This document shows, piece by piece, positions 1-46,773 of a stretch of 46,773 bases of DNA (positions are counted from its first letter, which is position 1; the number at the start of each line of letters is the position of its first letter). The position numbers and the translations under genes were made by a program. The DNA is from a virus: positions 1 to 46,773 of IMG/VR virus record IMGVR_UViG_3300046642_001423; one strand, given 5' to 3'. The notes under the pieces are model-generated. The model saw nothing but the letters and a program-made list of their open reading frames with translations, ran no database searches and had not been told where the DNA came from.

Positions 1-366
1 GAACACCCGCGGCTTACCCGCATGGGGTTCGTACTCCGGTCGCACCGTCAGCGGAGACTCGACCATCGGTACGCAGTCGATCAACTGGCAGGACGCCACC
101 ACCGCACCGAGAGGCAATGCGTCGACCACCTGGCCGTCAGGCGGGAACCGCGTCGGGTTCTCCGTCGAGCGCGTCGCCTCGTAGCTCCCGCGCGGAAGCG
201 CACACCACGCAGCCTCGGCCTCGTTCATGCGCGCGACGTGCTTCCCTGCATGGATGAGCAACGGTCCCCGGTACGACGTCGACCACGACCGCGTCTCGAT
301 CGTCTTTGCTCCCACCGCGACGAGTGACGCGTGTGGCTGGCGGATCGTCAACGCGCGCGCGGTCAT
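1..366 (-). CDS. ASCH domain protein, cut by the window edge
   Basis: The reading frame runs from ATG at 366 leftwards to base 1 without a stop (122 codons), so the C-terminus lies outside the window. The N-terminal part has the ASCH signature: TIRQPHASLV (residues 7-16), KTIETRSWSTSYRG (21-34) followed by PLLIHAGKHV, and later VVASCQLIDCVPM. ASCH domains are PUA-like beta-barrels thought to bind nucleic acid; EVE and YTH relatives read modified bases or RNA. The start overlaps the stop of the next gene (ATGA), so it is the downstream member of the leftward early operon. The exact substrate is not shown by the sequence. Confidence 0.8.
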   Translation of the reverse strand, partial: MTARALTIRQPHASLVAVGAKTIETRSWSTSYRGPLLIHAGKHVARMNEAEAAWCALPRGSYEATRSTENPTRFPPDGQVVDALPLGAVVASCQLIDCVPMVESPLTVRPEYEPHAGKPRVF

Positions 367-713
367 ACCTCGACCGGGCCGGTCGACGCGACGACCTCGT
401 CGTCCCACCGGTGGTGTAGCTCGATCGAGAGGTACAACCTCGGGCGGGTCGCCTCCCACTCGCGGGAGTCCTCGATCTCGTCGACGATGCGCGCCGCCCA
501 CCGACGGAGAGAACGCGCCGAGTGCCGATCCGCCGACACCGAGCCATGATCGAACTCGGCCATGAACGCCCGCGGCGCGGCACGGACGAGGGTCCGGAGC
601 GCCGACCGTTCCAACATGCGCGCTTGCTCGATCAACTCGCGGGCCGAGACGTACGGGACCTCGACGATCGGGATCGACTCGTCGAGAACCGGGTCGACAA
701 TGCGGTCGGTCAT
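363..713 (-). CDS. Hypothetical protein, 116 aa
   Basis: I do not recognise this protein. It starts at ATG 713, which overlaps the preceding stop (ATGA) and has a good Shine-Dalgarno stretch, GAGGAGGCACC, just upstream. The first 25 residues are acidic and proline-containing; the middle (about residues 25-60) looks helical with many Arg and Ala; the C-terminal third has a Trp-rich patch (SREWEATRPRLY, HHRWDDE). No cysteine pairs and no membrane segment are visible. It is translationally coupled to the zinc-ribbon-like gene upstream and the ASCH gene downstream. Confidence 0.75.
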   Translation of the reverse strand: MTDRIVDPVLDESIPIVEVPYVSARELIEQARMLERSALRTLVRAAPRAFMAEFDHGSVSADRHSARSLRRWAARIVDEIEDSREWEATRPRLYLSIELHHRWDDEVVASTGPVEV

Positions 714-988
714 GGTGCCTCCTCGGTGAGTTTCCATTCGGTCAACACCCACGCCGTACGAACCTCGTCGTCGGTGTGCGACGTACACGACCCGGCCGTC
801 CGACCGTCGGAGAACAACGCACGGACCCACGGCACCGGCTCCGCGTACTCGACCATCGCGCCGTCGCTCATCTGCCGGGCGGCGCGTTCCGCCACCGCGT
901 GCTCGACGTCGTACTCGCGGCCGCACACGATGCACCGGAGCGGGATCACCCTCGACGGTCCCGGCGTGACGAACCCGGCGTCGGTCAC
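710..988 (-). CDS. Small zinc-ribbon-like protein, 92 aa
   Basis: The start is GTG 988, giving a GTGA overlap with the stop of the Hint gene. A single CxxC knuckle (RCIVCGREYDVEH) is followed by a helical, Ala-rich stretch and a C-terminal half with several Trp (VPWVRALF, TAWVLTEWKL). A second cysteine at SCTSHTD could complete a metal site with nearby His. No enzyme motif is recognised. It is one of many short cysteine-containing proteins in this phage and sits in a strictly overlapping string of genes at the far end of the leftward operon. Confidence 0.75.
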   Translation of the reverse strand: MTDAGFVTPGPSRVIPLRCIVCGREYDVEHAVAERAARQMSDGAMVEYAEPVPWVRALFSDGRTAGSCTSHTDDEVRTAWVLTEWKLTEEAP

Positions 989-1785
989 GGTGCCGAGTCT
1001 CGGACGATGATCCCGTCCGCGACGTAGTGACCGAGCTTCTCGACGGTGAGCGCGAACAACGCGCCGTCGTATGCGTCGGGCTCGACGGTGAACCCGAGCC
1101 ACCGTGGCCGCGGTGACCCGTCATCCGTCGGGACGTCCATCCACCCGGGGAGGAGATTCGACGCGGCGAGGTCCATGCTCGCACGACACCCGCGCCCTTT
1201 CCTCTCGCCCGAGCGCCACAACGGACGCGTCACCGACCGTCCGTACGCGCGGAGAGCGTCGGCCGGGCGAGGCGTGTCGACGTCGGGCGCGCGCCGGTAC
1301 CGGTGAAAGCATTGTTGAGTGATCCCGAACTCGTCCGAGACGAACCGCTCGACGCCGCGCGCCTCCCGATCGGAACCGAGGACGTCGAGCACCCATAGAT
1401 CGCGCGCGCCCTCATCCGTCGCCCGGCGTGCCGGACCGAACTGATACCCCTGCGCGTCCGGGTGGAGTTGCGCCGTCCCGACACGCCATAGATCGTCGAA
1501 CGACCGCATCATGTAGACCGCGACGCCGGACCGGGCGTTCCATCGCGCGATCATCCGATGGCCGGGCGTGGCCGCGACGCGGTGCCCGTCGACGGTTTGC
1601 ACGTTCACGATGAGAGAGCGCGCCTTGCGCGACGCCACCGCGGCCGCGTACCCGACACGGCGACGGATCACCGCGCCGCCGTCACGGTCGAACGACGGGA
1701 CCAATGTCCCCGGAGCGAGCGCGTCGACGCGGACCGGAGCGTGCCGGTCCGTCGTCGACACCGGTACCCAACCCGGGTGACTCAC
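985..1785 (-). CDS. Hint (Hedgehog/intein-like) protein with a GIY-YIG-like insert
   Basis: 266 aa from GTG 1785 (GTGA overlap with the preceding stop). The ends look like an intein: residues 23-35 (LAPGTLVPSFD) resemble block A, residues 73-79 (TPGHRMI) resemble block B, and residues 246-264 (LTVEKLGHYVADGIIVRDS) resemble the C-terminal splice block. The usual block A Cys is absent and the usual His-Asn at the end is Arg-Asp, so splicing is unlikely. Between these blocks, residues 87-165 show GVAVYMMRS, LWRVGTA, then LDVLGSDREA and DEFGI, a spacing reminiscent of a GIY-YIG nuclease at the position where inteins carry a homing endonuclease. There is no extein, so it is free-standing. Family-level call is fairly secure; activity is inferred. 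Confidence 0.65.
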   Translation of the reverse strand: MSHPGWVPVSTTDRHAPVRVDALAPGTLVPSFDRDGGAVIRRRVGYAAAVASRKARSLIVNVQTVDGHRVAATPGHRMIARWNARSGVAVYMMRSFDDLWRVGTAQLHPDAQGYQFGPARRATDEGARDLWVLDVLGSDREARGVERFVSDEFGITQQCFHRYRRAPDVDTPRPADALRAYGRSVTRPLWRSGERKGRGCRASMDLAASNLLPGWMDVPTDDGSPRPRWLGFTVEPDAYDGALFALTVEKLGHYVADGIIVRDSAP

Positions 1786-1928
1786 CCGAACAACCGGCGC
1801 GCGAGGCGGCCGGTCGCTTTGCCGTAGACACGACGGCCGATCCGGCGCGGCACCTTGCCACGCCGGATCGCGTTCACGTCGTTCGCCGTGCGGAGCGCAC
1901 GGTACGCGGTCGACTTCCACCCGCTCAC
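1782..1928 (-). CDS. Small basic protein, 48 aa
   Basis: Starts at GTG 1928, overlapping the stop of the 85-aa gene (GTGA), and ends overlapping the Hint gene start. The protein is very rich in Arg and Lys (for example RRGKVPRRIGRRVYG), with no cysteine and no hydrophobic segment, so nucleic acid binding is plausible but unproven. The tight coupling on both sides supports it as a real gene. I do not recognise a family. Confidence 0.65.
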   Translation of the reverse strand: MSGWKSTAYRALRTANDVNAIRRGKVPRRIGRRVYGKATGRLARRLFG

Positions 1929-2182
1929 GACGCCCACCGGAGCGCGCGCTCGGCGCGGTGGCGCTCGATCGTCTCGTACATGCGGTCCGCGGCGGCGTCG
2001 TACGACTCGGCCGCGTCGAGTCCCTCGACGGTGTCGCCGCGCCACACGATCCGGCCGTTGAACTTCACGCGGGAACCGTCGGGCAACGCGGCGAGCACCG
2101 CGGCCGCGAGGGTCGCGTCGGCGGTGGCCGCCTGATACACGCCGTCGGCGTCGTAGACCTTGAATCCGGGTGTCGAGCCCAT
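1925..2182 (-). CDS. Hypothetical protein, 85 aa, first gene after an operator-type promoter
   Basis: ATG 2182 is preceded by the start-associated sequence AGGAGGCTTCCCA, the same block found at the other operator-controlled genes at 11307-11441, 11579 and 14777. The promoter at 2219-2247 lies about 40 bases upstream, so this gene opens a short leftward operon: 85-aa protein, basic protein, Hint protein, zinc ribbon, 116-aa protein, ASCH protein. The sequence has a short beta-rich N-terminus (FKVYDADGVYQAAT), an Ala/Leu helix, SRVKFNGRIVWRG, and an Arg-rich C-terminal helix. No known domain is recognised. Confidence 0.75.
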   Translation of the reverse strand: MGSTPGFKVYDADGVYQAATADATLAAAVLAALPDGSRVKFNGRIVWRGDTVEGLDAAESYDAAADRMYETIERHRAERALRWAS

Positions 2183-2218
2183 TGGGAAGCCTCCTGGTCG
2201 GTGTCGGTTGGCTCCCGA

Positions 2219-2247
2219 ACCGTACCACACACGGCGCACCGTGCGCC
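2219..2247 (-). promoter_or_regulatory. Class A promoter: palindromic operator plus extended -10
   Basis: Bases 2233-2247 form a 15-bp near-perfect palindrome; on the minus strand it reads GGCGCAC-G-GTGCGCC. Exactly 8 nt downstream (GTGTGTGG) comes TACGGT at 2224-2219, an extended -10 (TGG then TAnnnT). A start point near 2212 would give a leader of about 30 nt with the Shine-Dalgarno AGGAGGC. The same element-to--10 spacing recurs at 11503 and 14717. The element occupies the -35 position. Confidence 0.75.
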
Positions 2248-2248
2248 A

Positions 2249-2671
2249 CTATCCACCCGCGGCCGTTGCCCCCGCTCGGTGGTGCGCTCGGTGGTGAGCC
2301 CGGCATAGCCACCGGACGTCGAACGGTCGGGAATAATCGTCGTGGTGCGCCTCGACGTCGACCGTCGTCGCGCAGACCTCGCACGGTCGCCGCGTCATGG
2401 TCCCCCGGACGAGGCGCATCTTGACCGCCGCTCGGGCGTTCGACCGGGCGCGTCGGTCCTGCGCCGTCAACACCACCCGCGGCCCGGCGACCTCCCCCGC
2501 GTACCCTCCCCGCTCCGCGCGCCACCGGCGCATGTACGCGCTGGCGCACTCGCGGCAATAGCGTTGCCGCGGCATCCGCGCCCGGACGCCGCACCGAGAG
2601 CACGGCCGTTGAGTCTCCTCACGGATGCGGCCGAACAACTCCGAGACGTCGGGCGATGTTCCACGACTCAC
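2249..2671 (-). CDS. HNH endonuclease-like protein, 140 aa
   Basis: The N-terminal half has a zinc-ribbon-like set (PCSRCG at 23-28, RYCREC further on) and an Arg-rich helix (MRRWRAERGG). The C-terminal half has an HNH-type core: RRPCEVCA, then VDVEAHHDDYSRPFDV, then WLCRAHHRAHH, in which the HH pair and the later His cluster are the likely metal and catalytic residues. Small HNH proteins of this kind are common in actinophages as free-standing or packaging-associated nucleases. GTG 2671 was chosen because a -10-like TACGGT lies 8 nt upstream and no Shine-Dalgarno is visible, suggesting a leaderless start. The stop lies two bases before the operator of the next operon. Confidence 0.75.
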   Translation of the reverse strand: MSRGTSPDVSELFGRIREETQRPCSRCGVRARMPRQRYCRECASAYMRRWRAERGGYAGEVAGPRVVLTAQDRRARSNARAAVKMRLVRGTMTRRPCEVCATTVDVEAHHDDYSRPFDVRWLCRAHHRAHHRAGATAAGG

Positions 2672-2685
2672 GGTGTTTCACCGTA
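2670..2685 (-). promoter_or_regulatory. Palindrome overlapping the -10 and start of the HNH gene
   Basis: Bases 2670-2684 read ACGGTG-TTT-CACCGT, a perfect 6-bp inverted repeat around TTT. On the minus strand the candidate -10 TACGGT (2685-2680) is built into one arm and the GTG start (2671-2669) into the other. No good -35 is seen. This differs in sequence from the GGCGCAC element, so it would be a separate, possibly self-regulatory site. Inference from geometry only. Confidence 0.4.
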
Positions 2686-2701
2686 GCTTGATTCCTTGTA
2701 G

Positions 2702-2854
2702 CTACGCGGCGCGGTACTCGGCGGGTGGCTCGACGAGTGGAGGTTGCCCGACACGGACGCCCGCGTGTTCCGCCCACTCGACGATCGCGTCGACCTCGCG
2801 CCAGAACTCCGCCGTGGCGGCGGGCTCCTCGACGGGACGCTCGGTGGTCTCCAT
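2702..2854 (-). CDS. Small acidic protein, 50 aa, probably translated leaderless
   Basis: Too short for most gene finders. ATG 2854 lies exactly 6 nt after a -10 box (CATACT), which places the predicted transcription start on the A of ATG; no Shine-Dalgarno is present. The 50-residue product is rich in Glu, Pro and Ala (starts METTERPVEEPAATAEF) with a single amphipathic helix around EFWREVDAIVEWAEHA. No family is recognised. It lies between the 98-aa zinc-binding gene and the HNH gene, both in the same direction, with short gaps rather than overlaps. Confidence 0.65.
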   Translation of the reverse strand: METTERPVEEPAATAEFWREVDAIVEWAEHAGVRVGQPPLVEPPAEYRAA

Positions 2855-2860
2855 CCGTCC

Positions 2861-2888
2861 AGTATGACCCAAACCTGTCCGCGATCAA
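2861..2888 (-). promoter_or_regulatory. Leaderless promoter for the 50-aa gene
   Basis: On the minus strand TTGATC (2888-2883) is followed after 16 nt by CATACT (2866-2861), then GGACGG and ATG. The match to TTGACA is 4 of 6 and to TATAAT 4 of 6. The start point falls on the ATG. No GGCGCAC element is present, so this promoter looks unregulated by that system. Confidence 0.6.
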
Positions 2889-2904
2889 ACGGATATCCCC
2901 AGGG

Positions 2905-2913
2905 TTGTCCACA
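2905..2913 (+). promoter_or_regulatory. Single DnaA box of actinobacterial type
   Basis: TTGTCCACA at 2905-2913 matches the DnaA box form preferred in Streptomyces and Mycobacterium. It lies in the 62-nt gap between the 98-aa gene and the leaderless promoter. Only one copy is seen here, so it is not an origin by itself; host DnaA could act on the adjacent promoter. Confidence 0.45.
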
Positions 2914-2916
2914 GCC

Positions 2917-3213
2917 CTACGCGCCGGGACCCGCCGCGGAGGCGGACGCGATGATGGCGGCCTGCTTCGCTCGGGCGTTGCTCCGCCGTTTCCCTCGCGT
3001 CATCCAATCGTCCTCCAACGCCTGCGCGACGCGACACGCCGTACATGACGTCGCGCCGTCGGGGAGGCGGGCGCAACACAAATGCACCGGCGCCCCGTCG
3101 AGCGCGAGGGTCGATCGTTTCCGGTCGTCTCGGATGCGTCCGTCGAGCGCGCACACCGCGCACACGCCGACGAACGCGAGGCGGTCGCCGGTCGGGATCG
3201 TCGAGGTCGTCAT
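2917..3213 (-). CDS. Zinc-binding-like small protein, 98 aa
   Basis: Starts at ATG 3213 (ATGA overlap with the glycosyltransferase stop). Two pairs of cysteines are visible: GVCAVCALDG near residue 16-25 and LCCARLPDGATSCTACR near 45-61, so a four-cysteine zinc ribbon is likely. The C-terminus is a basic helix (MTRGKRRSNARAKQAA). The function is unknown; the coupling to the TAGT-type glycosyltransferase and ParB-like gene suggests it belongs to that block. No catalytic motif is recognised. Confidence 0.75.
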   Translation of the reverse strand: MTTSTIPTGDRLAFVGVCAVCALDGRIRDDRKRSTLALDGAPVHLCCARLPDGATSCTACRVAQALEDDWMTRGKRRSNARAKQAAIIASASAAGPGA

Positions 3214-4025
3214 CGTTGCACCTTCCGGAGTGGGAACTCGCGAGCCTCGATCTCGTCCCAATCGAGATCCTCGCGTCGTTGTAGTGGCGTCGTGAACCGT
3301 GACCATTTGACGACGTGTTGCGGGCGACGGAACCGACGATCGACGCGCACGACACCCGGCCACATGCGTTCCAACTCGCGCGCCATCCGGAGACGGCCGT
3401 CGCCTTGATAGAGGTCCTCGGTGTTGCCGCCCGCGAGTTTCATGGTGCCGCCCTTCTCCGCGAGGAACGCGCAGAACTGCACCGTGCATAGACCACCCGC
3501 GAGGACTTGGAGACACAGGTCGGTGTCATCGTTGTAGAGGAGTCGCCACCGGTACGGCATCTCATTGCTGACGAGCGACGCCGAGTAGACGTGGACGTTC
3601 AACCGGTACGGCGGCGCGGCGCCGCGTGCGAACGTCTCGTAATCGAACCCGGAGATCCCGATGTTCGTATACCGGTCGGTGAACTCCTCGACCATCGCGA
3701 GCGCGAACCGTGCGTCGCACGGATGACGACGCCCCGCGTGGTATCGGAACATGCGCCGAATGTTGTCGTCGAACTGCCAATGGCGCGCGTGTCCCTCCTC
3801 GACCGACACGTCACGAATGAAGTTCCGCACACCGAGGAGACGCATCTCGTCGCGTGGTGTGACGAGGAGTCGCGCGTCGGGGAACGCCGCCGCGTACGCG
3901 TCGACCTCGGACGGTTCGACGACGAGACGGAACGGCACACCCTCGTCGAGCATGAACCGCGGTGTCATCGCTTGCGTCGCGCGCCCCTTGCTCGGGACGA
4001 ACACCGGGTACCGGAGTTCGATCAC
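3210..4025 (-). CDS. TET-associated-type glycosyltransferase (TAGT-like), 271 aa
   Basis: GTG 4025 overlaps the ParB-like stop (GTGA). The N-terminal motifs are those of the TAGT family found in phages: YPVFVPSKGR (6-15), FRLVVEP (32-38), GVRNFIRD (65-72) and HWQFDDNI (82-89), the last being the DxD-like sugar-nucleotide and metal site. Further on come NIGISGFDYETF and YNDDTDLCLQVL. TAGTs were predicted to add sugars to oxidised 5-methylpyrimidines in phage DNA, usually beside a TET/JBP dioxygenase; no dioxygenase is visible here, so the acceptor is unknown. The neighbours ParB-like protein, DNA methyltransferase-like protein and ASCH protein fit a nucleic-acid role better than virion glycosylation. 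Family call good, substrate inferred. Confidence 0.75.
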   Translation of the reverse strand: MIELRYPVFVPSKGRATQAMTPRFMLDEGVPFRLVVEPSEVDAYAAAFPDARLLVTPRDEMRLLGVRNFIRDVSVEEGHARHWQFDDNIRRMFRYHAGRRHPCDARFALAMVEEFTDRYTNIGISGFDYETFARGAAPPYRLNVHVYSASLVSNEMPYRWRLLYNDDTDLCLQVLAGGLCTVQFCAFLAEKGGTMKLAGGNTEDLYQGDGRLRMARELERMWPGVVRVDRRFRRPQHVVKWSRFTTPLQRREDLDWDEIEAREFPLRKVQR

Positions 4026-4729
4026 TCGTCGTCCGGTTCCCACCGCACGTCGCGCGAGTTGATCGCCTCGTCGAGTTTCGGGTAGCGCGCCGAGATGACA
4101 CCCGACCGCGGCCAATGTTTCGTGACGGTGATCTCGTTCGGGAGGTTGAGCCGTTCCATGAACTCGGTCCGCGACTCGGGCGTGTCGAACATGACGATCA
4201 ACCGGACGTGTGACGTCCCCGGCTCGTACTCCGGCATCCCGACCCACTCGCGCGCGGCGTCGACGTCGGGCAACTCGTCCGACGTGCGCGACACCATCGC
4301 GAGCGCGGCGAGAGTCATCTCGTCGAACCCGGTTCCGAGGAGCCCGGCGAGTGCGTCCTGATGCACGTCGCGGAGTAGCTCCGTCAACGCCCGGTCGTCG
4401 TCGAGCGCGAACACCGGGAGCGTGTTGTCGAGCGCGAGGAGTTTCAACGCCTCCGGTGAATCCGGGTCGAGGTCGAGGCGGCGGAACTCGATCGTCGTCC
4501 ACCCGAGAGACCACGCCGCGTCGACGACACCATGCCCGGCGAGGATCGTGCCGTCGCGTGCGACGACGACGTTCTTCGTCTGGCCGAACTGTTCTAGCGA
4601 CGCTTGGAGATGCTCGATCTCCTCGGGCGGGTGAACCCGGTAGTTCCGCGGGTGTGGCGTCAACGACTCGATCGGCCCGACCTCCGTCGCGACGAGGTCG
4701 TCGATCGTGTGCCGTTTCGGCTCACCCAT
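4022..4729 (-). CDS. ParB-like N-terminal domain protein, 235 aa
   Basis: The first 110 residues are a ParB/sulfiredoxin-type domain: HPRNYR (26-31), FGQTKNVVV (48-56), TILAGHG (61-67) and LLALDNT (97-103). In phages this domain commonly occurs alone or fused to DNA methyltransferases and is thought to bind or nick DNA; some members hydrolyse nucleotides. The second half (about 110-235) has no clear catalytic motif but includes a beta-rich block (SHVRLIVMFDT) and VTKHWPRSG. ATG 4729 overlaps the HTH gene stop (TGATG). It sits between an HTH protein and the TAGT-like enzyme. Confidence 0.85.
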   Translation of the reverse strand: MGEPKRHTIDDLVATEVGPIESLTPHPRNYRVHPPEEIEHLQASLEQFGQTKNVVVARDGTILAGHGVVDAAWSLGWTTIEFRRLDLDPDSPEALKLLALDNTLPVFALDDDRALTELLRDVHQDALAGLLGTGFDEMTLAALAMVSRTSDELPDVDAAREWVGMPEYEPGTSHVRLIVMFDTPESRTEFMERLNLPNEITVTKHWPRSGVISARYPKLDEAINSRDVRWEPDDE

Positions 4730-4980
4730 CAGGCGAGAGCGCGGTCGACCGCCGAGTGGTGGAGACCGGCGACCTTGGCCGCCTCGGTGGCGCTCATCCC
4801 CGCGTCCGTCGCCTCACGCCACGCGTCGGCGCGTTGCGCCTCCAACGCGGCGATACGGGCGTCGTGACGTTCCCGGGCGGTACGGATACGGTTCGTCAAC
4901 GCGGACGCCCTCCGGGCAGCCTTCAAGGCGTCACGGCGGGTCTCCGGGTCGAGCCGGTCGAGAGAGTTCGGGCGTGCCAT
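4729..4980 (-). CDS. Small HTH protein with coiled coil, 83 aa
   Basis: Residues 1-50 are an Arg/Ala-rich helix likely to form a coiled coil (RIRTARERHDARIAALEAQR). The C-terminus, ATDAGMSATEAAKVAGLHHSA, matches a helix-turn-helix of the kind ending many small phage DNA-binding proteins (recognition helix HHSAVDRAL). It may act as a regulator or a DNA adaptor; its target is unknown. Four nucleotides separate it from the HNH gene stop, and its own stop overlaps the ParB-like start. Confidence 0.75.
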   Translation of the reverse strand: MARPNSLDRLDPETRRDALKAARRASALTNRIRTARERHDARIAALEAQRADAWREATDAGMSATEAAKVAGLHHSAVDRALA

Positions 4981-4983
4981 GCG

Positions 4984-5409
4984 CTACAACCTATCGCGTA
5001 GGAGCCCGAGGGTACGAGCTTCGGCCGGGTGCTCTTGGTGAATCCAGTCGTGGCAGGAGCAACACACCGACGCGAGGTTCTCCTCGACGTCGGGTCCACC
5101 CTGGCCGGTCGGCCAGAGATGATGCGGGTGTTCGGCATGGCCGGAGCATCCCTCCGAGACCCGGGCGGTGCATCGGTAGCCGTCGCGGGCGAACACGATC
5201 GGCCGGAGCCGTCTCATTTTTCGTTCGTGTGCCCGGCCGCGCTCGCCCACGTTGCGGAGCGTCGAGCGTGCCGGAGCCCGGGACGGTTCGTAGTCGTTGC
5301 ATCGACAGATCGAGACCTCGTCGCCGTCCTCGACGATGGCGATACACGCGCCGTTACCGCGGTGCTCGTTCTCCCGGTGGCCGCACGACGCGCACTCTCG
5401 GGCGCTCAT
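4984..5409 (-). CDS. HNH endonuclease, 141 aa
   Basis: ATG 5409 overlaps the previous stop (ATGA). The N-terminus has a zinc knuckle (CASCGHREN then CICRCNDY-like cysteines: ACIAI, ICRCND). The HNH core is clear: PIVFARDGYRCTARVSEGC, then EHPHHLWPTGQGGPD, then ENLASVCCSCHDWIHQEH, giving the His-His, Asn and His of the beta-beta-alpha-metal fold. Such proteins nick or cut DNA; in phages they act in homing, packaging or recombination. No terminase lies near, so a packaging role cannot be argued from this window. Confidence 0.88.
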   Translation of the reverse strand: MSARECASCGHRENEHRGNGACIAIVEDGDEVSICRCNDYEPSRAPARSTLRNVGERGRAHERKMRRLRPIVFARDGYRCTARVSEGCSGHAEHPHHLWPTGQGGPDVEENLASVCCSCHDWIHQEHPAEARTLGLLRDRL

Positions 5410-5555
5410 CGGAACCCAAGCGGCGGGTTGTGGTCCTCGCCCGAGTCGCAGCCACCCGGGCAACACTCGGGATGGAACTCGACCGCCTCGACCTCGGAGC
5501 GGTGCTCGGTGAGCGAGTTCGTCGCACCACCGCACCGCGCGCAAACGTGCCTCAT
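5406..5555 (-). CDS. Small zinc-finger protein, 49 aa
   Basis: ATG 5555 overlaps the methyltransferase stop (ATGA), and its stop overlaps the HNH start. A CARCGG knuckle near the N-terminus and an FHPECCPGGCDSG cluster near the C-terminus provide at least four cysteines plus His for one zinc site. No other domain. Probably a DNA-binding or protein-binding adaptor for the neighbouring methyltransferase or nuclease; this is inference from position. Confidence 0.7.
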   Translation of the reverse strand: MRHVCARCGGATNSLTEHRSEVEAVEFHPECCPGGCDSGEDHNPPLGFR

Positions 5556-6289
5556 CGGGTCCTCCCTGGTCGCTTGAAGATCAACAGTTTCGACGGCCGC
5601 GCGTGCGCGTGTTGTTGCACGCTCGGGACGCGCCCGCTCTCGGCGCACGCCGCACACGGCCGCTCGTTGTGCCCGTCGATCCATCGCCCGATGCCGCCGC
5701 ACGCGTCACATTTCTTGTCGCGGTCCTTCGGTTGTGGACGACCGCCACCGAGGTACATGAACTCCTCGACTTTCGTCCACCCGGCCATGCGCGCGGTGAC
5801 GTCGTCGCCCATCCACCATTGACGGCCGGACTCGACTTGGTCCTGACATTTGACGAGGAGGAACCGACGCGACACGCGCGCGCACTCCGCCGCGCCGTGG
5901 AGGATCGAGGCGTACCGTTGCTCACGCGAGACGTCGCCGCCGATGCCGTACCGTTCGTCGAACTCACCGAGCGCCGGAGTGCCGTTGAGTTTGTAATCCG
6001 GGTCGAACACGACGGCGTCGAACTTGTGCTCCCACTCGGGCGGGAACTGGCGGTAGTCGAACCGGTAGCCGGGGACCTCGACGTCGCGGTCGTTCGCGAC
6101 GAGCGACGCTGGACGATGCACCTTCCAGAACGTCCCGCGTCCGTACGTCGCGTCGAGGACGTCGCCGTCGAGGTACCCGAGCCGTGCGACCGCCGCGATC
6201 AGATCGCCGTTGCTCATCCACGCGGCGAGCCACCACGGCGCGTCTTTCGCTTTGATCGGACCGCCACACGCGATCACCGGAGTCTCCAT
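5552..6289 (-). CDS. DNA methyltransferase-like protein with zinc-finger tail, 245 aa
   Basis: ATG 6289 overlaps the ATPase stop (TGATG). A class I SAM fold is suggested by VLDATYGRGTFW (44-55, motif I), VANDRD (64-69, acidic end of strand 2) and VVFDPDYKLNG (93-103) in the place of the DPPY motif of N6-adenine/N4-cytosine methyltransferases; the second Pro is Asp. ECARVSRRFLLVKCQDQ fits strand 5. The C-terminus has CDAC (194-197) and CAAC (212-215), a DnaJ-like zinc knuckle. It may methylate phage DNA or be a degenerate binding version. Its place next to the helicase and ParB-like genes fits DNA metabolism. Confidence 0.75.
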   Translation of the reverse strand: METPVIACGGPIKAKDAPWWLAAWMSNGDLIAAVARLGYLDGDVLDATYGRGTFWKVHRPASLVANDRDVEVPGYRFDYRQFPPEWEHKFDAVVFDPDYKLNGTPALGEFDERYGIGGDVSREQRYASILHGAAECARVSRRFLLVKCQDQVESGRQWWMGDDVTARMAGWTKVEEFMYLGGGRPQPKDRDKKCDACGGIGRWIDGHNERPCAACAESGRVPSVQQHAHARPSKLLIFKRPGRTR

Positions 6290-7563
6290 CAGAACACCAT
6301 CTCCTTTTGTGCGCCGTCGATGAGCCAATCGAGCCCGAGTTTCCGGGCGAGAGTTTCGTAGTCCGCCGAGTCGAGAGTCCACGGCCAACCGGGACCGCCG
6401 ACGAGACGCGACGGCCACGCACGGTCCGCGTACCGCGACCATCGCCACTGATGCACTTTCGCCTCGCGTGGCATGGACGAGATGCCCTCCAACCCGATCC
6501 CGACCGACGGCCACGAACGCCACACCGACGAACCGCGCGGGCGCCACGCCTCCTCCGTCGACCGTTCGTTCCCGGCGTGCCCTTCCAAAATCAACGCGAA
6601 CCCGTAGCGGACCATCAACTCGTCGAGATGGTCGGTCAACTCGTCGACGAGGTCCTCCGAGTAGCGCGACCGATCTCCCTCCGATCGGAACAACCGGACG
6701 AGTGGACCCATGACGACGAGGCTCGGTCGGTGTTGCGCGATGAGCGACTCGACGCGCACGAAATCGCGCCGGGTGAGGAGGTTGATCCCCGCAGGCCATT
6801 GCACCGCGTGCAGCATGTTCGGGTCGAGCGCGTCACCGGCGCGGCGGATCATCGGCCGCATTGCGAGCGCCGAGTCGACGTCGTCCTCTTGCAAGTCGAT
6901 GACGAGTGTCGAGAGCGGTTCGTCTCCAACGGGGATGCACAACAACGGGTGGATACCCGACGCGACCGTGACGGCCATCTGTCGGGAGAACGTCGATTTC
7001 CCGACGCCCTCACCACCGGTCACGATGAGTTTCTCGTTCACGCGGAGGAGCCCGGGGAGCACCCACGGCTTCTGCGGTGTGGCGTCGTCGAGATCCGCGA
7101 GCGCGACGAGGTCCGCCGCGTTGAAGCTCTCGACGTGTGCGAGCGCCGGACGGAGTTCGCCCTCCGCCGCGTCGACCGACGAGAGCAACCCGTCGAGGTC
7201 GCCGTCGTATCCGAGTTCGACGAGGTTCTCCCCGAGCGCGATCCCGCGCCGGAGACTACCGAGGCGCGCGAGGACCTCCGCGTACGCGCCGCCGTGGATG
7301 CCCGCACCCGCGGCGAGCGCGTCGAGCATCGGGCGAACGTCGCCACCGATGCGCGCCGCGACCGTCAACGGCTCGACGAGTTTCCCCTCCCCGAACATCG
7401 CGGCCATGTGCTCGTACACCGACCGGTGTTGCGGGAGCCAAAAATCGTCGGCGGAGAGCGCGTCGACGACACGGAGCCGATCGACCGTCGGCCACCCACC
7501 GAGGAGGTACCCGATCGCGGCCGCCTCCGTTGACTCGTCCCACGGAACCTCGCGGCCGTTCAC
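6289..7563 (-). CDS. Replicative helicase-like ATPase (DnaB N-domain plus RepA/AAA_25 core)
   Basis: 424 aa from GTG 7563, which overlaps the stop of the initiator gene in its true frame. Residues 5-75 match the DnaB N-terminal domain (STEAAAIGYLLG, DDFWLPQHRSVYEHM). Residues 168-290 are a RecA-like ATPase: Walker A GGEGVGKST (183-191), STLVIDLQED (218-227) and SLVVMGPL (281-288) at the Walker B position. EGHAGN near residue 330 fits the sensor/third motif. It is shorter than cellular DnaB and resembles the RepA-type helicases of actinophages. It would unwind DNA at the origin, loaded by the initiator encoded immediately upstream. Confidence 0.85.
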   Translation of the reverse strand: MNGREVPWDESTEAAAIGYLLGGWPTVDRLRVVDALSADDFWLPQHRSVYEHMAAMFGEGKLVEPLTVAARIGGDVRPMLDALAAGAGIHGGAYAEVLARLGSLRRGIALGENLVELGYDGDLDGLLSSVDAAEGELRPALAHVESFNAADLVALADLDDATPQKPWVLPGLLRVNEKLIVTGGEGVGKSTFSRQMAVTVASGIHPLLCIPVGDEPLSTLVIDLQEDDVDSALAMRPMIRRAGDALDPNMLHAVQWPAGINLLTRRDFVRVESLIAQHRPSLVVMGPLVRLFRSEGDRSRYSEDLVDELTDHLDELMVRYGFALILEGHAGNERSTEEAWRPRGSSVWRSWPSVGIGLEGISSMPREAKVHQWRWSRYADRAWPSRLVGGPGWPWTLDSADYETLARKLGLDWLIDGAQKEMVF

Positions 7564-8346
7564 GTCGTCTCCCACGGTTGCGTCGTTTGGAACCTCGACC
7601 CGGTGCGCGGACCCGACGCCGCGCGTGCCGCCATCTCGTCGAGATCCGGCCGGTCGAGCGCCGCCTCCACGTCCGCCTCGACGTACGCGGCGACGTGATC
7701 CGCCCACCGTTCGCTCGCCCCGTAGAACGTCGCGCCGTGCATCGTGAACTCCTCGGGTTGCCCGCGCCTCGACGTCGCGTACGCCTCGGTCGCCGCCCGG
7801 AGAACCTCGCCCGGGACGCCACGACCGCGCGGTTTTGCGCGGGTACACCGACCACGCGCGGTCGAACTCGTCCTCGTACGCCTCGCGCGCGGTGGGTTGC
7901 CCGCTCTCTAGGAGATGGAGATCCGCGCGCGCGCTCGACGTCTCTAGAGGTTTAGTAGAGGAGGAAGCCGCGGATTCGCGGGATGGCATCCCGCCGTTTC
8001 GCGGTTTCCCATCCCGCGATTCTGCGGAATGGAGGGTCGGGTGGTCGTAGTCGATCCGGTACCACTTCCGGCGCGACGACCATCCCTCGGGTTGGACCGA
8101 GAGGAGGAGCCCGTCGTCCCCGAGTGCGCCGATCGCACGGTGGACGACGTCCTCGGTGAGCCCGGTCTCGTCGGCCAACGCGGCCTGAGTGATCGCGTAC
8201 CACCACTCGCCGTCATGCTCCGCGCCGTGTTCGGCGTCCGTCAGGTGCCATTGGATTTGTTGCAACACGACGGCTTTCGTGAGACCGAGCGCCCGGACGA
8301 GTGACGGTTGCGCGGTGAGCACGCGCTCGGTGAGTAGGAGAGTCAA
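7560..8346 (-). CDS. Winged-helix replication initiator, frame broken at an A-run
   Basis: The start is TTG 8346, supported by a strong Shine-Dalgarno AGGAGGTAA seven nt upstream. Residues 15-100 form a helical/winged-helix DNA-binding domain (TKAVVLQQIQWHL, ITQAALADETGL, VVHRAIGALGDDGLL), as in phage initiators of the DnaD/O type. A linker with iteron-like DNA follows, then DEFDRAWSVYPRK, typical of these proteins. After that the frame goes out: the proper continuation (GVPGEVLRAATEAYA ... MHGATFYGASERWADHVAAYV) is in the +1 frame and ends at 7560. Removing one base from TTTT at 7833-7836 restores 261 aa reading YPRKPRGRGVPGEV. It is either a sequencing error, a mutation or a +1 recoding site. 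Confidence 0.75.
7968..8027. repeat. Three iteron-like 18-bp repeats, candidate replication origin
   Basis: Three related 18-mers lie in the linker of the initiator gene: 7987-8004 (CATCCCGCCGTTTCGCGG), 8010-8027 (CATCCCGCGATTCTGCGG) and an inverted copy at 7968-7985 (CCGCGGATTCGCGGGATG). The inverted copy and the third copy agree at 16 of 18 positions. Next to them, 7941-7967 is unusually A/T-rich for this genome. Iterons inside the initiator gene with an adjacent A/T-rich stretch match the plan of the lambda origin within gene O. The role is inferred. Confidence 0.5.
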
Positions 8347-8490
8347 CGCGGTTACCTCCTCGGGTCGCCGGGGAGGGTCGACTAGCGTGTCGGCCGATCC
8401 CCGAGGTCGTAGCTCGGGTCGATCTAAGAGGCGACTCCTCGGTTCGGTGAGGTCCCGGGGAGTCGTCTCGCGTTCGGGTGGCGCACCGTA

Positions 8491-8979
8491 CTACGGACCG
8501 TCGTCGGCCGCGGGGAGGAACGCCATCGCCCGGAGCCGTTCGTTCGGGACGAGGTAACACGGCCGCCCGCTCGCCGGTGCCGTCCACCATGCGCGTTGCT
8601 TCGCCTCCTCGCCGTAGACCCACCCGACGAGAACGAACACCGGGTCGCGGTGCGAACGGACGAGCACAAACGGCTGATTGTCCGGGTCGCCCGGATGGAC
8701 GATGAGTCGCCCGTTCGGTCGTGGTGTCGAACGCACTTGGAGATGGCCGACGTCGAACTCCACCTGTCGGAACTCCGGCACCGCCGCGGCGGTCCACTCG
8801 ACGTCGAGGAACCGTGCGACGGCGACCTCGGCGCGTGCGCCTTGGACGTGGGCGGCGAGCCCGTCCCCGGTGTATCCGTGCGCGTCACCGATGCGTTGAC
8901 GGTCGGCGTTCTCCTGACGGAGTCGGGCGGCGTCGTCCGCGAGCGCGATCTCCTCGTCGGTGAGACGCACCGACCTCAC
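8491..8979 (-). CDS. Nuclease-fold-like protein, 162 aa
   Basis: GTG 8979 overlaps the RecT stop (GTGA). The N-terminal 45 residues are a charged helix (EEIALADDAARLRQENADRQR). The core, AHVQGARAEVAVARFLDVEW, then QVEFDVGHLQVRST, then FVLVRSHRDPVFVLVGWVYG, has the order of a PD-(D/E)XK fold: a helix Glu, a strand Asp (FDVG) and a following strand where the usual Lys is replaced by Gln or Arg (LQVR). Similar proteins are common beside phage recombination genes. It may be an inactive or variant nuclease. The following 144 nt (8347-8490) hold a 7-bp stem (CGACTCC/GGAGTCG, minus strand) that could terminate transcription. Confidence 0.6.
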   Translation of the reverse strand: MRSVRLTDEEIALADDAARLRQENADRQRIGDAHGYTGDGLAAHVQGARAEVAVARFLDVEWTAAAVPEFRQVEFDVGHLQVRSTPRPNGRLIVHPGDPDNQPFVLVRSHRDPVFVLVGWVYGEEAKQRAWWTAPASGRPCYLVPNERLRAMAFLPAADDGP

Positions 8980-9935
8980 GACACGATCTCCGCCTCGTCG
9001 ACGTCGGGCGGGAGCGCGTGCTCCCCACACAACCCGTTCGCGACCGCGGCCGCGTCGCAATGCGCGCACGTCTCACCCTCGACCGCGGGCATCGGGTTCG
9101 ACACGGCGACCTCGTCGTCGTCGCGGACCATCTCGTCGAGTTTCGCCTCCAACCGGTCGAGGTCGTCGTCGGACCGCTCGCCCGGTTTCGGGACGTCTTG
9201 CTCGCGGAGCCATGCCGTGTATTTGACTTTCGACGCGACGGGGAGCGCGTCGAACCGGTCGCGGAGAACCTCGTCGCGCGACTTGGTCCGCTCGACCGTG
9301 ACGCCCTCGACACCGGCGCCGACGACCGCGCCCGACGGGACGTAGCTCGACGCCTCCTCCGCCTCGATGCCCGAGAGTTCCTCGGGGAACGCACGCCGGA
9401 GCGCGAGCGCCTCCGCGCATTTGCCGAGCATCAGGTACGGCTTCGCCTTCCACATGGAGTCCTGATTGTTGGCCGACGGCGGTTTGTATTCGTCCCACCG
9501 TGCCGTCGCCGTGAACGGCACGCGGAGCCCGGCGACGATTTTGTAGACGACGACGGTCGCCTCGCCCGGGTAGTCCGCCTCCCCGCCGCGCGGGTGACCG
9601 CGGTACGTCGGGTCCTCCGTCCCCGCGTGGAGTCCGGTCCGCGCCGCGATGGCGCGGTACCCGTCGATCCCGGTTTGGATCGTCAACTTGCCTTGGCGTC
9701 GGATGCCGTAGATCTGTTTCCGGAGCGGGTCGAGCCCCGAGTGCGCCGCGACGTGGAGGAACAACAGGAACTCGTCCTCCGACGCCTCCTGCCCTTTGAG
9801 GACGAGTTCACGGACGAGACGGCGTTGCTCGACGTCGCGCGGGTCGAACGCCATCATGGAGTCGTCGCGCAACGCGACCACGTTCGACGGAGCGACGGAC
9901 GAGTGGAGGTTGTTGTCGGGATCGGTGGTCGTCAT
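8976..9935 (-). CDS. RecT/Bet-family single-strand annealing protein, 319 aa
   Basis: ATG 9935 overlaps the exonuclease stop (ATGA). The family core is clear: LFLHVAAHSGLDPLRKQIYG (59-77), KLTIQTGIDGYRAIA (83-97), EATVVVYKI and KPYLMLGKCAEALALRRAFP. These proteins coat 3-prime single strands and anneal them to homologous DNA, working with the exonuclease encoded next door. The C-terminal tail adds a small zinc-ribbon-like cluster (CAHCDAAAVANGLCGEH), not part of the basic Bet fold. The length is near that of actinophage RecT proteins. Confidence 0.93.
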   Translation of the reverse strand: MTTTDPDNNLHSSVAPSNVVALRDDSMMAFDPRDVEQRRLVRELVLKGQEASEDEFLLFLHVAAHSGLDPLRKQIYGIRRQGKLTIQTGIDGYRAIAARTGLHAGTEDPTYRGHPRGGEADYPGEATVVVYKIVAGLRVPFTATARWDEYKPPSANNQDSMWKAKPYLMLGKCAEALALRRAFPEELSGIEAEEASSYVPSGAVVGAGVEGVTVERTKSRDEVLRDRFDALPVASKVKYTAWLREQDVPKPGERSDDDLDRLEAKLDEMVRDDDEVAVSNPMPAVEGETCAHCDAAAVANGLCGEHALPPDVDEAEIVS

Positions 9936-10885
9936 TTGAAGGCCTTTCGGATCGTGAGTCGTCGTTGTGGGTTGGGTTCGCGGTAGAGGTCGAGGAGCCC
10001 GGGATTGTCCGCCTCCAACTTGTCGAGGTTGACCTCCTCGGGTGCGATCCGTTTCCAATCGGCGGCCGGGACGCCACCGATTGCGCCGGTCTCGGCGTCA
10101 CCGATTGCCGCGCGGATCATGTTCCCGAGCCGGGCGACCTCCGCCTTTGCGGCCTTCTCCTCGGCTTTGGCGGCGTTGAACTCGCGCACCGTGTCGACGA
10201 ACGTGTCGTCGAGGTCGACGACCGCGCCCGCCGTCGGGTTGCGGTAGAGACGTTTCAGCGTGTCGCCCGCGAGGTGGTCCGGCACCGGTGGCCGCCGTGC
10301 GACGACGTCCTCCCAGAACTCCTCCTCGATCGAGCGGAGCCCGGCGAGGAGTTCGTCGTCGCGTTCGACGCGGTACCGGACGAGGTCGCGGCCGAACATC
10401 AACACCGCGACGTCGCAATACGCGGCGGTCTCGACGACTCCGAGGTAGTGGTGCGCTTGGAGGGAGATGTAGTCGGGGAGCCCGTCCTCGTACTTCGCGG
10501 CCGAGTGGCCTTGTTTGACCTCCAACAACCCGTCGCCGTCGGCGGCACGGTGAATGAACCGGTCCGGGTTCGCGAGCCTCCAATCGTCGACGTCGTGCGC
10601 GTAGAGATGCGTCGGTTTCGTGATCGTCGCTCCGTACTTCTCGCCGTACGCGACCGCGATCCCGTCCTCTAACAACTGGCCGAGTCGCATCAGCGGCGCA
10701 CCGTTCATATCGCGGTCGTCGTCGCCGTCCTCGATCGGTTCGACTTTCGACGCGTATACGTCGAACGGTCCGACGAACGGCGAGACCCCCATGATCCCGC
10801 CGACGTCGCTCCCACCGATGCCTTGTTGTCGTGCGCGGAGCCATTGCGTCCGCGTCGCGCCGTCGAGTTCCATGACGTTTCTCAC
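9932..10885 (-). CDS. YqaJ-type recombination exonuclease, 317 aa
   Basis: GTG 10885 overlaps the preceding stop (GTGA). The YqaJ/lambda-exonuclease signature is present: GIGGSDVGGIMGVSPF (22-37), RLGQLLEDGIA (67-77, motif Glu), ANPDRFI (105-111, metal Asp), LLEVKQG (120-126, the ExK pair) and DYISLQAHHYLGV (138-150, the Gln motif). The last 110 residues are a helical region (FNAAKAEEKAAKAEVARLG). The enzyme degrades 5-prime strands of double-stranded ends to make substrates for the RecT-like protein, and the two genes overlap by four bases. Confidence 0.93.
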   Translation of the reverse strand: MRNVMELDGATRTQWLRARQQGIGGSDVGGIMGVSPFVGPFDVYASKVEPIEDGDDDRDMNGAPLMRLGQLLEDGIAVAYGEKYGATITKPTHLYAHDVDDWRLANPDRFIHRAADGDGLLEVKQGHSAAKYEDGLPDYISLQAHHYLGVVETAAYCDVAVLMFGRDLVRYRVERDDELLAGLRSIEEEFWEDVVARRPPVPDHLAGDTLKRLYRNPTAGAVVDLDDTFVDTVREFNAAKAEEKAAKAEVARLGNMIRAAIGDAETGAIGGVPAADWKRIAPEEVNLDKLEADNPGLLDLYREPNPQRRLTIRKAFK

Positions 10886-11310
10886 GTCAACTCCATTCGG
10901 TCGAGGATCATCCAACGTTTCGGGTGGTCGTGGTGCAACCGGTTCGCCTCGCATAGACCCTCGGCCATATCGAGTTTCGTGTCGCGCGCCGGGCGGGAAC
11001 GGAGGGTCGGTACGGTGACGACGACACCCGACGGATACCGGGTGATCGCGCGCTCGGTCGTCTCGTCGTCCCCGGCGCGCGCCTTGTACGCGGGGACGCG
11101 GAGCCCGAGGTCGTGTGCGATCGCGCCGAGTTGCGCGGCGATCGACGCGAACCCGAGCGCGTCGAGCGGGAGTATCTCGACGGTCGGTTCGCCGTGGATC
11201 GGGTCGAGCGCGCCGCGCCCACACACGACACACCCGTCGAGCGTCGGGAAATCGTCGACGTACGCGTGGCGGTCCATCCGTTGATCCTCGCGCCCGGGTA
11301 CGACACTCAT
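10882..11310 (-). CDS. Hypothetical protein with CxxC motif, 142 aa
   Basis: ATG 11310 overlaps the small membrane protein stop (ATGA); an alternative start is Met 12. A single CVVCGRGALDPIHG motif lies near residue 27. The middle is helical (ALGFASIAAQLGAIAHDLG) and the C-terminus is Arg/His-rich (CEANRLHHDHPKRWMILD). I do not recognise the family. It is co-transcribed with the recombination genes from the divergent promoter at 11488-11493. Confidence 0.75.
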   Translation of the reverse strand: MSVVPGREDQRMDRHAYVDDFPTLDGCVVCGRGALDPIHGEPTVEILPLDALGFASIAAQLGAIAHDLGLRVPAYKARAGDDETTERAITRYPSGVVVTVPTLRSRPARDTKLDMAEGLCEANRLHHDHPKRWMILDRMELT

Positions 11311-11441
11311 CCGAGCCCGATCCACCCGAGCACCGTCACGAACCCGATCGCGGCGAGCAACACCACGACGAGGAACCCGAGGAGCCGGACCGCCTCCCCG
11401 ACCTCGCTCCGGACGTATTGCCAATCGACGACGTTCCTCAT
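11307..11441 (-). CDS. Small single-span membrane protein, 44 aa
   Basis: First gene of the leftward early operon. ATG 11441 is preceded by the start-associated block AGGAGGCTTTCGCC. After a polar start (MRNVVDWQYVRSEVGEA), residues 18-42 form one hydrophobic segment (LLGFLVVVLLAAIGFVTVLG). Its transcript would begin near 11481, downstream of the shared operator. Small early membrane proteins of phages often act in superinfection exclusion or in changing the host envelope, but nothing in the sequence proves this. Confidence 0.7.
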   Translation of the reverse strand: MRNVVDWQYVRSEVGEAVRLLGFLVVVLLAAIGFVTVLGWIGLG

Positions 11442-11487
11442 GGCGAAAGCCTCCTAGTCCCGGCTCGGTTCCGAGCCACCGGGAGAA

Positions 11488-11531
11488 ACTCTAGCATGTT
11501 GTGGCGCACCCTGCGCCGAGTGTGCTACGTT
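11488..11531. promoter_or_regulatory. Divergent promoter pair around one palindromic operator
   Basis: The element GGCGCAC-C-CTGCGCC lies at 11503-11517. To its right, 8 nt later, is TACGTT (11526-11531) preceded by TGC, driving the plus operon. To its left, 9 nt away on the minus strand, is TAGAGT (11493-11488), also preceded by TGC, driving the recombination and replication arm. Both are extended -10 promoters with the element in the -35 position. Each leader (about 40 nt) has a short GC hairpin just before the Shine-Dalgarno. One protein bound here would control both arms at once. Confidence 0.7.
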
Positions 11532-11578
11532 GTGTGGACCGGCCGGGAGACGCCCGACCGGAGAGGAGGCTTCCGCCC

Positions 11579-11830
11579 ATGAAACTCAACTCCGCTCGGT
11601 TCGCAAACGCCCGGGAGTTCGACGACGCCGTCGCCGCGTCCGCCGTGCGCGCCGACTACTACACCACCGGCGAGATGATCCCCGGGTACGGCATCGTCGA
11701 GACGATGACCGACACCGGGTACCGCATCGTCGGCGGCGGGTTCGCTCCGTTCGTCGCCGTCCACCCGCGGCCGTCGGTCGCCGGGCTCGTCGCGTTCAAC
11801 GACGGCACCGTGTACGGCGGTGCGCGATGA
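11579..11830 (+). CDS. Hypothetical protein, 83 aa, first gene of the plus operon
   Basis: ATG 11579 has the strong start-associated block GAGGAGGCTTCCGCCC. The product is beta-rich (EMIPGYGIVETMTDTG, YRIVGGGFAPFVAVHP, VAGLVAFNDGTVYGG) after a short helix (FANAREFDDAVAASAV). No cysteine pair or membrane segment. No family recognised. As the first gene under the divergent operator it should be one of the earliest products; a small compact beta protein of this sort could be a host-takeover factor, but that is only a guess from position. Confidence 0.75.
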   Translation: MKLNSARFANAREFDDAVAASAVRADYYTTGEMIPGYGIVETMTDTGYRIVGGGFAPFVAVHPRPSVAGLVAFNDGTVYGGAR

Positions 11831-11982
11831 GTGTCACACCCGAGCGCGACGATCGACCTATGCCCGTCGAACTCCCCCGAACGTGCGCCGCGTGTGGCGT
11901 CCCCACCGAGCGTGTTGCTCCCGGGACGCCGATCCCCGCGTGTGGGTATCACGGCGGCGTCGCACGCGAGGAGGCGGAGTGA
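11827..11982 (+). CDS. Small zinc-ribbon-like protein, 51 aa
   Basis: ATG 11827 overlaps the upstream stop (ATGA) and the stop overlaps the next start (GTGA). The cysteines CAAC near residue 20 and CGYHGG near residue 40 could hold one zinc with the His. Met 12 (MPVELPRTCAACG) is an alternative start. Unknown function. Confidence 0.65.
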   Translation: MSVTPERDDRPMPVELPRTCAACGVPTERVAPGTPIPACGYHGGVAREEAE

Positions 11983-12296
11983 ACGCCGCCGAGGGTCGCG
12001 ACGTGTTGCGTGACGCGATGGCCGTCGTCTCCGCGAACTTGATCGAGGGAGAGGCGTCGGACGTCATCGCGTTGCGAGTGATCCGCAAACGTGACGACGA
12101 GGACGTCCGCGATTGGATCGAGCGCGTCGCGATGCTCGTCGACATTCTCGGCGCGACCGCGGGAGTGTTCCTCTCCCGGTGGTCCGACCATCTCGTTTTG
12201 TCCACCGCCGACACGCTCCGCGTGTTCGCCCAACAGCTAGAAGCGTCATCCACCGCCCGCGACCTCGCGGGCGGCAACACCAACGAAGGGAACTGA
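11979..12296 (+). CDS. Helical hypothetical protein, 105 aa
   Basis: GTG 11979 overlaps the previous stop. Predicted to be almost wholly helical (VLRDAMAVVSANLIEGEASD, DVRDWIERVAMLVDILG, TLRVFAQQLEAS), ending in a polar tail. No known motif. Its stop lies 1 nt before the DUF932 start, so it is part of the same operon. Confidence 0.7.
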   Translation: MNAAEGRDVLRDAMAVVSANLIEGEASDVIALRVIRKRDDEDVRDWIERVAMLVDILGATAGVFLSRWSDHLVLSTADTLRVFAQQLEASSTARDLAGGNTNEGN

Positions 12297-12297
12297 A

Positions 12298-13476
12298 ATG
12301 TCCGTGAACACCGAACTCCGCAACACCGACCTCCCCGGTCTCGTCGACCTCCTCCGCAAACAAGCGGACGTCAAGGTCGACGAGGTCGTGTCCGCATCGC
12401 GTCTCCGCGTCGAGGGTGGCAACCTCCACGTCGTCGGCGCGCACACGACGATCGACGACGACGGCGTCGAGTCGCACGACGCGGTGCTCGCACCGACGGA
12501 GCGGTTCGACGACGGCGTCTCCGAGAAACTCGGCATCCCCCGCGCATACCTCCGTCGCACCCGCGACGCGCGGGTCCCCATCCGCTCGGACAACTACGGC
12601 GGTGTCGACCTCGACGTCCCCCTCTACGACGCGAACGTCAACGCGTGGCTCGCCGCGGACCCGACCCGGAAGTTCCTCGTCCGGTCGTTCCGCACCGACG
12701 ACCACCACGACGTCGGGGTGGCGCGTGCGTTGCTCTCCGACTCGGTCGCTCTCGGGATGGACAACCTCGACGTCCTCCTCGCCGTGTTGGCCGGAGTGCG
12801 CGACGCCGGGCAGGACGTCACGATCCATCGGGCGTCGCTCACCGAGCGGCAGATGCGAGTCCAGTTGGTCGCCCCCGCGATCACGGCGCTCGCGCCGGTG
12901 CTCCTCCGCGGCTACCGGTCGCCGTTCTCGGGTCGCTCGGGTGCGGATCTCCCGGTGATCTCGGCCGGGCTCGACGTGCGGAACTCGGAGACCGGTGGTG
13001 GCGCGTTCGTCGTCGCTCCGTACGCCCTCGTCCAGATCTGCACAAACGGCATGACCCGTCAGGTCGACGCGGTCCGCAAGGCGCATCTCGGGTCGAGGCT
13101 CGACGAGGGTGTCATCCGGTGGTCGGCCGAGACGGTCCACCACGCGACGGCGCTCGTCACGTCACAGGCACGCGACGCGGTCGAGACGTTCCTCTCGGCG
13201 GACTACCTCGCCGGGTGGGTCGACGAGATCGAGGGTAAGTCGACCGCACCGATCGTCGACGCGGCGGGGACGATCGAGCGGGTCGGGAAGGCGCACGCGT
13301 TCACCGACGCGGAACAGGCGTCGATCCTCGATTGTTTCATTCGGTCGGGGGACCTCACGGCGGGTGGTGTCATGCAAGCGGTCACCGCGGCCGCGCAGGG
13401 TGTCGAGTCGCCCGACCGTCAGGCGGAGATGGAGGACCTCGCGATGGCGGTCCTCGACACCGCCGCGACGGTCTAG
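12298..13476 (+). CDS. DUF932 family protein, 392 aa
   Basis: ATG 12298 follows the ribosome binding sequence GAAGGGAAC. The protein has the layout of phage and plasmid DUF932 (YfjQ-like) proteins: an N-terminal region with LAPTERFDDGVSEKLGIPRAYL, a central beta domain (FLVRSFRTDD, VARALLSDSVALGMDNLDVL), and APYALVQICTNGMT with RKAHLGSRLDEG. The family is widespread on mobile elements and has no proven biochemical role. It is the largest gene of the plus arm. Most Gln codons I read here are CAG, whereas CAA is common in the minus-strand genes. Confidence 0.85.
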   Translation: MSVNTELRNTDLPGLVDLLRKQADVKVDEVVSASRLRVEGGNLHVVGAHTTIDDDGVESHDAVLAPTERFDDGVSEKLGIPRAYLRRTRDARVPIRSDNYGGVDLDVPLYDANVNAWLAADPTRKFLVRSFRTDDHHDVGVARALLSDSVALGMDNLDVLLAVLAGVRDAGQDVTIHRASLTERQMRVQLVAPAITALAPVLLRGYRSPFSGRSGADLPVISAGLDVRNSETGGGAFVVAPYALVQICTNGMTRQVDAVRKAHLGSRLDEGVIRWSAETVHHATALVTSQARDAVETFLSADYLAGWVDEIEGKSTAPIVDAAGTIERVGKAHAFTDAEQASILDCFIRSGDLTAGGVMQAVTAAAQGVESPDRQAEMEDLAMAVLDTAATV

Positions 13477-13496
13477 GTCCGACGCGTTGGTCGGGT

Positions 13497-13514
13497 CGCC
13501 CGGTTCGCCGGGCG
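13497..13514 (+). terminator. UUCG-loop hairpin after the DUF932 gene
   Basis: CGCCCGG-TTCG-CCGGGCG is a perfect 7-bp GC stem closed by a UUCG tetraloop, 20 nt after the DUF932 stop. There is no clear T-run, as usual in GC-rich actinobacteria, so it may be a partial terminator. Confidence 0.6.
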
Positions 13515-13536
13515 GCCGCCAGCGTCGGCGGCATCG

Positions 13537-13857
13537 GTGGGGTTGAGTCCGGAAGCCTCCTCCTCCTCGATGCCGTCGACGGTGGCACACGACCGCGACA
13601 CTCTCACCCTCGACGACGTCGAGAATCCGCGGTGCCCGGCGTGCGGGCATCCGACATACATGCACCGCGTACACGGACCGTCGACCGCGCGACTCGCGGA
13701 GGGTGACCCGTTCCCATGCGTCGCGGCGACGGTCTCGGAGATCATCCCCGCGGGCGAGCGGCGCGCCGAGACGTACCGGTACTCGTATTGCGGGTGCCGT
13801 CGAGAGTTCCCCCGCGCGGCGGAGATCGCCGCCTCAACCCGAAAGGTTGTCCCATGA
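13537..13857 (+). CDS. Zinc-finger-like protein, about 106 aa (start uncertain)
   Basis: Cysteine clusters NPRCPACGHPTYMHRV in the middle, PFPCVA and YSYCGCRREF near the C-terminus suggest a zinc-bound domain. The start is not decided: GTG 13537 gives 106 aa, while ATG 13570 gives MPSTVAHDRD; neither has a convincing Shine-Dalgarno. The stop overlaps the next gene (ATGA). Function unknown. Confidence 0.6.
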   Translation: MGLSPEASSSSMPSTVAHDRDTLTLDDVENPRCPACGHPTYMHRVHGPSTARLAEGDPFPCVAATVSEIIPAGERRAETYRYSYCGCRREFPRAAEIAASTRKVVP

Positions 13858-14144
13858 TCCTCCGAGTCGCCATGCTCGCCGTCGTCGTTGTCGCCGGTGT
13901 GCTCGTCGCGTTGCGAGCCCGGAGCGCCGAACGTGCGCGCCTCGCGGTGCGGTCGTTCGACGACGCGTTGGACGAGTTGCGCGCCGCGTTCGACGGGTTC
14001 GCCCGAGAACTCGGGGTCGCGGTCGCGCCGTCGATCCGCTCGCTCGCTCGGGCGGTCGCCGCGTTCGGGGAGGCGGCCACCGCGGCGACGGCGGCGGTCG
14101 CCCGGATGGCGGAGTCGCTCTCCGACGACGAGGTCCCGTCGTGA
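13854..14144 (+). CDS. Small membrane-anchored helical protein, 96 aa
   Basis: ATG 13854 overlaps the previous stop. Residues 2-22 (ILRVAMLAVVVVAGVLVALRA) form one N-terminal membrane segment; the remainder is a long Ala-rich amphipathic helix (FDDALDELRAAFDGFARELG, AVAAFGEAATAATAAVARM) likely in the cytoplasm. It resembles small membrane-tethered coiled-coil proteins in phage accessory operons. Role unknown. Confidence 0.7.
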   Translation: MILRVAMLAVVVVAGVLVALRARSAERARLAVRSFDDALDELRAAFDGFARELGVAVAPSIRSLARAVAAFGEAATAATAAVARMAESLSDDEVPS

Positions 14145-14434
14145 CCGGCAAGCATTGCAAGGTCGAGCGATGCGGCCGGACCGCGCGCGTCGAGGTTTGG
14201 CTCGACGCGTACGGCGGGACCGACGTCCTCGCCGGGCGGATCGAGACGCAAGAGCTAATGGTGTGCATGGAACACGCCGAGATGCTCGGAACGGTCCGCG
14301 GGTTGGAGTCCGATTACGAGTCGCCGTACGTCATGGTCGACCGCGTGCGCGCGGCCGGATGGCAGATTCGGTCGGTCGTGCGCGCCGTCGGCCGGTGGGA
14401 CGTCGTCCTCGTCGCCCCGCGGGTGTCGCCGTGA
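14141..14434 (+). CDS. Zinc-binding-like protein, 97 aa
   Basis: GTG 14141 overlaps the stop of the membrane-anchored gene. The N-terminus KHCKVERCGRTARVEVWL and later MVCMEHAEMLG give three cysteines and a His that could coordinate zinc. The C-terminus (VRAAGWQIRSVVRAVGRWDVVLVAP) is beta-rich. Unknown family; coupled to the next small gene. Confidence 0.7.
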   Translation: MTGKHCKVERCGRTARVEVWLDAYGGTDVLAGRIETQELMVCMEHAEMLGTVRGLESDYESPYVMVDRVRAAGWQIRSVVRAVGRWDVVLVAPRVSP

Positions 14435-14607
14435 GTGCGTCGTCCGCGTCCGCGATCCTCGGGTATTGCCGTCGGACGATCGCCGCGGGGCGGTGGGTTC
14501 TCCCGGGTCGGTGCCGGTGCGGCGTCTCGTTGTTCTACGTCCCGCCGTACGGGTGGCGGACCGAGAGTGGCCGGGAACACGTCCACGGAGCGGAGGAGGC
14601 AGCGTGA
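14431..14607 (+). CDS. Small cysteine-containing protein, 58 aa
   Basis: GTG 14431 overlaps the upstream stop. Contains GYCRRTIAAG and GRCRCGVSLFY, a likely metal knuckle of the type seen in short phage ribbon proteins. C-terminal tail is Glu/Ala-rich. No function recognised. Confidence 0.6.
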   Translation: MSASSASAILGYCRRTIAAGRWVLPGRCRCGVSLFYVPPYGWRTESGREHVHGAEEAA

Positions 14608-14705
14608 GGCGTCTGATGGCAGCGTGGCGGTGGCTCGCCGGAGGTCCGGCGCGTCGTCGGGCTCGGGCGGCGGAGTGGACCCGGGGAGGGTGGGGGAGAT
14701 TCTAG
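14604..14705 (+). CDS. Very small basic protein, 33 aa
   Basis: GTG 14604 is preceded by a very strong ribosome binding site (GGAGGAGGCAGC) and overlaps the previous stop by four bases, which is why I call it. The product is Arg/Trp-rich (LMAAWRWLAGGPARRRARA). It is the last gene before the operator-type promoter at 14717. No family recognised. Confidence 0.5.
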   Translation: MRRLMAAWRWLAGGPARRRARAAEWTRGGWGRF

Positions 14706-14716
14706 GTAGGAGTTGT

Positions 14717-14745
14717 GGCGCAACGTGCGCCGGTTGTGGTAGTGT
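14717..14745 (+). promoter_or_regulatory. Class A promoter with operator upstream of the 230-aa gene
   Basis: GGCGCAA-C-GTGCGCC at 14717-14731 is followed after 8 nt (GGTTGTGG) by TAGTGT at 14740-14745, an extended -10. The predicted start point is at or next to ATG 14753, which lies 7 nt after the box. Confidence 0.7.
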
Positions 14746-14752
14746 TTCACCC

Positions 14753-15445
14753 ATGACCACCACGGAGGCTTCCACCATGACCACCGACCACTCGTACGAG
14801 ATCGCCCACGACGAGCGGTACTACGAACTCCTCCTCGCGGAGTACGACGCCCGCGAGAAGCTCGACCGCGAGAGCGGCTACATGATCCAAATGGCGTCGG
14901 ACGACCCGGACTCGTTCGGGTTCCGCCCGAACGAGTTTCGCACCATCGAGGCGGCACGCGAGGCGTTGCCGGTCGGCGCGATCTACTCGCTCCGCGGCGC
15001 GTACTCCGACCGTCTCGTCGTTGGTGACGGCGAGCGCCACTACGACCGCCCGGCCAACGCGGACGACGCCCTCGCGATCCTCACGCCGGAGCACCCGCAC
15101 CACGACTACGTCGCCCGGTACGCCGAGGCGCGCGACGCGGCCGCCGCCGCACGCGACGCCGTCGACGAGCACGACTCGGCCGGGTACCACGGTTGGACCC
15201 GGTACATGCTCTGCACGTCGTCGAACGGTCACGTTCACGCCGACACCCGTTGCTCGACGTGTCGGATGACGACGACGTTCGCTCCGGTCGTGTCGCTCTC
15301 CGGCTCGACGGCGACCGAGGCGATCTCGGCGCTCGGTGAGACGTTGTGCTCGGTGTGCTACCCGGACGCCCCCATCGCCGGGAAGATCGGGAAACTCACC
15401 AAGGCGCAGGCGAAGAAGGTCCTCCGCGGGGAGTCGATCCGATGA
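14753..15445 (+). CDS. Actinophage zinc-motif protein, 230 aa (two possible starts)
   Basis: Two in-frame starts fit. ATG 14753 lies 7 nt after the -10 box and would be leaderless (MTTTEAST). ATG 14777 is preceded by the start-associated block ACGGAGGCTTCCACC and gives 222 aa (MTTDHSYE). The N-terminal half is helical and acidic. The C-terminal half carries a domain often seen in actinobacterial phages and plasmids: YHGWTRYMLCTSSNGHVH, TRCSTCRMTTTFAPV and LCSVCYPDAP, with four cysteines and two His for zinc. Probable role: nucleic acid or protein contact; unproven. It leads the second half of the plus arm. Confidence 0.8.
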   Translation: MTTTEASTMTTDHSYEIAHDERYYELLLAEYDAREKLDRESGYMIQMASDDPDSFGFRPNEFRTIEAAREALPVGAIYSLRGAYSDRLVVGDGERHYDRPANADDALAILTPEHPHHDYVARYAEARDAAAAARDAVDEHDSAGYHGWTRYMLCTSSNGHVHADTRCSTCRMTTTFAPVVSLSGSTATEAISALGETLCSVCYPDAPIAGKIGKLTKAQAKKVLRGESIR

Positions 15446-15810
15446 CCGCGACCGAGTGGAAGATCCGCCTCGACGACGAGACCGGCGCGCCGATGCACGA
15501 CACGTCGGACCCGCTCGGGTGTTGCGCCCGGTGCGCGGCCGCGGAGATCGGGCGGCGCTCGACGCGTCGCCCGGCGCTCCGCTACTCGCGCACCGCGGCG
15601 TCGGGCGAGGTCGTCGTTCTCCGAGGCTCGACGTTGGTCGCGACTCTCGTCCTCGACCGCCCGTACGGGTGGCACGCCCGCCCGGCCGCCGAGTTCCGCG
15701 ACCTCCTCGGCGCGATCGCGGGGGAGACGTGGGACGCCACCCGGCGCGAGGTCCTCGACGACGTGTGCGCGGCGTACACCGCGGCGTGGAAGCGAGGCGA
15801 GGTCCGATGA
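15442..15810 (+). CDS. Hypothetical protein, 122 aa
   Basis: ATG 15442 overlaps the preceding stop (ATGA). Contains one cysteine group (GCCARCAAAEIG) near residue 27, a beta-rich central part (GEVVVLRGSTLVATLVLDRP) and a C-terminal helix (DDVCAAYTAAWKRG). No known family. Coupled to genes on both sides. Confidence 0.72.
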   Translation: MTATEWKIRLDDETGAPMHDTSDPLGCCARCAAAEIGRRSTRRPALRYSRTAASGEVVVLRGSTLVATLVLDRPYGWHARPAAEFRDLLGAIAGETWDATRREVLDDVCAAYTAAWKRGEVR

Positions 15811-15965
15811 CCGCCACGCGTGTTCGGGCGTGCCCGGCGTCGGGTCGTGAGGTCGTCGGTCGTGGCCGGGCTCGCCGGTCCAAATCGACTCGGTGCCCGG
15901 AGTGCGGCCAACCCGTCGAGACGACCTCGGGCGGCGTCCGCTACCGGAAACACCGCGGCCGGTGA
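15807..15965 (+). CDS. Small zinc-ribbon protein, 52 aa
   Basis: ATG 15807 overlaps the previous stop. RACPASGREV and TRCPECGQPVE supply the metal ligands; the rest is strongly basic (GRGRARRSKS, YRKHRGR), so nucleic-acid binding is plausible. The stop overlaps the next start (GTGA). Confidence 0.65.
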   Translation: MTATRVRACPASGREVVGRGRARRSKSTRCPECGQPVETTSGGVRYRKHRGR

Positions 15966-16282
15966 ACCTCCTCCGGTTCCTCCGTCGCCGTCCGGCTCCG
16001 GCTCCGTGGCCGACGACACCCGCCGAGATCGAGGCGGCGTCGCGGTCGTGGCCGCGCTCGACCGAGAACCGCGGGCGCAAGGTCGCGTGCCCGGCGTGCG
16101 GCGCGACCGGGTACCCGGGCGGGGCGTGGACCCACGCCCATTTGATCCACGTCCGGTGCTCCGATTGCGGCCGGACGATCACCGCCCGGGGGCTCAACAC
16201 CCACAAGGCCGCCGTTGCCCGCCATGCGGCCGTGAGAGCGTCTCGGGACGAGGCGGCGGAGGTCCGGAGGTTGTTGTCGTGA
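15962..16282 (+). CDS. Zinc-ribbon protein, 106 aa
   Basis: GTG 15962 overlaps the previous stop. A basic, proline-rich N-terminus is followed by a four-cysteine ribbon, KVACPACGATG and HVRCSDCGRTI, spaced about 25 residues, and then a helix with His and Arg (LNTHKAAVARHAAVRA). A nucleic-acid-binding role is likely; the target is unknown. Confidence 0.72.
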   Translation: MNLLRFLRRRPAPAPWPTTPAEIEAASRSWPRSTENRGRKVACPACGATGYPGGAWTHAHLIHVRCSDCGRTITARGLNTHKAAVARHAAVRASRDEAAEVRRLLS

Positions 16283-16536
16283 GCGGCCGTACGAGCGAAT
16301 ACGAGGCGGCGTCACGTCTCCGTAAGGCTCACCGGCTCGCCGTGGTGCTCGACCGGGTCCTCGCCGCGAACCCGGCGCTCTCGATCGACGACCTCGCCAC
16401 CCGGGCGACCGTCGAGACGCGGCGCCTCACGGCGGCGGCGGCCGGGACCCGGCTCCCGTCCGAGGAGACGTGGGCGTGGACGATGGAGATCCTCCGAGAG
16501 CGGCGGGTGCCTCCCTCGACGCCGTCGGCAGGGTAG
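16279..16536 (+). CDS. Small HTH-like protein, candidate regulator, 85 aa
   Basis: GTG 16279 overlaps the previous stop. Residues 22-65 fit an XRE/Cro-type helix-turn-helix: ANPALSIDDLATRATVETRR followed by LTAAAAGTRLPSEETW and AWTMEILRERRV, with helices 2 and 3 around DDLATRA and ETRRLTAAA. The size suits a Cro-like dimer. It is the best candidate in the window for the protein that binds the repeated GGCGCAC element, but this is inference; no sequence feature links them. A hairpin follows 10 nt after the stop. Confidence 0.5.
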   Translation: MSGRTSEYEAASRLRKAHRLAVVLDRVLAANPALSIDDLATRATVETRRLTAAAAGTRLPSEETWAWTMEILRERRVPPSTPSAG

Positions 16537-16545
16537 GGTTCGCGG

Positions 16546-16574
16546 CGAAGCCCGACCGAGTAGGTCGGGCTTCG
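16546..16574 (+). terminator. Strong hairpin ending the plus-strand small-gene operon
   Basis: CGAAGCCCGACC (16546-16557) pairs perfectly with GGTCGGGCTTCG (16563-16574) around a GAGTA loop: a 12-bp stem 10 nt after the HTH-like gene. No T-run follows. Confidence 0.65.
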
Positions 16575-16605
16575 GCCATTCCCACCGTCGCCACGGAGGA
16601 ACCGG

Positions 16606-17178
16606 ATGCAACGTACACGCGTCGCGCTCGTTCTGCTTGCACTTGTCGGGCTCGTCACCGTCGCCGCGATCTCGTCACCGGCTCCGGGTGAGCCACAACC
16701 GCACGTCCGGACGCCCGCCGTTGTCGTCGGTGTCCCCGTCGGGTCGGCCACGATGCCGCTCGCCACGGTCGGGCTCGACGTCCTCGGACGGTACCTCCGG
16801 GCGGTCGAGGCGGACGAGGTCGGCCGGTACGTCGTCGCCGTCGCGGACGCGCAACGCGCCGCGGAGCACGACGCCGAGATCGCGGCGGAGGCGGCCGCCC
16901 ACCCGCCCGTCTCCGCCGCGGCCACCGCACCGTCGGGTGGTGGTGGGCACTCCGACGCGTGGTGGCATGGCGTCGCCGGGTGCGAACAGGGTGGGCTCAA
17001 CGACCCATATTTCGGGTACTTCTCGTTCATGGACGGGTCGATGGGCGGCCAACCGTGGGACGTGCAAGTCGCCGCGGGGAACGCGCTCCTCTCCCGGTTC
17101 GCGGAACGCGAGAGTCAAGGTGGCGCGTGGGCGGATTCGTGCATCGACGCCGCGTACCGCGCGTCGCCCGGAGGTTGA
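16606..17178 (+). CDS. Secreted Rpf/transglycosylase-like protein, 190 aa
   Basis: ATG 16606 follows a good Shine-Dalgarno (GGAGGAACCGG). Residues 1-24 are a signal peptide or anchor (basic MQRTR, then VALVLLALVGLVTVAAI). Residues 60-100 are helical and Ala/Glu-rich. The C-terminal domain resembles resuscitation-promoting factors and related lysozyme-like folds: WWHGVAGCEQGGLND with Glu 127 as the likely catalytic acid, YFGYFSFMDGS in the place of the YYGGLQF block, then QVAAGNALLSRF and GAWADSC; Cys 126 and Cys 179 could form a disulfide. It would act outside the membrane on peptidoglycan. It ends the plus arm, opposite the lysis genes. Confidence 0.7.
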   Translation: MQRTRVALVLLALVGLVTVAAISSPAPGEPQPHVRTPAVVVGVPVGSATMPLATVGLDVLGRYLRAVEADEVGRYVVAVADAQRAAEHDAEIAAEAAAHPPVSAAATAPSGGGGHSDAWWHGVAGCEQGGLNDPYFGYFSFMDGSMGGQPWDVQVAAGNALLSRFAERESQGGAWADSCIDAAYRASPGG

Positions 17179-17180
17179 AC

Positions 17181-17231
17181 CGAGGGTGTGCGCCGGAGCA
17201 AGCGGGCGGAATGGAACGGCGCACACCCTCG
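17181..17231. terminator. 15-bp inverted repeat between convergent operons
   Basis: CGAGGGTGTGCGCCG (17181-17195) pairs perfectly with CGGCGCACACCCTCG (17217-17231) across a 21-nt loop. It lies in the short gap between the plus-strand Rpf-like gene and the end of the minus-strand lysis operon, 3 and 5 nt from the two stop codons, so it can end transcription from both sides. Confidence 0.75.
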
Positions 17232-17236
17232 ACCTT

Positions 17237-17656
17237 TCACCCGACCGGCGCGCCCTCCGAGGAGCCGGGCGTCGGCACGGTCGTCGAGTCCGCGGGGACC
17301 GGGATCGGTATCCCTAACCTCGTTTGGCATCGCAACCGCGGTACGCGCGACAACACCGCGTCGCGGCGCTCGTTGTACCGGGCGACAACGTCGGGCGGGA
17401 GGTTCGGTATCGTCGGCGTGTACGCCTGTGTCACGACGTCGCGGAGCGCGTCGCGCGCCTCGACCCTCGACGCGCAATCCTGCGTGAGTCGTGCAATCCG
17501 TTCCGCCGTCAACGAGTTCTCCGACGCGGAGTGGGACACCAACAACAACGCGGCGCCCATCCCGACCGCGAGGAACGTGTACGGCACGAACCGCCACCAT
17601 CGACGCCGGTAGTGGTCCTCCAACCGGACGAGTCGTCGTTCGTCGTCCGGTGTCAC
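17237..17656 (-). CDS. Single-span membrane protein in the lysis block, 139 aa
   Basis: GTG 17656 overlaps the previous stop. A charged N-terminus (DDERRLVRLEDHYRRRWW) precedes one hydrophobic segment at about residues 23-41 (FVPYTFLAVGMGAALLLVS). The long C-terminal part has two cysteines (LTQDCASRVEA, RLRCQTRLG) and a Pro/Thr-rich end, and would lie outside the cytoplasm. Its position beside endolysin and other membrane genes suggests a spanin-like or lysis-control role, or a LysB/LysZ-type accessory; unproven. It is the last gene of the late operon. Confidence 0.65.
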   Translation of the reverse strand: MTPDDERRLVRLEDHYRRRWWRFVPYTFLAVGMGAALLLVSHSASENSLTAERIARLTQDCASRVEARDALRDVVTQAYTPTIPNLPPDVVARYNERRDAVLSRVPRLRCQTRLGIPIPVPADSTTVPTPGSSEGAPVG

Positions 17657-17757
17657 CGATGCACCACCAACAGGTGATAGGGGACGTACAACACGACGGC
17701 CGCGGCGACGTACATGATCCTCGCCTTCGCCCGAGTCCAGTGGTGGTGCAGCATCAT
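17653..17757 (-). CDS. Very small membrane protein, 34 aa
   Basis: ATG 17757 overlaps the upstream stop (ATGA), and its own stop overlaps the next start (GTGA). After a His/Lys/Arg-rich start (MMLHHHWTRAKAR) comes one hydrophobic segment (IMYVAAAVVLYVPYHLLVV). The coupling on both sides supports it. A member of the lysis block by position. Confidence 0.6.
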   Translation of the reverse strand: MMLHHHWTRAKARIMYVAAAVVLYVPYHLLVVHR

Positions 17758-17990
17758 CGTCTGCCTCCGTCGCCGCCGAAAAATCCGTCGACCCGGCCCG
17801 CGGCGGCGAAACCCATTAGCGCCACCGAACCGTAGACGATCGTCGGGTCGACCCTGCCGCCACGGAGCCCGTTCACCATGAACACGACGAGCCCGCCGAC
17901 GAACGCGAGGTCCGTCTTGCGCGGGTGGTACCACCGTCGCGGCCGCTCGGGTGTCGGCTCGGTTGCCTCGCTCTCGGGTGCGCGCGCCAT
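17754..17990 (-). CDS. Two-span membrane protein, holin candidate, 78 aa
   Basis: A Pro/Arg-rich polar N-terminus (SEATEPTPERPRRWYHPRK) is followed by two hydrophobic stretches (LAFVGGLVVFMVNGL and IVYGSVALMGFAAAG) with a short turn between, and a glycine/Arg tail. Size and topology suit a holin or an antiholin. ATG 17990 has only a weak ribosome site. It lies 37 nt after the endolysin gene. Confidence 0.55.
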   Translation of the reverse strand: MARAPESEATEPTPERPRRWYHPRKTDLAFVGGLVVFMVNGLRGGRVDPTIVYGSVALMGFAAAGRVDGFFGGDGGRR

Positions 17991-18027
17991 CCACGTCAGT
18001 TCTCGGTCGGTGTGGGGGAGGGTCGAG

Positions 18028-18900
18028 TTAGAGCAACCGGGCGACGTACCCGTACGCGACGATCCGGATCTGCCAGAACGTCGGCGGCTCGTCGGGTCGT
18101 GTCTCCTTGCGTGACGCGGTGAGGAACGGACCGAACACGGTGTTGATCTGGTCGATCCCGGTGTTCGGGTCGCACCACGCGACGTCGTGCGTCCCTTCGA
18201 CGGTCACCTGCACGGACGGGTGACCGTTCCCGTCCTTGTCGACGTGGTGCCACCACAACGCGCCGTCGTCGGTGATCTGGAATGTGTCGACGTTGCCGCC
18301 GACGAGCAACGTTCGTGGTCCCTGCATGGCTTGCTCCCCTGCTGGAAGGATTGTGGCCGGTAGTGGTGCGTCGGGTGCGATCTGCCAGTACGGCGCGCGC
18401 ACATGATCGAGGTCGGTGTTGTCGACGGGGGACGCGCCGACGACTTGCGAGAGCAACGTTCCCCACCCCCACGTCTCGGGGACCCACGTCCCCCGCAAAC
18501 AGAGCGGCGAGTGCATCGCGCCACGGTTGAACGAGTCACAAATCGGCACCGCGCCGTACGGGAAAAACGGCAACGTTGCCGCGTCGGCCCACCCGCGTCC
18601 CGCCTCCGACGCGTCCCAATCGTCGAGCCAGTTCCCATCGGAGACGACGACCGCCATCGACTCGACGTTCGGGTGGACCTCGCGGGCGCGGGCTTCATGC
18701 GCGATGCACGTCGCGTGCGCGGTCGCGTAGTCGCATTGCGACCACGTCGAGTCCGCCTCAAACACGAACGTCAACCGTGCGACGCGTGCCGCGTCCGCGC
18801 ACCACTCCGACGTCGGTCGCGCCGCTCCGGTGTACCGGAGCCAATCGAGCCCGACGTCGGTCGGGAAGTCGCCCCACGCGGCGTCGAGCGCGTCCCTCAC
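18028..18900 (-). CDS. Endolysin-like glycoside hydrolase (DUF1906-like), 290 aa
   Basis: GTG 18900 overlaps the stop of the membrane gene. The first 180 residues resemble the DUF1906 / Rv2525c-like TIM-barrel hydrolases: GLDWLRYTGA (17-26), RLTFVFEAD (42-50), ATAHATCIAHEAR (59-71), SMAVVVSDGN (81-90) and FFPYGAVPICDSF, with the acids Glu 48 and Asp 88 as possible active-site residues. The last 100 residues form a beta-rich block with repeated Trp (GALWWHHVDKDGNGHPSVQV) that may bind the wall. There is no signal peptide, so a holin is needed. Assignment to lysis rests on this fold and the membrane gene neighbours. Confidence 0.65.
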   Translation of the reverse strand: MRDALDAAWGDFPTDVGLDWLRYTGAARPTSEWCADAARVARLTFVFEADSTWSQCDYATAHATCIAHEARAREVHPNVESMAVVVSDGNWLDDWDASEAGRGWADAATLPFFPYGAVPICDSFNRGAMHSPLCLRGTWVPETWGWGTLLSQVVGASPVDNTDLDHVRAPYWQIAPDAPLPATILPAGEQAMQGPRTLLVGGNVDTFQITDDGALWWHHVDKDGNGHPSVQVTVEGTHDVAWCDPNTGIDQINTVFGPFLTASRKETRPDEPPTFWQIRIVAYGYVARLL

Positions 18901-19205
18901 GGTGCGTTCTGCCCGATGTTGCTCACGGCCTTGATACCCTTCCACGCCGCGGACGCGAGACCGATGAGCAATACGACGATCACCATTTGCGACGCGAAGT
19001 TGAGCGAGTCGAGCGGACGGTTCAACACGACCTGTTCGTGTGCGAAATCCGACGCGGCGACGAGCAACACCGTGACCGCGCATACGACGATCACGACGGC
19101 GACTTGGATGCGACTCTTGTTGGGTCCCTCGACGAGCGTGCGCGCCACGTCGATCAAACCCATCAGCACCAACCCGAGGATTACGGCACTTCCAATGTCG
19201 AACAT
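18897..19205 (-). CDS. Multi-span membrane protein, holin candidate, 102 aa
   Basis: ATG 19205 has a clear ribosome site (GGGAGGAACCCGCG). Three hydrophobic segments are visible at about residues 5-24 (GSAVILGLVLMGLIDVA), 34-52 (VAVVIVVCAVTVLLVAASD) and 72-90 (ASQMVIVVLLIGLASAAW). Length and topology are typical of a class I holin. It immediately precedes and overlaps the endolysin gene. The 75-nt gap upstream (19206-19280) contains a possible -10 (TACCTT) but no operator element. Confidence 0.65.
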   Translation of the reverse strand: MFDIGSAVILGLVLMGLIDVARTLVEGPNKSRIQVAVVIVVCAVTVLLVAASDFAHEQVVLNRPLDSLNFASQMVIVVLLIGLASAAWKGIKAVSNIGQNAP

Positions 19206-19280
19206 CGCGGGTTCCTCCCGGGTCGGGTCCGTCTCGTCCGCCCCAAAGGTACTGCGTCCGCCGCGATGGGCGCGCGATGC

Positions 19281-20003
19281 TCACGCCTCGGTGTTGTACG
19301 TCCCCGAGATGTAGATCGTGTCGCTCGTCGTCCACGTCATCGGCGCGGTCGTGGTCGTCGCCGCGAACCCCGGAAGTCCCGGCGCCGAGAACAGGAACAA
19401 GCAATAGACCGCCCCTCCGGTGTTGCCCTCGGGGATGACCCATGTTGCCGGGTAGCGGGCGCTGGCGCTCACGTCGAGGATGTACCCGGAGAGGATCGTC
19501 GGGTTGCCGTCACCGTCACTGATGACGGGGAACGGGAGCCCGTTCAACGTCGCCGCGCTACCCAACGCGGTTCCCGCCCCGAACGACCATGATCCCTCGA
19601 TCGTGACGCGGTGCGCCTCGCGGGTGTAGTGGCCGAGTCCGGATGCTCCGGTGTTGTTCGACGACGGCCCGCCAATGGTGGGAGTCCACAACCCGCGGTC
19701 GGCGCGCGAGATCCTCGACGTGATGTAGACACCGAGCGGAGGGAGATACGAGATCAACACCCGGTCGCCCGGTTCCAACGCGGAGCCCGTCGCGTTCGAC
19801 GCGGGGACCGCGTTCGCGTCGCCGTCGGGACGGACCGTCGCCTCGCCTCCACCGTCGGTTGTCGACCCGACGGTACCGAGGCGCACGATCGGGATCGGGA
19901 GGTTCGCGCCACCGGTCCCGCGTCCGAGGTTGCGGATCGCCTCCGCGGTGACCGCCTGCGCGATCTGTGTGATCTGTTGGATCTCGGCGGCGTCGAGTGT
20001 CAT
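19281..20003 (-). CDS. Minor tail protein, 240 aa
   Basis: ATG 20003 overlaps the upstream stop (TAATG). A short helical N-terminus (AAEIQQITQIAQAVTAEAI) that could trimerise is followed by a Gly/Thr-rich beta region (GDRVLISYLPPLGVYITSRI, THR-rich C-terminus). It is the last structural gene before the lysis block, where actinophages often place a tail-tip or fibre protein. No enzymatic motif. Family not recognised beyond tail position. Confidence 0.6.
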   Translation of the reverse strand: MTLDAAEIQQITQIAQAVTAEAIRNLGRGTGGANLPIPIVRLGTVGSTTDGGGEATVRPDGDANAVPASNATGSALEPGDRVLISYLPPLGVYITSRISRADRGLWTPTIGGPSSNNTGASGLGHYTREAHRVTIEGSWSFGAGTALGSAATLNGLPFPVISDGDGNPTILSGYILDVSASARYPATWVIPEGNTGGAVYCLFLFSAPGLPGFAATTTTAPMTWTTSDTIYISGTYNTEA

Positions 20004-21082
20004 TACGAGTACGTCCCTCGGAGCGAGTGACTCATCCGGCCGCCCGGTCGACACTCGATCGACCACCCGACCTCGCGGTAGTTCACACCGTCGTAGCTCA
20101 CGATATCCCAGGTGTCATGCAACGGGCTCACGCGCGCGTCGAACGCCAGCCATGTGAACGTCGAGATATCCGACGCGTACAACGCGGCGGCGGCCTGGTC
20201 GGCTTGCGCCTGTGTCGCGATGCCTTGCACGGTGTCGGTTTTCCGGATGCGTCGCCCGGTGTTGACGTACGAGTTCGGCGCGGCGTCGGGGACGTCGAAG
20301 ATTCCGACGAGTTCCGCGTCCGGGTTCCCACCGATCGCGACGTACCGGTTCGGCGCGGTGAGGAGGTCGTTAGAGAACACGGCGCTCCCCGGGACGACGC
20401 CACCGAGCCCGAACCCGTACGCAAAATCGGCGTCGGACGTCGCGACGTTCGGCGCGGTGCGACACCGCAACGACCCGGAGTTGTCGAAATACGGTGGGAG
20501 GAACCCGGCGTTTTTGCATAACCCGTCGAGGACGGTGAGGAACGTGTCGCGTCCGGCGACGAACCCGACCGCGACTCCGAGCGCGACGGTCGACGCGTCG
20601 ACACCGCTCTCCGAGAGTCCGAACCCGAGCGCGTCGAGCACTTCCAGAATCGCGCCGCGTACGAGGGTGCCCTCGCCCCACCCGATCGAGTTGTCGATAG
20701 GTTGGTCGAGGATCGTGCAGAGGTCCGTCAACACGCCGGTCCGTGGCGAACCCGACGACCATTGGACTTGTGAGTCGTCGCCCCACACGAACACACCGAG
20801 CGGGTACTCGACGCCGTCACCGAACCGCCAAAACGGGCGGGCGCGCATCGACAACGGGTCGATATCCGCGGCGTAGTAATGATTCGTGTTGACGTCGACG
20901 AGTGGCCGCGCCGGGATCTCGATCGACGGGACGCTGCGACGGATCGAGCGGGTCGTGTCGTTCGTGATCGTCGGCGTGGAGTGCTCCGACACCATCAGAT
21001 CCCCGAGGAGGTTGAGGTCGTTGTCGTAGACCCGCCACACGACCGTCTCGGGGCGGACCGGCCAATCGAGGACCGACGTCAC
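20003..21082 (-). CDS. Minor tail (tail-hub/baseplate-like) protein, 359 aa
   Basis: GTG 21082 overlaps the upstream stop (GTGA). The sequence has the pattern of phage minor tail proteins after the distal-tail gene: VYDNDLNLLGDLMVSEHST, PSIEIPARPLVDVN, FGDGVEYPLGVFVWG, GILTDLCTILDQPID-like segments and LDGLCKNAGFLPPYFDNSG, as in hub or gp44-like proteins. C-terminus with RVSPLHDTWDIVSYDGVNYRE fits the same family. Likely part of the adsorption apparatus at the tail tip. Confidence 0.65.
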   Translation of the reverse strand: MTSVLDWPVRPETVVWRVYDNDLNLLGDLMVSEHSTPTITNDTTRSIRRSVPSIEIPARPLVDVNTNHYYAADIDPLSMRARPFWRFGDGVEYPLGVFVWGDDSQVQWSSGSPRTGVLTDLCTILDQPIDNSIGWGEGTLVRGAILEVLDALGFGLSESGVDASTVALGVAVGFVAGRDTFLTVLDGLCKNAGFLPPYFDNSGSLRCRTAPNVATSDADFAYGFGLGGVVPGSAVFSNDLLTAPNRYVAIGGNPDAELVGIFDVPDAAPNSYVNTGRRIRKTDTVQGIATQAQADQAAAALYASDISTFTWLAFDARVSPLHDTWDIVSYDGVNYREVGWSIECRPGGRMSHSLRGTYS

Positions 21083-23448
21083 GCGGCTACCGCCACCACG
21101 AACGGCGTCGCCGCGACCTCGTCGCCTTGCACGTCCGCGAGGTAGAGATCCGCGCCGCCGCTGCTGTCCTCGTTCCCGGTCGGGACTCGGAGCGCGGCGA
21201 GCATCCGGTTCCCCCGATGGTCGAGAACACAGATGTACGGGATCACCGCGCGTGCGAGGTTCCGGAGTGGCGTGTACGCGTTCCATCCGAGCCCACCACC
21301 GGTCGGGAGTTTGTCGTCGGCTCCGACGATGAGCGTCCAATGCGCGGTGACGCCGCGGTTCTCCAACGGGTTCGCGGCGAGTTGATAGTCGCGGCCGTAG
21401 GCACCCTGACGGGTTTGTTCGTCCGCCTCGTTGAAGTCGTAGTTCTTGCCCGGCCGGTACTCGTACGCGAGGTTCTGCGTCGGGTTGTAGTTCGTGACCA
21501 AATACATAGTCGTCGCGTACGCGCCGGTCCCCGCGAGGAGCGGCTTCGTCACCGACGCACCGGCCGCCGTGTATGGCGACACCGCACCGTCGGAACGCAC
21601 GACCCGGATGCGGTACGTCGCCGCGATGCCACGCTTGGCTTCGTAGTCTTTCCACGCGGCGACCGACTCGACCGTCACCCACGCGATATCCATCCACGTC
21701 GCGCCCGCGTCCTCGGAACGTTGAATCTCGTACCGGGTGAAACTCCCGGCGAGCGACGTCGTCGCCCACGACAAATCCGCCCGCGGGATCGCCGTAACAC
21801 AGTTGACCGTCTCCCCGACGGCTTGTGTCCCGAGCGCCGCGGTCATCGACGCGGGTGCGACCGGGATCGTCGAGAGCGTGACGAGGAGGTCGGCGGTCGG
21901 GACGTCGACGACACCGTTGTACGTCGGTTCGTCGGTCGTGCCACCGAACGTCGCCACCGAACCCGTCGAACCCGGCGAGTCGAGCGCGAGAACTCCCCAA
22001 CTCGTCGCGACCGCCGCCGCCGACGAGAACTCGATGTAATACTGCGTCGCCGCGGCGAGCGTCGCGGACGCCGGGATTTGGACTTGGACGAGCCCCCACC
22101 CGAACGTCGGGTCGGCACCGGGGACCTTTTGTGAGGTCGTCGCCCACAACGCCGGAGTCAACGAGTACGTCGTGCCGAACTGCACGTTGTCGGAGCGACG
22201 TTTGATTTTGACGTCGAGGTTCGCGGTTTGCCCGGCGCGCATGTACGCCCAAAATCGGAGGATGCCGTACGCGGCGACGGCGGCGTTAGAGAACTCTTGC
22301 TCGGCGTTGCGCCCGGTGTAGACCAACGCGGTTTGCAGTTTGACGTACGGCAACGAGTCGACGCTGTCGGCGGGGACGGTGGTCCGCAACACGAACGCGT
22401 GGAGGCGCGACAACGCGGACCCCATCGCGGTTGGGAACGACCACTGTGAGTCGAGTGTCGGCATCCAAGAGTTGAACAACGAGAACGGTGTACCGACTCC
22501 GGCGACGGGTGACATTGTGTCGACGAACGGGATGCTCATCGAGCCCGTCGGGCTCAACCGGCGCACCGTGAACAAATGCCGACCGGTGCCGTCTTTCGTC
22601 CATGCACCACCGGTCGGTGTCGTCATGTTCCCCGTCGCGTTCCACGCCGGGAGCGTGTTGTTCCCGACCGCGAGCGCCGACGCCGAGTCGTCGAGAGTCG
22701 CGAACGCGAGGCGGGTCTCCGCGACGGTGTAGACGGTGAGCGTCACGTCGTACACGACGACCGCCGACCACACGCCCGCTTTGGATTGGCCGGTGAGCCA
22801 AAACTCGTCGGTCGTGTCGAGCGCCTGCACGTCCGCGATCGTCCACGGTTTCTTCGTCGACGGGTTGTAGTACGAGTACGCGTAGATCCAACTGTCGGAG
22901 CGCGGACCGGAGAGGTTCTGCAACAACGGGTAGTCGACACCCGAGAGGTTCAACCCCGCGGACAGCACCGACGTCGACCCGAGCGCGTACCGGATACCGA
23001 GACGGAGACCGACGATGCGTTTCCCGGTGAGCGTCAAACTCCCGGTGTTGAACCGTTGGACGAGTTGCGACGCGGTGCCCGAGACCGACGCATAGTTCGC
23101 CGTCGTCCCCGGGTTGCCCTCGTTGATCGAGTCGAAAATGTTGGTGTTGTTGCCCGCCTCGTTTTTCCACGTCCCGTCGGTGACGTCCTCGTTCGGTACC
23201 GCGTCGACACCGACCGCGGCGAGATCCCCCACCGCGGTCTCGTTGTCGTACGCCTCGACGACGTACACGCCGCCACGGACCGAGATCCCGGTGTTCGGCA
23301 CCGCGACGGTCCCGACGATCTGTGAGACGGATTGGTCCCACGACGTACCGATCATCTTCGACGGCGCGTCGATGTTGACGAGCCCACCGAAAACCGGCAT
23401 GAACTCCAACCCGAGCGTCGCGGTTTTGTTCGGGTTCCACTCGGTCAT
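21079..23448 (-). CDS. Large minor tail protein with FN3-like domain, 789 aa
   Basis: ATG 23448 overlaps the tape measure stop (TAATG). As the first gene after the tape measure it should be the distal tail or tail-tip protein. The first 520 residues are beta-rich with carbohydrate-binding-like modules (SLTLTGKRIVGLRLGIRY, DVKIKRRSDNVQFGTTYSL, TQYYIEFSSAAAVAT). Residues about 525-640 look like a fibronectin type III domain (APASMTAALG, RADLSWATTSLAGSFTRYEI, ATYRIRVVRSDGAVSPYT). The C-terminal part contains YEYRPGKNYDFNEADE and LRNLARAVIPYICVLDHRG. Host-surface contact is likely. Confidence 0.7.
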   Translation of the reverse strand: MTEWNPNKTATLGLEFMPVFGGLVNIDAPSKMIGTSWDQSVSQIVGTVAVPNTGISVRGGVYVVEAYDNETAVGDLAAVGVDAVPNEDVTDGTWKNEAGNNTNIFDSINEGNPGTTANYASVSGTASQLVQRFNTGSLTLTGKRIVGLRLGIRYALGSTSVLSAGLNLSGVDYPLLQNLSGPRSDSWIYAYSYYNPSTKKPWTIADVQALDTTDEFWLTGQSKAGVWSAVVVYDVTLTVYTVAETRLAFATLDDSASALAVGNNTLPAWNATGNMTTPTGGAWTKDGTGRHLFTVRRLSPTGSMSIPFVDTMSPVAGVGTPFSLFNSWMPTLDSQWSFPTAMGSALSRLHAFVLRTTVPADSVDSLPYVKLQTALVYTGRNAEQEFSNAAVAAYGILRFWAYMRAGQTANLDVKIKRRSDNVQFGTTYSLTPALWATTSQKVPGADPTFGWGLVQVQIPASATLAAATQYYIEFSSAAAVATSWGVLALDSPGSTGSVATFGGTTDEPTYNGVVDVPTADLLVTLSTIPVAPASMTAALGTQAVGETVNCVTAIPRADLSWATTSLAGSFTRYEIQRSEDAGATWMDIAWVTVESVAAWKDYEAKRGIAATYRIRVVRSDGAVSPYTAAGASVTKPLLAGTGAYATTMYLVTNYNPTQNLAYEYRPGKNYDFNEADEQTRQGAYGRDYQLAANPLENRGVTAHWTLIVGADDKLPTGGGLGWNAYTPLRNLARAVIPYICVLDHRGNRMLAALRVPTGNEDSSGGADLYLADVQGDEVAATPFVVAVAA

Positions 23449-26400
23449 TAGCCCATCCTTGCCGTCGTCACAATCCCCCGACGCGTCAACGCGTCGGCCG
23501 CACCCTCGACGACTTGCTCCCCGACCGTGCGAGCGAGCGCCGGGTCCGTCACTCCCGACACGTGGACATTGAACTCGATCGTCGTCGACGACGGACCACT
23601 ACCACCGACGAACGCACCGATCGGCGTGAACGGCGACGCCGCCGATCCCATCATGCCGTCGATCAACGCGGCGGACTCCGCCGCCGCCGTGGCCGCCTGT
23701 GACGCGATGCCTGCCGCGATGCCATACCCGAACGACGCACCGATCCGCAACCCCTCGCGCGACGGGAACGGCGGGTTGCTCACCGCGTCGTGCGCCGCTT
23801 GGATCGCCGCGTTCACGATGGCGGTCGCCGCACCGGCGACGTAACCCTCGTTCGCATAGATGCCGTCACCGATACCCGCCGAGAACGACGCGCCGATCCC
23901 GTAACCGATGTTGTGCATGTTCGCCCCGGCGAGCGCCGCGTCGTTCGCGGCCCGGTCGACCTCGCCGGTCACCGCCCCCGACGTCGCGGACGCACCCGAA
24001 CCCGCACCCGACGCCATCGCGCTGCCGAGAGCGTTGCCGTGCGCGTCGAAAATCGGTGTCTGCCCGGACACGGCGGCGGCCGCGTTGCCGGTGTTGTTGA
24101 GCACGACGTCGGTCACACCCGCCGACCCGGCGTCCGCCCCCGTTTTGAGCGCGGTACCGATCTGCGTCCCGGTCGCGTCGTAGACCGGGACGGACGCTTG
24201 GAGATGAGCGAGCGCGTCGTTGTTGTGGGTAATGAGCCCATCGACGAACGACGTGTCCGCCCCCGCGTTCGCGAGATTGTCCCGCAACGTTTGCAACTCG
24301 ACGCCGTACGACTGCAACGGGACCTGTTGTTCCGCGAGCGTCCCACCATTCGCGGCGATCGACGCCGACCATGCCGTCGCCGCGCTCGCCGCCTGATTCA
24401 CGGCCGAGTAGTTCGCCTCCGCCGCCGCGGTCCCGATCCCGATCGCGAGCCCGTTCTTCGCGAGTGCGTCATTGACCGACGTCAAACTCGTATCGAACGC
24501 GATGTGTGCTTGCTCTTGCGACACGAACCGCCCGAGGGAGATATCGAGCGTCGCGTTCAACGCCTGTTGCGCGAGGTTCAACGCGTCGACGGCTTCCTTC
24601 GCGGAGAGCGTCCCCGCCGCGTACCGGTCGTGTGCATCCTTCGCGTTCGCGTACGCCGTGGTGCTCGCCTCGACCTCCGCGTTGTAGGCACGCGTCCCGT
24701 CCGCCACCGACGCGAGCGGCGTGATACTCGCGATCAACGAGTTCGCCGCGTCGTCGATCGCCTTTTTGGACGCGATCGCCGCGGCCGCCTGTTGCGCGTA
24801 CGCGACGTTCCCTCCGAGCACCGCGGCGGGGAGTGCCTTTTGCGCGGCGTCGAGCATCGTCGTCGCGTCCGCGAGCGACAACGCGCCGCCCTCGTACCGG
24901 GCGAGCGCCGCGACGCCGTCGGTCAATGCGACGATCGACGACTGTTGCTCCGATTTCGTCGCCGCGTACCCGGCCGAGAGTTCGGGGAGCGCCGACGTCG
25001 CGAGCGCCACCGTCGCTCCGGCGAGTTCGTTCGTCGCGGCGGTTTGCTCCTTCTTGACGGAGGCGTCGTCCGCACCGATTTTCTTCAAGTCGCGCGTGGC
25101 GTTCCCCGCCGCTTGTTGCGCGATGATTTGCTCCAAGATCGTTTTCTTCAACCCGTCGTTCGCCTGACCGGTCGAGACCAACTGCCGTGCCATCGCACCG
25201 AGCGCGGGCGACGCGGACGACAACACCGACACGAACGCCTGATTCGTGACCTTCCCCTGATCCGTCGACGCGGTGAAATCCCCGAGCGTCTTGTCGGCGT
25301 TGTGCATGTGTTCCGAGAACGCGGCGGGCGAGTCGGTGTTCAACGCGTCGAGAAGTTCTTGCGCGTGCCCGGCCGAGTCGCTACTCGCGTGCCCGGCCGA
25401 TTGCACCGCGGACGTGTAGTCCGACCATGACACCTTCGCCCGACCGAGGTCGTCGATCTGATTGTTCGTTTGGAGTTGTTGCCGGAGTGCTTTCGACGCG
25501 GTGTCGTCGATCACCGCGCCCGCCGTCGTCAACGTCGCCGTCAAATCCTTGACGGACTTGTTCGACTCGTCCGCACCGCCACCGAACAACCCGAACGCGG
25601 CCGCGCCGAGAGCGAGCCCACCGATAATGATCCCGATCGGACCGAGCGCCCCTGCGATGCCGATGGCCGCCTCGTCCGCCGCGACGGCGGTCGCCTCGAT
25701 CCCGGCCGCCGCGACGGGCGCCGAACCCGCCACCGCGTACAACGCCGTCGAGACCGCCGTGAAGATGGCCGGGAGGAACTCGATCGCCCTGAAGGCGAGG
25801 AACCCGTCGACGACGGGAACGATCGCCGGACCGAGGAAATCGAGGACGTCCGCGAGTGCCTGCACGACGGGCGTCACGGCTTGGAGCGCGGTCGTCACCG
25901 CGGGGAGAATGTCCGCCCCGACGCGGCCGATCGCCGTCGCAAACGCGGAGATGATCGGGAGGCTCGCTTGGATCGCGTCGAACATCGGGATCACGACCGT
26001 TTTACCGACCGTTTCCAAAACGAGGTTGAACTCCTCGCGCAAACGGCGCTGCACGATCGTCGCGTTCGTCGCCCCGGTAGCGACGGAGGACCCGAGTTGG
26101 TCGCCATATTTCGCGGTGGCGAGCGTCGCCGCGGCGGCGGCCTTTTCGTAGATCGACAACTCCGCCGACGCCTTGCCGTTCGCGTCGGCGCTCGCCTTCG
26201 CGGAAATCTCCGCCGCGGTGAGGGAGATACCGAACGACGCCGCGAACCGGCCACCGCGCGCTAGTCGGGTTGCCATCGCATCCGCGACGTCGGACACGGA
26301 ACCGAGCGCCGGGTTCAACGCGACCGCCCGAGACGCGAGCGCGATGATCGTGTCGGTGAACTGCGCGGCGGCCTTGTCGCTCGCACCACTGTTTTTCGCG

Positions 26401-27290
26401 TATTGGTCGAGCGTCGCGGCCGTGTTGTGCAACGCGGCGTCGTTCGTCCCGAGCGTCGTTGCGAGTTTCCCGAGGTCCGTGTTCAACGTCCCGACGTTGA
26501 CGTGTTCCACCGACGCGGCCATCGGCCCGAGAATCGCCGTGAACCGTTGCGACGACGACGTCGCCTCGACACCCTTGTTGAAAATCTCCCCGAGCGCGAC
26601 GGCGAACGCGCCACCGGCCGCGACTCCCGCACCCATCGCGCCACCCGCGCCGACGGCGGCGGATTGCAACTCGCTCGTCGACCCGACCGCGAGTCCCGCC
26701 GCCGCTCCCGCCGCCTCCGTCGCGTGACCGAACCCTGCCGTCGAGGTCGCCGCGCCGCTCATCGCGGCACCCGTCGACGAGGCGGACGACCCGAGATCGT
26801 CGATCGCGCCTTGCGCCTCGGTCGTATCCGCGGTGACCTCTATGTCGATCGGTGCCGCGTCGAGCGCGCTGATTTCGTGTTGCGCCTCGGAGATATCCGC
26901 GGTGACCGCGACGGTCGAGTCGGCCGCGGTGACCGCGTCGGAGATATCGCCGGTGATCGTGTCCGCGCCGGTCTCGTCGACGGCGACGGTCCCGTCGGCG
27001 GCGGCGACCGCGGCGTCAAGGTCGGACGTGATCGTGTCCGCCCCTGCCGCCTCGACCGGGACCTCACCATCCGCGGACGCGACCGCGTCGGAGATCGCGG
27101 GTTCGACCGCGGCGACGTTCGGATCGACGACGACCTCCGGTACCGCGGCGACGGCGTCGGCCATCGCCGCGGCGAACGAGTCCGCACCGCGCCCGAGCGC
27201 GGACTCGACCTCGTTCCCGAGTGAATCGACGGTCGAGAGCGCCGCGCCAATGTCGAGCGAGAGTTCCGCGGAGAGTTGCTCGTCGGCCAC
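23448..27290 (-). CDS. Tape measure protein, 1280 aa
   Basis: GTG 27290 shares its G with the stop of the chaperone frame (TAGTG). Length, the long Ala-rich helical composition and the place between chaperones and minor tail proteins identify it. Several hydrophobic stretches occur at about residues 560-640 (GIIIGGLALGAAAFGLFGGG). At roughly 1.5 angstrom per residue the tail would be about 190 nm long. Residues 53-126 hold three tandem units of about 25 residues (GADTITSDLDAAVAAADGT and its relatives). The C-terminus (SFGYGIAAGIASQA, EFNVHVSGVTDPAL) is typical of actinophage tape measures. No peptidase motif was found. Confidence 0.93.
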   Translation of the reverse strand: MADEQLSAELSLDIGAALSTVDSLGNEVESALGRGADSFAAAMADAVAAVPEVVVDPNVAAVEPAISDAVASADGEVPVEAAGADTITSDLDAAVAAADGTVAVDETGADTITGDISDAVTAADSTVAVTADISEAQHEISALDAAPIDIEVTADTTEAQGAIDDLGSSASSTGAAMSGAATSTAGFGHATEAAGAAAGLAVGSTSELQSAAVGAGGAMGAGVAAGGAFAVALGEIFNKGVEATSSSQRFTAILGPMAASVEHVNVGTLNTDLGKLATTLGTNDAALHNTAATLDQYAKNSGASDKAAAQFTDTIIALASRAVALNPALGSVSDVADAMATRLARGGRFAASFGISLTAAEISAKASADANGKASAELSIYEKAAAAATLATAKYGDQLGSSVATGATNATIVQRRLREEFNLVLETVGKTVVIPMFDAIQASLPIISAFATAIGRVGADILPAVTTALQAVTPVVQALADVLDFLGPAIVPVVDGFLAFRAIEFLPAIFTAVSTALYAVAGSAPVAAAGIEATAVAADEAAIGIAGALGPIGIIIGGLALGAAAFGLFGGGADESNKSVKDLTATLTTAGAVIDDTASKALRQQLQTNNQIDDLGRAKVSWSDYTSAVQSAGHASSDSAGHAQELLDALNTDSPAAFSEHMHNADKTLGDFTASTDQGKVTNQAFVSVLSSASPALGAMARQLVSTGQANDGLKKTILEQIIAQQAAGNATRDLKKIGADDASVKKEQTAATNELAGATVALATSALPELSAGYAATKSEQQSSIVALTDGVAALARYEGGALSLADATTMLDAAQKALPAAVLGGNVAYAQQAAAAIASKKAIDDAANSLIASITPLASVADGTRAYNAEVEASTTAYANAKDAHDRYAAGTLSAKEAVDALNLAQQALNATLDISLGRFVSQEQAHIAFDTSLTSVNDALAKNGLAIGIGTAAAEANYSAVNQAASAATAWSASIAANGGTLAEQQVPLQSYGVELQTLRDNLANAGADTSFVDGLITHNNDALAHLQASVPVYDATGTQIGTALKTGADAGSAGVTDVVLNNTGNAAAAVSGQTPIFDAHGNALGSAMASGAGSGASATSGAVTGEVDRAANDAALAGANMHNIGYGIGASFSAGIGDGIYANEGYVAGAATAIVNAAIQAAHDAVSNPPFPSREGLRIGASFGYGIAAGIASQAATAAAESAALIDGMMGSAASPFTPIGAFVGGSGPSSTTIEFNVHVSGVTDPALARTVGEQVVEGAADALTRRGIVTTARMG
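26913..27134 (-). repeat. Three tandem ~75-bp units in the tape measure gene
   Basis: Residues 53-76, 77-101 and 102-126 of the tape measure align as 24-25-residue units sharing GADTIT, an Asp-containing helix (DAVxAADGT) and a V-x-V start. The second and third units are closest. Such units could change tail length by one step. Confidence 0.55.
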
Positions 27291-28041
27291 TACATGATCC
27301 CCCGGATACGTTGTCTCGGGACGGGTGGGTCCTCATTCTGCCCGCTCGACGGTGGAGTCCAGAGGTTCTCCCGTCCGGCGTCGCCCGCTTGGAGGTCCAC
27401 GAACCCCCCGTCGAGGAGCGGCCGTGCCGCCGCGAGGACCGCGAGTTGACGGTCGAGCCCGAGGATCGACGCGACCTCGCTCGGGGTGAGGGACCGCACC
27501 ATCGACGGGACCATCGGTGCGAGCGCCCGATACCACGGCGCGAGGAAACCGCGCGCGCCACGGAGCCGGGTCCGTGTCGGGCGTGGAGTTTTCGGGCGTT
27601 GCCGCCCGGCGCGGTCCTCGTCTAGTTCGGGAGGGACGCCGGTCCAGGCAAAGGGGCTCGGAAATGCTCCAGCATCGTCCGGATGACGAGCGGCGACGCC
27701 GCCCACCCGTACAACTGCGTCGGGTCGACGGCGACCCGCTCGGTCGGGTCCGACGTGAGCGCCATCCGCGCTATCGCCTCGATCACGACCTTGCCGTATG
27801 GCGTGTCACCGCCGTACGTCGCGGTCGTCCGGTCCCTCGCCGCTTTCGTGTACGCGTCGAGTTGCGCCCGGTCGTTCGTGTCGGTCACCGCGGGGAGCAC
27901 CGGGAGCGCGTCGTCGACGCGTTCCGCCTCCTCGGTGAGCCACGCGAGGTCCTCCATCGACGGCTCGTCGAGCGTCACCGGTTCCCGACCTCGGAGTGGG
28001 AACGTGATAGTCCCGTCCTCGTTGACTTGCATTTTCGGCAT
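27290..28041 (-). CDS. Tail assembly chaperone, long form made by -1 frameshift
   Basis: The frame that ends at 27290 has no start of its own; it overlaps the end of the 139-aa chaperone and continues for about 110 codons. The slippery heptamer C-CCT-TTG at 27655-27649, in the zero frame of the short form, lets CCT-TTG slip to CCC-TTT, after which the protein continues FAWTGVPPELDEDRAG and ends RQRIRGIM. This is the gpG/gpGT arrangement of siphophage tail assembly chaperones, which bind the tape measure encoded next. The stop overlaps the tape measure start. Confidence 0.8.
27622..28041 (-). CDS. Tail assembly chaperone, short form, 139 aa
   Basis: ATG 28041 has the ribosome site GAGAGGACC. 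The N-terminus (MPKMQVNEDGTITFPLRG) and EPVTLDEPSMEDLAWLTEEA are typical of actinophage G-type chaperones, followed by helical DRTTATYGGDTPYGKVVIEA and VDPTQLYGWAASPLVIR. Translation normally stops at TAG 27622; a fraction of ribosomes shift before that to make the long form. The pair lies directly before the tape measure gene. Confidence 0.85.
   Translation of the reverse strand: MPKMQVNEDGTITFPLRGREPVTLDEPSMEDLAWLTEEAERVDDALPVLPAVTDTNDRAQLDAYTKAARDRTTATYGGDTPYGKVVIEAIARMALTSDPTERVAVDPTQLYGWAASPLVIRTMLEHFRAPLPGPASLPN
27649..27655 (-). promoter_or_regulatory. Slippery heptamer for -1 frameshifting
   Basis: Minus-strand CCCTTTG fits the X-XXY-YYZ rule in the correct phase (C-CCT-TTG), 27 nt before the zero-frame stop. 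The two overlapping frames and their gene position support use of this site. Confidence 0.8.
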
Positions 28042-28058
28042 ACGTCTCGGTCCTCTCG

Positions 28059-28628
28059 TTACGACGCCGGTGTGGGCGACGGCGCGACGTGGAGTCTCCA
28101 TTGCACTCCCGCGCACTCGCCGGACGGCAGGATAGGCGTCGCGTCGACGAACCGTAGGGACCTTCCCGCGGTGTTGCGCCGGATCTCCTCGACGATGGCC
28201 GCCTCGTCGACTCCGGCGATCGAGTTCAACGCGCACCCGAGCCCGACGAGCGCACGGACGACACCGTCCTCGACGTCCGCGAGCATCCCCGCCGTCGAGT
28301 TCACCGACGCGTCGTACACCGCGTCGACGTACGGGAGGCCGTCGCGGGTCGGTGGGTCCGGCCAACACACGACGTAACGGACGACGAGTGTCACCATCGG
28401 CCGTTGCACACATGGGTCGTTGACGTCGGAGGCGGAGGAGCCGGTCCCACCGGCGTTCGCGCGTCCGTTCTCCCAATGCACCGCGAGGAACCCGTCGTCG
28501 GTGCAGCAGTCGTGCGGAATGTTGCCGTGGTAGAGGAGCATCCGGTCGGGCTCGGGTCGCCCGAGGTCGTTCACCAACGCGTCCGCGACGTACTCGACGG
28601 TCGCGGTCATCAGCCCCGACAAACTCAT
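28059..28628 (-). CDS. Tail terminator-like protein, 189 aa
   Basis: ATG 28628 overlaps the previous stop (ATGA). Position between the gp10-like connector and the chaperones, length, and the pattern (LMTATVEYVADALVNDLG at the start, QRPMVTLVVRYVVCWP in the middle, LHVAPSPTP at the end) fit the tail-terminator/head-tail joining proteins of actinophages. It has a Cys pair HDCCTDDG. A major tail protein, usually encoded between this gene and the chaperones, is missing here. Confidence 0.6.
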   Translation of the reverse strand: MSLSGLMTATVEYVADALVNDLGRPEPDRMLLYHGNIPHDCCTDDGFLAVHWENGRANAGGTGSSASDVNDPCVQRPMVTLVVRYVVCWPDPPTRDGLPYVDAVYDASVNSTAGMLADVEDGVVRALVGLGCALNSIAGVDEAAIVEEIRRNTAGRSLRFVDATPILPSGECAGVQWRLHVAPSPTPAS

Positions 28629-29032
28629 CGTCCCGCCTCTCTCACAATCTCCGGCCATGCGTCGATGGTCCGGTCCCACCAATGCGTCGGCTCGGTGCCT
28701 TTCACGCTCGGAGCGAATACGAGACCGCCCATGATCGCGGAGTCGAACACCAACACGCGCGCGTTGCGCGGGACGATCGGTGTCCCTTCGGGTCCGTAGA
28801 TCCCGGTCCCTTCGTTCTGATATTTCATGTAGACCTCACCCACGACGATCCGCACGACGTACACGTCGCCGTTGTCGTCGACCGCCTCGACCGCGATGGA
28901 GTCGGCGCCCGCACCGGTGCGCCGCGGCGCGAGCCCTTGCGCCTTGTTGACGAACGTCGAGCCGATCGACTCCGCGATCGTGCGGCCGTGTTCACGGACG
29001 AGGCGCGTCACGCCCGAGACGTCGACCGCCAT
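28625..29032 (-). CDS. HK97 gp10-like neck/connector protein, 135 aa
   Basis: ATG 29032 overlaps the connector stop (TGATG). The motif order GLAPRRTGAGADSIAVEAV, YMKYQNEGTGIYGPEG and THWWDRTIDAWPEIVREAG matches the gp10-like neck proteins that follow the adaptor in siphophage head-tail modules. It would bind the adaptor and the tail terminator. Confidence 0.75.
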   Translation of the reverse strand: MAVDVSGVTRLVREHGRTIAESIGSTFVNKAQGLAPRRTGAGADSIAVEAVDDNGDVYVVRIVVGEVYMKYQNEGTGIYGPEGTPIVPRNARVLVFDSAIMGGLVFAPSVKGTEPTHWWDRTIDAWPEIVREAGR

Positions 29033-30033
29033 CAGACCATCCGTCGTTGCGCCCCGAGCGCCGGTGCGAAACCGTGCGGCCGCGGCTTGTGGCCGACCGC
29101 ATCCGCGATGATCCACGCGTCGACGGACGACAACCCGGTCCGTCCCTCCGCGATGACGGAGTCCGGGTCGAGGACCGTATAGGTGATCCCTTCACGGACG
29201 ACGTTGCGCGCGCTTTGCGGGTCCAACCCGCACGTCCCGTCCGCGCACAACCGGGCGAGTTCCAACGCGTACCGGGCGGCGGCGAGTCGACCCGAGATCG
29301 GGCGCTCCCGTCCGTACGCCCACGTCGCGGAGAACAAATCCGGCCGGTTCGCGACCCATCCGGTTCCGAGCGGCCATTGTGCGCCGTCGAGACGGACGAG
29401 CCACCGGCGACCGCGAACCTCGTACGCGGTCGGGTCGAGGAGTTCGCCGCCGACGCGGACGTCCCACACTCCGAGGATCGGGTACCGCGACGCGAGGTCG
29501 ATCGACGGGTACGGGTCACACGCGCACACCGACGGATAGCAATGGCCGCACGCGTGACACAACGACCGTGTCACCGTGCAGATCCCCGGGTACTTCCGGT
29601 CGGTGAGGAGATAGAGGATCTCGGTCGCGTTGTCGAGGACGAGGTCGCGGCCGAACGCGTCGAGGTTGGGCGCGGCTCCGCATCGGGTGACGTCCTCCCA
29701 CGTCGCCCATTGGCCGCACCATCCGGTCGCCTCCTCGACACCGACGAGGACCATGAACTCTTGCGGGACGGCGGAGTCGACACCGATTTTCGCGTCGGCG
29801 TGGAACCGCCACAACCCGGCGACGTCACCGACGACGGACAACGACCACACGTCGAGCACGCCCGCGGGAGTCACCGACGACGACCCGGTGAGGGTGCCCT
29901 TGGTGTGCGTCGAGATCGTCCCGTCGGGCTTGGAGACGGTGATCGTGATCGACGTCGGTTCGACCGGCGCGCCGGTGGAGTCCCACCATCGCGTCGTGTA
30001 CGGGATCGGTTCTCCGAGGTCGAGGTTGTCCAC
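29032..30033 (-). CDS. Head-to-tail adaptor protein, 333 aa
   Basis: GTG 30033 was chosen because GGAGGA lies 7 nt upstream. The N-terminal 95 residues are a beta domain (TSITITVSKPDGTISTHTKG). The rest follows the actinophage adaptor pattern: WATWEDVTRCGA, NATEILYLLTDRKYPG, RRWLVRLDGAQWPLG, RLAAARYALELARLC, NVVREGITYTVLD, GLSSVDAWIIAD. A dense cysteine/His cluster (SLCHACGHCYPSVCACD) could bind metal. The adaptor docks under the portal and begins the neck. Confidence 0.8.
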   Translation of the reverse strand: MDNLDLGEPIPYTTRWWDSTGAPVEPTSITITVSKPDGTISTHTKGTLTGSSSVTPAGVLDVWSLSVVGDVAGLWRFHADAKIGVDSAVPQEFMVLVGVEEATGWCGQWATWEDVTRCGAAPNLDAFGRDLVLDNATEILYLLTDRKYPGICTVTRSLCHACGHCYPSVCACDPYPSIDLASRYPILGVWDVRVGGELLDPTAYEVRGRRWLVRLDGAQWPLGTGWVANRPDLFSATWAYGRERPISGRLAAARYALELARLCADGTCGLDPQSARNVVREGITYTVLDPDSVIAEGRTGLSSVDAWIIADAVGHKPRPHGFAPALGAQRRMV

Positions 30034-30049
30034 AATCGTTCCTCCGGTT

Positions 30050-33000
30050 TCAGGGGGATGATACGGCTCCGCCCGGCCCGTTCCCCGGACCCGACTCGCC
30101 GCCCGGTCGTGGTCCGAGCCCGCTCTCACCGGCCGCGCCCGGCGCGAGCCCGACGGTCCCCGCCGCGGAGGGACCGAGCCCGACCTCGCCGCGTGCGATG
30201 GGTCCGAGGTAGACGAGCACACCACCGAGGGTGATCCCGAGGAGCACCAACACGGACCCGGCATCGTCGCCGGTTGCGGTGTCGTCGTCGGTGAGCGCCG
30301 CGGCGATCGTGGCGAGTTCCGCGATGACCACCGCGGCGTCGGTGTCGGTGACGGTCGCGGTGAGGAGCGCGACCTCGACGACGGTTCCGAGGTCGGTGTC
30401 GACGAGGAGGACGGAGATCGCCGCGACGTCGTCGCCGGTGCCGGTGTCGGCGTCGTTGAGTGCCCGGGTGATCGCCTCCACATCGACACCGAACCCGACG
30501 TCGGCGTCGGAGAGCGCCGCGGCGACCGCCTCGGTCTCCACCACGGTCCCGGTATCCGGATCGGACGTCGCCACCGAGGCGGCTTCCGTGTCCACCGCTA
30601 TGCCGCTCTCGGCGTCCGTGAGCGCCGACGCCACGGTTTCGCCTCCGTCGGTGCCCGAGGCGGGTTGATCGTCGGAGACGGCCACGGAGAGCGCCTCCCC
30701 GCCGTCCACGCCGGAGCCGGTGTCCGCATCGGAGATCGGAGTCGTGGTCCCTCCGGTGTCGACACTCTCGGTATCGACACTGACGGCCGGGTCGTTGTCG
30801 ATCAACGCCGCCGCGATCGACTCCCCCGCGTCGGCGCCCGAGCCCGGGTCGTCGTCGGGTCCGATCGGGTTGAACACCGCCACCGATCCGAGTTCGCCGC
30901 GCTCGGGTGTCGAGAACGTCACGAACGCGGGAGCGCCGCCGTTGATCGTGGCCGAGAAGTTCCCGCCGACGAGCGTGTTCGTGTAGAGGAACGGTCCCGG
31001 CCGTGCGACGAGGTCGATGGTCGTCGCCGCGTACGCACCACCGCCGCCGCCCGCGCCGCCGAAGTTGTTCGCGAGGCCGCGCGCCGCACCACCACCGCAT
31101 CCCCAACATTCGACGAGGACCGACGTGTCGCCGCCCGGTGGTGTCTCCGTCAACTGTGCGGCGTTCCCGGTGTAAGTGTGAACCGTGCCCGACGGCGAAT
31201 AGGTGAACTTGACCTGTCCGCCCGCACCCGCGCCGCCGCCACCGGTGCCGACGTTCGTCGACCCACCACCACCACCCGCGCCGCCCGGTCCTGAGCCGTT
31301 GCTACCGGTGCCGAGTCCCGCCGCGCCACCCGCGCCACCCGCGCCGCCCCCGGCCGGAGGAACCCCGCCCGCCGTGCCGGTGCCGTCACCACCGACGCCG
31401 CCGCTCCCCGCGGACGACCCGCCACCACCACCCGCCTGATTCCCGGTGCCGACCGTGCCGTCGCCGCCACGGCCACCCGAGAACGTCGTCGTACCGACAC
31501 ACGACGCGGCCGCGCCGCCCGCCGCGCCGGTGCTGGTGCTGATTCCCGCGCCCGCGCCGCCCGCCGCCCACGCGACGGTCGGTCCGATGTTCACGTCGCC
31601 CGCGGTGATCGCCGCGTTCAACGACGAACCGGTGTCCGTCCAATACGCCCGCGACGACGTCGACGGTCCGCCGACCGTGTAGCGGATCGTGCCCGCGGCG
31701 ATGGTCGCGATCGGCACCACCGACGCCGCGTACGCGCCGCCCATCCCACCACCACCGGCTTGCCCGACTGCACCGGCACCACCGGGAGCGCCGCCTCCCC
31801 AACATTCGACGACGACGATCGTGTCGCCTCCGGGTGGTGTCTCCGTCGCGTTCGATCCCGTCGTGTAGGTCCGCACCGTCCCCGACGGGAAGTACGAGAA
31901 CCGCACCTGTCCCGCCGCGCCCGCCCCTCCGGTTGTTGCACCCGCCCCGCCGCCGCCGCCACCACCACCCGGCGTGGTCGCGGCCGTGCCGTTCACGCCC
32001 GCGGCGCCGCCCGTCCCACCGTTGCCGCCCGCGCCGCCCGTCCCCGCGTATCCGACGACCGTCCCGCCACTCCCACCCGCGCCGCCACCCGAGCCCGGCG
32101 CGCCGCTCGCACCCGAACCCGCGCCGCCGCCGCCCGTCCCACCCGTCGTCGCGGTCCCCGCGTCACCGCCGCCCGCGAAATGCCGGTACTGGCCTGCCAC
32201 GTTGCTGGTGTCGGACGTCCCCGCCGCGGTCGCGCCACCACCGACCGACCCGTCGTTGCCGGTGAAGCCAGCCGTCGCGTACACGGCTTGCGATGGGGAG
32301 TCACCCGTCGCGAACACCAACGGACGCGATGGCGACTCCATCCCCGCGCCGAGGTCGCCATCCGAGAACGACTCCGCGAGGGTTTCGCCGCCGTCGACCG
32401 CCGCGGCGGGATCGTCGTCGGGTCCAATGAAGTTCGTCACCGTGACGGACTCGCCGCCGTCGACCGCGCTCCCGGTGTCGGAGTCCGACGGTTGCGCGCC
32501 GGTGTTCACGCTCTCCGTGTCGACACACGCGCCGGTCTCGGTGTCGCTTTTGGTGACGGGGACCGTGAACAATCCCCACCCGATCGCGTTCGACGTCGCC
32601 GTACACGACCCCGAACACGTCTGCGTCCCCGCACCGGTCGCGATTTTGTATTGCATCGACAAACTCATCTTCGTGGTGTCGGCACCACCACCACCCGACG
32701 CGCCGGTCACCGCGACCCACGACCCGTTCGTCGTGTCGGAGTCTTTCACGGCGACGGTGTTCGACTCGACCGCGACCGCGCACACGACGAGGTCTCCCGA
32801 CGCGAGCGACGCGGTCGCCGTGTTGGACCCGTTGTACGCCGAACCCGAACCCGACACGCCATTCGTCGAGTACGCGACGTCCTCCGCGCCGCGGAACACC
32901 TGATACGCGACGACCTTCGCCGTCGTGTTCGGTGAGAAGTTGCCGGTGATCGAGTCACCGGCGACGACACCCATCGCCTTTGTGCAACGCGTGACGTACA

Positions 33001-33256
33001 ACGCGGACGTACACCCGTCGTTCGCCGCGGACGCGTCGGTCCGGTTCTGATTCTTGACGAGCGTGTAGGTATGACCTTGCGAGTCGGTCGGCGTCGAGAT
33101 CGACGACGCACCCGACGCCCCCGCATTGTCCGCGGCGACCGCGACGACGATCGTGTCGCCCGGTTGGACGTCCTGCCCCAAAATCGAGACGGCGAGCGTC
33201 GCTCCCGCCGACTGATTCCCCGCCGCGTTCGTCGAGAAAGTCGCGGTGATCGTCAC
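30050..33256 (-). CDS. Very large glycine-rich repeat virion protein, 1068 aa
   Basis: The N-terminal 230 residues are a beta-rich adhesin-like domain (GDTIVVAVAADNAG, DSITGNFSPNTTAKVVAYQV). Two related glycine-rich blocks follow, each begun by SGTV(R/H)TYT and ETPPGGD, then VECWG, and ending GGAYAA; they resemble glycine-rich tail-tip adhesin domains. Around them run short Asp-rich repeats with the core DxDxGxxVDxxE, nine in a row at the C-terminal side. The end has a hydrophobic stretch (VLVLLGITLGGVLVYLG) and repeats GLGPSAAGTVGLAPGAAG. It probably decorates the head or neck or binds host surface. Placement between head and connector genes, not after the tape measure, is unusual. Confidence 0.7.
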   Translation of the reverse strand: MTITATFSTNAAGNQSAGATLAVSILGQDVQPGDTIVVAVAADNAGASGASSISTPTDSQGHTYTLVKNQNRTDASAANDGCTSALYVTRCTKAMGVVAGDSITGNFSPNTTAKVVAYQVFRGAEDVAYSTNGVSGSGSAYNGSNTATASLASGDLVVCAVAVESNTVAVKDSDTTNGSWVAVTGASGGGGADTTKMSLSMQYKIATGAGTQTCSGSCTATSNAIGWGLFTVPVTKSDTETGACVDTESVNTGAQPSDSDTGSAVDGGESVTVTNFIGPDDDPAAAVDGGETLAESFSDGDLGAGMESPSRPLVFATGDSPSQAVYATAGFTGNDGSVGGGATAAGTSDTSNVAGQYRHFAGGGDAGTATTGGTGGGGAGSGASGAPGSGGGAGGSGGTVVGYAGTGGAGGNGGTGGAAGVNGTAATTPGGGGGGGGAGATTGGAGAAGQVRFSYFPSGTVRTYTTGSNATETPPGGDTIVVVECWGGGAPGGAGAVGQAGGGGMGGAYAASVVPIATIAAGTIRYTVGGPSTSSRAYWTDTGSSLNAAITAGDVNIGPTVAWAAGGAGAGISTSTGAAGGAAASCVGTTTFSGGRGGDGTVGTGNQAGGGGGSSAGSGGVGGDGTGTAGGVPPAGGGAGGAGGAAGLGTGSNGSGPGGAGGGGGSTNVGTGGGGAGAGGQVKFTYSPSGTVHTYTGNAAQLTETPPGGDTSVLVECWGCGGGAARGLANNFGGAGGGGGAYAATTIDLVARPGPFLYTNTLVGGNFSATINGGAPAFVTFSTPERGELGSVAVFNPIGPDDDPGSGADAGESIAAALIDNDPAVSVDTESVDTGGTTTPISDADTGSGVDGGEALSVAVSDDQPASGTDGGETVASALTDAESGIAVDTEAASVATSDPDTGTVVETEAVAAALSDADVGFGVDVEAITRALNDADTGTGDDVAAISVLLVDTDLGTVVEVALLTATVTDTDAAVVIAELATIAAALTDDDTATGDDAGSVLVLLGITLGGVLVYLGPIARGEVGLGPSAAGTVGLAPGAAGESGLGPRPGGESGPGNGPGGAVSSP
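30242..30736 (-). repeat. Nine tandem 18-19-codon Asp-rich repeats
   Basis: Within the 1068-aa gene, nine consecutive units of 18 or 19 codons align, such as ISDADTGSGVDGGEALSVA, LSDADVGFGVDVEAITRA and LNDADTGTGDDVAAISVL. The core D-x-D-x-G resembles a calcium-binding loop. Units nearer the C-terminus are more degenerate (TVTDTDAAVVIAELATI). Confidence 0.75.
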
Positions 33257-33274
33257 GGCGCTACCGCCGCGAGA

Positions 33275-33943
33275 TCAGGTGATCGTGATCGTGATCGTGA
33301 ACACCCACGACGCCGCGGACGTTTTCGTCCCGAGCGACGACACCTTGTGATTGCACAACCCGGGTGTCGTGTTGCCCTCCGCGGTGACCGTCGTCCCCGA
33401 CGCGGTGCCACCGTCGATGCCCCACTCCTGCCACGCGTAGTTCCCGACACCGGTACCGAACGTCGCAACGCCGGTGAACACACCTGACGACGCACCCGAA
33501 CCGACCGTCGGCGTGGAGTCGACCAACTGGAACTGCCGGTTCGACGAACCCGCCGCCGCGTTGAGGTCCGTGTCGGTGTCGACCGCCGCCGTCGTCGAGT
33601 TCCCCGTACCGATCCGGCAATGCGCCGAGTCGAGCGCCTGATTCGACGCCGTACCGACGAGACGGTCGATCAACCGTTTGCGGCCTTGACGGGTGAGGAG
33701 GTTCCCCTCGTCGATGACGACCTCAACCGGTGCGGCAACCGCGGCGAGTTGCGCGCCGGTGGGCTCCTGGCCGGGTGCGAGCGCGAAGAACTCGCGCGCC
33801 CGCTCGATCGCCGCGAGGTCGTACTTGTCGACGCGGGCGACGATGTTCCAAAACGCCCGGTCGTGATCGTGGCGTTCCAAAAACTCGCGGATCGACTCGC
33901 CCTCGACGGCGACAACCGAGTCGGGTGACGTGACCGCCGTCAT
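33275..33943 (-). CDS. Virion-associated protein with beta-rich C-terminal domain, 222 aa
   Basis: ATG 33943 overlaps the previous stop (ATGA). The first 100 residues are helical and charged (IREFLERHDHDRAFWNIVARV, RLIDRLVGTASNQALD). The second half is a recurrent phage structural domain: CRIGTGNSTTAAVDTDTDL, QLVDSTPTVGSG, NYAWQEWGIDGGTASG and LCNHKVSSLGTKTS, ending in TITITIT encoded by a short GATCGT repeat. Probably part of the head or tail decoration together with the large glycine-rich protein encoded 18 nt downstream. Confidence 0.65.
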   Translation of the reverse strand: MTAVTSPDSVVAVEGESIREFLERHDHDRAFWNIVARVDKYDLAAIERAREFFALAPGQEPTGAQLAAVAAPVEVVIDEGNLLTRQGRKRLIDRLVGTASNQALDSAHCRIGTGNSTTAAVDTDTDLNAAAGSSNRQFQLVDSTPTVGSGASSGVFTGVATFGTGVGNYAWQEWGIDGGTASGTTVTAEGNTTPGLCNHKVSSLGTKTSAASWVFTITITIT

Positions 33944-34320
33944 GGTGCGACCTCCGTAGCAACCTCGGACGGCGGCGGCGCGAACGGCGGCGGCGCCTCA
34001 CCGGCGACGTCCTCGACGGGACCACCCGCGTCGATCGTGTGCGGCATGACCACGCCGGGTGCGGCGTCGTCGAGATGATCCGCTCCGGCGTCCTGGTCGT
34101 AGATGACGACGCCGTCGTGTTCGATCCGGACGTGCGTCGTCATCTGCGGGTCCATCCCGGCGACGTACGCCTTCGCCGCGTCGAGGTCGTCGTTGAACTC
34201 GTACGCGACGTCGGCCCACACGTCGTCGGGAACATGCTCCTCGTCGTCCTCGCCGGTCGTGCCGTGCCATGCCTGCAACGGATTCCCCGCGGTGCACGCG
34301 GTCAACGTCACTCGGTACAT
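33940..34320 (-). CDS. Hypothetical structural-region protein, 126 aa
   Basis: ATG 34320 has a clear ribosome site (GAGAGGAGCC). Acidic protein with GTTGEDDEEHVPDDVWADVA, an HDGVVIYDQDAG stretch and a Pro-rich C-terminus (PPPFAPPPSEV). No known domain. Placed between the tail-tube candidate and the 222-aa virion protein, with an ATGA overlap to the latter. Confidence 0.7.
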   Translation of the reverse strand: MYRVTLTACTAGNPLQAWHGTTGEDDEEHVPDDVWADVAYEFNDDLDAAKAYVAGMDPQMTTHVRIEHDGVVIYDQDAGADHLDDAAPGVVMPHTIDAGGPVEDVAGEAPPPFAPPPSEVATEVAP

Positions 34321-34358
34321 GGTCGGCTCCTCTCGGTCTCGGACGGACGGACGTCGGG

Positions 34359-35033
34359 TTAGGACGCGGAGCCCGGAATGTTGATGTACCCGATCGTCGG
34401 CGCGCACACCGGGAGCGCGACGTCGTCGATCTCCGCGTAACACCATGACGTGATCCCCGTCATTACGTCGGCGTCACCGAACGGACCGTCACCCCAGTTG
34501 TTGTTCGCCGTCGCGAACCCGTCGAACACCGGGAGCGCGACGTCGTTCTGGCGGGTGAAACCCTTTGGGGTGAGCCAACACCGCGGGAGAATCGCCCGCT
34601 GGTACGGCTGATTCGCGAGCGGGACGTCACAGTCCCATTGCTCCGACCACAACTCGATCGACACGCCGTTCCCGAGGGTCGAGCCACCACACCCCGCCGA
34701 CGTTTTGACGGCGTGGCCGACGACGACTTGTCCGAGCGTGACGTTCTTCGACACGCCGACGATCTCGTTCAACCGGTAGTCGGAGCGGCACATCGTCAAC
34801 GTGAACGTCGCGCGCTTGGTGCGGTCCGGCTTCTTGCGGACGACACACGCGTTCCCCGACGCGTCCTCGACGAACATGTCGGCGCCGTTCTCGATCTCGA
34901 AGTCGTGTTGGAACGACGAGATCCCACCGCACAGGAGGAACCCTCCGAGCGGGTTGTTGAAATCGGGCGACCCGTCGGTGCCCAGCTTCGCGATGCGGAC
35001 GGCGACGGCTCCGATGATGGATGCGGGACCCAT
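34359..35033 (-). CDS. Tail tube (major tail) protein candidate, 224 aa
   Basis: ATG 35033 follows a strong ribosome site (AGGAGGTCGTC). The pattern VRIAKLGTDGSPDFN, SFQHDFEIENGADMF, KKPDRTKRATFTLTMC and RSDYRLNEIVG resembles tail-tube proteins, with a Cys-x-x-Asp block after the conserved strand as in actinophage major tail proteins; the length also fits. The usual place of this gene, between tail terminator and chaperones, is empty in this phage. An alternative is a head decoration protein. Confidence 0.5.
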   Translation of the reverse strand: MGPASIIGAVAVRIAKLGTDGSPDFNNPLGGFLLCGGISSFQHDFEIENGADMFVEDASGNACVVRKKPDRTKRATFTLTMCRSDYRLNEIVGVSKNVTLGQVVVGHAVKTSAGCGGSTLGNGVSIELWSEQWDCDVPLANQPYQRAILPRCWLTPKGFTRQNDVALPVFDGFATANNNWGDGPFGDADVMTGITSWCYAEIDDVALPVCAPTIGYINIPGSAS

Positions 35034-35042
35034 GACGACCTC

Positions 35043-35204
35043 CTACTTTCCTCGGGCGAACTGCCCGGGTAGTTCTTGGACTCGGCGGACGGGACGCGCT
35101 GGCATGGATGCCAACGCGGCCGTGTCGATGGCTTGCTGGTCGATAACGCGCGGTTGTGCCTTCGTCCCGTAACTCGGGTTCGCGCCCTTGCAGTTGCAAC
35201 CCAC
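35043..35204 (-). CDS. Small head-region protein, 53 aa
   Basis: GTG 35204 shares its G with the upstream stop (TAGTG), the same junction type as at the tape measure. Starts VGCNCKGANPSYG, a CxC motif, followed by a helix and a basic end (RPVRRVQELPGQFARGK). No family recognised. Its stop lies 9 nt before the tail-tube candidate. Confidence 0.65.
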   Translation of the reverse strand: MGCNCKGANPSYGTKAQPRVIDQQAIDTAALASMPARPVRRVQELPGQFARGK

Positions 35205-36109
35205 TACGAGACCTCCGCCAACGTCACCGGCGATTTGACCTTCGTGGCGAACACCTTGCACGGATCGAACCGGACGATCGCCTGACGTTCGCCCCACAAC
35301 TCGTACAGGTTCGTTCGTGCCGGACCGACGGTACGGTCCGCCTCCTCCTCGGGGACCACGATCACCGGCGATACCGCGTACTCGACGGGACCGGTGACGT
35401 ACAGCCACGCCTCGTCGGCAGCGTTCCCGAGGAACGGACCACCGACGGGACCGGGACCGTACCCGCCCGCACCGGTGGCGCTTTGGCCGATCGGATAGCC
35501 GGGACCGGGGACGACGACCGATCCGAGCGGACCGCGGTAGATGTTGCCCTCCGGCCAACAAATCCGGGCGCCACCCGCACCGCCACCGAGCGCGTACACC
35601 GAGAGATGCGACGGCATATGGATGAGTGCGCCACCCTCACCGTCGGTACCGAGTTCGTAGTGCGCGAGGAGTTGCGCGACGGCGTCGTCGAGATCGGTCG
35701 TCGCGACCGCGCCGACGTCGAACGCCGAGTTCCGCAACGTCGGGAGTGCCGTGTCGGACGCGAGGAGACCCGAGCCCATCCACAACGCCTCCGCGATCGC
35801 CTTCGCGGTGTGCGTCTCGGTGAGCGCGCGTGCGGCCGGTTCCAAATCCGCGAGGTTGACCTCGCCCGCGAACCGGTCGCACAACAACGGCGTGTAGATC
35901 CGAAACGGCACCGTGTGCGCGGTTGCCCGCACGTTCGCGGCGGTGCGCTCGACGCCACCCGAACAGAACTCGTTGACGTACGTCGGTTGGCACGCGGGCG
36001 TCCACGACACCCCCGTCGACCAGTTCAGATCCGGCAACCGACCCGACGACGTGAGGAGCGACGGTGACGGTGCTACCGGGTCGATCCGTGGTGCTGGCTG
36101 GTAGCTCAT
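35204..36109 (-). CDS. Structural protein directly after the major capsid, 301 aa
   Basis: ATG 36109 follows GGAGAGGAGCGACG. The protein carries WTPACQPTYVNEFCSGG near residues 36-52, a helical centre (LADLEPAARALTETHTAKAI, LDDAVAQLLAHYEL) and a beta/Gly-rich C-terminus (LGGGAGGARICWPEG, VEYAVSPVIVVPEEE). Proteins of this size and cysteine pattern follow the capsid gene in several actinophages and are found in virions, but I cannot assign a fold. A head-stabilising or portal-vertex role is possible. Confidence 0.6.
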   Translation of the reverse strand: MSYQPAPRIDPVAPSPSLLTSSGRLPDLNWSTGVSWTPACQPTYVNEFCSGGVERTAANVRATAHTVPFRIYTPLLCDRFAGEVNLADLEPAARALTETHTAKAIAEALWMGSGLLASDTALPTLRNSAFDVGAVATTDLDDAVAQLLAHYELGTDGEGGALIHMPSHLSVYALGGGAGGARICWPEGNIYRGPLGSVVVPGPGYPIGQSATGAGGYGPGPVGGPFLGNAADEAWLYVTGPVEYAVSPVIVVPEEEADRTVGPARTNLYELWGERQAIVRFDPCKVFATKVKSPVTLAEVS

Positions 36110-36160
36110 CGTCGCTCCTCTCCGTGCGTCAGGTCATCCACGCTGGCCGGCAGTTGCCGA

Positions 36161-38014
36161 CTAGCTGGTGAGGCAACCGTTCGGAGCGACGAGCCCGGCG
36201 CGTGAACCGTCGGCGCACAACTTGACGTCGATGTTCGCCCACGGCTGCGCGCCGTTCTTCTCCAACATGAAGAACCGCTCCGTGAAGTACCCGGTCCGGT
36301 TTTGGCGGACCATGTTCGCGTCGCGGAGGACTCCGGCGTTGACCTCGCCCGTCGTGGCGTAGATCGCGGCGGACGGGTCGACGAGACGCATCCGGTACAC
36401 ACCACCGGAGATGTACGGCACCGCGCCGCGTTGCGCCTCGACACCGACCGACGGGAGCGGGTCCGCGAACGTGCCGGGCTCACCACCGAGCGACGGGTCG
36501 AGCGACACGACGATCCGGGCGACGCCTTCCAACGAGGCGGCGAGGATTTGCAACACGTCGGCCGAGTCCATCTCGTCGCCGTACGCACGGTTCGCCTTGT
36601 CGATGGCGAGGATCTGCAACACGCCGGGAGGGAGGATCAAGTCCAGGTTGTTCGGCGCGATGCGGTTCCACCACGTCAACTGCGGGACGAGGGAGTTGAT
36701 CGCCTCGATCAACGCGGGGAGTGCGCCGTAGTCGCCGGTGAAGCGGAACGGGTGCGACAACGCGTCGATCCGTTGGAGGATGCGACCCTCGTACGTCCGT
36801 GCCGACAACGCGTCGACCGCGTTGTTCAGGTTCCGGACACGCTCCGGGTTCGACATTTCGAGCGTGTTGTCGAACGTGACGCACTCGACGATCGCCTCCA
36901 CGACGGCGCTTTGCGTCGGCGGGCACACGAACGTCTTGCACGGCTTCCACGTCGACGCGGTGGCGACGTCGACGGCCGCCTGATTCGCCTCGTTCCACAA
37001 CGTGATCGCGCCGGTCACGTCCGCGAGTTGACCCGAGACGGTGAACTGCCAACCGCCGCGACCCGCGGGACGTGACGGGAACAGATCCGCGACGGGAGTG
37101 TTCGTCGCGAACGCGTCGGGAATGTCGCGGATGATGTCGAGCGGCCCGCAAATCGCGGCGGTGCGGGCACCGGCGACCTGTGCGGCGTCGCGACCCTCAC
37201 GGACGAGTGCCCGCCAGTCGTCCTGCGCCTCACGGATGAGCCGGTCGTTCACGGTCGCACCGTTGTCGCCCGAGAGGAGATCGGGGAGCCCCTCCGGGTC
37301 CGACGCGAACGACGGGATCGACGCGAGGATCGCCTGTCCCTCGCGGCCGGTTTTGGCGCGGTCGATGATGTACCCGAGGTCGTCGAGGGTGATCTCGGAA
37401 CCCATCGGCCGGACACCGTTCTCCGCGGCGGCGAGGAGCGCGGCGCGGGGACGAGTCGCGACGGGTGCGGGCGGCTGTTGCGCGGCCGGAGCCTGCGCGC
37501 CGGACGTTCCCGCCCGGATCGACGCGAGTTGCGCCGCGGACGCGTTCGCACCGGCGAGGACGGGTGCAGGCTCCGGCAGCGCGGCGGGCGGCGCGGCGTC
37601 GAGAGCGGCGAGGTCCTCGACGGTTTGCGCCTCGACGGCACGGCGGCGCTCGATCTCGACACCGATGCGACTCATCTCCGCGAGCGCGTGGCGGACACCG
37701 TCGACGTCGAGACGTTCCCGGGCGGCGGCGCGGAACGTGTCGAGGTCGGCGTGGAGAGCGCGGAGGTCCGCCTCGTCGGCCGCCTCGATCGGCTCACCAT
37801 CGGCGGGGACCTCGGGCGCGACGGTCGGGTCCGGCTCCGCGGGCTCGGCGGGCGCGGCGGCCGGGTCGGCGGCCGGAGCGGGATCGGCGGCCGGTGCGGC
37901 CGGGTCGGGCTCGTCGCCGTCACCACCGGACGGGAGAGGCATCCACCGGCCGTTGTGGAGGACGTGGTCCCGGCCGTCGATGGAACTGATGTGGAGGTCG
38001 TCGTGAAGGTTCAT
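36161..38014 (-). CDS. Major capsid protein with long N-terminal extension, 617 aa
   Basis: ATG 38014 is preceded by GGGGAGA. Residues 30-75 are Pro/Ala/Asp-rich, 77-140 form a likely coiled coil (LRALHADLDTFRAAARERLD, VEIERRRAVEAQTVEDL), 140-190 are another Pro/Ala linker, and the HK97-type capsid domain begins near residue 195: LGYIIDRAKTG, GPLDIIRDIPDAFATN, GWQFTVSGQLADV, then CVTFDNTLEMSNPERV and PNNLDLILPPGVLQILA. HK97-fold capsids are about 280-320 aa, so the first half is an attached scaffold (delta-like) domain probably removed by the protease at 39712. Its promoter must lie at 38015-38230 or come through the plus-strand island. Confidence 0.85.
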   Translation of the reverse strand: MNLHDDLHISSIDGRDHVLHNGRWMPLPSGGDGDEPDPAAPAADPAPAADPAAAPAEPAEPDPTVAPEVPADGEPIEAADEADLRALHADLDTFRAAARERLDVDGVRHALAEMSRIGVEIERRRAVEAQTVEDLAALDAAPPAALPEPAPVLAGANASAAQLASIRAGTSGAQAPAAQQPPAPVATRPRAALLAAAENGVRPMGSEITLDDLGYIIDRAKTGREGQAILASIPSFASDPEGLPDLLSGDNGATVNDRLIREAQDDWRALVREGRDAAQVAGARTAAICGPLDIIRDIPDAFATNTPVADLFPSRPAGRGGWQFTVSGQLADVTGAITLWNEANQAAVDVATASTWKPCKTFVCPPTQSAVVEAIVECVTFDNTLEMSNPERVRNLNNAVDALSARTYEGRILQRIDALSHPFRFTGDYGALPALIEAINSLVPQLTWWNRIAPNNLDLILPPGVLQILAIDKANRAYGDEMDSADVLQILAASLEGVARIVVSLDPSLGGEPGTFADPLPSVGVEAQRGAVPYISGGVYRMRLVDPSAAIYATTGEVNAGVLRDANMVRQNRTGYFTERFFMLEKNGAQPWANIDVKLCADGSRAGLVAPNGCLTS

Positions 38015-38195
38015 CGGGTGTCTCCCCAAGAGAGCGACCGGTTCGGCCGCGTCGATCGTGTGGTGACGCCCGCAACAAGGCGAGACGCTTGCTCGGTCCC
38101 GCAACCGGGCGGGGACCTGATGGCCGAGGACGATACACGCTCCGACGGCGCGATGGGGGATATCCGAGATTTCCTAGATTTCCCGGGATTAGGAG

Positions 38196-38224
38196 TGGTA
38201 TTCCGGCGCACCGTGCGCTAGATT
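38196..38224 (+). promoter_or_regulatory. Class B operator promoter for the 97-aa gene
   Basis: GGCGCAC-C-GTGCGCT (38205-38219) fills the spacer and its last base begins the -10 TAGATT (38219-38224). A weak -35 (TGGTAT) lies 17 nt upstream. Six nt after the -10 comes ATG 38231, so transcription should start on the start codon. On the other side, 38015-38195 is non-coding and holds no sure minus-strand promoter. Confidence 0.7.
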
Positions 38225-38230
38225 GGTCCC

Positions 38231-38524
38231 ATGACCTCAACGCTGAACCTCATCGACGGGACCACCCTCCGGACCTCCTCGGTCCACCGATTCCAGATCG
38301 TCGCGAGCGGGCGCATCGTCGGCCGGTCCGACTCCCTCCGCACCGCAACGGCTCGGGCGGCCAAGCTCGGCTCGTACTCGACGGATCAGGGTCGGGTCGA
38401 CGAGATCAAGGCGGCGTTTGCGGCCGGGACGATGCGGACGGCGGACTACACGGCCGCGATGGACTCGATCCCCCGTCTCCCCGTCGCCGTGGTCTACGAC
38501 CTCGACACCGGCGCTCCCGCCTAA
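38231..38524 (+). CDS. Moron-island hypothetical protein, 97 aa
   Basis: ATG 38231 coincides with the predicted transcription start; no Shine-Dalgarno exists, so it is probably leaderless. The product (MTSTLNLIDGTTLRTSSVHR, then FQIVASGRIVGRSDS, RVDEIKAAFAAGTMRTADY) is small, beta then helix, without cysteines or membrane segments. A terminator hairpin follows the stop. Orientation is opposite to the head genes on both sides. Function unknown. Confidence 0.75.
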   Translation: MTSTLNLIDGTTLRTSSVHRFQIVASGRIVGRSDSLRTATARAAKLGSYSTDQGRVDEIKAAFAAGTMRTADYTAAMDSIPRLPVAVVYDLDTGAPA

Positions 38525-38547
38525 CCCCGAGAGGAGGTTCGACCCGG

Positions 38548-38572
38548 ACGACCCGCCCGAGTGGCGGGTCGT
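38548..38572 (+). terminator. Hairpin terminator after the 97-aa gene
   Basis: ACGACCCGCC (38548-38557) pairs with GGCGGGTCGT (38563-38572) around CGAGT, a perfect 10-bp stem followed by TTCG. It separates the 97-aa gene from the next promoter. Confidence 0.75.
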
Positions 38573-38602
38573 TTCGCGTCCCGAGAAATCCCCCGTTCCG
38601 CG

Positions 38603-38631
38603 TTGCATTGTGGCGCACGGTGCGCTAGATT
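38603..38631 (+). promoter_or_regulatory. Class B operator promoter for the 113-aa gene
   Basis: TTGCAT (38603-38608), a 17-nt spacer filled by GGCGCAC-G-GTGCGCT (38612-38626), and TAGATT (38626-38631). ATG 38638 follows after 6 nt, placing the start point on the A of ATG. From the operator to the first codons this copies the 38196-38245 segment almost base for base. Confidence 0.75.
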
Positions 38632-38637
38632 GTCCCT

Positions 38638-38979
38638 ATGACCTCAACCGCCACCACCACCGCCACGACCTACCGTTGCTCCTGCGGCGCGTACGTCACC
38701 ACCGCCGACGAGTTCCCGACGTGCGACGCCACCGACGCGTGCGGACTCCTGTTCGACGACGAGGCGGTCCCGACCCTCGCCGTCGGGGACGTCGTCTCCC
38801 TCCACCACGCCAAGGGCAAGAACCGCAAATCCGGCACCGTGACCTACGTCGGCCGGACCCGTTGCCGGATCGAGGTCCCGTACCTCTCCTACGGCCACTC
38901 CGAGACGACCCGCTCGATCTCCGACCCGGACCTCGTCGTCCTCTCCCGCGCCAACCGCCGCGGGGACGTCGCCCGATGA
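38638..38979 (+). CDS. Moron-island zinc-ribbon-like protein, 113 aa
   Basis: Leaderless ATG 38638. The N-terminus holds YRCSCGAYVTTADEFPTCDA followed by DACGLLF, a four-cysteine ribbon; the rest is a beta domain with GDVVSLHHAKGKNRKSG and YVGRTRCRIEVPYLSYG, resembling a small SH3-like fold. The stop overlaps the next gene (ATGA). Possibly a nucleic-acid-binding protein; unproven. Confidence 0.75.
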   Translation: MTSTATTTATTYRCSCGAYVTTADEFPTCDATDACGLLFDDEAVPTLAVGDVVSLHHAKGKNRKSGTVTYVGRTRCRIEVPYLSYGHSETTRSISDPDLVVLSRANRRGDVAR

Positions 38980-39167
38980 TCCACTCGGGCGACGCGGTGA
39001 CGTGCGAGGCGTGCGCGCCGGTGTTCGCCGCCGACGCACGGCAGGCGGAGATCGGCCGCGTCGGTGGTCGAGGCTCGGAGTCGTACCGGCGTGCGTTCGC
39101 CGCTCTCCACGACGCCGAGGCGGCCGTGGCCGCGACGCGCGCCGAGCACGCGGCCGCGACTCGCTAG
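38976..39167 (+). CDS. Moron-island small protein, 63 aa
   Basis: ATG 38976 overlaps the previous stop. Contains TCEACAPVF near the start and then an Ala/Glu helix (DAEAAVAATRAEHAAATR). The stop TAG overlaps the TAG of the convergent methyltransferase within the shared palindrome CTAG at 39164-39167. Unknown function. Confidence 0.65.
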   Translation: MIHSGDAVTCEACAPVFAADARQAEIGRVGGRGSESYRRAFAALHDAEAAVAATRAEHAAATR

Positions 39168-39715
39168 ACGTAGATCACGCCGAGCCCGTACGACCCGGGG
39201 AACTCCTCCGTCGCGCACCCGCCGAGGTCGGCGTACCACCGCATCGCGCGCCGCACCGGGAACGGGTCCTGCGGACCGATCGCCGGTTCGGTCTCCTCCG
39301 GGTGTTCGTTCTCCGTGTCGTGCAACACGATCAACCCGCCCGGCCGGACACGCGGACCGTACGCGGCGAGTTCGGCGCGGGTGTGGTCGTAGTCGTGCGA
39401 CGAGTCGACGAACAACAAGTCGAACGTCTCCGGGACTTGCGCGGCGACGGCCGGGTCGAGGTCGTCACCGACGATCGGGTTCAACCGTGCACGCGGCGGG
39501 AGGAGCCAATCGAGGTCGACGCCGTACACCTGACCGTCGGCCGGGAGGAACGAAAGCCATGCCGCCGTCGAGTGACCCTCACGGACACCGAGTTCGACGA
39601 CGGTGCGGACGTCGTAGTCGACGACAAGGTGCATCATCCGCGGGAAATGGTCCGAGATATCGGACGACGGGTCGGCGGCGACGCGCCGGTACCACTGGCC
39701 GAGGTTCTCGCTCAC
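39164..39715 (-). CDS. Class I SAM methyltransferase (Methyltransf_24-like), 183 aa
   Basis: GTG 39715 overlaps the protease stop (GTGA). Motif I is VVELGVREGHST (39-50), with YGVDLD (64-69) for the second acidic position and LLFVDSSHDYDHT and GGLIVLHDTE for motifs IV-V. This pattern is seen in small-molecule and sugar O-methyltransferases (cephalosporin hydroxylase/CmcI-like group). It sits between protease and capsid genes rather than with DNA enzymes, so it may act with the virion sugar cassette farther upstream. Substrate unknown. Confidence 0.8.
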   Translation of the reverse strand: MSENLGQWYRRVAADPSSDISDHFPRMMHLVVDYDVRTVVELGVREGHSTAAWLSFLPADGQVYGVDLDWLLPPRARLNPIVGDDLDPAVAAQVPETFDLLFVDSSHDYDHTRAELAAYGPRVRPGGLIVLHDTENEHPEETEPAIGPQDPFPVRRAMRWYADLGGCATEEFPGSYGLGVIYV

Positions 39716-40023
39716 CCCGCCGCGGGAGGCAACGCCGACGCGGTCGTCGCGGGCGAACCCGAGACGGCGTCGATCAACTGGCGGACGACGTCCTCCAACT
39801 GTGCGACGCGTTGTTCCAGATCGTCCATGCGGGACGTCTCGGCCGCCTCGTCCTCGGGCGACTCCGGCGCGGCCGCGGGTGGCGCCCCGTTCGGGGACGC
39901 CGCGGTACGCGCGAGCACGTCGGCCGCGGCGGTGTTCGCCGGGTGCGCGCCGGGCGGAGCGAGCGCGGGCGGGATCGTCATCGTGACACCGTTCGGAAGG
40001 TCGATCACTACGTTCGTGTCCAT
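39712..40023 (-). CDS. Nested in-frame scaffold protein, 103 aa
   Basis: ATG 40023 lies inside the protease gene in the same frame and is preceded by AGGAG with a 6-nt spacer (AGGAGAACACG). The product would be the last 103 residues of the protease protein: MDTNVVIDLPNGVTMTIPP, an Ala/Pro linker and the coiled coil near the end. This copies the lambda C/Nu3 plan, where the scaffold is made from an internal start of the protease gene. Predicted, not shown. Confidence 0.55.
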   Translation of the reverse strand: MDTNVVIDLPNGVTMTIPPALAPPGAHPANTAAADVLARTAASPNGAPPAAAPESPEDEAAETSRMDDLEQRVAQLEDVVRQLIDAVSGSPATTASALPPAAG

Positions 40024-40770
40024 CGTGTTCTCCTGATCGTCGAGTTGGATACCGCCGACACCACCGAGCACCGCGGCGGCGCGTGCGCCCGGGAGAGTGA
40101 ACCGTCGGACGAGCGGCAACGCCGGACGGGTGACCAACGTCGGTCCGATGCAATCGAAACCCTCGCACTCGCGGACGGCGGCTTGACGGATGCCGAACGC
40201 CTCCCACCACGCGGGAGCCATCGGCCGCCAATCGCCCGACGTCGCGGATCGGCGGAGGAGCGCGACGTCGCCGTAGTTCAACGGCCGCCGTTCCGCTCCG
40301 ACTTGCGCGAGGACCGCGCCGAGGATCACGCCGCCGACGTCGTCGTCGTAGGCGCGCACCGTGAGGAGTTGCTTCGCCGGGTTGGAGTAGTGAGCGAGCG
40401 CGTCGACGACCGACGCGTACGGGTCCGCGTGTCCGCCGACGTCACCGATCACGCCGACCGCGAGCGGTTCACCCGACGCGGTCACGACCTCCTGCTGGTG
40501 GAACGCCGCATATCCCGTCGGGCTCGGGCGCGGACACGCGCTCGCGTCGTGAACGAGACATTGGCCGTGGTGGTAGAAGTACCCCGCGACGCGGCCTTGT
40601 TCGTCGACGGAGAGCTTGGTCTCCGGCGTGAGCCATTCCGGTCGGTCGGTGTACCACTCAGCAGGCGGATAGGCGGGCACCGGGAACGCGGCGTCGAACG
40701 GCTCCGTCAATGCGGCAACCCGCGGAGTCGGGAGCGTCGGTGCGGTCGTCGAACAGGTGCAGTCGCCCAT
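39712..40770 (-). CDS. Capsid maturation protease with C-terminal scaffold part, 352 aa
   Basis: Residues 45-185 match the prohead serine protease family of actinophages: LSVDEQGRVAGYFYHHGQC (53-71), GVIGDVGGHAD (106-116) with His 114, ALAHYSNP (124-131), VRAYDDDVGGVILGAVL (138-154) and LLRRSATSGDWR (171-182) with Ser 175 as nucleophile. Residues 250-352 are a separate low-complexity part with a coiled coil (MDDLEQRVAQLEDVVRQLID). An internal ATG with its own ribosome site begins that part. ATG 40770 has no Shine-Dalgarno; TACCAT lies 9 nt upstream, so a nearly leaderless start is possible. Confidence 0.82.
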   Translation of the reverse strand: MGDCTCSTTAPTLPTPRVAALTEPFDAAFPVPAYPPAEWYTDRPEWLTPETKLSVDEQGRVAGYFYHHGQCLVHDASACPRPSPTGYAAFHQQEVVTASGEPLAVGVIGDVGGHADPYASVVDALAHYSNPAKQLLTVRAYDDDVGGVILGAVLAQVGAERRPLNYGDVALLRRSATSGDWRPMAPAWWEAFGIRQAAVRECEGFDCIGPTLVTRPALPLVRRFTLPGARAAAVLGGVGGIQLDDQENTMDTNVVIDLPNGVTMTIPPALAPPGAHPANTAAADVLARTAASPNGAPPAAAPESPEDEAAETSRMDDLEQRVAQLEDVVRQLIDAVSGSPATTASALPPAAG

Positions 40771-40795
40771 CGGGCGCAGATGGTAGACGCGTGAG

Positions 40796-40834
40796 CGCCC
40801 GCCGCCTCGGACCTCGGCCCTGTCGCGGCGGGCG
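40796..40834. terminator. 10-bp inverted repeat before the protease gene
   Basis: CGCCCGCCGC (40796-40805) pairs with GCGGCGGGCG (40825-40834) around 19 nt. It occupies the 82-nt gap between the 108-aa gene and the protease gene, and may weaken or end transcription there. Confidence 0.5.
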
Positions 40835-40852
40835 GTGCTCCCCGGTACGACC

Positions 40853-41179
40853 CTAGAGGTCGAGGTACGCGCGTGCGTTACGGAGCCGGTCGCGTTGCAC
40901 GGTGAGCCGGAACGCCGCCTCGACCGCGCTCATCGTGACCGGCGACCGTGGCGGGCTCGGGTCCTCGCCTCGGAGCGCCTTCCCGTCGTCGGGTGCGGGT
41001 TGGGTGATCGGTGCGAGGGTGTGGAGGAGTTCCGCGATCTCGCCCTCGACCTCACCGATCATCCGGTGGACCTCGTCGAGTGCTTTCTCCAACGGCGACG
41101 CCTCGCGTGCGTCGACCGCCAGATCGGTGGCGTGGTAGTCGGGTCCGGTGGATCGTTGCAGTTGCGGTTCGGCTTGCAT
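40853..41179 (-). CDS. Hypothetical helical protein, 108 aa
   Basis: ATG 41179 follows the ribosome site GAGAGGACC. An N-terminal polar region is followed by a long helix (ASPLEKALDEVHRMIGEVEG, EIAELLHTLAPI), a Pro-rich linker and a second helix (MSAVEAAFRLTVQRDRLRNA). The size, coiled-coil propensity and place just upstream of the protease suggest a head assembly helper; no family is recognised. A degenerate copy of the GGCGCAC element lies 34 nt upstream at 41213-41227. Confidence 0.65.
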   Translation of the reverse strand: MQAEPQLQRSTGPDYHATDLAVDAREASPLEKALDEVHRMIGEVEGEIAELLHTLAPITQPAPDDGKALRGEDPSPPRSPVTMSAVEAAFRLTVQRDRLRNARAYLDL

Positions 41180-41225
41180 GATCGGTCCTCTCGATCGTGC
41201 CGGACGGGTTCCGGCGCACCGAACG

Positions 41226-41897
41226 CTATGCGACCTCGTCGACGAGTGCGCGCATCCGGACCGGGTCGTCGAACGCGAACCGGTACCGGCGTCGCATCGT
41301 CTCGGACTCCAACCGTGGCGACCGTTGTTTCCCGGGCGCGGAGTGCGGGTGCCACAAATGGACGAGACGTTCCGGTGAACGCCACGGCTCACCGAGGAGC
41401 GTCCGGAGTGCCCATCCCCAACAATGGTCCTCGTCGCCCCATCCGAGGAACCGCGGGTCGATCGGGATCGAGTCGTACGTCGAGCGACGTAGAACGCACA
41501 CGCCGCCGCCCTCGACACCGATGTACGGCCACCGCGTCAACTCCGGCGTCATCGGGACGTCGCGGGTTTCGTAGTAGCGCGCCGTCGCCCGTTCCGTCAG
41601 CCGGTAGACCTCGCGGTGTGGGATCGCCCACGCACCACCCGACTCGACGTGCGCGACCGCGAGCCGGAGCGCGGAGAGGTCGACGAGGACGTCGGCATCG
41701 TGAACGACGAGGACGTCCTCCGGTGTCGTCGGAACGATCGCCGCGGAGACGGCGAGAGATTTGCACCACAACTCCGACACGTTCGGCCCGACCAACACCG
41801 GCCACCCGTCGGCGGCGAGACGGCCCGACACGTCCGTCCATGCGCGCGCCCGGTGCTCGTCGTCGGTGGCGAGTGGGACGACCACGACCGCGCTCAT
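41226..41897 (-). CDS. Glycosyltransferase (GT-A, galactosyltransferase C-domain-like), 223 aa
   Basis: ATG 41897 overlaps the stop of the next gene (ATGA). VVVVPLATDDEHRARAW opens the nucleotide-binding fold; VLVVHDADVLV (62-72) carries the DxD-like metal site; PIDPRFLGWGDEDHCW (145-160) matches the GxxxEDxD acceptor-site block of the family 7 C-terminal domain. It is a paralogue of the next gene: both share HDADVLV, the DPRF-GWG-ED block and W/HLWH. Last gene of the cassette begun at 45376. Probably attaches a sugar to a virion glycan. Confidence 0.8.
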   Translation of the reverse strand: MSAVVVVPLATDDEHRARAWTDVSGRLAADGWPVLVGPNVSELWCKSLAVSAAIVPTTPEDVLVVHDADVLVDLSALRLAVAHVESGGAWAIPHREVYRLTERATARYYETRDVPMTPELTRWPYIGVEGGGVCVLRRSTYDSIPIDPRFLGWGDEDHCWGWALRTLLGEPWRSPERLVHLWHPHSAPGKQRSPRLESETMRRRYRFAFDDPVRMRALVDEVA

Positions 41898-42592
41898 CGT
41901 GTCACGACCTCGATCATCGCCTCCCGGTTCCCCACCGCGTCAAGGTACCGCGACGCGAGCGCCTCCGTCTCCCGGCTCCCACGCCGCGGGAGGTCGGTGG
42001 GTTGCGGTTCGTGCCAAAGGTGCCACATCGGCTCCCGCATCCGGAACGCGGGACCGGCGAGAGTGTCGAGCGCCCGAGCAAACGAAATGTCCTCACCGCC
42101 CCACCCGACGAACCGCGGGTCGATGCCACCGACGGCGTCGTACGCGTCTCGGGAGAGGACGACGATCCCGCCTCCGGGTGGTCCCGGGTGCGGGCGTCGT
42201 TCCAACGCGGCTCCGCCGAGATGGTGGTGGGGACCGCGCATCGCGTGGGCGAGGACCGACAACGTCGACGTCCGCGACAACCGGTAGACGTCGCCGTGCG
42301 GTTGCGCCCATGCCCGGCCGACCGTGACGGCCGTAATGCACGCCCCTACTGCCGCGTGAGCGACGAGGACGTCGGCGTCGTGTATGACGAGCCCCGGGGA
42401 CGTTGTGCGCCGTACGGCGGCGTCCACGACCTCGCCTTTCGCCCACGGTCGGGACGGGTCGCCGGGCTCGACGACGATCGGCCACGCGAACCCCGCGGCG
42501 AGCCACTCGACGACGTGGGCGAGCGCCGCGTCCCGGTTCGGGTCACCCGTCGACGTGTACGGGATCACAACCGTAAAGTCGGTCAGGTTCAT
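41894..42592 (-). CDS. Glycosyltransferase, paralogue of the downstream gene, 232 aa
   Basis: ATG 42592 overlaps the methyltransferase stop (ATGA). FTVVIPYTSTGDPNRDAAL at the start, GLVIHDADVLVAH (67-79), and GGIDPRFVGWGGEDISF (155-171) give the same GT-A/galactosyltransferase pattern as the neighbour; MWHLWHEPQPT near the end supplies a further conserved His/Trp block. Tandem copies suggest gene duplication and two related but distinct sugar transfers. Confidence 0.8.
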   Translation of the reverse strand: MNLTDFTVVIPYTSTGDPNRDAALAHVVEWLAAGFAWPIVVEPGDPSRPWAKGEVVDAAVRRTTSPGLVIHDADVLVAHAAVGACITAVTVGRAWAQPHGDVYRLSRTSTLSVLAHAMRGPHHHLGGAALERRPHPGPPGGGIVVLSRDAYDAVGGIDPRFVGWGGEDISFARALDTLAGPAFRMREPMWHLWHEPQPTDLPRRGSRETEALASRYLDAVGNREAMIEVVTR

Positions 42593-43203
42593 GCCCGCTC
42601 GATCACGATCCAATCGTGGCACTCGGCCGGGCGGATCTCCCGCATCGACTCCCGATACGCGGGGATGCGCGTCGCGACGAGGTCGACCATCGCGAGGAGT
42701 TCCGCGAGGTCGCCCTCCGCGATCGTGATCGACTCCGGGTACGTCCATTCGTCGGCCGCGTTGGTCTCGACGTCGAGGAGGAGTGACACGACCGCGATCC
42801 CGTCGGGTGTGAGTTGCTCGTCGAGCGCGCGTGCGAACGTGTCGATCTGCGGGCGGGAGACGTGCGTCAACACCGAGTGGGCGACGATCCGATCGAACCC
42901 GGCCCGTCCCGGCCACCGGAACCGGTCGCCGGAGTAGAACCGGGCGGAGCGCGCGCGGAGGAGATCCGCGAGCGCCGGGTCCTCCGTCCATGCCGCTTCG
43001 CGCAGCCACGCGTTCGGGTCGACACCGCAATACCGGTCGACGTCGAGGTACTCGACGAGTGGCCGGGCGAGATGCAACGCGCCGCACCCGATCTCTAGAA
43101 CCCGATGATCGGGTCGGAGTCCCGAGTCGTGCAGGATCGCGAGTTGCGCGACGCCGGACTCGGGTGTCGTCCCGACGTACTCGACGGCGTCGACGTAGCT
43201 CAT
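42589..43203 (-). CDS. SAM-dependent methyltransferase, 204 aa
   Basis: ATG 43203 overlaps the preceding stop (ATGA). Motif I VLEIGCGALHLARPL (35-49), acid after strand 2 CGVDPN (59-64), then FDRIVAHSVLTHVSRPQ as motif IV and DGIAVVSLLLDVE as motif V. The SVLTHV pattern is that of type 11/23-like methyltransferases acting on small molecules and sugars. It lies between two glycosyltransferase genes and could methylate the transferred sugar. Confidence 0.82.
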   Translation of the reverse strand: MSYVDAVEYVGTTPESGVAQLAILHDSGLRPDHRVLEIGCGALHLARPLVEYLDVDRYCGVDPNAWLREAAWTEDPALADLLRARSARFYSGDRFRWPGRAGFDRIVAHSVLTHVSRPQIDTFARALDEQLTPDGIAVVSLLLDVETNAADEWTYPESITIAEGDLAELLAMVDLVATRIPAYRESMREIRPAECHDWIVIERA

Positions 43204-43739
43204 CGTGCCGCGAGGAGGATCGTCTCGACACCGAACACCGTGTCGGGCGACTCGTACGTCGACGAGCGTGCATCCCACCCGGCGAGCGCGAGCGGCATCA
43301 TCAGATCACGGATACGGAACGAGATCACCGGGACGTCGCCGTAGTCGGGTTCGCGGAACAACACCGCCGTTTCGGTCTCGGCCATCGGTGTGAACAACAC
43401 GATCGCGAGGCGGTGTTGCGCCGACGCGATCGCGTTGTCGAGGATCACGGACCACTCGTCGTTGTGTTCCAAAACGTGACGGAGGACCACGGCCGGGACC
43501 TCGGAACGGTACGTCCGGAGATCGACGACGAAATCCGCGAACGGTGTCGCGGACCCGTCGACGCCGATGTACCGGCATGACGCGGGGAGGTAGTCCGCGA
43601 GCGCGCCGCCGCCGCATCCCCAATCCTCGACCGCGGTCTCGGTCCCGACGAACGCGGCGACGGGTGGGAGTGACGCCCGGCCGTACGACCACCGGTTCGA
43701 CGCGTGACCGTGCGCGTCGTCCCACGCCCCGAGGTTCAC
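43200..43739 (-). CDS. SAM-dependent methyltransferase, 179 aa
   Basis: GTG 43739 overlaps the glycosyltransferase stop (GTGA). VEDWGCGGGALADYLP (37-52) is motif I, YIGVDGSATPF (57-67) the second, and VVLRHVLEHNDEW (84-96) the fourth, followed by RLAIVLFTPM. The CGGG and RHVLEHN pattern occurs in methyltransferases next to glycosyltransferases. A short version of the fold without an extra acceptor domain. Confidence 0.8.
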   Translation of the reverse strand: MNLGAWDDAHGHASNRWSYGRASLPPVAAFVGTETAVEDWGCGGGALADYLPASCRYIGVDGSATPFADFVVDLRTYRSEVPAVVLRHVLEHNDEWSVILDNAIASAQHRLAIVLFTPMAETETAVLFREPDYGDVPVISFRIRDLMMPLALAGWDARSSTYESPDTVFGVETILLAAR

Positions 43740-44494
43740 ACGTATGGCTCGCGCGCGTGCGGCCAGATCCGCAGCCACCGGTTCGCGAGGTAGAACGGCT
43801 CCCCTTGCGCCATGCGACGCGCGGAGACGAACCCCGTCGACCATCGCCGCTCGATCTGATGGAGTCCGTACACACCGGGCTCGACACCGAGACGCCACGC
43901 GACGACCGGCAACGACAACTGATCCTGAAACCCCCACCGTTCGCACTCGTCGAGCCACGCCGCGCCGAGATGCGCCGACTGTTCGGGTGTCCAAATCGCG
44001 GTGCCCGTCGCGTAGAGCCCCCAATGCTCGGGGAAACCCTCCTCGCGGTACGCGGCCATTTGCGCCTCGATCGGGAGGTTCCGGTACCGGGCGTTTTGCG
44101 CTTCCGCCGCGCCCGGGAGACACACCGCCGCCTCGTCGTACACACAATCGCGTCGAGGGTGCGCCCAAAACGCGACGCCGTCATGGACGTAGTCGAGCGC
44201 CTGACGGACGAACCGTGGCTCCGTGATTTGCATGTTCGCGTCGATCCAAATCGCGTGTGACCAATCGCCCAACTCCCACGGCGGCGTCGACTTGTAGACC
44301 TTCGCGGCGAGGTTCGGATGCGCGTGTTTCGGTTCGACGACGTGGACGTCCCACACCGCGGACACGTCGTCGATCTCCGGGTGCGCCTCGCCGTCGGTGA
44401 GGTACACCCAATCGACGTCGACGTCTTGGGCGACTTGCACGCGGGTCCGGTCGTACCCACCGAAGTTCGCCGTGTAGATCACCGTGTCAGCCAT
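43736..44494 (-). CDS. Glycosyltransferase of the DUF616 type, 252 aa
   Basis: ATG 44494 overlaps the small gene stop. The signature is VIYTANFGGYDR (5-16), DWVYLTDG (28-35), HPNLAAKVYKSTPPWEL (59-75) and HAIWIDANMQI (80-90) with the DxN/DxD-like metal site, then FWAHPRRDCVYDEA and WGFQDQLSLPVVAWRLG. DUF616 enzymes are predicted GT-A glycosyltransferases found in polysaccharide loci. Here it works inside the virion cassette; sugar and acceptor are unknown. Confidence 0.82.
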   Translation of the reverse strand: MADTVIYTANFGGYDRTRVQVAQDVDVDWVYLTDGEAHPEIDDVSAVWDVHVVEPKHAHPNLAAKVYKSTPPWELGDWSHAIWIDANMQITEPRFVRQALDYVHDGVAFWAHPRRDCVYDEAAVCLPGAAEAQNARYRNLPIEAQMAAYREEGFPEHWGLYATGTAIWTPEQSAHLGAAWLDECERWGFQDQLSLPVVAWRLGVEPGVYGLHQIERRWSTGFVSARRMAQGEPFYLANRWLRIWPHAREPYV

Positions 44495-44660
44495 GCGTCG
44501 CTTCGTGTTCGTCGACGAGCCGGTTGAACGTCCATTGCCGCGCCGCCGTGGTCGGCTCGTCGGAGCCGTCGTCGTCGACGACGATCTCCGTCCCGCACGT
44601 CTCACAGATGTAGGTCAACGTCGGACCGTCGTCACGCCCGGCATGGCGTTCGGGTTCCAC
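44487..44660 (-). CDS. Small C2H2-like zinc-finger protein, 43-57 aa
   Basis: Overlooked by length. Two starts fit: GTG 44660 (57 aa) or TTG 44618 (43 aa), the latter overlapping the glycosyltransferase stop by two bases. YICETCGTEIVVDDDG gives the cysteine pair and DEHEATHG at the end gives H-x3-H, so a single C2H2-like finger is likely. The stop overlaps the DUF616 start. It is the only non-enzyme in the sugar cassette. Confidence 0.6.
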   Translation of the reverse strand: MEPERHAGRDDGPTLTYICETCGTEIVVDDDGSDEPTTAARQWTFNRLVDEHEATHG

Positions 44661-45376
44661 AACTGGCGGCGGCGCCGGAACAACGCCCGCCCGACGCGAG
44701 TGTTCGCCCGGCCGCGTTCGTAGGTCTCGTCCATCGGTGCGCGGTCGACGTTCGGGTGGTGGTGGCGTACGACCGAGTCGTGCGCGTGTCGGTACGCGTG
44801 GCGGGAACGGGCGGTCTCACACAACTCGTCATCGACGTATTCGTGCGGGTACAACTCGCAATAGATCGTGTGGTCGACGTCGACGCACGCTCCGACGTCG
44901 GCGTACCACCGGGCGACGAGCGAGTGCGTCGAGAGGGTGCCCTCCATCGTGCGCGGATTGCAATCGTCGACGGTGCCGACAACGCCGGTGTGTGTGCGCG
45001 CGTGCGTGTCGCCGCCGAGGTTCGGCACCGTATCGAGGAGCGAGCGGGCGGCGTCGTACCACCCGTCGGTGAACTCGATATCGTCCGCGCCGGTGAACAC
45101 CACCGGCCGGACCGAGCCGCGGTATCCGGCGTTGATTTTGCGGGCGTAGTCGCCCGTCGTGCCGCCCGGCCATTCGACGACGAGAAGCCGGTCGGTGCCC
45201 GGCCGGAGGACGCACTCGGCCAACGGGTTCGCCGCGTCGTCGTCGTCGCGGTTCACGACGTAGATCGCCTCCGCGTCGGGGACCGTCGCGAGGACCGACC
45301 GGGAGAGCCGGTCGAGGTTCGTGGTCCGCCGCCACAACGGCACGACGATGACGAGATCCGAACCCGAGTAATCCAT
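44615..45376 (-). CDS. GT2-like glycosyltransferase, 253 aa, first gene of the sugar cassette
   Basis: ATG 45376 lies 7 nt after a -10 box and has no Shine-Dalgarno, so the cassette probably begins leaderless. The GT-A fold shows as LVIVVPLWRRTTNLDRLSRS (8-27), IYVVNRDDDDA (38-48), RKINAGYRG (79-87) and VVFTGADDIEF (92-102), the last with the metal-binding acids. VDHTIYCELYPHEYVDDELC and SVVRHHHPN near the end fit the acceptor side. It would transfer the first or a branching sugar. Confidence 0.82.
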   Translation of the reverse strand: MDYSGSDLVIVVPLWRRTTNLDRLSRSVLATVPDAEAIYVVNRDDDDAANPLAECVLRPGTDRLLVVEWPGGTTGDYARKINAGYRGSVRPVVFTGADDIEFTDGWYDAARSLLDTVPNLGGDTHARTHTGVVGTVDDCNPRTMEGTLSTHSLVARWYADVGACVDVDHTIYCELYPHEYVDDELCETARSRHAYRHAHDSVVRHHHPNVDRAPMDETYERGRANTRVGRALFRRRRQLWNPNAMPGVTTVRR

Positions 45377-45383
45377 CCCGCGC

Positions 45384-45410
45384 AGACTAGCGCCCGGTGC
45401 GCCGGATCAA
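45384..45410 (-). promoter_or_regulatory. Degenerate class B promoter of the sugar cassette
   Basis: On the minus strand GGCGCAC-C-GGGCGCT (45403-45389) abuts TAGTCT (45389-45384); ATG follows after 7 nt. This is the class B arrangement of 38205 and 38612 with one base changed in the core. TTGATC (45410-45405), overlapping the portal-gene stop, is a possible -35 with a short 15-nt spacer. Confidence 0.55.
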
Positions 45411-46773
45411 CGGGACCCGACGCGGTCGCGTGCCGCGCTCAACACGTCGGCGGTGGATTGGTGCTCGCGGATCGTCGACACGCCCGGCTCCTCCGACGGT
45501 GCGCCGACGTCGGGCACCCATTCGCAGGTACAACCGTCGTGGTCGCCGGGTTGGAACAAATCTCCCTCCGGCCATGCCTCCGTGTTGTAGAGGTCCGGGT
45601 CGGCGTCGGGTGTCGTGGTCGTGAACCCGTCGAGCGCGTCGTGTGGCTCAAAAATCGTGGTCGGTTCGCCGTAGAAGCCGTGAACCCATACGAACGCGGG
45701 CGCGTCGATCGACAACTCCCCGACGATGCGTTCCTCGATCGTCGGCCCGTCGACGTGGATGATGGTCGGCGGCTGGTCGGGTGTCGTCCCGAGGGTGTAG
45801 TTCGCGGTGCCCTCGTTGATCCGGAGCGCGTTCCGCACGAACCGTGCGGCCGCGGCGGAGAGTTCGTTCGGGTCGGGCAACCCGGGGAGTATGTCGCCAC
45901 CCGTCGGCGGTCGACGTCGAGCGCGGGGGATCATCGTCGGGAGCGCCGCGGTCACCGCGGCATGGTCGCCGGTGAGGAGCCGGGCACGAACCGCCGCCGT
46001 CAACGACGCGACGAGGTAGTCGACCGCGCCGGTCGCGTCGGGTTCGTCGGGGATCGCGACGTGGTCGAGCCCGGCGTCGGTGACGAGCGCCCCGACACGT
46101 TCGCGGTACAACGCGAACTCGTCGAGCGCCCGGTCGCGGAACGTGTCGAACGCGTGGCGGAGTAGCTCGTTCTCACGGAGCCCCACGGCCGCACACAACG
46201 GCGCGAGAGGCTCACGACCGGCGACGGCGGTACGAACCTCCGACTGGCGTGCGGCGGACGCCCGGGACCGTGCCCGGTTCGACAGATTCACCCCGGCGCG
46301 TTTCATGGCGTCGTCGTACGCGTGGCGTGCCTCAGCGAGAAGTTTCGTCCCGAGTTGTTGCCGGAGCCGGACCACGCGTTGTACCACTCGCCGTGCCGCG
46401 TCGGCGTCCTGGGCGGACGTCGGGTCGAAAGGGGGCGGCTCCGCCGCGGCCGTGGCGGCGGCGGGAGTCGTCGGTTGCGCGGGTGGTCCGGTCGTGACCG
46501 TCGCGGACGTGACCGACTCGGAGCCGGGTGTCGTCGCGGGTTGCGTCGCGAGGCGGCCGTGTGCGAGGACCTCCAACAGCCACGCCCGCTCCTCCGCGTC
46601 GAGGAGCGCGTCCTCCGCCTCGTACCCGCACGCGTCGAGCGCCCGTTCCCCTTTCAACAACCCGGCGAGGTACAACCGCAACGACAACTCCGTGTTGTCG
46701 GGCGAGATGATTACGTCCGACGGGTCGTACCCGATGCGGAGGTTGTTGAGGTTCTCGACGGGGAACCCCGCGG
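45407..46773 (-). CDS. Portal and MuF-like fusion protein, start outside the window
   Basis: The frame is open to the right edge, adding at least GFPVENLNNLRIGYDPSDVI upstream of the first internal start. The early part (LRLYLAGLLKGERALDACGY, EERAWLLEVLAHGR) resembles the end of a portal protein; a Pro/Thr/Ala linker follows; the rest looks like a MuF/SPP1-gp7 head morphogenesis domain (RVVQRVVRLRQQLGTKLL, DTFRDRALDEFALYRERVG) that ends FVWVHGFYGE and DLFQPGDHDGCTCEWVPD, the HxxCxC-like end of that family. It forms or lines the portal vertex. Portal-MuF fusion is known in actinophages; the portal core itself is not in view. Confidence 0.65.
   Translation of the reverse strand, partial: AGFPVENLNNLRIGYDPSDVIISPDNTELSLRLYLAGLLKGERALDACGYEAEDALLDAEERAWLLEVLAHGRLATQPATTPGSESVTSATVTTGPPAQPTTPAAATAAAEPPPFDPTSAQDADAARRVVQRVVRLRQQLGTKLLAEARHAYDDAMKRAGVNLSNRARSRASAARQSEVRTAVAGREPLAPLCAAVGLRENELLRHAFDTFRDRALDEFALYRERVGALVTDAGLDHVAIPDEPDATGAVDYLVASLTAAVRARLLTGDHAAVTAALPTMIPRARRRPPTGGDILPGLPDPNELSAAAARFVRNALRINEGTANYTLGTTPDQPPTIIHVDGPTIEERIVGELSIDAPAFVWVHGFYGEPTTIFEPHDALDGFTTTTPDADPDLYNTEAWPEGDLFQPGDHDGCTCEWVPDVGAPSEEPGVSTIREHQSTADVLSAARDRVGSR

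What the first reader, a model, noticed from the sequence alone, without database searches (positions are those of the whole stretch)
41226..45376. Seven-gene sugar-decoration cassette inside the head operon
GT2-like, zinc finger, DUF616 transferase, two methyltransferases and two paralogous GT-A transferases are joined by ATGA or GTGA overlaps and sit between portal/MuF and protease genes; a further sugar-type methyltransferase follows the protease. Phage-encoded virion glycosylation is known in mycobacteriophages near structural genes, but four transferases plus three methyltransferases would suggest a methylated oligosaccharide on the capsid or tail. It also has its own promoter.
Basis: partly seen in the sequence, partly recalled or inferred. 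Interest (0 to 1): 0.7.

Follow-up and report, generated by a model that had tools for sequence, protein, structure and literature searches.

The report
Phage gene cassette that sugar-coats virions
This uncultured, probably actinobacterial phage carries a block of sugar-attaching and methyl-adding enzymes inside its head operon that most likely builds a small methylated sugar chain on its own shell and tail proteins, as Corndog- and Che8-type mycobacteriophages are reported to do; the capsid and tail proteins of phages with such blocks nearly always end in serine, which points to where the sugar is attached.

Summary
The cassette is real: four glycosyltransferases (GT2, DUF616/TOD1, two GT7), two methyltransferases and a zinc-finger ORF at 41226-45376, between portal and protease, with a third methyltransferase after the protease. 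The claimed promoter is not found. The GT2 'leader' recurs in at least 166 IMG/VR contigs, usually just after the major capsid gene and followed by other GTs, methyltransferases and GT7, in phages with at least three capsid families. The closest relative, an 87.6 kb contig, carries five of the same enzymes (42-50% identical) between the same head genes and a GT of the Che8 gp110 family, reported essential for capsid glycosylation. The Corndog relative Dylan has methyltransferase and GTs at the same portal/protease position. An unexpected sign supports virion glycosylation: MCPs beside the cassette end in serine (37 of 38 non-redundant) and so do MTPs (26 of 26), against 1 of 45 portals and 0 of 35 scaffolds; two same-family controls agree. 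Che8 and Dylan show it; so do the window's MCP, MTP and a third head protein. Best reading: O-glycosylation of C-terminal serines by phage-encoded cytoplasmic enzymes. A new variant of a known kind; the C-terminal serine rule may be new, but the 2023 primary paper could not be read.

The parts
44615..45376 (-). GT2-type glycosyltransferase, the 'leader' of the cassette family
   Evidence: phrog_14945 2e-4; 45% identical to L116, conserved DD, HEYVDDE and HxHP motifs; AlphaFold2 pLDDT 80.6, GT-A fold, 287 PDB matches at E<=0.001 led by GT2 enzymes
44487..44660 (-). small C2H2 zinc-finger-like ORF (start GTG 44660, or TTG at 44618 overlapping the GT2 stop)
   Evidence: CETCG...HEATH motif; weak PF01096 0.06 and phrog_2210 0.03; no homologue found in the relatives
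43736..44494 (-). DUF616/TOD1_MUCI70 glycosyltransferase
   Evidence: PF04765 1.8e-7 over cut-off; phrog_26101 2e-13; 47% identical to L136 gene in the same cassette; L198 has one next to its leader
43200..43739 (-). class I SAM methyltransferase (MTa)
   Evidence: PF13489 1.5e-4 below cut-off; homologues inside cassettes of L136 (46%), L200 and L129
42589..43203 (-). class I SAM methyltransferase (MTb)
   Evidence: PF13489 6e-10, PF08242 3e-9; 42% identical to L136 7349-7993 in the same cassette
41894..42592 (-). GT7-type glycosyltransferase (GT7a)
   Evidence: PF02709 2e-7, phrog_1721 9e-19; DAD, GWGGED, HLWH motifs; homologous to Dylan gp34 and Che8 gp109
41226..41897 (-). GT7-type glycosyltransferase paralogue (GT7b)
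   Evidence: phrog_1721 1e-9; 38% identical to GT7a with the same motifs
39164..39715 (-). third methyltransferase (MTc), sugar O-methyltransferase type, after the protease
   Evidence: PF13578 9e-16, PF04989 Rhamnosyl O-methyltransferase/CmcI 6e-8; absent from G001
45407..46771 (-). portal protein C-terminus (cut by the contig end), upstream flank
   Evidence: phrog_776 1.5e-8
39712..40770 (-). capsid maturation protease-like protein, downstream flank
   Evidence: phrog_18402 2e-10, phrog_859 9e-18; 537 phage records, nearly all of actinobacteria, match
36161..38014 (-). major capsid protein ending ...APNGCLTS; proposed glycan acceptor at the last Ser (codon 36164-36166)
   Evidence: phrog_777; G001 homologue, 42% identical, ends ...PQGCIS
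34359..35033 (-). major tail protein ending ...NIPGSAS; proposed glycan acceptor at the last Ser (codon 34362-34364)
   Evidence: phrog_792; G001 homologue, 48% identical, ends ...PLPHS
35204..36109 (-). head protein of unknown function ending ...TLAEVS; possible third acceptor
   Evidence: phrog_779; G001 homologue, 45% identical, ends ...SLAAS

Best explanation
The block is a virion-glycosylation cassette. Soluble enzymes made with the head proteins use host nucleotide sugars to build a short O-linked oligosaccharide on phage structural proteins, and methyltransferases then cap or diversify it. The likely acceptors are the C-terminal serines of the major capsid and major tail proteins, perhaps also of the head protein 35204-36109. 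Shown here: enzyme families, operon order, recurrence of the cassette in head operons, homology to GTs of phages with reported glycosylated virions, and the association of a terminal Ser with GT cassettes. Inferred: glycosylation itself, the exact acceptor residue, the order of enzyme steps (GT2 first, GT7 extension, methylation last) and the benefit (shielding, stability or adsorption).
For: 1) The GT2 leader recurs in at least 166 viral contigs. In the 79 loci mapped it follows terminase, portal, protease/MuF, scaffold and usually MCP, and precedes other GTs (GT2b in 50 loci, GT7 in 36), MTs and then connector, tail tube and tape measure genes. 2) The closest relative, G001/L136, has MTb, GT2, DUF616, MTa and GT7a (42-50% identical) between portal (31%) and protease (41%), plus a Che8 gp110-family GT in the same block (5.5e-18). 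3) Dylan (Corndogvirus): portal - O-methyltransferase - hypothetical - GT - GT - protease - capsid; Dylan gp34 and Che8 gp109 match GT7a, and Dylan gp35 matches Che8 gp110 (1e-55). Che8 and Corndog virions are reported glycosylated, with glycans at capsid and tail-tube C-termini (PMC12363180, PMC12619734, citing Freeman 2023). 4) C-terminal Ser: MCP 37/38 and MTP 26/26 non-redundant in cassette loci, against portal 1/45, TerL 0/30, scaffold 0/35, MuF/protease 1/54; Che8, Dylan, prophiGD91-2 and Phendrix MCPs end GS, while TM4 MCP and MTP end AA and SV. 5) Same-family controls: MCP283 GT+ 29/29 Ser against 22/48 GT- (p 1.5e-7; 70% dereplicated p 0.009); MCP10 GT+ 12/13 Ser (the other Thr) against 4/28 GT- with 4 kb downstream (p 2.6e-6; dereplicated p 4e-4). 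6) Two follow-up checks: Ser-ending MCPs without a cassette hit had other GTs right after the MCP in L284 and L283; among 37 relatives by MCP, 8 of 10 with a Ser-ending MCP have a GT in the contig against 4 of 27 others (p 4e-4; dereplicated 0.006). 7) No membrane segments in the cassette.
Against: No glycan was measured, and nothing is cultured. The window itself lacks a Che8 gp110-family GT. Within the window's own MCP family only 4 of 8 cassette-bearing MCPs end in Ser, so the rule is weaker there; 8 of 57 window ORFs end in Ser anyway. Connector proteins also often end in Ser. About half of GT-negative MCP283 relatives end in Ser, and contig ends hide some GTs. Related sequences are not independent.
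Confidence: 0.78

Rival explanations
1. The enzymes modify a host cell-envelope glycan (receptor masking or serotype conversion).
For: Phage GTs are known to do this in temperate phages (cited in PMC12619734); GT-A enzymes acting on polysaccharide acceptors are among the fold matches (TarP, TarS).
Against: No membrane-spanning segment in any cassette protein (max KD 1.79 against 2.93 for a membrane-protein control), so no flippase or membrane GT as in gtr loci; the genes are embedded in the head operon in many phages with different MCPs; the C-terminal Ser association has no explanation here.
Confidence: 0.07
2. The GTs decorate hypermodified phage DNA.
For: The window encodes a TET-associated glycosyltransferase (PF20691, 1.7e-33) at 3210-4025, so this phage may glycosylate DNA.
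Against: That gene lies 37 kb away in another gene block; cassette GTs are homologous to those of Che8 and Dylan, and track with capsid and tail C-termini rather than with DNA genes.
Confidence: 0.05
3. The glycan is put on another virion protein (tail tip, head fibre or a minor capsid protein), and the C-terminal Ser of MCP/MTP is a by-product of surface-exposed, flexible tails.
For: Terminal Ser is also common in connector proteins (adaptor 8/28, terminator 7/22, head closure 7/22); in the window's MCP family only 4/8 MCPs end in Ser.
Against: GT-positive against GT-negative contrasts hold inside two MCP families; reported mycobacteriophage glycans sit on capsid and tail-tube C-termini (PMC12619734).
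Confidence: 0.08
4. A recently acquired, non-functional accessory block.
For: 80 MCP relatives carry no such block near their portal, protease and MCP genes, so it is accessory at family scale; an IS-like ORF sits near it in L136.
Against: All ORFs intact with catalytic motifs; enzymes 42-50% identical to G001 while portal and protease are 31-41%, i.e. kept over the same divergence.
Confidence: 0.02

Closest known systems
Corndogvirus (Corndog, Dylan) virion glycosylation genes
   Same: O-methyltransferase and two GTs directly between portal and capsid maturation protease (Dylan gp32-35); GT7 homologue; MCP and MTP end in Ser
   Different: The window has four GTs and three MTs, including GT2-leader and DUF616 types that no Dylan gene matched; it lacks a gp110/gp35-family GT; structural genes are of another lineage
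Che8-type (Gracegardnervirinae) virion glycosylation: Che8 gp108-110, prophiGD91-2 gp73-80
   Same: Homologous GT7 (Che8 gp109); MCP ends ...TGS and MTP ...DGS; prophiGD91-2 has a GT,GT,GT,MT,MT,GT block just upstream of terminase-portal-protease-MCP
   Different: Che8 genes lie at the right end of the genome; gp110 family absent from the window; enzyme set differs
Gordonia phages Phendrix and GodonK (gp79-80)
   Same: Distant relatives of the window by MCP (25%); two GTs inside the head-tail operon; MCP, gp75 and MTP end in GS
   Different: Only two GTs, placed after the head-tail adaptor; no methyltransferase annotated in the block
gtr serotype-conversion loci
   Same: Phage-encoded GTs
   Different: Membrane flippase and membrane GT expected there; none here

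Membership tests
Mycobacteriophage virion O-glycosylation (Che8/Corndog type) | Glycosyltransferases homologous to those of phages with reported glycosylated virions | tested here: met
   GT7a matches Dylan gp34 (3.8e-15), Che8 gp109 (7.5e-11) and prophiGD91-2 gp75 (2.7e-16)
Mycobacteriophage virion O-glycosylation (Che8/Corndog type) | Member of the Che8 gp110 family, reported essential for capsid glycosylation | tested here: not met
   No gp110/gp35-family hit in the six-frame window; the closest relative L136/G001 does have one in its cassette (5.5e-18). So the claim is 'works like', not strict membership
Mycobacteriophage virion O-glycosylation (Che8/Corndog type) | Genes placed in or next to the head operon | tested here: met
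   Between portal and protease as in Dylan; Che8 itself has them at the genome's right end
Mycobacteriophage virion O-glycosylation (Che8/Corndog type) | Hydroxyl residue at the C-terminus of capsid and tail-tube proteins (pattern defined here) | tested here: met
   Window MCP ...CLTS, MTP ...GSAS; G001 ...CIS and ...PHS
Mycobacteriophage virion O-glycosylation (Che8/Corndog type) | Glycan covalently attached to capsid and tail-tube C-termini | not testable with these tools
   Needs mass spectrometry of virions; phage uncultured
gtr serotype conversion | Membrane flippase and membrane-bound GT | tested here: not met
   No TM-like segment in the cassette
DNA hypermodification by TET-associated GT | PF20691 GT or thymidine/cytosine modification genes in the cassette | tested here: not met
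   PF20691 only at 3210-4025 among the proteins tested, not in the cassette

The most novel reading that the evidence does not exclude
A single serine (or threonine) at the very C-terminus of the major capsid and major tail proteins is the general acceptor and a sequence-readable mark of phage-encoded virion glycosylation. One modular cassette family (GT2 leader first, GT7 last, variable GTs, methyltransferases and epimerase between) serves phages with several capsid families, most of them uncultured, and builds chemically diverse, often methylated glycans.
Probability: 0.55. Interest if true: 0.72.

Novelty: new variant of a known kind. Interest (0 to 1): 0.56.

Why it matters
Virion glycosylation of bacteriophages has been reported for only a few mycobacteriophages. 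The cassette family traced here is common in environmental phage contigs and lies in the capsid operon, so virion glycosylation may be widespread rather than rare. If the C-terminal Ser rule holds, glycosylated virions and the modified residue could be predicted from sequence alone, which makes the question directly testable on phages already in culture collections.

Tried and rejected
DNA-level and single-sequence searches found no close relative; profile searches were needed. Streptomyces jumbo phage GTs (Frankenweenie) match GT7 but lie among replication genes; one Frankenweenie ORF annotated as glycosyltransferase (L007 298-930) aligned as an unrelated sequence and was dropped. The 80 MCP relatives carry no such cassette near the head genes. 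The promoter claim was rejected. Host-envelope and DNA-modification readings were considered and ranked low. Genome contigs gave only three loci, in an Actinomycetes, a Dehalococcoidia and an Acidobacteria MAG, so the host stays a guess. Corndog and L5 records under the accessions tried, and the Freeman 2023 paper, are not held.
Full report
What is there. The window is a complete IMG/VR record of 46,773 bp, about 68% G+C, ending inside the portal gene. On the minus strand the order is portal (C-terminal part) - GT2 - zinc-finger ORF - DUF616 GT - MTa - MTb - GT7a - GT7b - small ORF - protease - MTc - (three small opposite-strand ORFs) - MCP - phrog_779 head protein - MTP - adaptor - tape measure. 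Most enzyme calls rest on Pfam or PHROG matches; GT2 and MTa are weak by sequence. GT2 was modelled: pLDDT 80.6, GT-A fold, best PDB match a GT2 mannosyltransferase with TMq 0.60. MTa is supported by homologues in other cassettes with an invariant DWGxGxG and RHVLEH pattern. Both GT7 paralogues keep the DAD, GWGxED and HLWH motifs. Junctions are mostly 4-nt overlaps as stated; the promoter is not supported.

Is it a chance assembly? No. A profile of the GT2 found at least 166 viral contigs; an independent profile of GT7 found 43 contigs, about half of which have a GT2-leader homologue upstream. Families were built de novo over these loci and labelled. Around the GT2 leader the order is terminase, portal, MuF/protease, scaffold, MCP upstream, and GT2b (50 loci), further GT-A types, Glyco_tranf_2_4 types, methyltransferases, sometimes an NAD-epimerase, GT7 (36 loci), then connector, tail tube and tape measure downstream. 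At least three MCP families flank the same cassette family (phrog_10, phrog_283/267, phrog_777), so it moves between lineages but stays in the head operon. In L115 the leader is even split by an intein-like insert at its HEY-DDE motif.

Closest relative. L136, on the 87.6 kb contig G001, has MTb, GT2, DUF616, MTa and GT7a (42, 46, 47, 46 and 50% identical) between portal (31%) and protease (41%), followed by MCP (42%), the phrog_779 protein (45%) and MTP (48%). The enzymes have been kept over the same divergence as the head proteins. G001 additionally encodes, next to GT7a, a GT of the Che8 gp110 family (5.5e-18).

Link to proven cases. Che8 gp110 and Corndog gp38 are described as the essential GTs for capsid glycosylation, and glycans are reported on the C-termini of capsid and tail-tube subunits of mycobacteriophages (PMC12363180 and PMC12619734, both citing Freeman et al. 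2023, which is not held here). In Dylan, of the Corndog genus, the order is portal - O-methyltransferase - hypothetical - GT - GT - protease - capsid, the same position as in the window. Dylan gp35 belongs to the gp110 family (1e-55) and Dylan gp34 and Che8 gp109 to the window's GT7 family. prophiGD91-2 has a GT,GT,GT,MT,MT,GT block just upstream of terminase-portal-protease-MCP. The window itself lacks a gp110-family member, so it is not a strict copy of that system.

C-terminal serine. Reading the C-termini beside the cassettes gave an unplanned observation: after removal of near-duplicates, 37 of 38 MCPs (five families, one of them assigned by position only) and 26 of 26 MTPs (two families) end in Ser, while portals (1/45), large terminases (0/30), scaffolds (0/35) and MuF/proteases (1/54) do not; connector proteins are intermediate. 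Che8 MCP and MTP end TGS and DGS, Dylan GS and DS, prophiGD91-2 MCP GS, Phendrix MCP and MTP GS; TM4, taken as a presumed negative, ends AA and SV. Controls inside MCP families: MCP283 relatives with a GT 29/29 Ser, without 22/48 (Fisher 1.5e-7; at 70% dereplication 13/13 against 18/29, p 0.009); MTP 11/11 against 13/37 (p 2e-4). A tree of these MCPs, built without the last four residues, needs 12 changes of the GT label (shuffled mean 21.6), so GT presence has turned over several times and is always found with Ser. A second MCP family gave 12/13 Ser (the exception ends in Thr) against 4/28 for loci with at least 4 kb downstream and no GT (p 2.6e-6; dereplicated p 4e-4). Follow-up checks: Ser-ending loci that my cassette models called GT-negative contained other glycan genes after the MCP (GT4 in L284, Stealth-type in L283, FkbM methyltransferase in L269); and among 37 MCP relatives of the window, GT hits fell on 8 of 10 with a Ser-ending MCP but 4 of 27 others. 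In the window the MCP (...CLTS), the MTP (...GSAS) and the phrog_779 protein (...AEVS) end in Ser, and so do all three in G001 although the residues before it differ (CIS, PHS, AAS). For the window alone this is weak, since 8 of 57 ORFs end in Ser, and in the window's own MCP family only 4 of 8 cassette-bearing MCPs do.

Mechanism. Shown: soluble GT and MT enzyme set, operon context, homology, C-terminal association. Inferred: a GT (the GT2 leader, as the most constant member, is my guess for the first step) puts a sugar on the C-terminal Ser of newly made MCP and MTP; DUF616 and the GT7 pair extend it; MTa, MTb and the CmcI/rhamnosyl-MT-like MTc methylate it. No sugar-nucleotide biosynthesis gene was recognised in the cassette, so host NDP-sugars would be used; some relatives add an epimerase. 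The role of the small zinc-finger ORF is unknown.

Host. Not settled. The protease matches are almost all in actinobacteriophages, and one genome hit is an Actinomycetes MAG with terminase and portal on the same contig.

Limits. No chemistry; uncultured; many contigs are fragments; counts are not phylogenetically independent; the GT-negative label is only as good as the models and contig length; the C-terminal rule was noticed in these data before it was tested, although the MCP283 and MCP10 control sets and the GT searches in the MCP relatives were collected afterwards; the primary paper on virion glycosylation could not be read, so the residue it reports is unknown to me.

Noticed in passing
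3210-4025 (with 4022-4729 and 5552-6289): A TET-associated glycosyltransferase (PF20691, 1.7e-33) beside a ParB-like protein and a methyltransferase-like ORF: the phage may also glycosylate its DNA.
   Followed up: partly
L115 3477-4880: The GT2 leader is interrupted by an intein-like insertion exactly at the conserved HEYVDDE motif.
   Followed up: no
L096 2594-9164: A cassette with two GT2s, a possible sulfotransferase-like ORF (no Pfam hit), two methyltransferases, further GTs and GT7 directly after the MCP: the most elaborate variant seen.
   Followed up: partly
L136 5566-6984: An AAA+ ATPase-like ORF lies between portal and the glycosylation cassette in G001.
   Followed up: no
985-1761: ORF with weak similarity to an intein splicing domain (PF14890, 0.03).
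   Followed up: no
30050-33256: 1068-aa glycine-rich repetitive protein between the tail tube region and the adaptor on the minus strand; possible fibre-like protein.
   Followed up: no
38231-39167 (+ strand): Three small opposite-strand ORFs with strong GC3 between MTc and the MCP, inside the head operon.
   Followed up: no
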